Assembly: GCA_030068145.1 (NCBI GenBank)
Contig: JAPJBO010000039.1
Coordinates: 434,001-498,000 of the forward strand
Direction of reading: 5' to 3'
DNA: 64,000 bases
Source of the DNA: Diplonema papillatum
Taxonomy: Eukaryota > Euglenozoa > Diplonemea > Diplonemida > Diplonemidae
Each line of letters starts with the position of its first letter. Position 1 is the first letter of the stretch. The notes beneath the pieces were generated by a model, which was given only the letters and a program-made list of their open reading frames with translations, had not been told where the DNA came from and did no database searches. A program made the position numbers and the translations under genes. This document shows, piece after piece, positions 1 to 64,000 of this stretch.

Positions 1-194
1 GGGGTTTTGGGGGTTTTGGGGGATTTCGGCCCGGGAGAAAAGAAGAAGCCAGGCCGACGGGTGGTGTTGAGTGGGACCACCCTTTTGGCGAGTCGAGAGG
101 CATCCTTTTCTCGCCAACGCTAGCACGCTGGCTGGGCCTGACGGCAAAGAGCCCATCGCGCCCAATCGCCGCTCCGTTCTTCGCCAAAGTGTCA
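1..194. other. Intergenic left edge with a short G4T4-type run
   Basis: No gene is seen here. The first 24 bases are runs of 4-5 G separated by TTTT, followed directly by ordinary GC-rich sequence. The block is too short to call a telomere. The region lies just downstream of the stop codon of the phosphoenolpyruvate mutase gene, so part of it is probably that gene's 3' UTR. Confidence 0.5.
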
Positions 195-3100
195 TCACCG
201 GGTGCCGTCGTCGATCATAGTAAGAATGTCTTTCACCGAAAGAATCTTTGAATCGGTCTCTTTGCTTCGTCCGTTCGTGAGGATCTAGCGTTTGTTGTGG
301 ATTAAGTGAAGAAGATTTGTAGAGTATATCTCAGGTTCACTTGGAGGAAGGGGGATTGCAAGAACGTGCTTGCAATGGCTACGTAGTCAACACCGCACGG
401 GTCCTATTTGCACTGTGTATCGGTCCTTCAAGCCACGGACACAAAAGGCGGACCATCATCAGCTCGCCACTGCCAGGGGTGGTTGAATCGGGAGAACCCC
501 GGATGTGGATTGATCTCTACTAAGAGAGAGAGAAACGAGTTAGAGTGCAGGGACCATCTCTCCGGGGAGTATCCGGTCGCCCCACAACTGTCCCGTACTA
601 TTACGGCGGGCGTAAGTCGTCGTGACGTCGTGGGCGCGGTGCGAGCCGCGGCCCTGTCAAAGATGATGATTGCACCGATGGTGGCGCAGCCGGGGGCGTT
701 CTGACTGACAGGCGAGACCGCCTGGCAGGCGTGTGTTGACACGTTGTGTCGCGGGGCTCTCCTCCTCAACAGCCCGGCGGCGGCTAGCATGTTGACGGAG
801 AATCTCAACTTCCACTGAACTGAGACAATGCGCGGCAGGTTTGAGATTTTTGCAACTGGTGGCCTCTTCAACTTTTTTGCCTAGTCAAAAAAGAAAACGC
901 AGGAAAAACATACCGATTTGGCCACGTCGTTCATCGCGGGGTAGGCGGCTCTAACGAGTTGGTTTGCGTGGATCACGATATTGGCGCCTCTTTCGACCAG
1001 CTCTTTTTCCGGAACGGTGTTGTACTGTGAGTGGATTATGGGATGAAACCGCGAATTGCAGTCAGGTTGTGTTTGAGCACTGTTGCAACGGAGGACAATC
1101 TCCGCCGGGGAGACTTCGGCTAGGCAGGACGAGCACACTGGTCTGCTTGTCTGCTTGTCGTACCTATTATTTTCTTCTCCACTTCGGCCTGGCGCCTTCA
1201 GACCGGTTGCTCCTCTCGGTTCACTATCTAGCGCTAATAGTGGATTAGTATCTGTGAGGGAGACCGTGCCTCGCTTGTGCGTGATCGTTTTTCTTGGATG
1301 TACCCTGTGTGTGCCATTTTCAGGTTCTGTTCAACCACCAAAACACGCTGCCCGCGTCTTTTTTTAGCCTGCACAACACATTTGAAGGGCAACCCGCAAG
1401 ATTGTTGGTACTAATAAAAGGGCGAAGACGCCGGATAGGATATCAGGTTCCATATCCACACACTCCGGTTTCCCCCCCTTTTTAGAGTTATAGCTCGCTT
1501 GAGAATCCGGGATGTTAGAGTCTCCGGGTGACCTTCGTCGAATGGGTTCTTTTTAAAGCTAGTACGTACTGGGTGGGTATGGGGGTGCATGCGTGGCTTC
1601 TTTCGTGTACACTTTATTTGCTCGCTTTTGCGAGTCAGGTTCGAAACAATTTGTGACCGACACCAAGTTCTCGCCAGGATAGGTGAGTGTTCTTGGGATC
1701 CCCACGTCTTACAAGTTGAGCAGGAGTTGCCCTGTTTTTGTGTACGTTCGTTCCCTTTGTCTTCTCTTTCCACATGTTTTTCCTCCGATTGCTTCGACTG
1801 CTTCACCTGCTATGTTGCCAGGACGGTGAACGGATTCTGGTAGCGGAGAACGGAGCCCGGAGGAATAACGAAAAAACGGACAGGGATACCCTGACACACA
1901 CACTCACTGCCAAGCGCCTACCGGCGGAGACCTGTTGTCGTACGGACGACATCATCGTGAAAGGGATGGCCTGAGGCAGGCTGGCAGCGGATGCAACAAA
2001 TGCTGCTCTGCCCACAGACTGGAGTGCTGCGGCGATTGTGAAGCTGGCAATAAAGGGATCGCGAGGTGCTGCACGAAGCAACCCACCCCCAGTTGAACAC
2101 GGACCCCTACTCAACCCGCGGCATCTGCGGTTACCTGAAACTGAAGTAAGCGTGGGCGCTTCTTGCACAGGAATACAATTACGTAAAAACGTGTCCACAT
2201 CACACGCACATTCACACTCACAGAAGGTCTAAGGCCGCGGATTACGTAAAAACGTGTCCACATCACACGCACATTCACACTCACAGATGGTCTAAGGCCG
2301 CGGATGCACTTTTGCACAGCTCACAGACTAGGACGGTGCTGCGGTTGCGTAGCCGCAAACGAAGCATTCGCCAGCTGCTCGAAACATCACGCAAACAGAA
2401 GAGCGAACAGAGACCCCTACCACAGCCCATTAGCCATATATGAGCGTGGTCGGACGTCGGACTTTCGTGAAGGGAGGCACCACGTGAAAACGGGCCCGCA
2501 ACACTCACACTCACACTCACTTTCACACTCACACATACCGTGGTTGGCACGACGACGACCATCTTCCGGTTCGGAAGCTTGTTGTGTGCCTCGAGGAAGC
2601 GGAAGATTTCCTCGGGGTCCTTGTTTTTGGAGTGGATCATGACGCCGTCCGCCCCGGCATCCAAGTACGCCTCCGCCCGCTTCATCGCCTCGTCGTGGCC
2701 GTACCCGGCGATGAGGGCCTCCAGCCTCGCGAAGATGAGGAAGTCGTCGGTCACTTGGGCAGCCTTCCCGCGCGCGATTTTCGCGCTGAACTCGTCGATG
2801 TCCGCCAGCTGCTGCTTCCGGTCGACGCCGAACAAGCTGTTTTGCTTGAGTCCCGTCTTGTCCTCGATGATGCACGCCGACACGCCGATGCGTTCGAGGG
2901 TCTTCACGGTGAAGTGGAAGATCTCTGGGAGGCCGCCCGTGTCTCCGTCGTAGATCATCGGCAGGGACGTGACTTCGAGGATTTCGTCGCAGATTCGGAC
3001 GCGGGAGGTGGTGTCGACGGTTTCGATATCGGGCTTCCCCATGATGGTGCTTGACGTCAGCGAGCTTGACCACAAGGCGTCGAACTTCTCTCCATTCTCG

Positions 3101-3285
3101 CCCCTCGCATGCTCAACGATCAACCCGGACAGGCCGCTGTGCGCTTCCATCGCCCGCACGAAGCCTTTCTCCTGGATCTTCTTCTTCAGCGTCGCGCGGC
3201 GCTTGTCCGGCGTCATCGGCGGCACGCTCAAGAACGTGCGCCGCTGTGCCGTCGCCAGCACGCCCGTCACTGCGCGGGTCAGCAT
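195..3285 (-). CDS. pepM: Phosphoenolpyruvate mutase, three exons
   Basis: Exons on the minus strand are 3285-2539, 1024-914 and 284-195, joined in phase 0 with GT-AG borders (GTATGTGTGAG and GTATGTTTTT donors; CACTCACAG and GCTAG acceptors), giving 315 aa. The protein belongs to the isocitrate lyase/PEP mutase family. It shows YDGDTGG (residues about 112-118, metal binding), the mutase gating loop EDKTGLKQNSLFG (141-153) and FARLEALI (185-192). The EDK...NSLFG loop is characteristic of PEP mutase, which converts phosphoenolpyruvate to phosphonopyruvate, the entry step of phosphonate synthesis. The last two exons supply the expected C-terminal helices (ANQLVRAAYPAM; SVKDIL). The N-terminus is basic with no acidic residue for about 25 residues, so a mitochondrial presequence is possible. 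A pyrimidine-rich tract and AG directly precede the ATG. No phosphonopyruvate decarboxylase is visible nearby. Confidence 0.92.
346..435 (+). repeat. Dispersed repeat family C, copy 1
   Basis: The segment contains GATTGCAAGAACGTGCTTG, then a stretch with CAACACCGCAC and a tail ending near GCCACGGACAC. The same order recurs near 17270-17345 and 36421-36500. It lies in the second intron of the PEP mutase gene. Its class (SINE, MITE or solo terminal repeat) is unknown. Confidence 0.55.
1318..1425 (+). repeat. Dispersed repeat family A, copy 1
   Basis: This intronic block reads from CAACCACCAAAACACGCTGC to GCAACCCGCAAGATTGTTGG. It matches blocks at about 16898-17064 (+) and 45238-45405 (-), with a degraded piece near 54740-54800. 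The full-length consensus is about 165-170 bp and has no coding capacity that I can see. Confidence 0.6.
1483..1700 (+). repeat. Dispersed repeat family B, long copy
   Basis: The core contains TAGAGTCTCCGGGTGACC preceded by a GCTCGCTTGAGAATCCGGG-like block and followed by a GGGTTCT block. A tail with TTTGTGACCGACACCAAG is shared with the copy near 61619-61790, so the element is at least about 200 bp long. It sits in the large first intron of the PEP mutase gene, just after a family A copy. Confidence 0.55.
2178..2303 (+). repeat. Two direct 63-bp repeats in a PEP mutase intron
   Basis: Two nearly identical 63-bp units (2178-2240 and 2241-2303) begin ATTACGTAAAAACGTGTCC and end AAGGCCGCGG, differing at one visible base. 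On the gene's strand they keep an open frame by chance. The near-identity points to a recent tandem duplication within the 1.5-kb intron. Confidence 0.85.
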
Positions 3286-3691
3286 CTTGGTGATAAAAGG
3301 AGGAGGTGGGGCGATTCTTTTTGTTCTGCGGGTTCGGACCGGTGGCTTGTCGTGTGCTGGGGATCCTTGCCGCGCTCTCTTTCTAGAATAGATAGCTTGT
3401 TTCTTGCAGTAAGCGGTCGGTTTTTTGAAGTCTCCGTTTGACTTGTGAGGCGGGGGAAAAATGTTTCTTGGGTTTGAAGAGCGCGTGGTGCTTGCACCAC
3501 TGAGGCCAGGTTATTGGGGGGGAAGGGGGGTTTATGTCCTATGACAAGAGGCAGCTGTTGCACAACACCCGAGCGCTGCTGTCTCCGGGCGTGTTCCGGG
3601 GAGGCAGTGGCTTCTCGTTCCGACTTACGGGTTCACGAATGAGCCCCTTGGCAGACGGGTTATCCTCAGCATCGCCTCGCAGTGCGGTAGC

Positions 3692-3815
3692 TTTGAACTA
3701 GCTTGGCAATAGCTTTGCACTAGCTGGATGCTAGCTTAGCACTAGCTTAGCTATACACAGCTTGACACTAGTTGGCACTTGACACTAACTTAGCTTTACA
3801 CTAGCTTAGCACCAG
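3692..3815. repeat. Degenerate tandem repeat of an ACTAGCTTAGC-like unit
   Basis: About ten imperfect units built on ACTAGCTT(A/T)GCA occur in a row with 10-14 bp spacing. The unit contains the near-palindrome CTAG. It lies in a gene-free spacer. Confidence 0.7.
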
Positions 3816-4354
3816 CAAAGTTTCTAGACTGTTTCTCTTCCTCCCTGATCCATCTTTTATGATTTCTCGCTCGGGGAGTTGCACATGGGAGGCCATAACT
3901 CTGAGGACTGAAATATCTGCTGTCCGTTGAACCGGACGTAACTGGCTGGTGGAACAGAAACGGAATAAACTTCGGAAGTGCAAGCAGCCAGAGACGGAAG
4001 GGGAAGCAAAAGAGCAGAAGAAAGCAAAAGAGAAAAAAAGCAGAAGATTCAACAAATAAATCAGATAAAAAAGGGAACGGGGGGACTAAGGCATTGAGCG
4101 ACAGGAGCAAAGAAGTCAAAGGAAGCACCGACACGGGAACTACAGCGGCGAGCAAAAGAAAATGCGCATCAGTTGGCGTTCGGGTCACCATATTCGAATT
4201 GATTCGCTTTTCTTTTTCTGTTTTGATCCCTTCCGTCTTTCTTTTTTCTCTTTTGCTCTTCTGCGGATTCCTGCGTACTTCAACAAAAATACAAGAGGCA
4301 ACCGTGCATATTACCGTGTACAACAACGACGGCCTTTCGAGTTAGGGTTTTTGT

Positions 4355-4480
4355 GTTTGTCGAACGCTTACGCTTGGCACCAATCCCAGATTTGCATGTG
4401 TTCGGCATGCTGATGAGTACCACATTTTGCGACTTGCATCCAGCGGCCCCTCGAGTATTTTCACAACAGCAGGTGTTTAA
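4355..4480 (+). repeat. Dispersed repeat family D, copy 1
   Basis: This diverged copy shares the block order CGCTTACGC, CCCAGATTT, CCTCGAGTATTT and AGCAGGTG with better-preserved copies at about 10195-10325 (+), 35612-35745 (+) and 58335-58467 (-). The conserved length is about 130 bp. Confidence 0.55.
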
Positions 4481-5278
4481 TTCAAAAGAAAGAAAAGGTG
4501 GACGTGAAATAAAACCTCCAGACTCCTGGACCGTGCAAAGGCTGCGGGTTCTCTCCGCGGAGATTGAGCGAAGAAAAAGGTAATTATTTTTCTGTCACCT
4601 CCGGCCGCATCCCTTGAACATGGGGCGAGACTGAAGAATTGTAGGCGAGGAGGCAAGCACCTTTGCCCATCTCTTATGCGCGAGATTTTCTGTTGCCGTT
4701 GGGTTTGCCTCAGGACCTGCGCTACTACGCAACAGATGTGCTGCCCATGGTCTCGAAACGAGGATTCGAGCCGAAGCTGAAGGAAAAGAAGAAGCAAGAA
4801 GCTGCAATGAAACGAGAATGAAAGGACGCGGGGCGCACTAGATAACACCCCTCGCTTGCCTTCGCTGACTTTCTCCACGAAAAGGGTGGGGTAGTCGGCT
4901 GCGCTGGGGGCTGAGCTCCTTTTAGTGCAGAGTAGTTTGGTGCACGGGAGCAGCGCAGTGAAGTGCACAACCCATCCCGAGCTGGGGTGAATTTTACTTT
5001 CTTCCCCAAAATTCCGTTTTGTGGGCACCGAAAACCCTAACTAGCCTAATTCAGTCCCTGGTAACTTGGTGTTCAGACCGGACCAGCCCCTCCGGGTTGG
5101 CAATCGACCACTATGCAGGACGTCTTCTAACAGGGCTCCAGTGACTGACAACGTCCCCACGCCGCCCTCCCTGAATTGAATTGTCCCGAGAAGGTCTTTT
5201 TCAGAAGCCAACACCCTTCTTGGGCTGTCCAGCAGGCGAGCCCAAAAACAAGCGTTGGTCCTCAAATGCCAAATGACA

Positions 5279-5293
5279 CCCCCCCCCCCCCCC
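5279..5293 (+). repeat. Poly-C homopolymer (15 C)
   Basis: An uninterrupted run of 15 C in intergenic sequence, about 190 bp downstream of the V-ATPase subunit c stop codon. Confidence 0.95.
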
Positions 5294-5480
5294 AAACAAA
5301 AAGAGCACCGAATGCCCCCTTGTCAGAGGGCCCCTGAGGTCTCGCTGACTGCGGGGAGAAGAGCCTTCGCGGTATCTGCTCACAATGTTTCCTTTGATGG
5401 CGGACGGGCATGCGTCTCCACCCCGCACGGCCTTTGTCTTTGGAAAAAATGGGTTGGAAGGACAAAGACGAGAAGACCAA

Positions 5481-8400
5481 CTACGGCGGTGACGGGGCGG
5501 CCTGGCACTCGATGTTGAAGGACGTGGCTTTGCCGTTCATGAGGAGCGAGATGATGAGTCCGTAGAGCCCGAGGGCCTCGGCGAAGATCAACATGAGGAT
5601 CATCGCGACGAAGACGGCCTTCTGCCTCCCGTAGGCACGAACCGAGCTGTCGCCGACGACACCGATCGCGAGCCCAGCAGCGAGCGAGGAAAGGCCTGCC
5701 GACAGCCCTGCGAGTTGTTTTGTGTTACAGAAGATCCCCTACGGTACATACTGGTTTGTGTCTTCCGACCTTTGTTCGTTTGCGAGGTTCGCTTTGTGCT
5801 ATGCGGCGGGCAGACGGGGGCTGCTTTTACTGTTTTCAGCCAGGATGCCATTCTTCGTTTTCTTTTCTTTTTTTCCTGTCGGCAGCATGTGGTCGGGGGT
5901 TTTATGCAAGCATTTCTACCCCTGCAGCCTGTTGTGGCGCCGGGACCGTGGGAGCAGTCAGTCGTCGAAAGCTGAGCTCGTGTCAAGGCCATGGTCGGAA
6001 TGCAACATGGATAACTGTCCACCAGCTCCTGCCCCCTCTTCACTCACCCACCCAGCGCCCCTTGGGACATCTGCGCGAATGTATGCAACTTTGTGGGGGA
6101 GCTTCTGGTGATTTTCTGCACGCACTTTTTGATGGTGTGGGAGCCGGGTAATCTCAGGGCCGCGCGTGATGAAGCCGTTAAGCATTGGGAACCTTTAAGT
6201 ACACGGACCACACGGATCTGCATGCACTAGCCGATAGCCAGCGGCTGCCGGCTTATCCCGTGACACTCTTATGTACCCTTAAAGGAAAAATGATGGATAG
6301 TAAAAAAAAAAAAAAAAAAAAATGATGATTAGCCCAGAATTATCCATCATTTTTACCATCCATCATATTTACGCTGTCTGCAAAAACACTGCGCAAAGAA
6401 GGGGGAATCAGGAATACTTTTCCAGCTGACTTTTCTTTGGCGTGTTTTTCACCCACATCGAACCAGGACCCAGCAAAATGCATGCAGTGTCCGGGGTAGG
6501 TCTGACAGATTTCTTCTGAGAAAACGACGCACACTTCTTAAGCCAGGAAGTTTTGATCACACAAGACATGAATAGAATGGAAGGTTTTGTTGTGAGTGCT
6601 TCACTTTTCTGGAAAGCAGCGAAGCAAAATCAGAGTGCGTGATACACGAGGTGGCCACGTCTGACAGAGTCATCAGAAAGAACATCAAGCCCGCCTTGGC
6701 GAAGCCGACAAAGAGTGCATCGCCCTCGGCCACTAAACAGTGGAACCGCGATCCGTCTAACCGCCGACTCACCGATGCAACCGCTGTGAGATTCTTCAAG
6801 CAGTCGAAGGAACCTTCCAAGCCACCGAAAAGAGGCAGACGCACCATCCACAACCGAGGAAGAAGATCTACTCCTGAAGTTCCTTGGGGCGGCCCGGGCA
6901 ACAGGACCAGTCCCTTCTTCGTTTTCGCTGTGCCACAATTTTGTCTACTCCTGCCGACATCGACCGATACTGGATGGCCGGAATGATCCATGGGGTCTCC
7001 TTCATCGTTTGTATGTGGCATTGTTTCTGATTCTTCTGAATGGTCGCAGTTCAAGACCTGGCAACCCAGTAGTTCGGGCGACGGTCGCGCAAGCACGCTC
7101 ATAAGCAAGTAAGTGACCGGCCCCGTTCGTTCGTTTTCGCTCGATCAGTTCTGACCACGGTCTCCTTTTTTTCTTAATGACAATGGACGGCCTCTCTTGG
7201 CCTTTGGTTCGTCAACGTCGATCGGTTCACTCCGACTTCCGCCTGGTGCGTGCGCAATAGAGTTGTTTTTCCCGTGCAGCGAACGAGCGCGAGTGGCCGT
7301 TGCACATGAAACCTTCTTTTTGCCTGGCATACTGTTCCACTTCTGCATCCCTCCTGTGAGTCCTAGACGACAACAAGCTCACCTGTTTCAAGGTCTCTTT
7401 CCTCCCACGAGCTGTACTTCTCGCGCTTTTCTGCGGAGCGTTCTGCAGTGTTCCTCGTGCGGTATATTTGATTGATATCCCTGGTTCGTTTTGTGCTGCA
7501 TGGCACTAATACGTAGCCTTCTTATTCGACCATTTCTTACACCCCGGACTTCAGCAGCCAGCGGGAGTGAAAAAGTGCGGGAGTGGCCACTCCCGCATTG
7601 CAGGAGTGCCACTCCCGCATTGAGGGTGCCACTCCGCACTGAGCGAGTGTCACTCCCCGCCTTGAGGGTGAGGCCGCCCGCACAAATGACCGCAAAACCA
7701 CTCCCGCAATCGGAGTGGGTGTCCGGGGTGTACATCAAGAGAGCCGAACAGAAAAGTCCCGTCCGGGTAAAGCTACTGCGCTTCTCATGCCCAGCTCGAC
7801 CGCGACACTCGCCGCGAAAGGTACTCGTGATGTGCGCATTGACTATGGGCGACAAGCAAAGCTGGTGGGGCTGCGGACGGGACACCAAGTGGTCTTTGCG
7901 GGGACAAACGAGCCGGGTCATTCCCCAGGTCGCAGACACGAAGGGGTTCCACTTGCGAATAAATGGGTCAACACCGCGACAACAAAGCAGTACATCGACT
8001 GGTAGTGGTGAAAGATGGTGAGGGCGCAAGAAACGGTTCCGAACCATCAGCGTCCCCGTTGCTTCCTAGTACCGGCCGCGAACAACAGAGCCCCAGACCG
8101 CTGGGTCGGAGCGTCCAAAGCGCTCTCAGCCCAGGATTTCGTGGCTCAAAAGGCACGGGGGGGAAACCATAGTTAGGGCGGCGGGGAAAACGTTCCCGAC
8201 CGGAAAATCGCCTTGAACTTTGATCGGACCGGAAAGACATTTGGATAGGAAAAGTGTTTGGATAGGAAATATTTTGGATAAAATGGCCATCCCAGAAAAT
8301 TCTGGATATTTTTCCTATCCAATATTTTTCCGAAGACGGTATTACGAATAATCTTCTGTGTAGAAAGAGTAGTGTTGGCACTCTTTCGGGTATGTTCCCG

Positions 8401-8776
8401 CGTAGCTCGCCGGGAAAGGCCACCCCGGGTATGTTACCGTTTCTGCAAAGCAAAAAAACATACCGGCACCGAGGTGGATCGCACCTGCACCGACCGCGTA
8501 CGAATTGTTGTCGGTTTTGATCCCGCTGTTGATGATCACGGCGACGATGAGCCCGTAGATGCCGAGGATACCAGCCATCACGACGGGCACGATGCCGCGC
8601 ATGATCTTCGTAGGGTCGGTCAGGGACAGGTTCGCGACACCGATGCCCGCCTTCGCGGTGCCGTAGGCCGACCCGATGTTGGCGAAAACCAGCGCCGAGG
8701 CGCAGCCCATCGACCCGAGGAAGTACGCAACTTCGCTCGCGATCTCCGCGCACGGCGGGTTCCCGGTGTCCGTCAT
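5481..8776 (-). CDS. V-type H+-ATPase proteolipid subunit c, two exons
   Basis: Exons 8776-8464 and 5707-5481 join in phase 1 (donor GTATGTTTTTTTGC, acceptor CAACTCGCAG), giving 179 aa, slightly longer than typical subunit c (about 155-165). The product is the membrane rotor ring subunit of the vacuolar proton pump. Four hydrophobic helices are evident: two from the first exon around [17 protein letters not shown] and [19 protein letters not shown], a third at [20 protein letters not shown] spanning the junction, and a fourth at [17 protein letters not shown]. Glu148 in the fourth helix is the conserved proton-carrying residue. The motif IHLGAG|LSAGL is split exactly by the 2.76-kb intron. 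The extra length is a short hydrophilic C-terminal tail. The intron is unusually long for so small a gene and is packed with repeats. Confidence 0.93.
6286..6355. repeat. Inverted repeat enclosing a poly-A run
   Basis: AAAAATGATGGATA on the left and TATCCATCATTTTT on the right are perfect 14-bp inverted repeats around a run of about 20 A. A further partial copy (CCATCCATCAT) follows. It lies inside the V-ATPase subunit c intron and resembles a small foldback element. Confidence 0.8.
6557..7348 (-). other. Unrecognised coding-like stretches inside the V-ATPase intron
   Basis: Two same-strand open frames (7348-7145 and 7108-6557) lie in the intron. The first ends in a basic segment with an AT-hook-like AKRGRP motif. 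No family is recognised and third-position GC is lower than in the flanking exons. They may be a decayed mobile-element gene or chance ORFs, and I see no splice structure joining them to the host gene. Confidence 0.2.
7561..7730. repeat. Palindromic GGAGTG/CACTCC repeat cluster
   Basis: At least six copies of CACTCC or its complement GGAGTG occur in 170 bp, including the perfect 22-bp palindrome at 7576-7597, whose half-site is TGCGGGAGTGG. Units alternate in orientation, so the single strand could form several competing hairpins. It lies in the V-ATPase subunit c intron. Confidence 0.85.
8241..8333. repeat. Small inverted-repeat element next to a splice donor
   Basis: TTGGATAGGAAA occurs twice in direct orientation (8241 and 8258) and once inverted as TTTCCTATCCAA (8311-8322), with AATATTTT-type sequence around it. 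The arrangement resembles a miniature inverted-repeat element. It lies about 130 bp inside the V-ATPase intron from exon 1. Confidence 0.75.
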
Positions 8777-10574
8777 GTTTCCCCCCTCTTTCTTGGTGTG
8801 GCTTCTCCTTCCTACGTGAGGAGCTCGTTTTATGGTTTCGATTGATTGACGCCAAAGATTGCCGCTTTCTGGAATGCTCCCTTTTTTTAGACTGGATCGA
8901 GTTGCAAGGATTCGTGTTTTTTTGTTTCGAGGGCTACCTCTATTTATTCGGATGTTCCGTTCTTCTTGACTGCGTTGCACCTCAAAAAGAGCACAAGCGG
9001 TCTCTCAATAATCAAGGGAGTGGGCACACCAATGCGAGGCTTTGATAATTGAGAGCTTCGTCGAGGGGCCGCAATCCTGAGGGGGAACTCGCATGGTTTC
9101 TTGCACTTGGACACGGCTCCGGGCTGCTCAGCGTGAAAACAGGTCAATTCTTGGTCATGGGCCCGCAAGAGTGTCTACTTGTTTTGCTCGTTTTTTTGCA
9201 CTGGGCGCCATTTTCACCAATTTCGGCGCAGCAAACTCGCACTTGCGCATCGCCGTGAGTCCTCGGCGTCTGCGCATTGCACTGGCACTAGCCAATCGGA
9301 AGTTTAATCTCAGAAGCTGGGTTTGAAGAGGGTGTGCCCGAGTCGCAACCGAAAAGCGCATCGACGTACTGTAGCATGGCGCCTGTGCTGCTGGAAAAGC
9401 TGACGGAAGACCACTCGCCTCCCGAGAGCGCTAAGCTGCTCGCATCCAGGCCTCTGCACAGGGCCAAAACCACCCCGGGATTCTGTTCTGGTGTATGTTT
9501 TTGCACACTCAACCGTCCTGCCGACTCCGTCCGGCCACGACTTTTGGCAAAACAGTACAGAAAGCCGGAAGAAAGTTAGAACACTCCCCTGCGAAATAGG
9601 CAAGCGGGGCATTGCGCCGCGTCGATGAACTCGAAGCAAAGGCTTGACGACCGAAGGCACGAAAGAAACCCGCGCTTGTGTTGCCGTATTTCTTTTCTTT
9701 ATTTTTTCGCCTGCCAGTGCCCTGGTGCCTTTGCCTCCACCAACCTGGCGCCTTTAGGCCGCCCGGGGGCCGCCCGGGGGCGCGGCTTGCTCCTTCGTCT
9801 GCTCGTCTTCATAACTTGTTTGCGTATTTTCTTTTCATGCGGTCTGTACTCCTTTTTTTTTACTCCTTGAGTCGAAGAACTCGACTTTTTTTGTTTCGCG
9901 GCGTTGGTCTTACCAGGCCGCAGTTAGAAAGGTTAGGTTGCTTGAGAAGCGTGAGGTGGAAGGGTAAAGTTTTCCATTTCGTCCGGTTTTTTCTCGTGCC
10001 AGGGACCTTCATGTGGAGCGCGGACATAACCGGTAAAATGATCTTCAGGATTGGCGTTTGTCCGCCCGTTGCTCAAGTTGACGTCTTTGGAACACATAGC
10101 AACGTCTGGAAAAATATAACTCGTAGGGCACCCAGCGCTTATTTCGACGGAGGCTAGAGAGGGGGGAGAAACAGCACAACTACAAATGTGTCGTTTTGTG
10201 TCAGCTTATGCCCGACACCAAACCCAGAGTTACCTGTGTTTCGTGTAGGCTGCAGATGTCCGTCCTTTAATATGTTGCAACTGGCGGCCTCCTCGAGGAT
10301 TTCTTACAAAGCAGGTACTTGTTCGAAGCTGCCACGATTCTTCTTTAGCGAGCATCTCGCTGAGGGGCGTGTCATCTGCCAGTCGTAGACTGTCCACTGC
10401 CCTGTAGTTTTACGCACGTCTGGCATTGCGATGTGGTGTTCTATCGCCCTACTTGCGTACTGCCCAGGTGTCGATATATCGGGTGTCGATATAAATAGCC
10501 CTGGCGCTGGCACGACGCGGGTCGGGTTACCCATGCGTCTTGATCCAGCCCTCGGTCCCCCAGGGAGTTCTTCG
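8777..10574. other. Intergenic spacer between V-ATPase subunit c and VWA8
   Basis: No supported gene. T-rich and mixed sequence, with a family D repeat at about 10195-10325 and the short direct repeat GTGTCGATATA near 10470. The first few tens of bases right of 8776 are presumably the subunit c 5' UTR. Confidence 0.55.
10195..10325 (+). repeat. Dispersed repeat family D, copy 2
   Basis: Shares AAACCCAGA, ACCTGTGTTTCGTGTAGGCT, GCAACTGGCGGCCTCCTCGA and ACAAAGCAGGTACTTGT with the copies at 35612-35745 and 58335-58467. Confidence 0.65.
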
Positions 10575-13500
10575 CTAGAGCTTTGATGCCAGGAGACTGT
10601 GCTCGAACAGGTTCTGGAAGACCTTGGGTAGCTCAGCTGTGTCGGTGACCAGGTGACCGGTACCTTTAGGAAGGGCGCTGGCAAGTTGGAGCGCGCCGTG
10701 CTCTGCGGAGATGAGAACGACGTGGGATGTGACTCGTGGGTCTGCGAATAAGAACTCGGACAGCGAGCTCGCATCGATGCCGTATTGGCTCACGTTGGCG
10801 TCGCTGATGAGCACGACGAAGTAGTCGTCTGCTTCTTCTTCGACGACCTTCTGCACGGCAAGCTTCGCGGCAGCGAGCGTGTTGTCACCCGTGAGGCACG
10901 AAGTGCCTCCGTAGATCGCTTTAATGACAGCAAACCGGTCGAGCTCGGTCTGTGGGGGCTGTCCGAACGGGACGATCTCGATGTACGGTGAATCCCCGTT
11001 GTGCGCGACGATCGAGTAGTCGTACTTGTGCTGGAACGAAGCGAAGCTTTCCATGATCAGCACGGCCACGGCAGCACTGCGGGCAAGGCGACGGTCCTCC
11101 GAGTCGAAGTGCGCCATCGACGCGCTCACATCGAAGGAGAACAGCAGCCGTTTGGGCTTCTTCTGCGGCGCGCCCGGCGGCGGCTTGTGCACCGCCCGCC
11201 TCTTGAAGATGGTCGTCTCCCCCGTCGCCCCGTCGACGAGCCTGTTGTCGTCGAGGTCGCCGGCTGTCTGGTGCGTGGCCCAGATCCGCTCTTTTTCCTT
11301 CGCCTCCACTGCTTCGAGCACGCTGCGCAGCGTCTTCACCTCCGCCTTCACCGCGTCGCACAGCCTGGCGTAGGCAGAAGCGTCGAGGTTGGCCAGGTGC
11401 GGCTTGTCGCTCCCACCGACACGCTTTTTCTGAGCGAGCTCCAACACGCGCTTGTGCGCTTCGGCGACGACTTTAGCCGCGAGCTCGTCGTCGATTTGCT
11501 TCTTCTTGTTGGCGGTGCCGTCGCCATCATCGTCGTCCCCCGTTGGGTTGCCGGAACGTAGTCGGAACCGTTCGTCGAGCACGACGGTCGAGCTGCCTTC
11601 CTTCTTCTTCGCCTTCTCACCGGGGGTTCGGTCTTCCCCGAGCTTTCCCCCGCCGCCGCCGCCTTCGCCGCCGCTTCCTTCCCCCTCGCCGCCTTCGCCG
11701 ACGCCGCTCCCGCTCCCGGACCCCTCGCCCGTTCCGCTGCCTTTGCCCTCCCCGTCCGCGTCCTCCGGCTTCTCCGCCTCGCCCCCGTCCACCCACGCGC
11801 GCTCCTCCTTCCCCAGCTGCCCCCTCCGCACCTCGACCAGCCGCACGTCGCGGTCGCCGAGGACCACAACGACTCTCCCGTTCGTCATCTCGAGCAAAAA
11901 CGCCGGCTCCCGCACCGGCGCGTCACCGCGCTTCGCCACGCGCATCGCGCCCCCCGGCTCCGCCGCCAGCGGGATCCTCCTGGCCGTGCCGTCCCGCAGG
12001 TCCGTGACCTCTAGCAACACCTGCCCCCTAGCATTTGGCGGATACCCCGTGAGCAAGCACTCGCCGGTGTTCAGCCAGACCGACGGCGTCTCCGGGAGGT
12101 CGGTCGGGGCGGCGCCGGAGGGGTAGCAGTAGTAGTCCTGCTTCCAGTCGGGCAGCTGGAAGCCGGTGTGGTCCTTCCCTTCGAAGTTCGAGAGGATGAT
12201 GCCCGGGTCGGGACCCATCCGTACCGCGTGCGCGGCGGTCGTGTCGCGCGCGACGAGGGTCGTCGGCGTGCACTTGGCCGGGGCGAGCAGGCGCGACATC
12301 GACGACAGACGCGGGATCTCCGGCGGGCGCAGCTTCATCTTGTCGTCGGCGCCACCGGCGTCGTCGAAGGCCGCGTACACCTCACCCGCGACGCTGTACC
12401 CGGCGTGCGACCCCCCTGCAATCAGCCTCGCCTTCCTCCCGTCCGGCGGCGGGAGCACGAAGTGGTACTGCGTGTCCTCGCCCCGCCTCGTCAGCTGCAG
12501 CCGCGTGTCGGTCAGCACGAAGGCCTCGGACACAGCGAACGGGAGCTGGTGCGCGGTTGACACCACCAACCGCTGCACGGACGGGTACATCGAGAAGTCC
12601 AAGTCGACGATTACAGTCGGGAGCACGGCGTAGGCGTGCAGGCCGTTCACCAGCAGCTTCGTGCACCCGTCGCTTTCTTTCGACAGATCCGGGACGGAGC
12701 AGACGCCGACGAGCTTCGGCTGGGCGTCGGCCGTCAACAGCACAAGCTGGTCGCTCTTTGGCAGGAGCACGAGGACGAGGTTTGCCATGGGAATGCAAGC
12801 CACGCGGCAGTGCGGGTCGACCTTCGCTGGCAGTTTCAGCAGCGAAATGGCGTGTCCGGACACTGTGTAAGACACGAGGGCGTCAGGGGCGCACAGGAGG
12901 TGGCAGGTGCTGTGCCGTCCGGAACAGGCGGCGACGGCGGAGAGTCCTTCGGGCAGCTTCCACCCGAGGATTTCTTCCGAGAAGTACCGCTGCTGGCCCT
13001 TCGCGCCGGCTTGGCTGCGGGCCCACTTCACGCTCGCCCGCACGGCGGCCGCCGCGGCGTCGTCCGAGTCGGAGGGGGAGAGGGGGGTCACGTCCACGTT
13101 CCGCTTGACCGCCGGCACGCCGTCGCCGCGGCCGTTGTAGAAGATCTGGATCACCGCAGCGATGGGGCGCAGGGGGACCTCGCTGGAAAGCGACGAGCCC
13201 GACGCGGCGGACAGCGCGCCGACCGACGAGAAGGAGGTGAACGGCAGCCCGTGGCGGTCGAACACCCCCTTCAGGACTTCGAGCATCGCGTTGTCGTACG
13301 CGTCGAAGCTCACCACGTTCGCGAGGGCCGCCGCGACGCCGTCCTGCGGATACGTCGACAGGTGCTTCGACACCGCCACCGCCTCGCGCGTCGAATACGG
13401 ATACGAAACGTCCCCTCGGTCGCTCATCCCGCGGAGGTCGCCGAACGCCAAGGCCACCTTCTGCAAGATGTCGTCATCGACGCCGTCGGTCACCGCCTTC

Positions 13501-16229
13501 AACAACACCAGCTCCGATGCCGCGTCGGGGTTCCCGACCACGTGGCAGGCGAACACATCGCCCACCTCGGCGTAGCAGTCGTTGCCCAAGAACGGGTATC
13601 CCGGCCGGTTGGCGAGCGCGATGACCCTGAAGTCCTGGTGGACCCGGCGGAACGGTCCGCCCGCCGCGTACAGGTGCGAGCGCGCGGTCACGAACCGGCG
13701 GCCGTCGGCGAGGAGGATCTCGCCGTCCTCGAGCAGCCCCTTCAGCACGCAGATCACCTCCGGGGCGGCCTTGTCCATCTCGTCGATGACGAGCGCGCGG
13801 CCGTTTTCCATCGCGCGGACCAGCGGCGAGTCCTCCCACACCACCACGCCTTCTTTCAAAGAAGGCTGCAGCGTGAGCTGCGAGACCGTCGAGTCGCGGT
13901 GGAGCTGGATGTACTCACGCTCCCACGCAAGCAGCTGCAGGACCCGGTCGCAAAGCTTGTTCTTCCCGACCCCTTGGTTCCCGATGAGCAGCAGGTGCTC
14001 GCCCAGGGCGAGGTCCTTCAGCATCGACTGCATCACCTTCAGCTGCGACTGGATGTCGACGAAGTGGATGTCCGGGACCAACTCCGGCCGCGCCGGCGTC
14101 TTCCTCGCTACGCGGACGGAACCGACGGCGACGCTGTTCGCGTCGAGCATCACTTCCAGCTTTCCGGCGTCCTTTCGTGCTTCGAAGACGGGCAGTCCGG
14201 CTTCCTTCATCAGGTCGAAAACGATGGTGCGCTGGTCCAAGGGCAGAAGCTCCGCGAGAACCGAGCTCGACACGCACTCGAAAAGCTCGCGCGGCGTGTC
14301 GTGCTCGCAGACCCTCCGCGCGATGCGGAGCAGCTGCCGCAGGCTGAGCGGCGGGATCTGCGCTTGGACGGCGGACGGCCGCCCGCCTTCGGTCAGCTGC
14401 GACGCACGCGACGCAGTCGCGCTGGCGAACTTCAGCAGCGGCTCGAAGAACCGAGCCCGCGGCATCAGCGAGTGCAGGTCGGCCGGGTGGACGAGCAGCG
14501 GCGAGACGTGGTGGAAGTCGAACATGTGCTGCACCTCGGTGGCCAGCCAGCCCGCGCCGCCGGCGCCGCGCGCCGGCGGCACGCCGAGGGCGACCACGCG
14601 GAAGCTGGGGTGGATCCGCCGGATCTTCCTCCGCTCGAGCCCACCGGCAGGGGTTGCCTTGGCGAGCGCGTCGTACCGCGCAGCGGGGAGGTAGACGGTC
14701 CCGTCGAAGAGGGCGAGCTCCCGGTCCTCCAGCAGCCGGCACAGCGCGTTGAAGGTGCCAGGGGACAGGCGGTGGAGTCCGTCGAGCAGGGCGAGGTTGC
14801 CCGTCTCCGCTGCCGAGACGAGCGGCGTGATCTGCCACGTCGTCTCCCCCTTCGGTCCGGTCGTCCGCTTCTGCAGCAGGTCGCGCGCGCTCATGTCGGC
14901 GTACAGGGACATCGTGTCCGCCGGCGCGTACCCGAACGCCGCGGCGAACGCCCGGGCAACCGCGCTCTTGCCCTCGCCCTTGCCGCCCACGACGCAGGCG
15001 TCGCGGCCGGCGACGTGGCTCTGCGCCAAGCCGGCGAGCGCGTGCTGCTGCGCGGGGGTCAGCGTGGACGCCGCCGCGAGCGTGCCAGCGGCCTTGCCGA
15101 CGTGGCACGGATACGCCCTGCTGCCCGCGGGCGCGTCTCCCGCCGCCTTCGACACGGTGCACAGCTCGACCGAGCTGGCGACACCCGGCGTGGCCTGCGG
15201 GGCGGTGAGTATGTGCGAGCTCTCCTGCGTTGGGATGACGAATCGCTTGCTCTTGTCGAGTCCGAGGACCGACAGGGTTTCGAGCAGGACGGTCATTGCG
15301 TCGTGTGACGCGATGAGGTACGTCCACGGATACGCCCTCCACAGCGCCGACCAGAAGTCGAGCGACGGGAAAAGCTGCAGCTGGCGGAGGCACGACAGCA
15401 GCGCTGTGTACGACGGGGGCGGCGCCTTGGTGGCGAGCAGCTTCGGGGCCCCCGGCCGCACCGAGAGCTCGGACAAGGCGGCCGCGAAGGCGGCGAGCTT
15501 CTCGACGTAGGGGGCCTGGTCGTCTGCGGCTTCGACGGACCGCGCCGCGGCAACGAATTCGCGCATCGGCACGCCGGAGACAACGCAGCTTTGGAACCGC
15601 GACCGCAAGGGGGGGTCCAGCGGCTGGCCGAAGTACGGCGGGCAGGGGACGCCGAGTGCGAACACACGGAAGTCCTCGTGCACGCGCAGGATGCCTTTCG
15701 CTTCGAGGTCTTGCTTCGTGTGCGAGCCGTCGGCGACGAGCGCGTCGAAGCGCTGGGGGGCCATCAGGAACCGGCCGTCTTCGAGGGACATTTCCCTGTT
15801 TTCCAGCAGGTTGTTGATGATGGGCAGCACGTTCCGCTCGCAGTTCTCGAGCCCTTCGAGCACTAGAACGCGGCCGGACAGGGCGGCTTTGACGGCCGGC
15901 AGGTCGGTGAACACGACGCTCCCGCCTTCTCGGATCTCCTTCCGCTGCTTCAAATCCGACTCCGTCGTGTCCCGCGTCAGCGGCACGTACTCGACCCCCC
16001 GCCCGGCCAAGCTGCAGTACTTCATCGCGATCCAGCGGCGCAGGGGGCCGTAGCCGCCGATCAAGTAGACGTCTTGCCGCATGCCGTCCTTCTTCCGCAG
16101 CCACGCCACAAGCTCATCCGCCCACCGGTTCTCGACGAGCGGCGACGACGGAAGCGTCGGCACGGCGCTCTCGTCGTGGGGCTGCCGCCGTTGCAGAAGG
16201 TGCGTCTGCAGGGTCGACAGACGCGACAT
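10575..16229 (-). CDS. VWA8-type AAA+ protein with C-terminal VWA domain
   Basis: A single 1884-aa exon, close to the usual length of von Willebrand factor A domain-containing protein 8 (about 1900 aa). The open frame extends upstream to 16334, but only from a GTG. The first ATG (16229) starts a basic MSRLSTLQTHLLQRR segment resembling a mitochondrial presequence. There are three dynein/midasin-like AAA+ modules: a degenerate P-loop near 56-65, GGKGEGKS at 415-422, and GNQGVGKNK at 750-758 with Walker B VIDEMDKA (814-821). A Gly/Ser/Glu-rich linker (about 1493-1532) precedes a VWA domain with an intact MIDAS DVSAS motif (1700-1704). The last residues are ASKL, so the protein ends in a canonical type 1 peroxisomal signal. 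VWA8 is known mainly as a mitochondrial ATPase, and whether this one goes to mitochondria, peroxisomes or both is open. Confidence 0.93.
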   Translation of the reverse strand: MSRLSTLQTHLLQRRQPHDESAVPTLPSSPLVENRWADELVAWLRKKDGMRQDVYLIGGYGPLRRWIAMKYCSLAGRGVEYVPLTRDTTESDLKQRKEIREGGSVVFTDLPAVKAALSGRVLVLEGLENCERNVLPIINNLLENREMSLEDGRFLMAPQRFDALVADGSHTKQDLEAKGILRVHEDFRVFALGVPCPPYFGQPLDPPLRSRFQSCVVSGVPMREFVAAARSVEAADDQAPYVEKLAAFAAALSELSVRPGAPKLLATKAPPPSYTALLSCLRQLQLFPSLDFWSALWRAYPWTYLIASHDAMTVLLETLSVLGLDKSKRFVIPTQESSHILTAPQATPGVASSVELCTVSKAAGDAPAGSRAYPCHVGKAAGTLAAASTLTPAQQHALAGLAQSHVAGRDACVVGGKGEGKSAVARAFAAAFGYAPADTMSLYADMSARDLLQKRTTGPKGETTWQITPLVSAAETGNLALLDGLHRLSPGTFNALCRLLEDRELALFDGTVYLPAARYDALAKATPAGGLERRKIRRIHPSFRVVALGVPPARGAGGAGWLATEVQHMFDFHHVSPLLVHPADLHSLMPRARFFEPLLKFASATASRASQLTEGGRPSAVQAQIPPLSLRQLLRIARRVCEHDTPRELFECVSSSVLAELLPLDQRTIVFDLMKEAGLPVFEARKDAGKLEVMLDANSVAVGSVRVARKTPARPELVPDIHFVDIQSQLKVMQSMLKDLALGEHLLLIGNQGVGKNKLCDRVLQLLAWEREYIQLHRDSTVSQLTLQPSLKEGVVVWEDSPLVRAMENGRALVIDEMDKAAPEVICVLKGLLEDGEILLADGRRFVTARSHLYAAGGPFRRVHQDFRVIALANRPGYPFLGNDCYAEVGDVFACHVVGNPDAASELVLLKAVTDGVDDDILQKVALAFGDLRGMSDRGDVSYPYSTREAVAVSKHLSTYPQDGVAAALANVVSFDAYDNAMLEVLKGVFDRHGLPFTSFSSVGALSAASGSSLSSEVPLRPIAAVIQIFYNGRGDGVPAVKRNVDVTPLSPSDSDDAAAAAVRASVKWARSQAGAKGQQRYFSEEILGWKLPEGLSAVAACSGRHSTCHLLCAPDALVSYTVSGHAISLLKLPAKVDPHCRVACIPMANLVLVLLPKSDQLVLLTADAQPKLVGVCSVPDLSKESDGCTKLLVNGLHAYAVLPTVIVDLDFSMYPSVQRLVVSTAHQLPFAVSEAFVLTDTRLQLTRRGEDTQYHFVLPPPDGRKARLIAGGSHAGYSVAGEVYAAFDDAGGADDKMKLRPPEIPRLSSMSRLLAPAKCTPTTLVARDTTAAHAVRMGPDPGIILSNFEGKDHTGFQLPDWKQDYYCYPSGAAPTDLPETPSVWLNTGECLLTGYPPNARGQVLLEVTDLRDGTARRIPLAAEPGGAMRVAKRGDAPVREPAFLLEMTNGRVVVVLGDRDVRLVEVRRGQLGKEERAWVDGGEAEKPEDADGEGKGSGTGEGSGSGSGVGEGGEGEGSGGEGGGGGGKLGEDRTPGEKAKKKEGSSTVVLDERFRLRSGNPTGDDDDGDGTANKKKQIDDELAAKVVAEAHKRVLELAQKKRVGGSDKPHLANLDASAYARLCDAVKAEVKTLRSVLEAVEAKEKERIWATHQTAGDLDDNRLVDGATGETTIFKRRAVHKPPPGAPQKKPKRLLFSFDVSASMAHFDSEDRRLARSAAVAVLIMESFASFQHKYDYSIVAHNGDSPYIEIVPFGQPPQTELDRFAVIKAIYGGTSCLTGDNTLAAAKLAVQKVVEEEADDYFVVLISDANVSQYGIDASSLSEFLFADPRVTSHVVLISAEHGALQLASALPKGTGHLVTDTAELPKVFQNLFEHSLLASKL

Positions 16230-16897
16230 TTTCTGGTGCCCTGGTCCCCCGTTCTTCCCGCTGCCAATCACACCTTGCGTGTGCCGGTTGGGTCGGTCGT
16301 GCGCACGCAGTGCCGTGCTCGGGGAAACTTTCACTAAAACTGGGGCAGATGAACCGGAACGTACTGTATTGGGACAACCCCTGGGGACGTACTATTTGGG
16401 CTTTGTCCCCCGGTTGTGCGTCTACAGGCTCAGACCCTCCGTAGCAAGACGTTGCAGTTGATGATGTCGTAGTTCCTAAGTGTCAGTTCGTTGGGCTGAG
16501 TGTTCCGCGGTGAAAACGTTGCGATTCTTTGCCGCCGAGCGAACACGTGAGGCTCTCGCGGGTCGGTCAAAGCTTGCGCCGTAAGCAAAAAGGACTAAAA
16601 AAGAGATCCGCCGTTTGGCGGTGCAAAAGACACTCCAAACAGTGCCGGAAAAAAATATTAAGCAAGGGCGTCGTCAACAGAGGAATACGGTGCGGCACGG
16701 CGGCGGACGGGAAACCCGTGAGGCCGACAGGCCCAACGGAGCCGCGCGTTGTGTAAAGTGTCCCTCCAAAGGCGTACTGTTAAACGCCGAACGTTTCTTG
16801 AGTTGCTAAGAGTTAATTACGAGGAGAGAAGCAAAACCACAGCAACTTAGAGCAACGACAGGAAGCTTGCAACGAGATGCCTTCCACATCGCACGCA

Positions 16898-17064
16898 AAA
16901 AAGACAGGCGCTTCGTTTTGTTTGTGCGTGTTGGGTGATCGTTTGCCCACTTGTATTTACCCGGAAGGAATTCTGATCAACCGCCAAAACACGCTGCTTA
17001 CGTCTTTTTAGCCTGCACAATACATTGAAGGGCAACCCGCAAGATTGTTAGTACTAAAAAACAG
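16898..17064 (+). repeat. Dispersed repeat family A, copy 2
   Basis: A nearly full-length copy with GCTTCGTTTTGTTTGTGCGT, GGGTGATCGTTTGCCCACTT, ATCAACCGCCAAAACACGCT and CATTGAAGGGCAACCCGCAA. The inverted copy at 45238-45405 matches over the same span. Confidence 0.75.
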
Positions 17065-17269
17065 AGTACTCGGCGGCGCCGCCAGTTGTTTATGAGGAGG
17101 CTAGCGGGGCGAGATGCAATACAACTGCAAAACGGGACCCTTTTCACACTTTTCCCGCACCAAACTCCAGACATGCCTGGGGGGGAGGAGTTCCTGTTGT
17201 GGTGGCGGGGCGTTTTCCTTCCCTATGAAACTCGCAACGGGCGGCCGCCTCGAATACTTTCTGCAAAGG

Positions 17270-17345
17270 CTGGGGATTGCAAGAACGTGCTTGGAATGGG
17301 TATGTGCTCAACACCGCACTGGTCCCGTCCTGCAAAGGCTGGGGA
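17270..17345 (+). repeat. Dispersed repeat family C, copy 2
   Basis: Contains GGGATTGCAAGAACGTGCTT followed by TGTGCTCAACACCGCACTGG, matching about 350-400 and about 36426-36470. Confidence 0.6.
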
Positions 17346-17565
17346 GGGGCAATATTCAGAAGCATGGGTCTTCCACTACCGGCAACACACCCCCAAGTGT
17401 TCAGGAGTGGCGGCTGGCCGCGGTTGGTACGTTGGGCTCCGGCCCGACGTCGGGATCCTCGAGAGCCAGGCTAAAATCATTACGTCGCGTCGGCGCAACC
17501 TCGGCGGCTTTAGCAGCGAAGGGCAGACAATGGGTGGTGGTTCTCGGCTATCTTCGCAATCCGTC

Positions 17566-20500
17566 CTACTCGCGCGGGATGGTGGAGCGGACCTTCTGAT
17601 AGTTCTTGAGGTAGGAAACGAGCAGGTTGTTCATGTACACAAGGTCGACCTGTGTTGTGCGGTATGGTCCAGAGTGCGCCACCGGGCAACATTCAATGGC
17701 GACCTGGGGGTCGAAGTGAGAAGGTGCAGCAGGGGGGAAAATCTTAGTTTAATGTTTAGGCAGCGCACTGCCTCTCATGCATGGTTGATGGGGGGGGGGT
17801 GGGCGCGGGTCAGTCGGACCCAAGGCAAAGGGCGCTCCGCAGGTTTGAGCAGTGAAGGCTTTTCGAATCGGTAAAACTGCTGAGTACGAACGCGGGTTGC
17901 CTTGCGGTTTGCAACAGAGCTCCTTGTGTATCCTGCTAGGAGCGCACGCAGGCGCGCGGGCCCTTCAGCGCTTTGCGACAGGAATCAATCCAGGAACGGC
18001 GGACCTTCGTCTTTGTGCGCATTAGCGGCGATGTGTATGCCTGCCTACTCAAATGCGTTTTGCGGGCCTTAGACTGAAACATTTCAGACACAAAAAAACA
18101 AAGGCAAACCGTTCCGCACTGCTCTCTGACGGAGTGCATGGAAAGCATCGGGACGCCAATGTCCAGCGCCTCGATTCCAGTAAGCGTCGAGGTGATGGGT
18201 CCGATCGTGCTGCCGCAGGGCGAGTCTGACAGGAGTTGGTTGCTTTTTTTCGAGACTGGAGGTCCTATGAACATGCAATGTGAATAGCCTCTATTCGAGC
18301 CAACCCCACTTTTCTCCAGGAAAAAAGTGTATTGTTTTTGGACTGCATTATAGTGCGGAGCTAGGTTTTTCCTCCCCTGCCGATATGCGTACGGGTGGCA
18401 GAGTGGTTGGGCGAAGGCCTTCGGGCATGGCGGCCCGGGTTCGAACCCCGCCCGTGACATTTTTCCGGTCGGGGATTGTTTTCGAGGTTTGTTGGGTTCC
18501 AGGGTATAATGTGCCCGAAATTTGCGTTTTTTGCGGAGTTTCTCAGTATCTCGCGGTATTTGGGTCACCCCGTCGCCCCGGGAGAGGGCCGGCGGGGGGG
18601 GGACGGGCGGGAAAAGGCTGCCGCAAGGGTGCGGCGGGGCCTCCCGGGTACGAGCGCCAAACTTTACCCGTGCTCGGTGGGTCCGAGGGGTGTCCCCCCC
18701 GGGTACCAGCGCCAAACCTTTCCCGTACTCGGTGGGTCGGGGGGGTCCGGGGGGGGTGTCCCCCCCCGGGCACGAGCACCGACCTTGGCTTCACCCGGAC
18801 TCTACCACCCTGGTCGAACTTCGCTTCGTGCCCGAACTTTTTTTAGTACCAGCGCAGCCTGAGTGCTCAGCTACTGTCAGCACCAGAACTTAGCAACGCC
18901 CGAACTTAGCTTCACCAGAACTAAGCATTGCCCGAACTTAGCTTCGCCCGAACTTTACTGTTCCCCGAACTTTACTGCTGTCTCCAGTCTCGCCACGCGC
19001 CGGCCTTAGCCGAGCGCACGTACTTATTTTCGACTGAGGAAACGTGCGCAATATCCCGGGGCATATCGGATCATCCGCATCGGTGCATCAGGGCGCCCAC
19101 ACAGGGAGACGAGCATGTCGGCATGCTGAGTGTGAATAACGGGAGGGGAGTGGGGAGTGGCGAACAGGTGTGCACAGCTTGCAAGGAGAGTTCGGCGACA
19201 ACAGTTCGTGCTGCACCCTTTCAAGCAGCAGCATCATAGCTCCTCGCTTGGGGACCTGATTCACTCAAGAGCAAGGGGTGAAGAAACCGAGCACAAACCA
19301 GAGTAAACACAGCACCTGGGCAATACGCGATCGAACTTCGCTGCCAGGGAAAAGAAGACAAGACGAAAACTCCCTACTCCTACTACGGTATCGAGTGCTG
19401 GATATGACACATAAAGTTTGATTTCGTGGATCATGCACAGGGCAGGTGGTTGCTTAGCACACATGCAAGTGACCCACGGAAAATGGAAAAAAGGCGCATG
19501 GATAACTTGTGTCATTCACAGCCACTATGAGAATATGCTCACTCAGGCACCCCAAAAAGGTTATCCATCTCTTATGAATGGGCTTACTATTGTTATCCAA
19601 CTGGGTCCAGAAAGCACCTTCCCCGCGTAGATTGTCAACCACACGTCGCCCCGTATACAAACTTCTCCAAACGAAGATAAGAAGCGCCCTGCTTATAGAG
19701 CTCCGAAGGCTGTTGGCCGCAAGAATCTCCCCGCGCAACCTGCACCCGGTAGTTGCAAAAAGGGGACTTGCTCAGCATACTACAGGGGAAATGGGCTGTC
19801 GATTCGATTCCGGAGTCGAAGATAAAATTGAGCGATACTTGTCCGTGAGATCCCTGGCCGTATTTGTGCCCCACGAAAGCAGAAGAGAAAGAGCACACAC
19901 CGTTGGCGACGCAAATCTCCTGCACCGGAACCTCGGCAAGCTCGGCGCACCGGCGGATGACGGCGCTGCCGACGCTGGTGGTGGCGTAGCGCTGGTTTGC
20001 GTTGAACTTCATCGCCGGGCCTTCGTGGAAGAGCGGCCGGTGCTGGGCCTGATGCTTCTCAGGGTAGTTGGGGTGAACGCCGTGGACACCGTCGACAGAC
20101 AGGACAAACGAGTTGACGATGGCCTCCTCCTGCGCAACGTTCGAACTCGAGAAGCACGAGCTGATGCGCCGCAGGATGTCGTTCGTGAACTTCGAAGCCG
20201 CGCCCACCGCGCTGTTCGACCCGACTTCTTCGTGGTCGTAGAACGCAAGCACGCTGGTCATCTCGTCGTCAGCGACATCTGCCGTTCTTGGAGTTTCTCA
20301 ACACTAGTATCCAGAGGGTGCGCTTCGTGCCGCTGTGGTCATTGAAAGCGACCCACAACGTCACAGAAATTAGATTCGAGAAAAATAGTCAGACGCCATA
20401 CAGGCTTGGAACGAGACAGCCACACTTTCGTGCCGTTAACAAGAAAGTGTGTTTGTGAGTATGCACGATCGTCGGGCTAATCTCCTCCCAAACACGCTGT

Positions 20501-21551
20501 CGACATTTTCTATCGAGTTGGCAGGCGGCTCAATTCAAAAGAAGAAGGCTCTTGAGATAGAGGTTGGTAGTTTCATGTTTTGACAGAACACCGATTATCG
20601 GTCAAAGTCGACACAAGCGCCGAAGTATTTCCGAAGATATTTTGATGTAAATCTGTTCTCGGCTATCAAAACTCTTTGAAACGGTAGCAGACCTGCCTTC
20701 GCCATTTCGTTGATGGCCACGAGGCCCGAGTAGCAGGATATAAGGTTGTCGATCCTGGCTGAGAAGATGAACTCGTCGTAGAGGCCACCGACGCAGGCTG
20801 GTTGAGTGTCGTACAGGTAAAGCTCGAAGTCGGTGAGGTTTGCGGGGGTCAGCTTGCGGTCGCCGCAGGCGGCGGCGATAGCGCGCAGCAGATCGCCGTG
20901 GTGCTTCTCCTTCGGCTTGTCCTTTTCCCCGTCCTTCTTCGGCTCCTCCGGGCTCATCAAGGTGGACATGATCTCCGAGCACAGCATCGGCTTCAGGTGC
21001 GTTTCCTTGTTGTACTTGAAGCCGTCAGTGCCGCGCTCAGTAAGGTGGATGGCAAGGTTAGGAATGCGCATGATCGGCTTTTTGAGGTCGACGAGGCACG
21101 AGCCGAGGGTTCCGGCATCGTTGTACAGCACGCGCCCGGCCAGCGAGATGTCACGGTCGAACCACGTGTGCCAGAGGCCGCCGCCGTAGGTCTGCACGCC
21201 GACTTGTTTGTAGCCCTGTCCCTTGTCGGCGGACTTCGGCTTGAGCAGGAAGCAAGGGCTGTCCGTGTGCGCGCCGATCACCTTGTACCCGGCGCGGCCT
21301 TGGTTCTTCGAGAACTTCCCTCCGACGATGAACGCGATGATCGAGCTCTGGTTCCTCGTGACGAAGTACTTGCCGTTGTCCGCGACGTTGTCCCACTTCT
21401 CGGTCTCCTTCAGCTGTGTAAACCCGTTGCTCAAAAGCTGCTTCTTGCACGTCTCCACCGCGTGGAACGGCGTCGGCGACGCATTCAGAAACTGGCAGCA
21501 CTCGGCTGCTATCTTCTGGCTGGTCTTGCGAAGGTCCGCGGTGAGCGCCAT
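17566..21551 (-). CDS. DNPEP: Aspartyl aminopeptidase (M18), four exons
   Basis: Exons 21551-20693, 20278-19901, 18255-18110 and 17649-17566 join in phases 1, 1 and 0 to give 488 aa, matching the M18 family length. Donors are GTCTGC, GTGTGTGC and GTTTGCC; acceptors end CGGCAG, CTCCAG and ACACAG. The enzyme removes N-terminal Asp/Glu from peptides, usually as a cytosolic dodecamer. All metal and catalytic positions are visible: AHTDSP (His), SARIDNL (Asp), DHEEVGS (Glu-Glu), SVDGVHGVHPNY (Asp) and SMHSVRE (His). An alternative start 12 bases upstream (MHRP) is only a few bases from a C-rich tract and TTAG. A Lys/Glu-rich insert (about residues 210-225) looks like a surface loop. Intron 2 (1.65 kb) carries a tRNA-like element and GC-rich tandem repeats. 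Confidence 0.93.
18391..18464 (+). ncRNA. tRNA-like Pol III element (pseudo-tRNA or SINE head)
   Basis: A Pol III A-box-like TGGCAGAGTGG (396-406 of this kilobase) and a perfect B-box GGTTCGAACCC are spaced as in tRNA genes. ACGGGTG (18391-18397) can pair with CGCCCGT (18449-18455) as an acceptor-like stem with one wobble, and TTTTT follows at 18460. The T arm is shifted by about three bases and no convincing anticodon arm forms, so a functional tRNA is unlikely. It lies antisense within intron 2 of the aminopeptidase gene. Confidence 0.45.
18640..18800 (+). repeat. GC-rich tandem repeat with G-runs
   Basis: Two and a half imperfect copies of an approximately 60-bp unit, each with ACGAGCGCCAAAC or ACCAGCGCCAAAC, a CTCGGTGGGTC block and a GGGGTGTCCCCCCCGGG block. 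The C- and G-runs can pair within a unit. It lies in aminopeptidase intron 2. Confidence 0.75.
18875..18975 (+). repeat. Short tandem repeat of CCCGAACTTAGCTTCG type
   Basis: Five to six imperfect 16-20 bp units such as CCCGAACTTAGCTTCG and CCCGAACTTTACTG, immediately after the GC-rich tandem block in the same intron. Confidence 0.75.
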
Positions 21552-21563
21552 TGGACGGTGCAT

Positions 21564-23713
21564 GTGCTAAGGGGGGGGGGGGCTCTCTGCTTTGTTTTCC
21601 TTTCTTCAAACTCTTTTGGAGGGGGGTTATGCGTGTTGCAGCTTGCCGACCCAGAGGCGCTTAAACTGCAAGAAGCACCTTTTTCGGCAAGACTGGTTGA
21701 AACCGATGGCCTTCTCTTCGGGTACCGGCATCACGACGCAAGTACTATGAAATGTTCGATCCCCACATCGCTGGAAGGCTGTTAGTGTGGGAATCTAGGG
21801 CATTTAGGAGCAGCATAAACCTGCTGCTGACTCGCGCCTCCTGTCAGTCATAGTGGTGTGTCTCAGTGTACGGATCCATTCCCGCGGGTCCGCGATTTGC
21901 CCTACTTTTGCACGGTGGCTGTGAACAGCGCCCACCACTCGATTCTTGGAAATTGCGCGAAAATGTGGCCACCTGAGGACGCGTTCTTGCACGATCTTAG
22001 TTAGCCGAGGGTCCAAGTCGGGTTAAGTCTGCCGCAGCAGGTTACACTTTGTCTCCTGCGGTATGTGGAACGGAAACAACAACAACGACCAGTATTTGTA
22101 GCCCAAGTGCAGCTAGCCCACAGCCGAGTGTCGGCGCTGCAAACATGGCGAGGGCAGGGGAAGTAGGAGTGGATCTTTCCCATCGCGGGTTAGAACTGAA
22201 TTATAACGGAGTGTCGGCGTGTGTAAAGCCATGTTCGCCAGGATGCGCCGATGTGTCCGCTACACGTGTAAGACCTGCGGCCAGCAACTCAATTTCTTCA
22301 CCGAAATGTCGGAGATACAACGGCCATGTCGCAGGAGATGTGACGCCTGGGCGATAGGGTCAGTCTGCGAACAGTTCTGCATGTCACACAGCCGTTGTAT
22401 TCCACACACGTCGAGCCGAAGAACTGAACAACAACCCGTCGTTTGTTCAACCTTCGCCACAGTTGTATGCGAGTCTAGGTTTCTGCCTTTCGCTAAAACG
22501 GTTGCAGATTGCTCGGTCTTCTGGTGTCGCTTTCCTCTTGACGAATGCTCTCAGCATGACGGCAGCTTTGCTCGGGGCAAAAATGTGCTGGAGGTGCGAT
22601 GCCTGGGCCAATGGCAAGACTCCAGCTGCACGACGAAGGGGCGAGATCAGTCGCGGCGCCGACGGTAGAGGTCACGCGGGGGCGATGTCGGTTGTCATCA
22701 TCTCGCGGAACAACGCAGTCTTCCAGCCGGCGCATGCACGCCGCCACGGCATGTATAAGAGGCGTCCGAAGCACGTGTTCTGTGTTCGCGATGAAAGCTT
22801 AGACGATCCGGGTAGTCCAGACAACATAACCCCCAGTGAACAACTTTTACCACACATCGATTGCAGGGACGTTTCGCCCTCTTACACATAATATCATCAC
22901 TGCACGCGATGTCAGTCTTGTCAGCACGAATGATCTGGATTCCGGTCCCGGATGCACGCGACGGAGAGACGGCAATCTGGAAAAAGGGCAACCCACGTTC
23001 TTCTCACAACTGGGGGGTGCAAGTCCCTCCGCCGATTTTTTAGCGTTATTTGTGGATTAGAAGGTCGGTATTTTAAAGTCTCCGGTTGACCGTAGAGGCT
23101 TGGGTATGGCGGGGGGTTGAGAAAAGTAAAAGAGTGCGACTCGTTTCGGGTGTTGTGTCACTCCGTTGTGAAACCTTGTGAAGTCCCCTAACGCGTTTAG
23201 AGGGTGCTTGGGTTTGGGTAGGGTGTGGTCGTTCTGCTGCGGCGTGAAAAGCCAGGAAGTTTCGACGCTAATCTTCGACTCTTGATTAAGTTCACCGGGT
23301 TGCGTGCTCGTCAGGAAGATCCCGGTGCCTGGCTTTTCTTCTGGGTGGTTTCGTGTTGATCGGCGGCTGTGTGTTACGAGGCACGGATTAGGGGATGAAA
23401 AAAGGAAAAAGAAATGGGGGAGAAAAAGAAGGGGGGGAGAGGGGGAGAGGGGAAGTTGGGGTTTTGAGGGTTGTCCTCGGGGTACGGGGGGGGGGTGGTT
23501 GGAGGGTTTGAGTGACAGAGGTTACGCTTGCGCTGTTCGCATGAAGGCTCGTTGGCTCGAAGAAGTGGAAGTAGCGTTGGTTATTGTTCGATGTTATTCT
23601 TACAGTCGTAAGATGTGATAAAAAAATTTATTTTAAAAAAACCTCATTTGACTGTTTGTTGTCCTCCACAGTCGGGGTTCTCTAGCTGCACGAGGCAGCC
23701 GTGGATGATGAAA
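21564..23713. other. Intergenic spacer before the retroelement
   Basis: No supported gene. It includes a family B core near 23055-23100 (GGTATTTTAAAGTCTCCGG), a purine-rich G-tract region at about 23400-23515 and an A/T-rich block at 23616-23650 that may mark the 3' edge of the retroelement. ORFs in 22000-23000 do not resemble any family I know. Confidence 0.5.
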
Positions 23714-26700
23714 TTAAGTTCCTCGCTTACTTTGCTTATTCTTTTTCGTAGCCTTGAGCGTGTGCGATACCGCTGGGTTTCTCTTGCATTTTGAGATATG
23801 GTGGCGTAGACTTTTGAAGCGCGCTTTCCCTGCGGTCCGTCCGTCGTTGTTGCAGTATGGGCATTTGCGTTTTCCGAGGGCTTTCTGTGCCGCCTTTCGT
23901 ACTGGGCTTGTTGCTAGAGTCATCTCTTTGCAGTGAAGCATGTGTGTACGGAGGCCTTTGGCGCCTTTGAACTTGTTGCCTGCGTCCGTGGTAGTTGCTT
24001 TGCAGGCTGGGCATGCCCAAATCAGCGTTCCTTCATGCTGTGTTGTTTCTTCGGATGAGGTCTCGTCGTCTGAGGTAGGGGTGTCCCCTCGCAATTCTTC
24101 GAGCAGTTCGAGTGTTTGTGTAGGGTCTGTGTCGGTGGTGTCTTCTTTCGTGTACAGGAACATGTACGTGGCGTTGTCTGTGTACGTAGGTTCCCGGGAG
24201 TGTGAGGTGGTTTCGTTGTTGTAATGTGTCCAGTTTTGGTCTGTGAAAGGGGTGCGGTTACGTTTGTGGATGGTGTAGTGGCCGGCGTTCTCTCTTCCTG
24301 TGTGTGTTATAACGGCTTGGAGTTCGTATTTGTGTTCGTGGTCCGGAATGTTGAGGGTGGGATCAGCTGCCACCGGGGTTCGATTTTCGTTTGCGAACTC
24401 GTTCCGTCTAAGACACAGTAGTAATGTGTCTTGTGCTGCTCGGATACTGGTTTGCGTTTCTGCTGTCTTTGTCTTTTTGCACTTGTCACATCTGTAATCT
24501 TTGGGGGTGCTTTTCTTGCAGAAACTGTCCAGACATCCTTGAGCGGTGCTGGCCTGTATTGCGAGGATTGTCATGCTGTAGGGTTGATCTTCTGTTTTGA
24601 TGTAGCCGCAGTTGTTGCAATGGATTGTTGTCGTCTGTAGGTGTAATAATTCGTTGAAGGCGTCGCTGCAGTTTGGTTGGCACGTGCGGTGTTCTTCGTT
24701 TTCGTTCGCTATCGCAGCGAGTAGTTGAAGTAAGGCTTCTTCTAGGTCGTGTTGTTCTCCGTCGCCGAGGTGTGTGTCCATGTGCTCGAAGAGCCTTTGG
24801 ACGACGTTTTGGGTTTTCCTGCCGCTTATCCATTCGTTCACGTCTTGTGTGCATGGGCCTGTTTGGTGTTGTGGACAGTCGTTGTACTTGCGTATTTGAT
24901 TTGACAAGTGTGTCGCTGCTATGAGGTTTAGCGACGCTTGCAGGAAGCAAGAGTTTCTTGTCGTGTATTTGTGAAGTTGCTGTGGGTGTTTCCGCTTCGT
25001 TTTGGCTGCTACTGCTGCGGCGATGGTGATGGTTGCAACGAGGCTGGCTACTCGTTCCGTGACGGTTAATTCGGGTGTGGGTTGTGATGGAGAGTCAACG
25101 GAGGATGGTGATTCGCTCGGTAAGTGGGCCGGGAAGAAGTTGGTTGGCCTGTGTTTGCCGGCGAACTCCGGTTCGTTGATGCGTGGTTGGCGTTTTTTGT
25201 GCCGGGCTACGCAGAATCCAAGGAACGGCTTGAGCTGGCTGTGGAGTCGTGGCAGGTTGCCGAATTCCTCTGTGAGCCATGCGTTCCAGGGTGCGTATAG
25301 TACCCGTGGGTTGTGACCTCTGTCGATCATGGCATATACGCTCCTCTGTATTTCTACACGCAGGTCTTGTAGGTGGTTCGTTTGTCGGATTGCTCGTATC
25401 AGCGAGCCCTTGAAAATCCCGCTCGCTTGCGCCTTGGGAGCCGTTGTTAAATGGTGGGTATAGCGGGTCCCGTAGTTTTTCGGTTGTATTGTGAGGCGGA
25501 TGTGCGGTGCGTGGGGAGGATCCGGACGTTCGACGCGTATCCGGACTCCGAGAAATACTACGTCGTCGTGTGCTGTAGTTGTGTTTTTGTACCGCATGTT
25601 GTAAAGGTGCTGCGGTGGTGGTGTGGTCCCGAAGTTGAGGAAGTCGTCGATGAAGCGGTAGGTGTGTGCGTGTGCCTTCGCTTCTTCGATCTTTCCTTCA
25701 TCTACGAGGCTGTCTACGTATGCTTTCTCGATCCGATAGCAGAAAAGGTTTGCTATATCCGAGCTAGCATTACCGCCCATAGGTATGCCGTCGGTCTGCC
25801 TGAGTACTTGATCGCCTTGTGCTATGTAGCTGTTACCGATAATGATTGCAAGTAGTTCTTTGACTGCTTCTCTGGAGTATGCGCGCTTCGTGTCGTTCGT
25901 CTGCCGACTGAAGGTGAAGGTTTTCTTGCCTTTCTGTTTCGCTCCACGTGTTAGGTTAGGGTTGCCGTTCTGTTCTTCGAATTCGAAAGCTTCTTCGATC
26001 GCTTCGCATACTTCTTCCACTATCTTGTCCTGAGGTAGCCTTGTGTACATGTCCTCGAAGTCGTGTGTAGTTGGGATTTTGTATCGGAGGCGGGTGAGGT
26101 TCTGCTTTATGTGCAGGGTGATGTCGTCTGGTCCTTCTGTAAACCATACACGTTTGATTCCTGTACGGCGGAAGTTGAGTTCGTCTTTTCGTTTGAGGGC
26201 TTTCATCACGCTTTTCAATAGGCCTGATAGTTCGAGGTGGGCATTTGTGAGGGTTGCTTTGGGTGCCTCGCGTTTTGTGTTGCGGTGCTTTTTGTTTTTT
26301 TCTGCGGCGACACCGGCTATCCAACGGAAAGATGGTTCTGCTTTGTGTAATTTTATGGAGCCGTAGAGGTGTGGTAGTCCCTTGTGGAACGGTAGGTCGA
26401 GCTCTGCCATTATACGTTTGTGGTTGCTCTCTACTTCTGTTTTTGTGATCGTTTGTTTCTCGTATGTTTCGTTTGCGTCGAGTTGTTGTCGTAGCGCGTG
26501 TGTGTATTGGGCTTTGCAACAGTATCCAAAATCGTGCGTTGTTTTGTCTACTGGTAAGATGACCAGGTGTTGTTTAATGACAGCTAGTTCGGCTGTGGCC
26601 TTTGTATTCAATTTCTCGTCGTCTGAAGGTGGTAGAGCCGCCATTCTTCGTGATATTTCGGCTTTGAGCTCCGTTTCGAATGAGGTTGTGTCACTGCCTG

Positions 26701-29700
26701 CGGGGTAGTATGTCTGTACGTACTCCTCTATTGCCTCGTGTAGCGTTTCGGTCAGAGCGTGGTGGCTCTGGTAGCATCTGTACTTTCTGCCTCTGCTGAC
26801 GATTTCCGAAAGCCCGTTTTCTTTCGTAATTGCTGAGAGGAAGCCTATGGCGTGGCCGTTGATCGTTTTTCCGGAGTTGTATCTGTGACATGCGCAGTGC
26901 TCTGGTTTAGGGAGTGGTATGTCAGGCAGTTCCTTGCTGATCTGTGTTACGTTTTGTAGCCTAAGATAGAGTGGGGGGTTCAGTCGGAAAGAGATTTTGG
27001 TGCGCTGTAGTATCTCTTCTTTTGGGCAAGCGCGTTTAATCGCCGGTTGTTGTAGGATGTCGTGTAAACGTAGCGAGTTGATGTGTTCACTGCCGTGTGT
27101 GATTATGAGCCTTGCTGGTGCTCCGTCGTCTTTTATTACTTTGTTGAGTGTTATCTCCCCGAGTCGATCTTTTAGGCTTTTTTCGAGTGCTGTGACGGTA
27201 GGTGGCAAATTGGTGCGAGGTGCGTGTGCGATTAGCCAGTTAAGAAGCCGCTTGATCCGTGTGCGTCCCATAAGGTCGAAGTTGTAGCCGGTGAGGTCTT
27301 TGTCGCTGAGGTTTACCAGGTGGTGTAGTTGGCTCCTGATTGAGAATGCTCGTGCTTCGGTAGTGAGGTTGATCCGCAGTTTTCCGTCTTCCAACCATGC
27401 CCACTTTTCGACTTTTGGTGCGTTTTTCGTTCGTTCGTGGCGTTGATTGGAACGTTTTCTGCTTTTCCTGGGGCGTGTAGTGGCGTTTCTGATATGTCGT
27501 TGGACGTTGTATGTGGGTTGGAAGTGTGAAATCCACCAGTTCTCTCTCGGAAGTGCCTGTCTCCGGAATTCGTCGTTTGTGGCGTGCTCGTTGATTGGAA
27601 CTTTCTCGAGCGGTATCGCGTAGAGGGGAAAGTCCCGTTTCAGAAGAGCTTTGGCGATGGGTGTGTTGTTGCGGCGTTGATACCAGTGGGATTTCAGACG
27701 ATCCTCAGCGGTACCTTTGGTTTGCCCGACGTATTTGACGTTTCCGCGTTCGTCTATAAGGGCGTAGACTACTCCTTGGTCGGAGTGTGCTGGTTTGTCG
27801 GTCTGCTGGTTCTTCCATCCCTTGTGTAGCTGCTTGTGTTGTTTGGTGAAGAACACGACCTGCGCTTCTCGTCGTTTGGTGTCATACGCGGCCCAGAACT
27901 GTTTCCCGTAATTGTATTTCGCTTTAGTGCGAAAGCATGTGAGGAACGGGTTTCGCTTAAATTCTGGACGGTCTGCTTCTTTTGGGTCGATGGCGTTCTG
28001 TTTGAGCTTGTACTTCAAGTGTGTGTCGTTGAGGTGGGTGACTGGTCGGGGGTTCTCTTGTGTTGGTGTGCTGTGTTGTGTGGTCCGTACGTCTTGTGGT
28101 GGTTTGAATGTGAGGTTTTGGTGTAGTTTGTTCGGTTGTGATGTATAAGGTTGGTGTGAAGGGAGTACGAGTGTATTCAGCGTTGGTGGTGGATGTCGGA
28201 GACCGTATTGTGTGGGTGGGAGTAGGAATGCCGTAGTGGGTCGTGTGTTAGTTAGTTTCGGAGGTGTGTGGAGGGTTGGGGGAGGTATAGTTCGGAGTGT
28301 GATGGTCGGCACTGCTGGAGGGAGTGCGGATTGTTGTGGGTAGCGTCGATGAATGTCGGGTGTTGGGTAGTCGATGTGTGGTTGGTGTCGTGGCTTGTAC
28401 GTTTCGTTGAGGATGGAGGTGGGACGTCTCATCGTGGCAGGGGTGGGAGACCCGTAGTACGGCATGTGTGGCCGTGGGATGTTTGGGATGCGTTCGGTGT
28501 ATGAGACGTCGTGTTGGAAGTCGGCTGGGAAGTTACTACTTGTGGGGGTGGGCGCTACGTACGTTTCGTATGTTTCAACGATGCCCGGTGCTGCGTGCTG
28601 CGCTGAGTGCGGGTGTGTGATTTCGAAGTTGGGAGTAAAAGGTCGTGGGGAGTAATTGTCTTGTGAGTTGAGCAGTGGGGGTTGATCTGTGCAAGGCGAT
28701 ATGCTGATGACCCTTTGACAGGCGTGCGGTACGTGCGGTTGTAGTTTATATGTTTTGTCGGTACCTGGAGTTAAATGCCGCGTCCTGCTGGGGGGTGTGG
28801 TTTTGTGGTTTGGGACGTAGGGGTGTGGGTGGTAAGTGTCGTAAGAGCTGTGGGATGAGGTCTGGTCTAAGTTGGGTGAAATGCTGGTGTCTTGTGCGTG
28901 GAAGGGTGGTAAGTACGGTCGCGGTTTGTAAGTTCTTTCGGAGTTCGTGAAAGAGTGTTGGTCCGAGTGGGCGTAGTTTGAAACATATGGTTGTGGGAAG
29001 TATGTGTCGCAGGAGCTTGTGGTTGAGGGTTGCTTCGTGTAGGGTGAGATGCGGATGGTTTCTGCGCTGCTAGTTGGTAGATATGGTTGTGGTTCGTATG
29101 CTCTGTCGGTGTTCGTAGACATGTGTCGGGCTGTGCGTGCGGGTGCAGTCTTGCGGTTTGGAAGATATGGTCGTGGGAGGTACGTGTCGCTGGAGTTGAT
29201 GCTTGAACGTTGGACCGTGTCGGGTGAGATGCTGATGGCTTGTGCGCGGTTAGTTGGTAGTGGTTGTGGTTCGTATGTTCTGTCGGTGTTCGTTGACGAT
29301 TGTCGGGTCGTGCGCACGGGTGTAGTCTCGTGGTTTGAAAGGTATGGCCGTGGGAGGTACGTGTCACTGGAGTTGGTGCTTGAACGTTTGTCCGTGTTGG
29401 GTGAAATGCTGATGGCTTGTGTGCGGCTAGTTAGTAGGTATGGTTGTGGTTCGTATGTCCTGTCGGTGTTCGTAGACGAGTGTCGGGTCGTGTGCGCGGG
29501 AGAAGTCTCGTGGTTTGAAGAATATGGTCGTTGGAGGTACGTGTCGTTGGAGTTTATGCTTGAACGTCGGTTCGTGTTGGGTGAGATGTTAATGAGGTTA
29601 GGTGGTTGGTACGGTTGTGGTTCGTATGTTTCGTCGGTGCTCGTCGAGACGTGTGGCGTGACGAGAGCAGGTGTAGTTACGTATCTTGGTATGTAAGGTT

Positions 29701-29995
29701 GTGAGTGGTATGTATCGTGGGTGTTGATGTAAGGTTGTGGTTCGTAAGTTTCGTCGGTGTCCAGGGTGGAGTCTGCTGATGGAGGTGTGTCGAAGTACAG
29801 TGAACGTAGAGCCTGTGCGTAGTTACTGGCGGGCGTGTTCGTTGTAGCGTATCGCTGGTTATGTGGTGCGGGAGCTGTGCGTCTTTTCGAGAACGAGCTT
29901 TTCGTATTGCTGCGGGTGCTCTTCGTAGGCGTAGGGCTAGTAGGCGCTGCCTCTGTGAGTCGTGCGGTTGGTGGTTCGCGCTGTTGGGTGCTCAT
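23714..29995 (-). CDS. Retroelement polyprotein: GIY-YIG, reverse transcriptase, USP protease, zinc fingers
   Basis: An intact frame of more than 2,170 codons. The first ATG is at 29995, but coding-like basic sequence continues in frame up to a stop at 30347-30349 with only a TTG at 30247, so the true start may use splicing, frameshifting or a non-AUG codon. Numbering from that TTG: Tyr/Pro/Thr-rich repeats (166-565); GIY-YIG-like nuclease (about 824-915, VVY...YVG); reverse transcriptase (about 1235-1680) with motif A DFEDMYTRLP (Asp1396), motif B GIPMGGNASSD (1487) and motif C FIDDF (1532); a C19 ubiquitin-specific protease (about 1762-2033) with Cys box RNSCFLQASLNL (Cys1767), CxxC pairs at 1877/1880 and 1920/1923, and His box GHYT (His1990); then two C2HC fingers (2079-2106, 2129-2154). 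The RT resembles Penelope-like elements. A GIY-YIG upstream of the RT matches the permuted layout reported for Chlamys-type elements. The USP domain is the unexpected part. Confidence 0.88.
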   Translation of the reverse strand: MSTQQREPPTARLTEAAPTSPTPTKSTRSNTKSSFSKRRTAPAPHNQRYATTNTPASNYAQALRSLYFDTPPSADSTLDTDETYEPQPYINTHDTYHSQPYIPRYVTTPALVTPHVSTSTDETYEPQPYQPPNLINISPNTNRRSSINSNDTYLQRPYSSNHETSPAHTTRHSSTNTDRTYEPQPYLLTSRTQAISISPNTDKRSSTNSSDTYLPRPYLSNHETTPVRTTRQSSTNTDRTYEPQPLPTNRAQAISISPDTVQRSSINSSDTYLPRPYLPNRKTAPARTARHMSTNTDRAYEPQPYLPTSSAETIRISPYTKQPSTTSSCDTYFPQPYVSNYAHSDQHSFTNSERTYKPRPYLPPFHAQDTSISPNLDQTSSHSSYDTYHPHPYVPNHKTTPPSRTRHLTPGTDKTYKLQPHVPHACQRVISISPCTDQPPLLNSQDNYSPRPFTPNFEITHPHSAQHAAPGIVETYETYVAPTPTSSNFPADFQHDVSYTERIPNIPRPHMPYYGSPTPATMRRPTSILNETYKPRHQPHIDYPTPDIHRRYPQQSALPPAVPTITLRTIPPPTLHTPPKLTNTRPTTAFLLPPTQYGLRHPPPTLNTLVLPSHQPYTSQPNKLHQNLTFKPPQDVRTTQHSTPTQENPRPVTHLNDTHLKYKLKQNAIDPKEADRPEFKRNPFLTCFRTKAKYNYGKQFWAAYDTKRREAQVVFFTKQHKQLHKGWKNQQTDKPAHSDQGVVYALIDERGNVKYVGQTKGTAEDRLKSHWYQRRNNTPIAKALLKRDFPLYAIPLEKVPINEHATNDEFRRQALPRENWWISHFQPTYNVQRHIRNATTRPRKSRKRSNQRHERTKNAPKVEKWAWLEDGKLRINLTTEARAFSIRSQLHHLVNLSDKDLTGYNFDLMGRTRIKRLLNWLIAHAPRTNLPPTVTALEKSLKDRLGEITLNKVIKDDGAPARLIITHGSEHINSLRLHDILQQPAIKRACPKEEILQRTKISFRLNPPLYLRLQNVTQISKELPDIPLPKPEHCACHRYNSGKTINGHAIGFLSAITKENGLSEIVSRGRKYRCYQSHHALTETLHEAIEEYVQTYYPAGSDTTSFETELKAEISRRMAALPPSDDEKLNTKATAELAVIKQHLVILPVDKTTHDFGYCCKAQYTHALRQQLDANETYEKQTITKTEVESNHKRIMAELDLPFHKGLPHLYGSIKLHKAEPSFRWIAGVAAEKNKKHRNTKREAPKATLTNAHLELSGLLKSVMKALKRKDELNFRRTGIKRVWFTEGPDDITLHIKQNLTRLRYKIPTTHDFEDMYTRLPQDKIVEEVCEAIEEAFEFEEQNGNPNLTRGAKQKGKKTFTFSRQTNDTKRAYSREAVKELLAIIIGNSYIAQGDQVLRQTDGIPMGGNASSDIANLFCYRIEKAYVDSLVDEGKIEEAKAHAHTYRFIDDFLNFGTTPPPQHLYNMRYKNTTTAHDDVVFLGVRIRVERPDPPHAPHIRLTIQPKNYGTRYTHHLTTAPKAQASGIFKGSLIRAIRQTNHLQDLRVEIQRSVYAMIDRGHNPRVLYAPWNAWLTEEFGNLPRLHSQLKPFLGFCVARHKKRQPRINEPEFAGKHRPTNFFPAHLPSESPSSVDSPSQPTPELTVTERVASLVATITIAAAVAAKTKRKHPQQLHKYTTRNSCFLQASLNLIAATHLSNQIRKYNDCPQHQTGPCTQDVNEWISGRKTQNVVQRLFEHMDTHLGDGEQHDLEEALLQLLAAIANENEEHRTCQPNCSDAFNELLHLQTTTIHCNNCGYIKTEDQPYSMTILAIQASTAQGCLDSFCKKSTPKDYRCDKCKKTKTAETQTSIRAAQDTLLLCLRRNEFANENRTPVAADPTLNIPDHEHKYELQAVITHTGRENAGHYTIHKRNRTPFTDQNWTHYNNETTSHSREPTYTDNATYMFLYTKEDTTDTDPTQTLELLEELRGDTPTSDDETSSEETTQHEGTLIWACPACKATTTDAGNKFKGAKGLRTHMLHCKEMTLATSPVRKAAQKALGKRKCPYCNNDGRTAGKARFKSLRHHISKCKRNPAVSHTLKATKKNKQSKRGT
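28555..29752 (-). repeat. Coding tandem repeats in the retroelement N-terminus
   Basis: Roughly seven imperfect copies of an approximately 59-61-codon unit. Each has TYEPQPYLP, then an AISISPNTD-like block, then SSDTYLPRPYLPNHETTP. The products are rich in Tyr, Pro, Thr and Ser with regularly spaced PQPY/PRPY motifs and are probably disordered. Copies diverge towards the C-terminal end (28.6-28.9 kb). Confidence 0.85.
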
Positions 29996-31147
29996 GCGTT
30001 GGATAAGTGCTTCGTGGTATGTGGGTAGCGGCGAGTCGTCGTTGGTGCGTCGTGGTGAGCACGGAGTAGGTACGGTATGTGCCGCTTTTCGGTTTTCAGC
30101 ATGGTTGTAGCGGGTGTTTATCCGTTCTGTTTCTTTGCGCTTGGACTTGTGCGCGCGTCGTGCTGTTCTAACTGTTGCGTGCGTTGCTGCGTCTGCGAGG
30201 ATCTCCCGTACGTTTAGGAGGGTTGGAGTTATTTTGCGTTTTGACAACTGTTTACTTCTATTGGATTGATTGGTGTTTTTAAAGGTACGCCGCGCACCGA
30301 GTGTTACTTTGTTGACTTTAGTGGTACAAGTACCGAGGTCCTGTCCCTAAATAGGGTGACGCCATACAGGTATTGGCTTTGGAGCAGCGTATGCTGTGGA
30401 TGGCTTTTCTCTCCGAAAGATCGTTGATGGTTGTACCGGGCCATCCGGGAACCCCATCTTCGATCACCTAGTTTTCTATGCCCAAGGAGTCGGCGGTTCC
30501 TTGGCAGCGAGGAGGTCGTAGTTGTAACGCTACGAGGCGAGATGAACGGCTGTCCTGCGGTTTTAATGTTGCGCTTGGACCCTGACCCCGGGGTCACGTA
30601 TGCATGCTACGTTCCCCTATTGTGGTCTAACGGACTTTTCGGACGGTGTGTGGGGTTGGGAGTTCAGGTCGCTGCGTGATGCGTTGTCTGCGGGCTTTCG
30701 CTGGATGTGGGGAGGTTGTACGTTCTGTGGTATGCTGCGGTCTACTGCGTATAGTTAAGCTTTGTCGGTCACGCTGCTGTGGAGATTGGCTGTCTTCTTA
30801 CTTAGGACGTAGGTCTTTGATAGCTGCTGTGTGTCGGAATATGTTGGCTGTTGTTAGAAGGCCTGTGTGAAAAGTGAACGTGGACCGTGTACTTCCTCGA
30901 GAGATGCGTGGTTGTAGGAGCTTGGACCCCTTTGAAGGCGGTGGAAATTACGGAAAGTGTGGCCTCGACCATGACGGTCAGCCTTCTCCCACGGCGGCTC
31001 CTTCATCATATGACCGAGTTTGAAGGTGCGGGATATATAGATCGCTGGGTCCGTCATGCATAGCTGGTGCATCCCTATGCTTGTATTTTATTTTGGCTGT
31101 ACCCTCAAATTCCGTGTTTCGACCGGGGGTTCGACCTGGGAGGAGTT

Positions 31148-31852
31148 TTATTGATTGTTGGTACACGGGGAGAGGATGTGAGGGCAGATGTTGTTTACAT
31201 GACAAGGTGACGTGGTGAAAGGGAAGATGGGTGTTGCGGCGGCATTGTACAAGAGGTGTTTGGTACTGCTGGAGGTATGTATGCAGGTATTGAAGTGCAA
31301 GGGGTCCAGCAAGTGTGTAACTCCTCTGAAGATGCGCTGTGGAAACTGCCGATGGTTAGGTTGTGGCATTAGTTGTGAGGTTTGCGGATTCGTTCTGGTT
31401 AACTTCGTAGATCTATCGACGGTAGAAGAAGGTGGTTTAACGTGGGCGGAAGCGTCTCCGTTGCGCTGCGTGGATTGTTGATCCGGTCGATAGGCGGGGT
31501 TGGTGTCGGAGTTTTTTTCTTTTTCCTTTTGGTGGAAGGCGACGGTCAAACGGTGGGCGTTGGGAAGGTTGTTCAACACTTCCGGGTTTCGCTGGTTTTG
31601 CCTTCGGGTCAGAGTAATGATTGTGGTTATGACTCGCTTGACCGTATATTGGGAGTGCTGCTGGCTAAGTTTTTCCTTGAATTTTGTGTGAAGAGTCTTC
31701 ACTGAAGACCACCCGCGTTCGGTAGGTAAAGCGGGGGCCGGGCGCTCCAGTTCGGGAAAAGGGCAGCTAAAGAAAAGGGGTCCTCCCTTCCTGGAAGCCT
31801 TAGGGTCCACGGGAGGACGAAACTCATTTGCCGGTCTTTGATTCCATTTCAT
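31148..31852 (-). CDS. Unknown 234-aa ORF upstream of the retroelement polyprotein
   Basis: An open frame from an ATG at 31852, same strand as the polyprotein and about 0.8 kb upstream of it. The product is rich in Asn, Gln, Thr, His, Pro and Lys, close to the unusual composition of the polyprotein and unlike the host genes. No domain is recognised. It could be an ORF1 of the retroelement or the 5' part of the polyprotein, or it could be open by chance because A/C-rich sequence has few stop codons. Its ATG overlaps the proposed stop codon of the O-fucosyltransferase-like gene. Confidence 0.35.
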   Translation of the reverse strand: MKWNQRPANEFRPPVDPKASRKGGPLFFSCPFPELERPAPALPTERGWSSVKTLHTKFKEKLSQQHSQYTVKRVITTIITLTRRQNQRNPEVLNNLPNAHRLTVAFHQKEKEKNSDTNPAYRPDQQSTQRNGDASAHVKPPSSTVDRSTKLTRTNPQTSQLMPQPNHRQFPQRIFRGVTHLLDPLHFNTCIHTSSSTKHLLYNAAATPIFPFTTSPCHVNNICPHILSPCTNNQ

Positions 31853-34800
31853 GCGTCGTCCACGAGAAGAGGATCACTACGAAGAGACTGATATGTGTAA
31901 GGCAAGAACGCTAACCCAAGAGGCAAGAACGCTGATCCCAAGAGTGAGTCGATCACAAAATGAAACGGGGATCGCACTTCGCTTAGTGACATAGCTAACT
32001 AATCTGGCATGACTTGCCTCGATAATCTCTAATGGCTCCCATGGTTTGAGACTGGTATTCATAAGGCAAGAACGCTAATCCCAAGAGTGAGTCAATCACG
32101 AAATGAAACGGGGATCGCGCTTCGCTCTTGTGACACAGTGGAATAGAAGAAGAAAGCACCTACCTGGGAAACGGAAGACGCGGAGTTCCCGATGAAAATG
32201 TATCCGGATCGCATCAGGAAGTAGTCGGTCGCCAGACCCTTCAGGCCTCCGACTTCCTGTGTGCCGTAGAGGCCGTCATACATGATAGCCCCGCGAACGA
32301 CGAGCTCCTGCTAGGTGTGGTTTGCTTGACTGCGCACGTACGAATGATTGCAACAATTTCGAGCCGGTGCGGAAGAACTAAAACAGGAAATGAGAGTGTC
32401 CTAAAAAATGACAAACTGCAAACAGCCACACACCGCTCTCTAACACGAATTAATACGCTCACCCATTCACCATACTTGATGATGAGATGAAGCACGACAA
32501 AAGAACCACCCTTCTCGACAATGGTCACGCGGAGAGACTCTAAGAGGGCTCTCTAGCGTTTATTCTCGAGCGAACTTTCGCCCTTAAAACGCCTGCCGAG
32601 ATGCAGCGCGGCATGGAACCCAAGCGACAAGCACGAACCCAGCCTCAAAAGCTGAAGTTAAGAGGGTCTGCGATAAGCGGGTGTGCTGCACCTAAACGCA
32701 TGAAAGTGTGACACCCGCTTTTTGGCAGCTTCTAGTCCCAGCTTCTGAAGCTGGACGCCACCGTATACGGGAGAGAATTCGTGCTTACCTCTGTGCGTTC
32801 ATGAAAGGCGGGCATACCTGCTCTGCCGTTTTATTCTGGTGATCGGATGCCAAGAACGTCGGCAGCGGAAACTTATCGGGATTCGACCCAGCGCTTTCGA
32901 CGGAAGATCCAAGGCTGTGGACATGTACCATTAAATTGAACAAAAAAAACAAAACGGGCGAGTTTGCGCCCAAAAGAATAACGAAAACGATCCCAAGGCG
33001 AGCCAATCTAAGAGCCCAAGTGCTTCTTCAATCTGTTCAAGCAGGCAACGCAGGTGGAGACCGCCGCTGAGCGGGGGATGCTGAAGGAACTCAAAGCCCA
33101 GGACGGGGAACCCAGTACTGCAAGTCCACGTGCTTCATTCTAAACAGCCATGCAGCTGGTGCCGTTTAAGATAGGAAGGCAAACTCAACGCAAATGCAGC
33201 GCCGCCCGAAAACTAAGATTTTGCCCTGACCAAGTACAGGTGAAGAAAAGCACATGCCTCGCACGCAACGTCTTCGAAATGTAGGCGCTGTTTACCTTGC
33301 ATTGTTCCCGTAGCTCGTCGAGCTGTGTGTGGTGGGTCTTCCTTCAATCGAAGCATCATCGGTGGTAATCGCGAGAGCCATAAAACCAGTCAGTTCACGC
33401 CGTGGTCGCTTGCGCCTAATGCAATAATCGTGCCCGCGGCCACACTTTGAGTGGCGCATTGCACCTTGCGTGTGTTGAGCACTGTCATGCAAGCATGCCA
33501 GGGGAAGACATGGTGGTGGTCCTTTTAGAGTGAAAGTTCGCTTGAAACTCCGAGGTTTTAAAGTCTCCGGGTGACCTTCGTCAATATGGGAAGACATCCT
33601 TTGTGCTCTGAGTAAGAGTAGTGGTTACGCGAGATAAAAGAATCGTTGTTTTTGTGTTTACGACGATCCCGTTTGGTGTCTTTCGACCTTTTGTTTGTTT
33701 TGTGAGGTTCAGCTACATGTGGTCGGGCGGGCAGAATAGGAAGCTTTTCTGTATCGGGCTACACTTTAACTCACGATGCCGATTCTGCTGCCTTTCCGCT
33801 GGGCTGTTGGAACCAGACCCACTCGCATATATGTCGTTGTTTTTTTCACCGCAGTTTGCTCTTTTCCGCAGACTACCCCAAGGTTAGAGCTTAACCGGGT
33901 TCTTTAGATGGGCTGTGCGGTCCTGTTCCGGTGAACACAGGCTTTTTGGTTTCACTGTGTTTCTCGGGGGAAGATGTTAGTTTAGTGTTAGGACAGCTCA
34001 TGCATGTTTGATGCAGTCTTCTTCGCGGGAAAGCCGAGTTTTATTTTAGTGTGCAAGTTCGCTTAGGGATCCGGGGGTTTATAGTCTTTTAGTATTTTAC
34101 TTTGACTTTTTATTTCTCTGTCGGCAACTTCTTTCTTTACCATGGTGATTGTGCCGTAGAGTAGTTCTTCTTTCTCTAGGAAATGTGGTACCCCCGAGTG
34201 TCTACACGGTCCTGACAGGGCCCATATAACTTGCCACTGCGGCCAAAGAAAGTCCAGTACACTTATAAATTGTAACCCCCGCCGTTTCACAAACCCAAAA
34301 CTACGCAATACTACGGAAAACTACGCAATACGGGGTTTTCGGGGATACCAAAATGTCTTAGTTAGTAGTATCGTAGTTGGGGAGGGATCACCGCAGCTGT
34401 CTTCAAAGAGGCGGTCGAGGCAGTATGGTCCACGAAGTATGCAAGCACTTGCCGCGTGGTTCATAGTGGCAGAATCGGGGTCGACTTCAAAGACGTCAGA
34501 CCACGGTGGGATGAGCGACACGCTCCGTCGGAAAGACGTTGCATACCAACGGCGCGTCGATCGCGAATGTGTGGGCGAACTCTGTGTCAATTTCGGCGTT
34601 GCAGGTGCCCTCGCGGTACCGGAGGTGGACGGACAAGTAGCGCGGGTTCGGGCCGTACGTCTTCGACAGGAAGGACGCCACCTCGTCGCCGACGTCCTTG
34701 GCCGGACGAAGCAGGCCGAAGGCCTGCGCCAGCAGCGGCAGGCCCGGGCGGAGGTAGAAGGCAAGCTGCCCGGAGACGTTGATGACCGTCGCGGCCGCCC

Positions 34801-35470
34801 TCCGCAGCTTCGGCCACGCCTCCCGCACGACCTGCTTGAACGTCTGGATCGGAAACGACTTCGCCACCGGGCCGAGGTTCCGGCACTTCAAGTGCAGCTG
34901 CTTCCCTATGGGCATTTCATCCACGGTCTGCCCGAAGCACGCCACGGAACGGTCCCCGGCGAGGTCCTTCTTCGCCGTTTCGATGTCGACTATGCAGAAA
35001 TACCGGGCGAGCTCGCTGAAGCTGTAGAAGTCCCTCGCGTCGAACCACCGCTTGGCGTGCCGAAAGTGGCCGATCACGAACGTCCGATTCAGCAGGTGCG
35101 CGGCGACGATGCCCTGAACGGTTGTCTGCAGCTGGTTGTGATGGCGCCCCCACGTGTGCGGGTTCACCGTCAGGTACCGCCGCGGGCAGTTCGCAACCCT
35201 CGCCGGCAGCGCGGGCGGCGACCAGTCCCGCGCATCTGCCTCCTCCAACGCCTCCCCGCCGGCCTGCGGCGCTTCCGTCGCGGGAACTTTCCCAGTCCTC
35301 GTCTTCACTGCATCGGCCGCCCGGACCCCGGTGCAGTTGGCGCACTTCCAGTCTGCCTGCGCCGCCTCGGGCTCACGCGTCTGCTGGACGGCTTCGTCGT
35401 AGATACTCCCGCTGGCGACGATGCTGCAGATCACGAACGCGGTTGACGCCGGAACCACCCATTTTCGCAT
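31849..35470 (-). CDS. O-fucosyltransferase-like glycosyltransferase, multi-exon
   Basis: Exon 1 (35470-34547, 308 codons, donor GTATGC) starts MRKWVVPASTAFVICSIV, a signal-anchor typical of a type II Golgi/ER enzyme. It contains the family's N-terminal motif NPHTWGRHHNQLQ with NRTFVIGHF, then VHLRYREG (HxR motif). Further exons are 32914-32818 (LPTFLASDHQ, the ASD motif), 32552-32463 and 32310-32164 (ATDYFLMRSGYIFIGNSASS, the C-terminal motif); these three join in phase 0. A short last exon (31887-31849) ending at TGA is plausible but weaker. Exon 1 ends in phase 0 while 32914 needs two bases from upstream, so at least one exon between 32.9 and 34.5 kb is unresolved. The order of motifs fits GDP-fucose protein O-fucosyltransferases; acceptor specificity cannot be told. 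An in-frame ATG at 35542 is a less likely start. Confidence 0.75.
31901..32135. repeat. Direct repeats in the last O-fucosyltransferase-like intron
   Basis: A unit of about 72-75 bp beginning GGCAAGAACGCTAATCCCAA and containing GAAACGGGGATCGC occurs at about 31920-31992 and 32062-32135. A partial copy (GGCAAGAACGCTAACCCAAG) precedes the first. Confidence 0.85.
33525..33600 (+). repeat. Dispersed repeat family B, copy in an intron
   Basis: Contains TTTTAGAGTGAAAGTTCGCT, GAGGTTTTAAAGTCTCCGGG and TGACCTTCGTC, one of the best matches to the family B core. It lies in the unresolved middle part of the O-fucosyltransferase-like gene. A second, weaker copy is at about 34045-34090. Confidence 0.7.
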
Positions 35471-35611
35471 GAATGAGGCCCTTTCGCCTGGTGGTGTTCG
35501 TTGCTTTTTTTTTTTGTTTTGCTCAGCTTCGTTGGGGGGCATTCAGAACCATTTTCGCACGCGGGCTGAGCAGCTTTTCACGGGTTTGAGACCGTGGCGA
35601 GACCACGGCCG

Positions 35612-35745
35612 TTTGATGCGAGACGCATACGCCCGCCACTAAACCCAGATTCACCTGGGCTACAGCACATTTACCTCCTTTGATCTTTTGCAGCTGGCAG
35701 CCTCCTCAAGTATTTCCTACAAAAGCAGGTGCGTACACAAAAAAA
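35612..35745 (+). repeat. Dispersed repeat family D, copy 3
   Basis: Carries CGCCCGCCACTAAACCCAGA, TTTACCTCCTTTGATC, GGCAGCCTCCTCAAGTATTT and ACAAAAGCAGGTGCGTA. It pairs closely, in opposite orientation, with 58335-58467. Confidence 0.75.
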
Positions 35746-36029
35746 AGATTTGCCGAAGACTCCCCGGAGTGTTTCCGGTCTCCTCGCAGAAAGAATGGAC
35801 GGGCGCCCGGCAATCTCGGTGCGTTCGTCACGTTGCCGAGCAGAACAGGGGCTGATCGTTTGCGTCTGCAGCGAGCTTCGCTTCCTCCGGGTTTCCCCTT
35901 TCCTCTGGCTTGTGACACAAGAGCGTGACACTCGGGCCCACGATTTCAGGATCTGGCTCGTGGCACAGGAAAACAACCCATACCACATGCAGGAGCCGCT
36001 AGGTTGTTACACATCTTGACCCTACGTCT

Positions 36030-36082
36030 TGTTAGTGTGTAAGTTCGCTTAGAGATCCGGGTTTTAAAGTCTCCGGGTGACG
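36030..36082 (+). repeat. Dispersed repeat family B core
   Basis: Reads TAAGTTCGCTTAGAGATCCG then TTTTAAAGTCTCCGGGTGAC, matching 46708-46760 and 33525-33600. Confidence 0.7.
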
Positions 36083-36420
36083 GGGGTTCTTTGCCTTTTT
36101 TTTTTGGCGTGGTGTCCTAGTGTTCCGCCTGCTTCTCGGACAGCAGTGCCGCCTCCTTGCCGCCGCTCTTTCCTTGTTCTCCGTGTTTCGGCAGCAGTTG
36201 AGGAACTAGGTACGCTCTTCGGCGAGCCGGATGCGGTCGAAAGCGCGAACAAAAAGCGGAGAGCCATGCCGAAGTCGTGCAACGGAAATTTAACATTTAA
36301 AACTACGGGGGAAAAGGATGACAAAAGGAACAGATAAGAACCTCAACTGAGCAGAAAGCGTGCGGTCCGCGTTCGGCCCGCAAAGGTGAAGGCAGATGCC
36401 GTTAGTGCCGTCTACAGGGA

Positions 36421-36500
36421 GGGGGAGATTGCAAGAAGATGTGCTCAACACCGTGTCCCATCTGCACTGTGTTTCGGTCCTTTAAGCCACGGACACATTC
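36421..36500 (+). repeat. Dispersed repeat family C, copy 3
   Basis: Contains GGAGATTGCAAGAA, GTGCTCAACACCG and CGGTCCTTTAAGCCACGGAC, aligning with 346-435. Confidence 0.6.
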
Positions 36501-38373
36501 GGCGTGGAACGTGAGTGTCCGCATAGAGGATAGCATGGGCCTGGGTTGCCACATGGCCGATCACAGCTCGTCATAGCCAGGAGAGCACAGGCAGTTCCGT
36601 CTCGGGAAAAGGCCCTTACAACCGTGTCGGGGCAATCGATAAAAAGCTCAGGGCGAAGGTGAAGGCAGATTGCCTGGGTATCGTCGGCAGGGAGGGGCCA
36701 ATCGTGCACCGTTTTTGTTACGAGTAAATGAAGCCTTGACGTGGACAGGGGCTTTCGGACGGCCGCCCTACCCCAACAGCCACTGAACTGTGAGACTAAG
36801 AAGAGACCACGTACAGCAAGAAAGGAACGGGTAATTGACCCCTCCCTGTAGCCTCGTTCGTTGGGGTAACGGTGAGTTGAAATGGAAGCTGAAAACAACC
36901 CCTGATGCAGAGATAATATTATGAAAGTGGTGACACTCCCATGGAGCATGAACATAGGCCCCGGACAACGCAGTCCTCTTATATGCTCCAAGGATGAGTG
37001 GCTCAGGAAACCCCTCGATCTGCAAGAGCTGCACACAATTTGCAACGACGGCACTCCATCTCATTTCTGGCGGGTGGCCAAATTATCTGAGTGCAATAAT
37101 GAAAAAAAATAGTATGGCGCTTTCTTTTGTTTGTGCGCACTAGCGGACCTGCTTTGGTAAGTTTCGTGTAGTACGCTGCCAACTACTAATTTTTATCACC
37201 AACAATGCATTGTTAACACAAGAAAGCGCGGCCGATGGCCACGGCAATCACAGGCAGACTCGTTCAATCAATACGTCTCACTTCAGAGCCTTGGAACACA
37301 TCCCTGCTTTCCATGCTAGCTCTCTCTCTCTTTTTTTTCTCTAGTGTAGATTGCGGACAATATACCCTGGCGGGCGTGCCTTGGCTTTGTTTGTTTGTTT
37401 GTAAACACGGATCTATTTAGTCTAGTCGATGGTTCTATGACATTTTTTGTTCTTATTTTAGTTATTTGTCAGAAGGAAGTTTCGGTTGCCGAACTGGCAG
37501 GCGTATGTAAACGAGCCCGCAAGGATCCAGCAGCGCAACCGCACTCCAGTTTGGCAATTGGCCCCCCACCGGGCTTCCAGTGGACGTCGTTCGAGCTGAT
37601 GCCGTGAGCATCGGAGAAAAGGATAATTACGGTCCCTGCGGTTGGTCGAGGGTGGCACAACTGCGGGGTCTCTGCCTTGTACAGAACAGCCGTCCAGCCC
37701 AACCGTCTGGCCGCCAAGTCTTCGCTGGCGCTCCCCTGAGACGGCTCACACGTGTTCCTCCCACACTGCCTGCCTCGCACATGGCGGCAGGCAAGAAACA
37801 TGTACTTGGTCAGACATCACTTTGCACGTGCCGGTGGTTCTGCGAACGATGAAGACCACGGCCAGATGCGGTAGTCGAATGGGAACTGCAGAAGCAAGAG
37901 AGACTCGCCAGCTGCCTTCTTGGCAAAGTTTTCGACTCAGACGGTGCACACAGAAGGGAGAGAAAATGAGCGCAACCACCTCACAATGCGGATGATTCAC
38001 GATTCAGCGTTCCCCTTCCATGTCGTGTTTCTGTGCAAGACAGCGCCAGACAACTCGATGCTGCCCTGCAATATGGGGATGGACCTGATGGATAGTGGTG
38101 AAACGTGAGGCACCGTGATGGACAGCGGCAAGCAACGAGGTGCAGTTGATCCAGGGGATAGGGTGGACCGGCTCAACTATGCATAGAAGGACCAACGATC
38201 CGTCCACAGCATTCGGAAAGGAGTACGAAAACCAGTCCCCACCCCCTGATTCCGGAACGCCTTCGGATGGAGTTCGGGGGGATACATGGGTGGCGATCCG
38301 CCGTCCAGAAGGCATTCGATCCGGGAGGCTTCCGGGGCAGTACGAGCGTGTCGGGCAGTGTTGCGGTCGCATG

Positions 38374-39177
38374 CTACGCGCGGGGTGCCATTTGGAAGTC
38401 CATGAGCGTTTTCGTGGGCGCGTTGACGAGGGCTTGCATCTGCCGTTGGACGTAATCGCGGGTTCGAGAGACGTGGAGCCGGGTTTTGAGGTCAAGTTCC
38501 TTCGATACGTTGGCGTGCCTCTGAAGCAGTCGTTCAAAGTCAGTCTTCCGCTGCCCCAGAAGCTCTTCCCGGCCTAGTTTGATTCGCTGTTTGAGAGCGT
38601 TGATCTCGTTTCGGTACTGTTGCTTCAAAAGTTGCGTCTTCTTGGCGAACGTGACGGAGAGCTGCTCGTCAAACCGCTTGACTTCCTCTTCTTCCAATGG
38701 CTTGAGGTTGCGCTTGATTGCCTCTGCGTCCAGGTACTTCTTCTGCCGCACCATTCTCTCAAGTTCCTCTCGCATCTGCAACACCTGCTTCGAGAACCTT
38801 GGCCGTTTGTTCATCAGCTGAATCTTGACAATGTCTTCCTGCTCTTTGTACTCCGAGTTCTGCCGGTTCTTGACGTGGGCCACGATCTCTTTGGCCTGCC
38901 GTTCATATTCCTCCAGCTTCTCCTCCCAGAGCTTGGTGAAAGTCAGGAGCTCCAGCCGCTGCCGCTCGGTCACGTCTTGTTTTTCCTGTGCATTGACGGA
39001 GCGCGCCATCCGCTCCACCTTCTTGCCCTGCTTCAGGTTCAAGTCCCGCATCCGGTTGAGGCATTCTTGCGCTTGGAAAAACTTCCCTTCCCGTTCGCAC
39101 TGCTGTCGTTGTTCGTCGAGCTCGATCAGCATATCCTGCATGCGCGCTTGCTCTTGCTCGACATCGACCTCATTCAT
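38374..39177 (-). CDS. Coiled-coil protein, probably cytoskeletal
   Basis: A 267-aa protein from the ATG at 39177 (MNEVDVEQEQARMQDML). The frame is open further upstream but that part is low-complexity without coding bias. Almost the entire protein is charged heptad-like sequence rich in Glu, Lys, Gln, Arg and Leu, with few helix breakers, so a long rod-like coiled coil is expected. There is no signal peptide or membrane segment. A conserved-looking N-terminal module (LDEQRQQCEREGKFFQAQEC) resembles the start of flagellar or basal-body coiled-coil proteins of protists. That resemblance is from memory of the general pattern, not a named family. The gene is a single exon ending in TAG after MAPRA. 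Function unknown. Confidence 0.7.
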   Translation of the reverse strand: MNEVDVEQEQARMQDMLIELDEQRQQCEREGKFFQAQECLNRMRDLNLKQGKKVERMARSVNAQEKQDVTERQRLELLTFTKLWEEKLEEYERQAKEIVAHVKNRQNSEYKEQEDIVKIQLMNKRPRFSKQVLQMREELERMVRQKKYLDAEAIKRNLKPLEEEEVKRFDEQLSVTFAKKTQLLKQQYRNEINALKQRIKLGREELLGQRKTDFERLLQRHANVSKELDLKTRLHVSRTRDYVQRQMQALVNAPTKTLMDFQMAPRA

Positions 39178-41095
39178 CGTTTTCTCTTTTACCTGGAACT
39201 CATTTGTTTGGGTTCTCGGCTGCCAGGCCACATCAGGCCGACGGTGCCAAACTCTTCTTCCGAGGGGAAGCATGAGACTGTTTCGATGATGCCAGAGAGC
39301 TGAAACGTCATCCTCCGTCCGATCTTGGAACACGCCACTGGATTGTACGGTAACGTAGGGGCCACGGGCTGCTGCACAGTGACGAATGTCTCTGCATAGC
39401 CACCTTAGACGTTTGCATAGCCACATTGGATGCAAACACTCGTGTTCACCTTCGACATTTCGTGGACATGTGTCACGCAGTGACGAACGCCTGGAACCTA
39501 TCCGTCTTTCGTTCAGTCGCGAGAAATGTACGTTGGGTGAGCACTGTGCAGTGTCATCTCCTCAGTGTATCACGCACGCACCCGAGAACAGACTGAGAGA
39601 CAAAGGAGGAACATGGGACGCCGGTGACAATGCATCCAGTAATGCAAGGTTCCAGAAGGGCAGTCGACGATCGTCGGGAGGCTGCGGGAAAGAAAAGAAG
39701 CAAACCGAGGGGAAAACAGAAGGAAAGAGGGCTTCGATGAGTCGGTCGTACAGGCTCTCTAACTTTTGCTTGATGCGCCTCTTGCAGGTTTGGCGTTTTG
39801 GGGGACTCGTGCTGATTTTTGATGAAATTCAGCCGGTCCACCCCATATCCCTTGAAACTACATCGCATTGCCTGCCGCTTTCTATTGCCGAAAGTAAAGA
39901 TCAACCAGCCAGCCACCTGCGTGATCAATCCAGATTATCGCGAAGGATTCTTTGCATAGCTAAGTTAGCCTAACCACAACAGACTTTCACGGTAACCACG
40001 GTCTAGAAAAAGGTGAACCCCGTCAAGAGCAGAGTAAGCTTGTTCAGGGTGCAAGGGGCATGATGGCCAATACCGTGTCCGACGTGCACTGGCCAATGAA
40101 GTCCCTACGGTTGGCGTGCAACGCAAGCCGTCAAGGCTCAAGGCAGTGCCGCGGTTCGGAGCGGGCGTTTCGCACATCATAAACGCACACTCCACGAAAG
40201 CCAGCGGAGAATTGTTTAACCGGACTTAAGCCCGCTCTCTAAAAGTGGGCATTTCATTCCACGATGGCCGGGCGTGCGCCGAATAGCAATAGTTGTTTCG
40301 GCTATGATTGCCCATAAAACCGCGGCCGTGGAGGTACCCGTCCGGTATTTCCGAGCCGGCTTTCCCGGTACACTTTAATGGAGTGCCGAGAGGCATGCGT
40401 GGGTTTGCTTTGGTCTTTACTTGATCGTTGTCGGGAAGAAAATTGGACTGGTCTGTAGTTGAGTACCGCTGACCACAGCGTAGAGAGGAGGCCCCGATCG
40501 GTTGCCTTGCGGTGACTTCGATAAGGTTCAGTCCAGCAGGCACGACTCCCAGGGGTACTCCCGCCGTTTACCTGCGCTTGACCGGATTTCTCAGCGTCGG
40601 CGTGCAGGGTGCGGGGAAGTCGCGTTGTTCTAAAGCGATATGTTGTTGGTTACTTAACCAGATGGATGCCCCTTCACAACAGTTACGAACTGACACTCCA
40701 CGGAACATACACAACGAACGGAAGACGGCAGGAGCCGCGGGTAGCGCCTGAGAGCACCACTCACCGCACCTTCATGCTGACCCTGAATCGGAACCGCATG
40801 ACATCCCGCATGTGGCAACACGTTCCCCGAAAGTGTGTCAGGGCAGTTTAATAATTCCGATCTTTCTCTGTGCGCCTGGGTACCAAACTGGTCGTTCTCG
40901 GATGGGAATTTGCAAACGCCCACAACGAGGAGGTCTCGTTGTGGTTCGGTGTCCCATGAGCTTCGTGGATCCTTTCTCCAAACCACGGACATGCCAGGCG
41001 GGCCTCAGTAGCGTACAGACAAGCGTCTTTGCACGGTGTTGAGACACACGTCTGCACGGTTACATAGAATGAAGAAGGCCTGGGCACGGTGATGT
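39178..41095. other. Intergenic spacer
   Basis: No gene or clear repeat family seen, apart from short fragments such as AACCACGGACATGCCAGG (about 40981) that resemble family C tails. ORFs have no recognisable domain and no third-position GC bias. Confidence 0.5.
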
Positions 41096-42789
41096 CTATG
41101 CCTGCTTAGTCATGTACTTTTGACACAGCTTCTCGATGTCCGCTGGAAAGTGCTTGCGCACACCGGCCACGCTGCCGAAGTCCTGTGTGTGCGATTTCGA
41201 CGTTGGCCAGTGGGTACACCAAGCAGCTGACCTCGCATACACCTTCAAAATCTAGCTACAACTTACATGCAAGACACTCCGCTCCTGTTGTAGCTCCCGA
41301 AGCTTGGAGTACAACCTGCCCTGACTGTTACTACCCGGCAAACGTACAGGACACTCACCCTGAGCCGCGCTGCATCGAATGAAGCCGAGTCACAGAGTTT
41401 CAGTTGCAGCGCACGGGATTCCGCGTGAGCCGTTGATACAACTGCGGGAGGTGTTGCTTGCTGTTCCTGTGATCGCACTTGGACCTACAGGTTAACAGCC
41501 CACATCCCTCGTCTTCCCCCTCTCCCCACACAGAAGAACTGTGAAAACGGGAACCGTTCGTACAGACCATTCTTCTCGTTGCAACGAAGTTCTTGAATCT
41601 GAGTCATGTAGAAAGACAAACCTCGCACAGGTGAAGGCCCAGAGCTTCAATAGGCACTGCCGCGTTGGGTGCTTTCCGATGAGTCTTTAACCGATCCATG
41701 AAGTCGCTGAAAGTGCGGTGCGCCGTTCTCGTATCGAGCGAGGCCTGTCGATTCGGATGGGCAGTAGTGAAGTGGAACCCAGATGACCCAGCGAGTGAGT
41801 GGGGATGATTCGCTCGCCACATAGAACAAATTTTCAAAAGTAAACAAGAAAAAGGGTACCGCGTTGTTCGCCAAGTTGACGAAGGTCTGCCGGGCGGACC
41901 GGACGGCGCTGTAGGCAGAGCCGCCGGTAGCGACGTCTCGGAGGAAGTCAAGCCACAGAACAAACGGGCCGGCCGCGGCGGCCGCCGCCGCCGCCGCCGC
42001 ATTGCCCGCACGGCCGCCGCGGCCGCCTGTCTTCCGCCGCGCCGGCGGCGGCGGCGTCGCGCTTTTCGTGCGCGGCGCCGGCTTTTTCCGCGCAGGCACC
42101 GGCGACGGCGTGTCATCAGGCTGCCGCTTCCTCTTAGCACCCGCCCCTCCCCCCCTGCCTCGCCCGCGGACCGGCGGCTTCGACTCGGTGGTGGAGTCCG
42201 ACGAGGACGGCACGCCCGAGCTGCTGGCGTCGTCGTCTTCTTCGGGCACGACCGCTGATTTCTTCGTTTTTGGGCCCGGCGTCCGGGTGCAGTCTTCGAT
42301 GATCCGCTTCATCTCGACCAGCACCTCGTACGGGAGCTCCGAGACGTCCACGTTCGAGCTGCCGGTCCGCCGATACAGCAGTTCGTCGACCTCGTTGTAA
42401 AACCGCAGCCGCCGATTTTCGTCGTTCCAGCTCTCCTCGATGAACGCGAGGATCTCCTGCTGCTGCTGCGAGTCCTTCTCTTCGGTGGAATCGTCCATCC
42501 GCTGGGAAGGCGCGGGCGGCGGTGGGGTTCTCCGCCGGGCGGCTGCGGCCGGCTTCTCGACCGGCGCCGGGAGCGGCGGCGGCGGCTTCGCGAGGAAGGA
42601 GGTGATCTCGGCTCGGACCTTCCTCGCGGCCTCGGCCATGAGGGCGAGCAGCGCGTCGTCGACCCTGGGGGGGGCGCCGCGGCCGCTGCGCTCGTCTTCC
42701 GCCGCGGCCGCCTCGTCGCCGTGCGGCTCGCCGGCCCACAAGATCAGCGCGCTCGCGCCATCGCTCGTCGACGACTGAGGGGGTTGCAT
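41096..42789 (-). CDS. Unknown basic, disordered, probably nuclear protein; two exons
   Basis: Exon 1 (42789-41860, donor GTACCC) and exon 2 (41182-41096, acceptor CACACAG) join in phase 0 to give 338 aa. The first 110 residues are Ala/Pro-rich. A folded-looking segment follows (about 113-170: ILAFIEESWNDENRRLRFYN then DVSELPYEVLVEMKRIIEDC), loosely reminiscent of an NET-type helix bundle. Next comes a long Ser/Pro/Lys/Arg region with RGRGRGG and GGRGGRAG, which are AT-hook-like, and a run of 10 Ala encoded by GCC/GCG triplets. The C-terminus (FVLWLDFLRD to QKYMTKQA) is helical and crosses the splice junction. The charge pattern suggests a nucleic-acid-binding or chromatin protein. I do not recognise the family. 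Confidence 0.7.
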
Positions 42790-44051
42790 GCGCCTCCTCT
42801 TCCGGCCAGGGGTGCTCGCGGCGCACCCCTGCTGCCGCTGCCGCCCGGTGTCTCCAGTGTGAGGGAGAAGGGGGGCGGGGGGGGAGAGGGGATTCTGGCG
42901 TTTTGTTTTTTTTCATTTTTTGGAACAACATGCCACGGTGCCACCAGGCACACCGGCTGTCACCTTCATGATGATATGCAACCGTACACAGACTCCGAGT
43001 CCGTAATGGCTGTAACGACTAACTAACGAGAACGCACGGAACGTTGGCTCCCGAATTTCAAGCCCAGTTTCTGCCCTTGATGTAGCTTTTCTTCTTCGGT
43101 CGCGAGTCTTGGCTTTGCATCAAGGGCAAACTCGAAACACAATGCCTTGTTTATACTGACATGTCCACGGGGGTTTGTCGGTTAAAATCGGTTTCCGCCA
43201 AGCCTTCACGCCACGGTTCCAAAGAAGGAACTGCAACTGTTTCCAGCCCACGTCGAAGCAGGGTTCCACAGGACAGTTACTGTATTGATATGTGCCTGGA
43301 TACACCAAATCGTGATGTGGATCGGAGACGTGATAGTACCGATACATATCACACATCCCAGATGACAGTACCTACGTGTCGCGGGTTCCTCTGATGTGGC
43401 ACGTTATTGATCTAGGTAGCTCTACACTGGAGGGCCTTGAACACGATCCGTATCGGGTACGCATCACCGCCGCATCCTGCTGCGGTTCTCCGGATGCCCC
43501 AACGGTGTGGAAAATGGTGAAGGAAGTCGCAACTGCTCTCGATGCACTGTGAGCCGGCGGGGGGCACGTGCCCCCGGGCTAATTTGCTATCTGGACCGTT
43601 CGAGAACACCCGAGCACAGAAAGCAGAACGGTGCTGTACTCTCTGCTATGGTAAACAGCCGCGACCTGCTGCGCGAGGCCAGTCTCTCGTGATCAGCATA
43701 GCCTTGCGGCGGGAAGGGAACGCATGAGGCACGTCATTCGAGATAGGCTTCCGCAGCTAGGGGAAAGACGCAGGAGCAGTGTCGCCATTGTAGGAGCCTA
43801 CTTTTGTGGCAAGTCACTCTACGCCCGTGTTCGCAGTGACCTGAAAGTCCTACTACGCCAGGTCAAGACTCGAGTGCAGCAATCGATGCGGTGCACCAGC
43901 TGTTCTTCCGCCTAAGGTCCACGTGCCGACAAGCGGTTGATGAGACGGTATTTGGCTGACTTGTTATTGAGTGGTCGCTGAATGAGCATGGAACAGGCGA
44001 TGGGTTGTGCTCAACTTGGAGGGGCGCCTTCGAGGAGGCGTTGATGCTCTA
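42790..44051. other. Intergenic spacer upstream of the unknown nuclear protein gene
   Basis: No gene seen. The first 110 bases, read on the minus strand, contain a long pyrimidine tract (about 42855-42895) followed by AG, a candidate 5' splice-acceptor region for the 42789 gene. The remainder is mixed sequence without recognised repeats. Confidence 0.5.
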
Positions 44052-44357
44052 TCAGGCGTACTTGTGATTAGGGTCCACGAGAATCCGAATGAAGCGGTCA
44101 ATGAGCTCTTTCGTGTTCTGCGAGACCTCGCCGTCACGGTCGATAAGAAGCTCCGTCAATCCCTCGCTAGACCGCATGCGGAACAGCTTGATGGCGAGGT
44201 GGATCGTTTCGCAGTCCTCAATCAGACCTCCCACGCGGGAGCACGGGTCCGCCATTGGGGGTTCTTCGTAATCGAAGTCCCCTAGTGTGTTCGCGTCCAT
44301 CGCAGCAGCTCCGACAAGTGCGAGAACGACAAGGCAAAAGCAGCTGGAAGCGCCCAT
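44052..44357 (-). CDS. Small secreted protein of unknown function
   Basis: A 101-aa ORF from the ATG at 44357. Residues 1-19 (MGASSCFCLVVLALVGAAA) form a textbook signal peptide with an AxA-type cleavage site. The mature part is acidic at first (DFDYEEPP), has two Cys (CSRVGG...EDC) that could form one disulfide, and ends in a predicted amphipathic helix (NTKELIDRFIRIL). No family is recognised. It could instead be one exon of a larger gene, but it has its own ATG and TGA and keeps the GC-rich third positions of its neighbours. It has the same orientation as neighbouring host genes. Confidence 0.55.
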   Translation of the reverse strand: MGASSCFCLVVLALVGAAAMDANTLGDFDYEEPPMADPCSRVGGLIEDCETIHLAIKLFRMRSSEGLTELLIDRDGEVSQNTKELIDRFIRILVDPNHKYA

Positions 44358-45237
44358 TTCGCCGACCACCCTCAGTGTCGCATGAGGCGGCCGTACCTTT
44401 TCGGTATCCTCAGAAACTGCCTGCAGTGAGATTGCTTTCAGAAGGAGCTCCCACCTCTATACCTTCAACTGTTAGCCCCTGCGTGGTGGTGCAGGGTACC
44501 GGCCACCTCTACGAACAACTGTACTCTGGTTACATTCCTTTCGGCACGGATGACACCCTCCCCCGCGTTTGCGACCGGGAAAGACCTGCCACACGGTACT
44601 GCCGAGCAGACCTACGAATCAAGCGGCTACCAATTTTTCTAACCCGCATCAAGGCGTGGCGTACCTTGGAGCTTGGCGATCAACACACACACACACACGC
44701 CCATGGTGACGGTAGCCACAGGCTGTGTTTAACACATGCATTCTTGCACGCTGCGGTGGACATTGTCCCAGAGCGAACTTCTTCGACGCCAAATCGCTCG
44801 TCAAACGCTGGGCCCGGGGCAAAAGGCCGGGCTGGGCATCAATGTCGGCAACCGAAGGCCGCTACGTACGCCACGCGTTCTCACAGAATGGATCGATAGA
44901 AAGAGGTGCGTAGTTTTGTTTTATTCGTTTACTTGTTAGTTGTCGACAACTTGTTTTGTGTTGAGGTGTCATTCAGATGTAAATCTAAAGCCGAGGACAA
45001 AAAGCGGCTGGAGAGGCGGTGGCCAATGACCCTCGTCGATATCTTCTTCATCCGGTTGTGGCAAGTGTCCGCGCAAGCCTGTGGTGCTTGCCCTACGTTT
45101 TGTGTCACGCGTCCGGGACAGAAACTTTGTCCCGTGCTTCACGAGCGACCGAAAGCAGAGACAATTCAGTACGTCCTGTTCTCTAACAACGTTTTTTATT
45201 GTGTTCTTCATTTGTTTTTCTCTCTTGTTAGCGTTTA

Positions 45238-45405
45238 TTAGTAGTACTAAAAATCTTGCGGGTTGCCCTTCAATGTATTGTGCAGGCTCACAAGACGTAG
45301 GCAGCGTGTTTTGGTGGTTGATCAGAATTCCTTACCTGAATATACACAGGGTAAATACAAGTGGGAAAACGATCACCCGGCACGCACAAGCAAAACGGAG
45401 CGTCT
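45238..45405 (-). repeat. Dispersed repeat family A, copy 3 (inverted)
   Basis: Reverse complement of the 16898-17064 copy, recognised by TTGCGGGTTGCCCTTCAATG, AGCGTGTTTTGGTGGTTGAT and CAAGTGGGAAAACGATCACC. It carries a short insertion relative to copy 2 (CTGAATATACACAGG). Confidence 0.75.
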
Positions 45406-45414
45406 GTCTGTTGT

Positions 45415-45500
45415 TCGAGTTAAAGGTCGCTTGAGATTCCGGTAGTTTCGGGTCTCTGGGTGACCTTTGTTAAATGGGTTCTCTTAGAGCGAGTAAGGGC
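45415..45500 (+). repeat. Dispersed repeat family B, copy
   Basis: Carries AAGGTCGCTTGAGATTCCGG, GGTCTCTGGGTGACCTTTGT and GGGTTCTCTTAGAGCGAGTA. The last block is shared with the 61619 copy. It directly follows an inverted family A copy. Confidence 0.7.
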
Positions 45501-46707
45501 TATGCGAGGATGTGATGTGCTGAAAACCCGGGATACGCAAACCCGGGTCGCGGGGGGGTGTCAGTGCCCAGCAACAGTAGCGACGGCGAGAAAGCGGTTC
45601 CAGCCACAAACCCTTGCGACTTTTGCAGGAGCCGTTTTGTCCGTGCGAGCTAACCTACATGTGTTCTGGTTAAACCGCTGCCACGTTCTTTCTAGCTCTC
45701 TAACAAATACTGTCACCAGGGAAGCACATTTTGGTTGTCGCAAAAAGAACACACACACAACCCGTGTGGTACTTGCTGGATTGCCCCGGGTTCCTTCCGA
45801 CGGTCGCAGCGACAGCAGCGCACGCATGTTTATGTGCTACTTCTGCAGAGCCGCGATTCCCTCCTCCTCTCCTCCATGCAGTAGTGGTACTCCCGGCTCA
45901 AGCCGAAGCGGGTCCGGTTAACTGTCGGCAAGAGAAGAGAGAAGGAGGAGCCCACCTGCGTCTCCACCCCACGGGACGCCCTGCTCAAGCCGAAGCGAGT
46001 CGAGGATGATTGTGGGGAGAGAGGAGGGAGGGGAGGGGGGCGGGGAAAGCGAGAGCGAGAGAGAGAGAGAGAACACATAACGAGGAAAGACTGGAGGCAA
46101 GATGTTCTAAAAAGACACAACAGAACTGATTGCAGAGGGCAACAGTAGTCCTGGTTTGTGGTTGACTGACAGGCGTCGCGATTGCTGTTTGCAGTGCTCG
46201 GCCCACTGTTCTGTGGCTACTACCACATCGTTGAATTGTTGCAATGTTGCATTGTTTGCTCTGTGGCTCCTACCACATAATTGTATTGTTGCCCTATGGC
46301 TAGTACGGCGTCGTGGATAGTAACTCCAGGTGTCCATCCAAGTCGGCTTTTTTCTTGGGATTAGGCCCATTCTTGCGGAAGAAAACGGGATTGCTTTCAC
46401 CGGGGTCCAGGTCCTGCTGGTCCTGGACAAAAACCCACAATGACGCAGCTCCTAAAGCCATGCCTGATCATGGACCAAATCGGTTATCCACCACCTGCAG
46501 ACAACATCGTTCTTGTGCTCGTTGAACGGCATACGAATGCATTACAACTTGTACTTCGCCTTTTGCAAAGGTGGTACAATCAGGCAGCTAAAGGGGCGCA
46601 CCTGCTACTCAGGGGAACCTTATTATCCTATGATTCCCATATGATAATGGGTCCACAGTTTTGGTGTATCTGCACCTGCACCGCCGTGGTTACAACAACA
46701 TTTTTGG

Positions 46708-46760
46708 AGTGCAAGTTCGCTTAAGGATCCGGGGTTTTAAAGCCTCCGGGTGACCAATGT
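46708..46760 (+). repeat. Dispersed repeat family B core
   Basis: GTGCAAGTTCGCTTAAGGAT followed by TTTTAAAGCCTCCGGGTGAC. Confidence 0.7.
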
Positions 46761-47012
46761 CGCGAAGCCTCCTTCAAGGTATAGTATGTTTGTGTGCGTA
46801 TCGTATCTGCTGTAGTGGCAGTACGTGTACTTGTGCGTGTATCTTTGTTGCCTATTTACGACTATTCGACTTGTTTTAGCGCGCGCTCTTATTTCCTATG
46901 TGCTTTGCCATTTGTAGCGGTATTTTTTAGCAACACGCGCCAAAGGCGCGAAGGAAAAAGAAATGCCACTCACCCTTGGACATAGATGTACGGAGGCCAT
47001 CTTTGAACATTT

Positions 47013-48386
47013 TTGGCGCCTCCTCAAAAAACTTCCTCACCTTTCGGCACGCCTTTCACGGTCGTGGAGGACAAGGCGGGCCGCCTGCGTCAACGGTTCA
47101 TTCTGTGGACGCAGGAGGCCAACGACTTGCTGAGCCGCCAGGGCTACGTGGCCCAGGTACCATTGGGCCATGTCTCGGAGTATCTCGATGTCGTTGAGTC
47201 CGAGTGCGCCACAACGCGTGATTTGCGTTGTGGCTTTTATCAAGTAAGAGTCCCAGAGGAGGCTCGAAAGAACTTCGGATTCCTCGATGAAGATGGCAAT
47301 GCCTACGTCCTAAATAGGCTGCCAAGGGGACACTCGTGTGCACCAGAGCTGATGCACACGCTGACAGCCGTACTGGCTAGCCACCCGGACTTCGTTGGCT
47401 CGGACTTCACGGCCGACGGGGTAACAGTCCATGCCTGGGTGGACAATATTCGTTTTTGTGGGTCCCGTGCCGCAGTGCTCTGCCAGACCGAGAAGCTTGA
47501 TCGGCTGGCCGCACGGGTCCACGCTTCTTGGAAGCCCGAGGATAGCAACGATGCTTCCTCGGGCTATGATTTTATAGGGGTCACTTTTGACCACGGTCGG
47601 AAGACCGTCACTCCTGCGGCTCGCCTGATCGAAAAGATCCGGGCCGTCGATTTGTCTAGCCCCACGGCCGGCGATTTGGAATCGCCCGGCGGTCGCCTGC
47701 TCCATGCGAGTGCAGTCGCGAACGCGTTCCCCGGCTCGTTCTGGTTCGCCGTCAAGTTCTTACGACGGATAACGAACAGCCTCAACAAGGGAACTCGCAC
47801 ACAATCAGAGAGTGTGCTTGTGCCGGCCTCCGTACAGAGAGATTTGCGATCGTGGATCGATTCTGTCGATGTGAGCAGAAAGTTCACGCGCCCGTCCACG
47901 AGTCGCCCGTACGCGGTCTACGTAGACGCGTCACTGCAGGGGTGGGGTGCTGTCCTGGTCGACCGGCAGACAGCAGAACTGACTGTGTTGGGTGGTACAT
48001 GGACCGAGCAGGAAGCTCGGCATCACATCAACACACTCGAAGCACTGGCTCTGAAGAGAGCTGTGGATGCGCTACCCCCGTCAGTATCAGGGAGCGCAGT
48101 CGACGTCCATGTCGACAACACGACCGTGGTCGGGGTGGCGCGAAAGAAAAACTGCATGTTGAACAAGTCATTGAATGACGCAGTTGTGCACGCGTTGACC
48201 CGACTACGGGATTTGAAATGTTCCTGGTCCATCTCGTGGATCAGCACGAAGGAAACCCCGGCCGATGTCCCTTCAAGAGTTGCCCTTGCCGCTGACGCCT
48301 CGGAAGAGGATCGACAGCGACTTTTACTTGCGGTGAGGGCATTCTTTACTCGCGAGGGGGCTGGCTGGTTGTGGCGGTGTTGGTGA
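47013..48386 (+). mobile_element. RT-RNase H fragment of a DIRS/VIPER-like or Ty3-like retroelement
   Basis: A 457-codon open frame follows an in-frame TGA at 47004. The first codon is TTG, with no early ATG, so the 5' part is missing or lies in another exon. It begins with an RT finger motif (KAGRLRQRFI), then motif A DLRCGFYQV (Asp70), LPRGHS (103-108, motif B region) and AWVDNIRF (143-145) where YxDD would stand. A connection region precedes RNase H with YVDAS (Asp305), NTLEALAL (Glu343), HVDNTTV (Asp368) and PADVPSR (Asp418). This D-E-D-D set and the closing NPADVPSR-like motif are typical of LTR/DIRS-type elements. VDN in motif C and the RNase H type recall the VIPER elements of kinetoplastids. 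No recombinase or integrase is attached. It is the only clear coding ORF on the plus strand. Confidence 0.8.
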
Positions 48387-48752
48387 CTTGGAAGGCCGGG
48401 TTGTCCGTGGAAGTTGGGGGCGGAGTGGGAAAGGAATGCGTAGGTTTGCTTTGTTGTTGTGATTGCTCGTTGTCAGCAACATATCTGTCAAAGTGTCGTT
48501 TATCACCCACGACAAATCATGCTGAGTCTTGAGATCTCTGTGGTGCCGTGACGTTGTCCCAGCGGCGATCATAGCTTGCCTCATGGTCGGTGTTCTTCCC
48601 CTTCGTTTGTCTGTGAGTATCCGCTTTGGTTCCACCTTCTGTTTTGAGATGGAGATGCACGAGCCGACCGGAGGAAGGGGTCAGCACAAGCCCCATGTAG
48701 CCAAGCCAGTGCGAGAGGCCAGAAGACGCCAGCTCCAATTCCCTCTTAAAGT

Positions 48753-49002
48753 GTTCTTTCGAGGTGGGACAACCTCTAAAAGCTTGTTTTCGAGGTGGGA
48801 CAACCTCTAAAAGTGTGTTTTCGAAGTGGGACAACCTCTAAAAGCTTGTTTTCGAAGTGGGACAACCTCTAAAAGTTTGTTTTCGAGGTGGGACAACCTC
48901 TTAAAGCTTGTTTTCGAAGTGGGACAACCTCTAAAAGCTTGTTTTCGAGGTGGGACAACCTCTAAAAGCTTGTTTTCGAGGTGGGACAACCTCTGAATCC
49001 TT
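48753..49002 (+). repeat. Eight tandem copies of a 31-bp hairpin-forming repeat
   Basis: The unit contains GTTTTCGAGGTGGGACAACC then TCTAAAAGCTT. Eight copies run head to tail with only a few base changes. GAGGT and ACCTC flank GGGACA, so each unit can form a small hairpin. The array has no variable spacers and lies about 370 bp downstream of the RT-RNase H ORF, so it may be part of that element's non-coding region. Confidence 0.93.
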
Positions 49003-49223
49003 GTTTTTCCACGTTGAGCAATGTGCGGAGGTTGTTACCGCACGTCCAAGGCCAAGGTTTGGAGGTTATCCCCACTGAAAAACAGACGTATGCAGGTTGT
49101 CCCGCTTCAAAAGTGTTCGCTTGGAGGCCGCCCCGCCTCAAACAGGCTGCGCGGTCGTGACGAAGACGCACTATGGGGTGCGACATGCCAGGCCCAGCCC
49201 TTAATACAGTGCATGTTTACCGA

Positions 49224-49238
49224 CCCCCCCCCCCCCCC
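49224..49238 (+). repeat. Poly-C homopolymer (15 C)
   Basis: A run of 15 C followed by four T in the spacer downstream of the FAD oxidoreductase gene. Confidence 0.95.
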
Positions 49239-49426
49239 TTTTCTGAAAAATCGGTAAACAATGTTTATCAAAATGTTTTTTACACCTTCCCAATGCTGCT
49301 GTTGAAAAGCTCGTAGTCGGATCCTGAGGGAACCATCGCTTTCTCCCGGGAAAAATTCTCACAAGTGCTCAACAACAGGACTTGTAGTAGTTGTAAACTG
49401 AAACAGCCGACAAAAAATTCCTGCCC

Positions 49427-50920
49427 TCAGCGCTGCAGCACGGCGGGCAAAGCGTCGCGCTCAGCGCTGCCGAGCGCGTCCGTCGGCTGTCTTCCGACGC
49501 TTGCGAACGTGCGCCTCGGGTCGAAAAGCCGCTCCACCTGCTCCTTCCACGGGTCGTCGACCGGGTTGATGGCGGGCATCCCCAGGTGTTCGAGAACCCG
49601 TGCCGCGACCAGACGGGCGCAGCCGAAGATTTTAGGCATGCCCTCCCCCCGTGTACCCGCCCAAGCAGAACAACCCGTCGTCGCAGGATCCTACTAAAGG
49701 GAGGCGGTCCGGGGTGAAGGCCATGATCCCTGTCCAGTGGTGCGTGGTCTTCGGCGGGTCGGCGGCGGACGCCCCGACGATGCTGCGGAGGTAGGTCAGG
49801 GCCCCGTCGAGGCCCTCGGCCACGTGCGGGTCGATGGATGAATCGTTGGTCACGGCAACCTCGAGAGTCGGACACCACGCCCGTTTGCCGCCCAGCACGC
49901 ATCCGTCCTGAACGGGTGCCACGTACGTGTCGCAGTCGTCCCACCCCAAATTGCATGGCACAACCGTGTCAACCTTCAGGCACTGTCCTCTGACCGATGT
50001 AATATGCTCTAACGCTGGGTGCAGGTACTGCGAGTAACCGTTCGTGGCGAACACGACAGCGCGGGCTTTTAGTGTCTTGTCGCGCGGTCCGTCGGAACCG
50101 GCGAGCGAATAGGCGACTTCGAATGGCCCGGCCGCGCCGGCGCGGGTGACGGAGGTGACGGTGGCCCGCTCGACGAGTTTGAGCTGGCCGCCGGCGCGGG
50201 GCTCGCCGCGAGGCCGCAGCCCGGCGAGCGTTTGCAGCGCGGCGCGCGCGAACTCGAACGGCCGCCACGACGCCGCGGGGCTCCGCAGCGAGCCTATGTA
50301 CAGAGGCTCCCCCGGCCCGCCGGCCTGCGCCTCCCCGCGGAGGACTCGGTCTGTGCCTTCCGGGCCGAGCACGCAGGGGGCGTTGCCGTACTGTATGCCG
50401 ACGGGCGGGTCCGGGTGGGCCTTGCGCAGGAGGGCAACTTCCGTGGCCGCGTCTTTGACCTCGTCGTCGAAGCGGCACAGGGCGACGAACCCGCGCGTCT
50501 GCATGTCAATGCCTTGCCGAGCTTGCGGCGTTGCCCGCTCGACGAACGCCGCGGCCCGCCGGCAGGTGTCGGTCTCGAAGTCCCACAAGGCGGCGGCCGC
50601 TGCGAACCCGTGCGTATCCGCAAGGTCCTGCAGCGGGCCGGCCCCTGGGTACAGGTGCCCTCCGTTGCGCCCGGTGAACCGAGGGTCCGCGCCTCGAGTA
50701 CCACGACGGAAGCCATCGAATACTCATCCGCCGACATGTCGCCCGACTCCTTGCGGAGCAGCCAGTAGGCGGTGGCCAGCCCGCTCAGGCCCCCGCCGAT
50801 GATCACGACGTCGGCGGTTTCACCGTCGTTCACCTCGTCTGGTTGGTCCAGCAGCGGCTCGCGGCCGTCCATCCAGTACGAGACGGTTGGGTTCTCGGAC
50901 GGCACGCTTGAAGCCTTCAT
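49427..50920 (-). pseudogene. FAD-dependent oxidoreductase (DAO family) with two frameshifts
   Basis: Three overlapping frames together encode a D-amino-acid-oxidase-superfamily flavoenzyme of about 500 aa. From the ATG at 50920 (MKASSVPSENPTVSYW) the first frame has the FAD-binding VVIIGGGLSGLATAYWL. Near 50690 the expected GATGRNGGH motif is broken: about 7 bases are missing and RNGGHLYPGAG continues in a second frame. That frame runs through VFATNGYSQYL and the C-terminal FAD-contact motif GIMAFTPDRLPLVG to CLGGYTG, where a run of six G near 49650 causes a second shift into GMPKIFGCARLVAARVLEHL. Such enzymes oxidise amines or amino acids to imines with H2O2 release; the substrate is unknown. 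A short pyrimidine tract and CAAG sit before the start. Two breaks suggest a pseudogene, but the G-run shift could be an assembly error. Confidence 0.8.
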
Positions 50921-52435
50921 CGCGGGATATCCCCCGACCTGGTGAGTCGTTTCTTGCATGAAAGGGAGAGAGGAGAGAGCGTGTGTCATTCGAGAAGCTT
51001 GTACCGCGTACCTGTTCGTCGAACAATCGCCACTTGAACTCGTAAACACCTCTTCTTCACGTGCTAAGAGATCGCGAAGCCGGCGATGCAATAATCCTAA
51101 CGTAACCCCCGCCTGCGCTCGTGACACTGTGTCTTGCTGCGTAATGCTTGCAGTCGCTAAACTAACGTCCCTATCAGCTGTGGTTCGTCTGCTGTCGTTC
51201 AACTACACGTGTAGCACCGGCAGTCGCTCAGCCTTTTTCGTGCCTTGCAACCTTGCCTTGTGTGCCTTGTGTTTGTCCATACACTTGGAGCGGCAGCAGT
51301 GGTACTTGTGTCTGGAGATCCTTATTTGGCGACGCTGATTTGAATATGGAAAACGGCGAAGAGGACGGGCAAACGGGGACGCGATTGTATGGGGGAGCTT
51401 CGTTTGCGCCGGAAGGGACAAGACACGGCTTCGGAGGCTAGGTTCTTTGGCATCGCGCCCGCAATGGCGAATGAATCGTATGCCGCCAGCAACTAACGGG
51501 GGCGCGCGCCTCCGTCAATGCGGCGGAGCGGGCAAGAAATGAACGGCGTGCGCGGAAGCCAGGCAACCTGTTTCCCGCCCCCCCGCCCCCCGCGCGAGAG
51601 CAAGAGACAGCGGCTTTGCCCTCACGCGGCTGGAAACCTTTGAAAGGCGGCCGGGTGGACTGCGAGAGGTAGGGAGAAGAACGCAGGACGCGTTGTATGC
51701 TGACGGAAGGAATCTACAACTTTGTGATTTCTTCTTTTTTTGGGTCAGTTTACCCGAGGAGAGTTTATGCATCACAAAGCATACGCACGGTAGTGTCCGC
51801 TCATAGTAGCTGTTTAGAGTGAGCGTTGGCATAAGACCCAGGGCTTCAAAGCCTCCTGATGACCATCAGCAATTGGTTTCTTGCTCTGTACGTGTACTAA
51901 ACTTTACAGTGTGTGGGTTTTAGAGCTTTTGTCGGTTGCCACGCACTTGCTGACGAAATGGTTTAGGGATGTAGACATGTTGAGCACGTAGCAAAGGCGC
52001 GATACGCTCAGACAACTTCTTGATTGGGATTGGGATGACTTGGTTGGGATGGGAATTTGGGGATGCGTGCTGGCAAGAGTCCAGGGAGACACGGGCTCTT
52101 TCGTCCGCTCTTCGTGAGCTTGAGTACGGTATGATGAGCCTCGTGATTTCGGGGCTCGGGCGACAGCACTTAAAACCCTCGAGATAAGAAACGAGACAGC
52201 AACTTCAACGTTCATCGGAGACTGGATTCGCGACGCGTTTGCGGGAAAGGAGAAGGAGTGCCTCCAAGCCAGCTGTACCTCTCGATTTGTCCCGGCAACC
52301 GGGCGGGCTGAGTTTGCACGGCGACGAATCATTGATCCGATACCAGTGCATAGTCGGCTTGCTTACCAGCCATTGGGTGGCATACCCGCAGCTACTGCAG
52401 GGCCCTCTCTCGTGTGGCTGGCACGTGTACGCCAG
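50921..52435. other. Intergenic spacer between FAD oxidoreductase and MATE region
   Basis: No gene supported. Contains a diverged family B core at about 51810-51870 (CAGGGCTTCAAAGCCTCCTG). ORFs here are short and lack recognised motifs. Confidence 0.5.
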
Positions 52436-52938
52436 ATTCAAGAAGCGAAGTGCAAACAGTTGATAAACATGCAGTAGTCCTACAGTCAGGATTCGCAAGG
52501 CCTATCGGCACGACACACTACAGGGGTGCACGCTCCTGTGCCTTGAGGGTTAGGTCTTTCCAGTCCAGGCGAAGGACAACGATCCCGTACAGTAGACACA
52601 GGGCAGCATAACCGATGGCTACGCCTGAGTACACCGCAGCCAGCGTGTCGTAGATCGTGAACAGAGCGTACACGGCCGGCACTTGCACGAACCACGAGGC
52701 GCCGACGCCCGCGTAAAAGACAGGCTTCGCCAGAGATCTGCTCGAGCACAAGCGACGCGGTCGTGAAGAACATCGCCACAGGCAGATCGCCGAGAAGTTC
52801 TCGATGACCTCCGGGTCCGAGCTGAAGATGTGGGCGACGAGCCGCGTCGAGAAGAAGGACAGGACCGAGATCGCGGCGGCCACCGCGAAGGCGAGCCCGA
52901 CGGCGCAGGCCGCCGTGAACCGCGCGTGCCCGTGGTTC
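52436..52938 (-). pseudogene. Decayed tandem copy of the MATE gene 3' end
   Basis: About 500 bp duplicate the adjacent 52942-53455 segment, covering the last ~140 codons of the MATE gene plus 3' flank. Both copies contain AAGCGAAGTGCAAACAGTTG downstream of the stop and the coding motifs AVAAAISVLSFFSTRLVAHI and GASWFVQVPAVYALF. The left copy has a 14-bp deletion (loss of the ISLSCGV region) and further small losses that break the frame around FSAI, and it lacks the first three quarters of the gene. It therefore cannot make a transporter. The junction lies at CCGTGGTTCAAGCG. Confidence 0.9.
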
Positions 52939-53012
52939 AAGCGAAGTGCAAACAGTTGATAACGTGCCGTAGTCCTACAGCCAGGATTCGCGAGGCCTAA
53001 CGGCACGACTCA

Positions 53013-54722
53013 CTACAGGGCCACACGCTCCTGTGCCTTGAGGGTGAGGTCTTTCCAGTCCAGGCGAAGGACAATGATCCCGTACAGTAGACACAGGGCA
53101 GCATAACCGATGGCTACGCCTGAGTACACCGCAGCCAGCGTGTCGTAGATCCTGAACAGGGCGTACACGGCCGGCACTTGCACAAACCACGAGGCGCCGA
53201 CGCCCGCGTAAAAGACAGGCTTCGCCACGCCGCAGCTCAAGGAGATCTGCTCGAGCACAAGCGACGCGGTCATGAAGAACATGGTCAGGGCCAGCGGCAG
53301 GCGGATCGCCGAGAAGTTCTCGATGACCTCCGGGTCCGAGCTGAAGATGTGGGCGACGAGCCGCGTCGAGAAGAAGGACAGGACCGAGATCGCGGCGGCC
53401 ACCGCGAAGGCGAGCCCGACGGCGCAGGCCGCCGTGAACCGCGCGTGGCCGTGGTCGTTCGCACCGAGCTTCATGCCGATGCGGATGCCGACGATCGCGC
53501 CGATGCTCCCGACGAACGAGTTCGCCGCCCACAGGATGCGGTAGCTGGAGTTGAACACGGCCGCGTCCAACGACGAGATGGCCTGCGCGACGAACCCGAT
53601 CGCGGCCATCCTCCAGAAGTCGCTGCCCAGCAGGATCGTGGTCGGGAGATACAGCTTCACGTACGCCGTGATCCGGCGCGTGGTCACACCGGACGGCAGC
53701 ATTCGGTCAATGCCGGAAGGTTCACCCTCGTCTGCTTCGCCGCCTGCCTCCGGCAGTGCAGACGAAGCCGTCGAGTGGCGATGGGCCGGTGCTGGCACGA
53801 ACGGGACGGGCTCTGGATTTGGCGGCTCGCAGAACTGCTGGGAGGAGGCCTCGGACCCCGAGAGGTCGACGGCGGCGAATGCGTTGACGCACGCCGCGGC
53901 TATCTCCGAAGAGCTCGCGTCGAAGCTTTTGACGGGCGGGTCTGCTCCAACAGACGGCGACGCCGCCTCCCCGACCTGCCCGCCGCCTCCGAGCAGCTTC
54001 TCCCGCTCGCCGCCGGCGCCCTCCGGGACCAGCAAGTGGCGGTACCAGCCGTACAGGATCAGGAACTGGATCACCTCCGCGCCGAAGGTGACGAGCGGGC
54101 AGGCGAGGAACCCGAAGCCGTCCCAGAGCCCCGCGCCGGTGACCAGCAGCAGCCCGGCGGCGACGTTGAACACCATCGCCCACGCCGACGCGTAAACGGC
54201 GGGGTGCAGGATCTTCTGCGACATGAAGAGCTGGTTGGCCAGGTTGTTCAAGATCCGCAGCGGAATGCACGCGGACAGGATCAGCGCGTATCGACCGGCG
54301 TTGCGCGCAATGTCATGCTCGACTCCGAAGATTGCTTCGAGCGCCTGTCGGGTGAACAGCCACGTGACGAATACGGGCACGCTGATTAGCGATGTGACGA
54401 GGAGTGCGACTTTGTACCAGGCCCATACAACTTCAGGCTTGCCGGCGCCGAAGGCTTGGCTTGCGAAAATGCGGAGGCTGCGGCCCATGATGAATACTCC
54501 GGCGATCATCGTCCACAGGTCGCTGAGGCTGGAGGCCTCGAGGTACTCGGACCCGACGTGCCCCAGCAGGGCGCTGTCGGTCGTCTTCATCACCGTCCAC
54601 GCGCTGCGGCTGACGAACACCGGCAGCGACAGGCGCAGGATCAGCGGGACCTCCCGCGTCCACGACAGCGTGCGCTCGGGCCGCGCTCCGCCCGCATCCG
54701 CAGGGCCTGCTGCATCGGGCAT
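53013..54722 (-). CDS. MATE-family efflux transporter
   Basis: A single exon encoding 569 aa. MATE proteins are 12-helix antiporters that expel organic cations or drugs in exchange for H+ or Na+. Two six-helix halves are visible: helices 1-6 from EVPLILRLSLPVFVSRSAW to GFGFLACPLVTFGAEVIQFL, and 7-12 from VKLYLPTTILLGSDFW to IGYAALCLLYGIIVLRL. The linker between the halves (about 235-355) is unusually long and hydrophilic, rich in Gly, Ser, Ala and Pro, and is probably a cytoplasmic loop. The ATG at 54722 follows directly on CCCAG, a possible trans-splice acceptor. A broken duplicate of the 3' end lies immediately downstream. Substrate unknown. Confidence 0.9.
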   Translation of the reverse strand: MPDAAGPADAGGARPERTLSWTREVPLILRLSLPVFVSRSAWTVMKTTDSALLGHVGSEYLEASSLSDLWTMIAGVFIMGRSLRIFASQAFGAGKPEVVWAWYKVALLVTSLISVPVFVTWLFTRQALEAIFGVEHDIARNAGRYALILSACIPLRILNNLANQLFMSQKILHPAVYASAWAMVFNVAAGLLLVTGAGLWDGFGFLACPLVTFGAEVIQFLILYGWYRHLLVPEGAGGEREKLLGGGGQVGEAASPSVGADPPVKSFDASSSEIAAACVNAFAAVDLSGSEASSQQFCEPPNPEPVPFVPAPAHRHSTASSALPEAGGEADEGEPSGIDRMLPSGVTTRRITAYVKLYLPTTILLGSDFWRMAAIGFVAQAISSLDAAVFNSSYRILWAANSFVGSIGAIVGIRIGMKLGANDHGHARFTAACAVGLAFAVAAAISVLSFFSTRLVAHIFSSDPEVIENFSAIRLPLALTMFFMTASLVLEQISLSCGVAKPVFYAGVGASWFVQVPAVYALFRIYDTLAAVYSGVAIGYAALCLLYGIIVLRLDWKDLTLKAQERVAL

Positions 54723-54739
54723 CTGGGCAGCAAACCCCC

Positions 54740-54800
54740 TTCCCTAACAATCTTGCGAGTTTGCCCTACAATGTATTGCGGAGGCGAAAAAGACGCGCTC
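54740..54800 (-). repeat. Degraded family A fragment
   Basis: AACAATCTTGCGAGTTTGCC followed by TACAATGTATTGCGGAGGC matches the 3' end of family A in inverted orientation. AACAAGTGGGAGAAC near 54937 may be the other end. Confidence 0.5.
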
Positions 54801-57709
<2,909 letters not shown>

Positions 57710-58977
57710 CTAGTCCACGGCAGCCGCGTAGTTGTGCATTGGATGAAGGTCAGCTGTGGCCTCGGGTTCAGCTCTGTCTGCTGCCGCCGCCTCAAAAGCT
57801 ATTCTGATCGACGGCCGAATCCGCGATGGGCGCTTGCCTTAGTCGCATGATGCCATCTGGCTGAAGTGAATGTACATGACGACCTGCCGGTTTATTTATC
57901 GCTAAGCCGATTGTCGCGTGTATTGTTCTCGTTACCCCGCCCGTCGTCGTGCTTTTACCATGAACTCCAGCTCCCAGCCTTGTCCTCCTTTGTGACATGG
58001 TGTAGCCGCTGCAGTTCAACCGAGGCGCTGGAAAATGTGTTGCTGCATTTCGTATTGATTAGATCGCAAGAGGATACGTGTGCAGAGAAGAAAGTGCAAA
58101 CCTTCACGAACTTGTCGAGCCACTCAGGCACTTTGTGGGGCTCGCTGCATAAGTGGGCTTCGCCGGCGTCTTGAACGTCAGATTCGTTAATGACGCAGCC
58201 AAGCGCTACCAGCAGGGCAGAGGCGGCGTCGTTGCTCAAGGCCGCAGTCATGTTCGGCCACATTTCGCCCCACGACTCACCCGGTCCGACTTCTAACCCA
58301 CCGCCGGCCAGCAGCTGTGCGCGTGTTGTATGTGTTTTGTATAAGCACCTGCTTTGTAGGAAATGCTTGAGGAGACTGCCAGTTGCGATAGATCAAAGGA
58401 GGTAAATATGCTGTAGCCCACACGAAACACAGGTAAATCTGGGTTTAGTGGCGGGCGTAAGCGTTCAACAAAGACCCACTTTGTAGTTGTATTGTTTTCT
58501 CCCCCTCTAGCCTCCTTCGAAATGAGCACAAGGCAGTCCCTCGAGTATTTCAAGGATATGGCATAAAGTGGGTAATGTCTGAAGCGAAGTATTTTTTAGC
58601 TCACTTTCTCGGGTCACATTTTGAGGCCTGTTCCGAGACCCGCCCGCACCGGGTGGAAGTGGCTCGCTCGAATCACCTGTCGTCCAGCGAAGTGCACTGC
58701 CCTCGACTGCCCCTGGGTGTGTGTGCGTGTTGTTCTTGCTACGTGATTATTGGGAAAACGAAAGCAGGAGACTGGCCCATCGGTTGGCGGCAGAAGCTGG
58801 ACGTCTCTTTCGAGAAGATGGCACAGGAACCTGTGTCCTGGGTAAGAAAAAGAGGATAGTGCAGATAGATACCTCCACAGCTCGGCGGTCTTCTTGGCAG
58901 CCTTGGCACTGGATGGTGCCGTCTCTGCCGGCGACTTCTCGTAGAACCGCGACGTCGAACCAATTCTCGCATTCGGG
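57710..58977 (-). CDS. Exons of an unidentified gene
   Basis: Three minus-strand segments look exonic. 58977-58873 (acceptor CATACAG, donor GTATCT) encodes a Lys/Ala-rich stretch containing RFYEKSPAETAPSSAKAAKK with strongly GC-rich third positions. 58314-58102 (acceptor CGCACAG, donor GTTTGC, phase 0, 71 codons) contains GESWGEMWPNMTAALSND and EPHKVPEWLDKFVK. 57832-57710 (acceptor GGCAAG) continues in phase 0 with an acidic tail ending NYAAAVD and a TAG. The second and third fit together. The first ends in phase 2 and cannot join the second directly, so an exon is missing or the first belongs elsewhere. No start codon was found. The family is not recognised. A family D repeat lies in the intervening intron. 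Confidence 0.4.
58335..58467 (-). repeat. Dispersed repeat family D, copy 4 (inverted)
   Basis: On the minus strand it contains CTTACGCCCGCCACTAAACC, TTTACCTGTGTTTCGTGTGG, TACCTCCTTTGATC and TCCTACAAAGCAGGTGCTTA. It is the best match to both 10195-10325 and 35612-35745. Confidence 0.75.
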
Positions 58978-59491
58978 CTGTATGGTTTGTTGGGGAGTGG
59001 GCACCTTTTCCCGACGGTTTCGCATTCTAAGGAAGGGAGCCGGTGTGTTCGAGTCGGGAATGGGGTTCGGTTGATGCGGCAATCCGTGCTAGTCTTGATC
59101 TTGCACAAGGCGCCTTGTGCGGTGTTAGTGCTGGTGCCAAAAGGCGGGTAACTCGTTTGTCTGCTGGGACAGAGTGATCCGTTGGGTGTCTCACCCTTAC
59201 TTGTTCACTCTGCTGTAGGAGGCTGAGCCGGGGAGCCTCTTCGGTTGAGTGACCGGGTCTCTGGGGTGTATTGTGCCTCTTCTTTGTTGAAGGATGCGAG
59301 TGCGGTGTCGCATCCATCTCTTCGCAGAGCTATGACGGGCGATGGTCTGGGTTGGGTCTAGCCTTTCGAAAGAAGCGTAATAGGAAAACATGAATATTCA
59401 TCGCTCTACCGCACTGGGAAAGACACTGGGAAAGACACTGCTCTGCCGACTTGATGTAGAAACGCTCACGGTCCTCTGCCCGTGAAACATG
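58978..59491. other. Short spacer downstream of the Roc-COR gene
   Basis: About 510 bp without a supported gene. It may hold an upstream exon of the unidentified gene, but no ATG followed by a good donor was found. TGGGAAAGACAC occurs twice in tandem near 59415-59440. Confidence 0.45.
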
Positions 59492-61389
59492 CTACGAGGC
59501 TCGCTTTCGGGAGATGAGCGGGAGGGCAAACAGTACCTCGATGCATGGTTGGCAGCACGACACGGACAGGCCATCATATTCATCAGCGAGAGTTCTGATC
59601 ACCTCGTCGACGTACGCAACGAACTCCGTGAGATTGACACGTTCCTCGTCGGAAGACGGCAAGTCTGGCATGGCACATTCCGGGAGGAAGTACGTGTAAA
59701 TCATCGTGTCATCCCGGTAGATGAACGCGCGGATCGAGTCCGTACCGATCCACATGCCGTCCTTCCAGTGGTCACGCAGCTCGAACGAGTAGTTGCTCGG
59801 CAGGTATTTAGAGTCGGTGCCGATGTCGGGGGCGAGGCCGGACTCAACGGCGACCGAAAGAGGGATGAGGAGGTGGTGGAGGCGGCAGACGAGGCGGAAG
59901 TAGAACTCCTTCGGGAAGATGTTGAAGAGGTACATGCGGCCGACGCCCTTCTGGAAGAGGTAAGGGACCACGTCTTTCAGGACTGGCGGGCAGGGGTACG
60001 GGAAGAGGCACGGCACGTAGAACTTCGACGCCGACGATATGGACGACAGTTTGTCGGTGTCGTGCAGCGACGTCGTCGCCTGCAGCGGGTCTTCACCCGC
60101 ACTGTCCGGGAGGACCCTCTGGAACACAAGGTCCATGCTGATCAGCAGCTGCAGGCACATTTCGATCTCCGCTGTGTCCAGCGGCACCGAGCGAGGCTCG
60201 TTCCGTATGTTCTTGATCGACTTCTCCAGGCACACCCGGAGCAGGTCCAAGTTGATCTCACCCTGCCGGATGCCTCCCCGATCAGCCTTCAAGGCGTCGA
60301 CCGCGTTGAAGTCCAGACCACCGATATACCGCCGCATCTCAGGCGGCGTGTAAATGACGTGAGCGTAGCTGAATAGGGCGCTCACCATGTGCGAGAGCCA
60401 GATCGGATGCAAAAAGATGTATGGATTGTCCAGCAGCCGCTTGGCCTGCGTGAAGAGGTAGATGACGTTCCAACAATGCAGCAGGTTCGTGCAGTCGCAG
60501 AGCTCGCGCTGGTCTTCGATGCCGAAGTCCGCTGCGAGCTGCGCGTACTCTTGGATGGGGAGGAGCAGCTTTTTCTTCTCCTTCTTGATCCGCTCGAGCT
60601 CCTTCCAGAACTGGACGTGCCGGCCGGGGATGGCGCCGGCGGGGAACGTGCGGTCGTCGATGCACAACCGGAAGGCGAGTTCGCCGATGGCGCGCAGCAG
60701 CTCGGACATCTTGACGCCTTTGGGCGTCTGGAACTTGCCCCCCCAGGCTTGCCTCGTCTTCGACGACACGGCGTACGACCCCGCGATGTTGATCGACTGG
60801 TTCGGTTCTTCCGAGATGCGGATGGACTTGACATAGTCCTCAAAGCGGTGCTTGACGTTGTTGAGCACTGTGTTCACATACGACAGCGACTGATTCGGTA
60901 GCTCGTCTTTGTGCGTGCCGATGATAACCGCGGAACAGCCGGGTGCCTTTGAGTACACCTCGTCGAGCCAGTTCATCATCCGAGCTTCTTCCTCTGCCGA
61001 CATCTCGCCGTCTTCGTAGTTGCTCATCTTCCAAACGAAGACGAAGATTGTGCGCGGTGTGAGGAACAAGCTGTGGCTGTGGTATACTTCTTGTCCGGCG
61101 AAGTCCAGCACCTGCAAGGTCAGCTCGTCGTCGTCTTTGCTGCCCGCGCCGAAGCCCTCGTAGCGGAGACGGTGCTCCTGGACTTCGATACCGGTGGTGC
61201 ACATCACCTCTGGCAGCTTCTTGAAGAACAACGGATCTCCTTGCCAACACTTCTTCAGGCTCGTCTTCCCCGCCTCTTCGTGGCCCACGAGGATCAGCTT
61301 GTACTTCCTCACCAGCTGCGGAGGGACGCGAGCGACTTGCTTTCGATTCGCTGAGAACAGCCCCACGTCGACGTGCTTGATACGGCCTC
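59492..61389 (-). CDS. Roc-COR GTPase without LRR or kinase domains; 5' exon unresolved
   Basis: The main exon encodes about 630 aa. Near the start it has a Roc GTPase with P-loop GHEEAGKTSLKK, switch DFAGQEVYHSHSLFLT and nucleotide-specificity motif GTHKDE. It continues into a COR domain recognisable by YIFLHPIWLSHMVSALFSY and by the C-terminal half around VVPYLFQKGVGRMYLFNIFP. Roco proteins are GTP switches that dimerise through COR; large members add leucine-rich repeats and a kinase, both absent here. There is no in-frame ATG before the P-loop. The codon at 61366 is GTG and a stop lies at 61457-61459, while TTCCAAATCAG at 61390-61400 is a good acceptor, so a short upstream exon must carry the start. 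The gene ends in TAG after RKRAS. It has the same orientation as the kinesin gene upstream. Confidence 0.87.
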
Positions 61390-61604
61390 CTGATTTGGAA
61401 GAATTGCTACGAAACTGAACGCAACCCCTCGATATGTAGGAGAAGGAGAGGTGTGATCAAGTAGCGCCAAACTATCGTGTCAGCCAGTCACAGAATACAT
61501 TGAGAAAAACACAAATGGGGGCCGTATTCGTGCGGCAAAGACGGAACTCGGAAGAAAAGACAGGTTTTGATTAGTTGTGCATGCTAGTTAATCGTACTGA
61601 AAAG

Positions 61605-61800
61605 GGTCGTTGATGAATGGGTTCTCTTAGAGCAAGAAAGGGCTATATGGGTATGGGTTGTATATTTGGTGCACGCTTTCGGTATGGGTTATGGCTAGCC
61701 ATGTCCGGGACTGTTTGTGACTGACACCAAGTACATTCGTGGAATGTAGTCTGGGCCCCCGATGTTCTTTTAGAGTGAGAGCTCACTTGACAATTACTTT
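61605..61800 (+). repeat. Dispersed repeat family B, long copy
   Basis: Carries GGGTTCTCTTAGAGCAAGAA, TTTGTGACTGACACCAAG and TTTTAGAGTGAGAGCTCACT, matching blocks of the 1483-1700 and 45415-45500 copies. Block order suggests either an internal repeat or two neighbouring copies. It fills much of the space between the kinesin 3' end and the Roc-COR gene. Confidence 0.5.
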
Positions 61801-61832
61801 GCGGAGGACGTTCATATGGGTCTCGGGTGTTT

Positions 61833-64000
61833 TCACTGCCGCCCCACACGCTTAAGGTAATGGAACTCATAAAAGACAGACCCCCAAGATATGCTGTCTA
61901 CGCCTGTTTTGCCATCACAAATACAACCCGCAAACTAGTATCTAAAAGAATTGGGAAAGCCGTTTCAAGGCCGCTTTGCGGCCGAAAGCATACCTGCCGA
62001 GGTGTAGAGGGCGCCCTTCTGCGGCGCGGCGACTCCGGCAGGGGCGAGCTTCGACTGCTGCGGGGCTTTCGCTCCGCCCGGGAGGACCGGGGCCGCTTTG
62101 AGGTTTTCCTCCAGTTCCTTGATTCGCGCTTCCGCCTCTCTCCGCCGCAGGCCCTCGTCGCGGGCCCTTCTCTCGGTTTCGAGCACTTTTTCCTCGCGCT
62201 TCACCTCCTCTTTGTTGACCTCCTCGAGGATCGCCTTTTTGAAATTCTCGGCCTCCTTGTCGTACTTCTCCTTGACGGCCATCTGGTAATCGACAACCTC
62301 ACCACCTGTGGTGCGGGGTTAGTTACTTGTGTGCATATTAGCAATGTGGAGTTGCCCGGTTTTGACACAATACGCCTTGCACTGCACTGCCTCAACGATC
62401 AGCTTCAGGAGAAGCCCAGTATTCCGGAACAGTGGGCGCGGGGATCTTGGGCGCCGTTACTCGTTACAGCCACGGTAGTCCACTACACTACCGTCAAAAT
62501 CTGATAGGGCAGAACCTCTCTTGCGGGCTTGCACCGACTTGAAGTCGTGTGCTATCACTCGATTGACCTGCTGCATCCACACACCGCTGCTATTGCTAGC
62601 GTTGGTTCTTATCCCACAAAACACGCGGACACCACGAACCGCTCTTGGCAGGACTGCATCAGATATATTGATTTTCTAAGATCTGCGATCTTATATGACA
62701 AAGAATACTCGACGTCGCTGCTTCGGCTCTGAATGGAAGGGAGGAAATATAGAGGTTGAGGGGCAAATACAATACAAACACAATCTGAATTGTTCTTCGC
62801 TTACACCACCGTGTGTTGTTTTCTTACTCAGGAATTTGACCCGTTGTGTTTGTGTGATTTGTCGTGTAGGGGTAGACTGGCATGACCTCACGTCCGTTCA
62901 ACACGTGGTTCGGTAGTTACAGCACTTGGGATCCCTTCTGCTCTTTGTCGGGCAGCATCGTCGAGCAATGGGCTTATGTAAAAAAAAGAGTGTGTACTCA
63001 CGCTTCGCTTCTTCTCGCGAAAGGGAAAGAACACTTCCGGGGTAGGTCTCGCAATGAGTAACGACAGGAAATCAGCAGCAACGGATGACTGATAATGATT
63101 CAACACTCAAGAAAAGGGAGGCTTCTTGTTCTTCGCGTGCACAGGGTGTAAAACTCCCTTAGGGTTATTTCCTGTGGTAGCACTTCGTTTATGTTTCGTT
63201 CTCGGTACTTGTGTGCAGACATGTTCCGGAAGTGGTCCCTTCAGCACAGCAGCACTACTAAGAAAACAATCAGCAAACCTTGGCCGCCTTGGCCGGTTTC
63301 CTTCTTCGGAAATGCGAGACGGAATACGTGGCCATCTTCGCCGACGATGATACGGTCGCGTGGGGCAAGGAGCCGTTCGGTTGTGATGGGCACCCCGTTG
63401 ACAAGCACGACGGCGGTGCCTTCGACGGTTATCTTCACGAAGTCGTCGTCGGGTGAGCCGCCTTCTGCGGCAACACCAACTTCAATTGTGCAATGATGCG
63501 GCTGGATCGTGGCTCCGCCGAGCACGACGTTTTCATTGGTTTCTTCTTCGTTCTTAGTGACCTCCGAGCCTACACGGGTAGTGCCCTCCTTGAGGTAGTA
63601 CATGAGGCACTCCGACATGAACGGGTCCTCGTTCAAGTTGACGAGGGCGGGCATCGACTTGTCGATGTTGACGCCGATGCCTAGTGCATGCAGCGCCTCT
63701 GTCCGCTCTGCCTTCACGATCTCGTTCTGCTTCTCCTTCTCTTCCCACGAGGTGCTGGCCTCCTGGAGGGCTTGGAGCGTGATGGTGAGCTGCTCTGCGG
63801 CAGGCAGCTGACTGTAGTCAGCCTGCTGTTCCTTGTCAGGCGACGACGGGCTGGCAGGTCTGCTGTCATCCGCCTGGACTGTCGTCGTATTCGAGCTTTC
63901 ACGCAGCTCGGTCTTGTTGTCCGACGCTGGCTGGCCCGGGGGAGGTGACTGGGGGAGGACACCAGCTTCAAGGAGGGCTTTGAGTCGCATTACTTCTTCG
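61833..64000 (-). CDS. Kinesin-3 family motor protein, 3' part (FHA domain and tail)
   Basis: The gene enters from beyond the right edge, so the motor domain is outside the window. Exon >64000-63279 starts in the post-motor segment EVMRLKALLEAG and carries an FHA domain: PALVNLNEDPFMSECLMYYL, VGSEV, IQPHHCTIEV and a C-terminal NGVPITTERLLAPRDRIIVG. This kinesin-associated FHA arrangement is the hallmark of kinesin-3 (KIF1/Unc-104-like) transporters. It joins in phase 1 (donor GTTTGC) to exon 62305-61994, a strongly charged coiled coil (VDYQMAVKEKYDKEAENFKK onwards). That exon has donor GTATGC and fits in phase 1 to a short terminal exon 61903-61833 ending VGRQ and TGA. The last exon is inferred. 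Plus-end vesicle transport along microtubules is the expected role. Confidence 0.85.

Follow-up and report, generated by a model that had tools for sequence, protein, structure and literature searches.

A Penelope-like retroelement family of Diplonema papillatum with a ubiquitin-specific protease domain placed after its reverse transcriptase

Chlamys-type Penelope-like elements (PLEs) carry an N-terminal GIY-YIG endonuclease domain and reportedly occur in green algae and protists, and the Dualen/RandI retroelements carry an OTU-type protease. In the canonical PLEs of the Penelope/Poseidon clade, according to the available parts of two sources, the GIY-YIG domain and the reverse transcriptase (RT) share one ORF with GIY-YIG C-terminal to the RT, and the copies show 5' truncation and partial head-to-tail tandems that form pseudo-LTRs (PMC11167929, PMC3846280). 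The accessible texts on other mobile elements assign a Ulp1-like protease to NeSL and Utopia non-LTR retrotransposons (PMC4640811) and OTU or Ulp1 domains to Ginger1 DNA transposons and Helentrons, and mention in passing a peptidase C19 domain joined to transposase_11 in a Trichomonas protein (PMC2836005, PMC6431247). In the open literature no report of a ubiquitin-specific protease (USP) or of a Josephin domain in any PLE was found. The first-pass annotation of the locus described here had likewise known of no PLE with a USP; its remark on earlier cases is incomplete, as it omits the OTU and Ulp1 domains of other transposons and the C19 domain beside a DNA transposase that the available texts describe (PMC2836005, PMC4640811, PMC6431247).

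The stretch of D. papillatum DNA analysed here (64,000 nucleotides; hereafter the window) contains on its minus strand one copy, truncated at its 5' end, of a young multicopy PLE (Table 1). The ends of this copy are common to copies on C168 and C1, with 99.7–100% identity over the compared pieces, and the 309-bp 5' part that lies upstream of its start in the family is complete in 12 of 19 genomic matches. The frame previously reported as uninterrupted, with no strand given, has indeed no stop in its 2210 codons and is read from the minus strand, and the mobile unit extends beyond the coordinates of this frame. The domain order of the protein is GIY-YIG, RT, USP, and zinc-finger-like motifs; residue and motif positions are given in the stop-to-stop numbering of the frame, in which Met first occurs at residue 118, a possible start of the protein. 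No pseudo-LTR accompanies the copy in the window.

Table 1. Features of the element copy in the window (residues in stop-to-stop numbering).
Feature	Positions	Strand	Details	Basis
Element copy	23036..31670	-	8635 bp; lacks 309 bp of the family's full 5' end	
Open frame	23714..30346	-	2210 codons, no stop; first Met at nt 29995	
Tyr/Pro-rich tandem repeats	28624..29594	-	N-terminal part of the protein	Repeat search and translation
GIY-YIG endonuclease domain	27506..27775	-	Residues 858-947, N-terminal to RT	Pfam PF01541, E 2e-5
RT region	25187..26566	-	Residues 1261-1720	Motifs, alignments A5 and A6, genome RT search
USP / peptidase C19 domain	24152..24961	-	Residues 1796-2065	Pfam PF00443, E 8.2e-14
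Two C-terminal zinc-finger-like motifs	23786..24013	-	Residues 2112-2139 and 2162-2187	By-eye reading
3' UTR	23036..23713	-	In other copies roughly the final 400 bp are found again, in head-to-tail arrangement, upstream of the following copy (pseudo-LTR)	

The earlier claim that a GIY-YIG-like nuclease, an RT, and a complete USP are joined in one frame was borne out, with GIY-YIG and UCH above their Pfam cut-offs and the RT recognised by its motifs. The GIY-YIG match covers positions 2–78 of the 78 in the profile (25.3 bits against a cut-off of 22.6), and its Arg and Glu positions align in relatives. The domain check in Pfam suggested by the annotation was thus positive for these two domains and negative for the RT family, since RVT_1 stayed below its cut-off (E 0.11); the RT was therefore identified via the motifs VDK..HDFG, YGSIKLHK, DFEDMYTRLP, GIPMGGNAS, and FIDD and via alignment with relatives, not via Pfam. 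No RT chain was matched by the RT in profile searches against solved structures (PDB), and the USP matches obtained in one of these searches came from USP parts within the full-length rows of A5. NCBIfam gave no match for the window protein and weak group II RT matches for some relatives. C-terminal zinc-finger-like motifs comparable to those of the window protein are shown by P0002, P0010, and P0012, and no integrase, RNase H, or apurinic endonuclease was found by Pfam (E up to 1) in the 2210-residue frame.

The placement of the element among PLEs is based on domain content, RT motifs, and pseudo-LTRs. GIY-YIG and RT lie within one ORF (the former above its Pfam cut-off, the latter by motifs and the aligned family RTs), and GIY-YIG precedes RT in the Chlamys-type order. 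All 10 full 5' ends examined (nine fetched ends and that of C168, with C2750 and C326 left out of 12) come directly after the 3' end of a further copy in head-to-tail orientation, and at L009, a family A locus, the two ends form a direct repeat of 408 bp with 97.6% identity. These pseudo-LTR-like tandem junctions strengthen the Penelope assignment of the earlier reading. The hammerhead ribozyme, a frequent and not obligatory trait of PLE pseudo-LTRs that was not counted as defining, was not found by Rfam (E up to 5) in positions 22800–32500 of the window, L030, L009, and L011.

The USP domain matches positions 6–254 of the 254-position UCH profile with 52.2 bits against a cut-off of 23.9. This is a modest score for Pfam; the USP family profile compared with PDB matches USP36 at 4e-22. 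The Cys box NSCFLQASLN (residues 1798–1807) puts the catalytic Cys at 1800 and not at 1767 as first annotated, while the Q-box, two CxxC zinc pairs, His box, and WTHYNN of the same annotation were all located: Gln1865 in the Q/D box EQHDLEEALLQLL (1864–1876), the zinc cysteines 1910/1913/1953/1956 in CNNC (1910–1913) and CDKC (1953–1956), His2023 in GHY, and Asn2043 in NWTHYNNE (2038–2045). Alignment A3 comprises ten USP rows that were picked for readability and represent about seven families. The Cys, the box residues Q and D, the four zinc Cys, the His, and the Trp are invariant in it; at the third catalytic position the window row has N and the other nine have D. Both zinc pairs are CxxC in the window USP, and the second is CxC in C312 and in the A- and B-type rows of A3; the USP box of P0018 has His in place of the usual Gln. 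In the USP tree the 10 element USPs and 8 Diplonema USPs taken as host genes stand on opposite sides of a branch whose support, 51/89, leaves their separation tentative.

The USP search of the genome gave 123 scored matches among 875 candidates, including 72 at ≥92% identity (some partial), and at 13 of the 123 places, the window's own included, the full frame of 2210 codons is present, which is more than chance would give; according to the available part of the genome paper artificially duplicated repeats are possible in the D. papillatum assembly, so that some of the counted copies and identical junctions may not stem from separate insertions. The RT-based genome search agrees with this copy picture. 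Further D. papillatum families have RTs 37–83% identical to that of the window and a USP placed after the RT, and at loci selected on RT match alone a USP match directly followed the RT in four of four, the frame of C18 being broken. USP loci with no nearby RT match are also present in the genome and were taken as host genes. The Diplonema annotation labels element proteins as ubiquitin hydrolases, a name of which annotators should be warned.

A homologue search with the window protein alone scored 7996 candidates, none at E 0.001, and relatives were recovered by a family A query and by alignment A2. P0012, a relative from another source, has the same domain order as the window element. The metagenomic relatives P0027 and P0028 have a Josephin domain after the RT (Pfam E 1.2e-10 and 4.4e-6), and comparison of this domain with solved structures gave no ataxin-3-type match, so that Pfam is the sole basis of the Josephin call in both. 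For P0029 Pfam lists no Josephin, and hhalign gave 56% for a Josephin versus 27% for the USP control, so P0029 is not counted among the Josephin bearers. A PF02099 search of the D. papillatum genome gave no match, though its controls also had none.

The RT of P0010 is sister to families A and B (support 100/99), a placement unchanged in a smaller RT tree without P0029 and P0030, and no USP was detected in P0010; the USP was thus either lost or not needed in at least one relative, or else was omitted from the P0010 gene model. P0031 and P0032 have GIY-YIG and RT with no deubiquitinase detected, so a deubiquitinase is not required for retrotransposition in general. In the RT tree a USP-only clade was rejected (p-AU 2e-7), since P0010 and P0029 lie among elements that bear a USP, and so was a clade uniting P0027, P0028, and P0029 (p-AU 0.01); P0012, P0010, P0027, P0028, P0029, P0030, and P0032 were flagged as long branches with unsure positions in this tree.

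The USP is less conserved than the RT in all 21 family pairs having both domains. The similarity of the USPs of the window, C187, C77, C312, C18, and C9 types to those of A or B is weak (17–27%), and the element USPs show long branches in the tree. The dN/dS of the USP was about 0.15–0.19 for C187–C77 (NG86 and LWL85) and about 0.3–0.4 for C312–C18, where C18 is a broken copy, and dN/dS was about 0.09–0.11 for C187–C13, all of these values being rough because dS is saturated in most pairs. Both the retention of the catalytic residues and a dN/dS of less than 1 support the view that the USP is under selection, in line with the first-pass claim. Its fast divergence around a fixed active site suggests changing host partners and could alternatively reflect weaker constraint. 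The contrast between the window and C312 (83% identity in RT, 42% in USP) raised the possibility of recent swapping of USPs among families; synonymous sites, however, are close to saturated in RT and USP alike, so the contrast is no proof of it.

A multicopy family, its domain order, and USP catalytic and zinc residues kept in deeply diverged families are established by sequence comparison. With moderate confidence, the element is regarded as an autonomous PLE with a USP that is a long-standing part of its single protein and would remove ubiquitin so that the ribonucleoprotein (RNP) survives to insert. We infer a predicted active deubiquitinase that would protect the element protein or its intermediates. 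The GIY-YIG domain would nick the target, and the RT would copy the element RNA through target-primed reverse transcription. The USP, linked in cis to the same protein, would deubiquitinate either the protein or RNP of the element or host proteins where insertion takes place, whereby the RNP would evade ubiquitin-dependent removal long enough for insertion. Protection from ubiquitin-dependent turnover is a putative role that fits the USP. Several old families and a relative of different origin share the USP design, so the tag remover is probably part of element survival, and the different deubiquitinase after the RT in P0027 and P0028 suggests that removing ubiquitin is in itself what benefits the element. 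More tentatively, a whole PLE lineage may possess built-in deubiquitination, with a fixed slot after the RT (USP in the Diplonema families and P0012, Josephin in P0027/P0028), as a counter to ubiquitin-dependent host control of the RNP and with a surface evolving under conflict.

Alternatively, the USP might deubiquitinate host proteins at the nick (histones, PCNA, repair factors) and so enable target-primed synthesis and second-strand repair rather than protect the element protein. The joining of the USP to nuclease and RT agrees with such a role, and the Ginger paper, in its available part, proposed that transposon ubiquitin-pathway domains act on repair factors (PMC2836005); however, a better conserved substrate surface would be expected than the lower identity of USP than of RT indicates, and this explanation is judged unlikely.

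The first-pass annotation also offered polyprotein processing, in which the USP would release nuclease, RT, and the remaining parts from the 2210-residue product. Cleavage by an own protease is common among retroelements and viruses, and the USP has the RT on one side and the zinc-finger-like C-terminal part on the other; USPs, however, cleave after the ubiquitin C-terminus, whereas Pfam finds no ubiquitin-like domain in the frame, which also has no LRGG (the sole near match is LRGD at 2085). In addition, the available text on a canonical PLE describes the use in vitro of GIY-YIG and RT within one protein (PMC11167929), and processing as the role of the USP gained no positive support and is judged distinctly improbable. 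That the USP has lost its enzymatic activity and now acts in ubiquitin binding or as a structural part would agree with the weak similarity between distant families, the long branches, and the His of P0018, but it is very improbable given the Cys, His, Asp or Asn, and four zinc Cys kept across families that otherwise share little. A chance fusion, with one copy inserted beside a host USP gene, which the annotation had linked to other copies lacking the USP, has practically no probability and was rejected, since the opposite was found: the USP at the 72 near-identical places, at all RT-picked loci, and in other families, with shared element ends that fall outside it.

The older suggestion of the ubiquitin pathway in transposition becomes testable through different deubiquitinase families in the same slot, and gene replacement has been reported for D. 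papillatum in the available part of PMC10161547. Canonical PLEs, as far as their available descriptions go, resemble the window element in GIY-YIG and RT within one ORF, pseudo-LTR tandems, and 5' truncation and differ in the C-terminal position of GIY-YIG (PMC11167929, PMC3846280). Relative to them the window element adds the USP and the C-terminal zinc-finger-like motifs, and Rfam found no hammerhead in the stretches searched. Chlamys-type PLEs share with it the endonuclease-then-RT order and protist hosts, and they are not known to carry a USP. The cellular USP36, USP15, USP12, and USP46 align with the element USP in catalytic residues, Q/D box, and zinc Cys and stand apart in that the element USP belongs to a retroelement protein. 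Ginger1, the Helentrons, and the Trichomonas protein, in the available accounts, also have a ubiquitin or SUMO protease fused to a mobility enzyme (C-terminal in Ginger1), but the first two are DNA transposons whose OTU and Ulp1 are other families, and the Trichomonas C19 joins a DNA transposase. NeSL, Utopia, and Dualen/RandI are, like the window element, retroelements with a ubiquitin/SUMO-type cysteine protease; they are non-LTR elements with other endonucleases and no USP, and the protease is N-terminal in Utopia and NeSL. Beside these systems the transposon protease repertoire gains a USP and, in relatives, a Josephin, within a class for which the open literature had yielded neither.

The element copy of the window carries a single frame of 2210 codons without a stop, as the first-pass annotation had read it, and the Pfam search proposed there placed both GIY-YIG (residues 858–947; 2e-5) and UCH, the ubiquitin-specific protease (USP) domain (residues 1796–2065; 8.2e-14), over the curated cut-offs, while RVT_1 reached only 0.11. 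In a phmmer search against solved structures USP15 was matched at 1.8e-6, and a profile built from ten element USPs found USP36 at 4e-22 with the Cys box, Q/D box, zinc cysteines and His box all aligned. The USP residues named in the first reading are correct, except that the catalytic Cys is residue 1800 in stop-to-stop numbering. Toward its N-terminus the protein consists of tandem repeats rich in Tyr and Pro (TYEPQPY, DTYLPRPY), which may form a structural or an RNA-binding region. A short motif, (L/I/M)RGD, comes after the USP in window-type families (the window copy, L027, L028, L033, L034, and L035), within a linker that otherwise varies.

Across the ten aligned element USPs 20 columns show no variation; both the Cys and the His of the active site are among them, as are the box's Q and D, four zinc Cys, and the Trp. 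The Asp position hardly varies, the window copy having Asn there, and the second zinc pair is CxC rather than CxxC in some rows. For each of the 21 family pairs having both domains, identity is lower in the USP than in the RT (locus C18 and family B entering as partial sequences), for example, 58 versus 78 for families A and B, 71 versus 86 for C187 and C77, and 42 versus 83 for the window and C312. The dN/dS ratio is below 1 in every computable comparison and higher for the USP than for the RT wherever both are computable; since dS is saturated in most pairs, only the direction of these ratios is safe.

The genome-wide search for further copies, also proposed in the first reading, was carried out in the assembly of 271 Mb in 2910 contigs, and its counts are lower bounds. 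At least 123 window USP matches were scored of 875 candidates: at least 72 with an identity of 92% or higher, some of them partial, at least 5 at 58–88%, and at least 46 at 39–44%; at least 13 of the 123 sit within a 2210-codon frame and 7 have internal stops. The RT search gave at least 67 scored of 702 candidates, grouped at 98–100, 91, 78–83, and 62–63% identity. The near-identical copies point to recent activity, with the caution that the assembly, according to the genome paper, may contain duplicated repeats (PMC10161547).

Sixteen stretches were fetched on UCH matches, 13 of which (L009–L021) are of the element type; the window USP is matched by all 13 and the window RT in long frames of 11, the exceptions being L013 and L016. 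They include two more full architectures, family A (1562 codons; L009, L010) and family B (1585 codons; L011, L012), whose RTs show about 33% identity to the window RT over some 725 residues. All eight later loci have a USP match, both those picked by USP (C312, C187, C13, and C9) and the four picked by RT alone (C52, C77, C167, and C18, the last with a broken frame). The GIY-YIG region is complete in the window, A, B, C187, and C77; only its end was read in C18, and it was not seen within the stretches fetched for C312, C9, and C13. Another Diplonema family that combines RT and USP is represented by proteins P0018 and P0019 (UCH at 3.6e-16 and from precomputed annotation, respectively). P0002 (contig C253), which belongs to a family of this genome other than the window's and has a further family copy on C56, is 100% identical to the GenBank D. 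papillatum protein P0004 over the residues searched (150–1462).

Among relatives from other sources P0012 (1635 residues, 5.7-kb contig), whose host could be another diplonemid, has RT, UCH (7.2e-7), a C-terminal finger, and a GIY-YIG-like region by alignment, Pfam listing no GIY-YIG. P0010 has RT and finger with no USP detected. In JGI metagenome proteins P0027 and P0028 the RT is followed by Josephin, a different deubiquitinase (Pfam 1.2e-10 and 4.4e-6, the latter only one bit above cut-off), which P0029 possibly also carries. The RT tree, in which several rows are long branches, takes its root at P0031 and P0032, which have an RT and, slightly below cut-off, a match to GIY-YIG. One group (95/94) contains every one of the ten USP bearers together with P0029 and P0010, the latter as the sister of A and B (100/99); P0027 and P0028 fall outside, P0030 weakly with them. 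The simplest reading would be a single USP gain with later loss or replacement, a single origin that the USP tree leaves unsettled (51/89).

To the observed parts, order, conservation, and spread of the element a function may be added. USPs remove ubiquitin, and here the USP would shield the element's protein, or its RNP, from being removed in a ubiquitin-dependent manner or, alternatively, could edit ubiquitin marks at the target. Because two different deubiquitinase families come after related RTs, ubiquitin removal is favoured over a passenger role. Polyprotein cutting by the USP is less likely, since the 2210-codon frame has no ubiquitin-like domain (Pfam) and no LRGG.

PLEs with an N-terminal endonuclease (Chlamys) were reportedly described in a 2021 paper. 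GIY-YIG is a DNA-cutting domain, and the RTs of PLEs carry out reverse transcription (PMC3846280, PMC11167929). OTU or Ulp1 domains are known from Ginger1, Helitrons/Helentrons, Mutator, NeSL, and Utopia, and for Trichomonas a C19 domain next to a transposase has been published (PMC2836005, PMC4640811, PMC6431247). Searches of the open-access literature turned up no PLE described as carrying a USP or Josephin, and the Diplonema genome paper mentions neither Penelope nor ubiquitin in its main text (PMC10161547). Element proteins P0004, P0005, and P0019 bear the annotation ubiquitin carboxyl-terminal hydrolase 16 or 26, so that a count of host deubiquitinases in Diplonema would come out too high. 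Element pieces also lie inside GenBank models P0009, P0011, P0022, P0023, and P0024 (named ribosomal RNA-processing protein 12, magnesium/proton exchanger, dynein intermediate chain 2, UNC93-like, and STIP1-like); these models may be annotation chimeras that took in intronic copies, or the copies may have been exonised.

The host, D. papillatum, is a diplonemid of Euglenozoa, described in the genome paper as a marine flagellate (PMC10161547); its genes flank the insertion.

Features of the window around and within the element copy
Feature	Position	Strand	Remark
AAA_5 giant ATPase gene	10575-16391	minus	host, flanks insertion; presumably midasin-like
M18 aminopeptidase gene	20595-21566	minus	host, flanks insertion
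Stop-free frame	30346-23714	minus	
(L/I/M)RGD motif	24083-24103		
Tyr/Pro-rich repeats	28624-29594	minus	
Direct repeats, 63 and 34 nt	31884-32126		just beyond element 5' end, outside stretch common to element copies
Piece of another retroelement	47007-48386	plus	RNase H-like domain PF17917 (4e-8)
MatE transporter gene	53013-54743	minus	host, flanks insertion
Roc-COR protein gene	59492-61456	minus	host, flanks insertion

Compared with the copies on contigs C168 and C1, the window copy ends sharply at about 23036 and 31670; it is truncated at its 5' end and itself lacks a pseudo-LTR. The 309-bp stretch directly upstream in C168 belongs to the 5' part of the family and is whole in 12 of 19 genomic matches; two reach its first part only (1–293, 1–144; 94–95% identity), and five begin inside, at 137, 169, 232, 241, and 259, which is graded 5' truncation as expected from target-primed reverse transcription. 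At each of the ten full 5' ends read (nine fetched out of the 12, plus C168) the 3' end of another copy lies directly upstream in the same orientation with an identical junction, the upstream piece extending to the limit of the stretch read in nine and measuring 324 bp in C640; owing to possible duplicated repeats in the assembly the ten may be fewer separate insertions. A comparable layout is seen at locus L009 of family A, where both ends carry a 408-bp repeat (97.6%). Tandem or partial-tandem copies with pseudo-LTRs are described for PLEs (PMC11167929, PMC3846280), and the head-to-tail junctions of the window family together with the L009 terminal repeat resemble these pseudo-LTRs.
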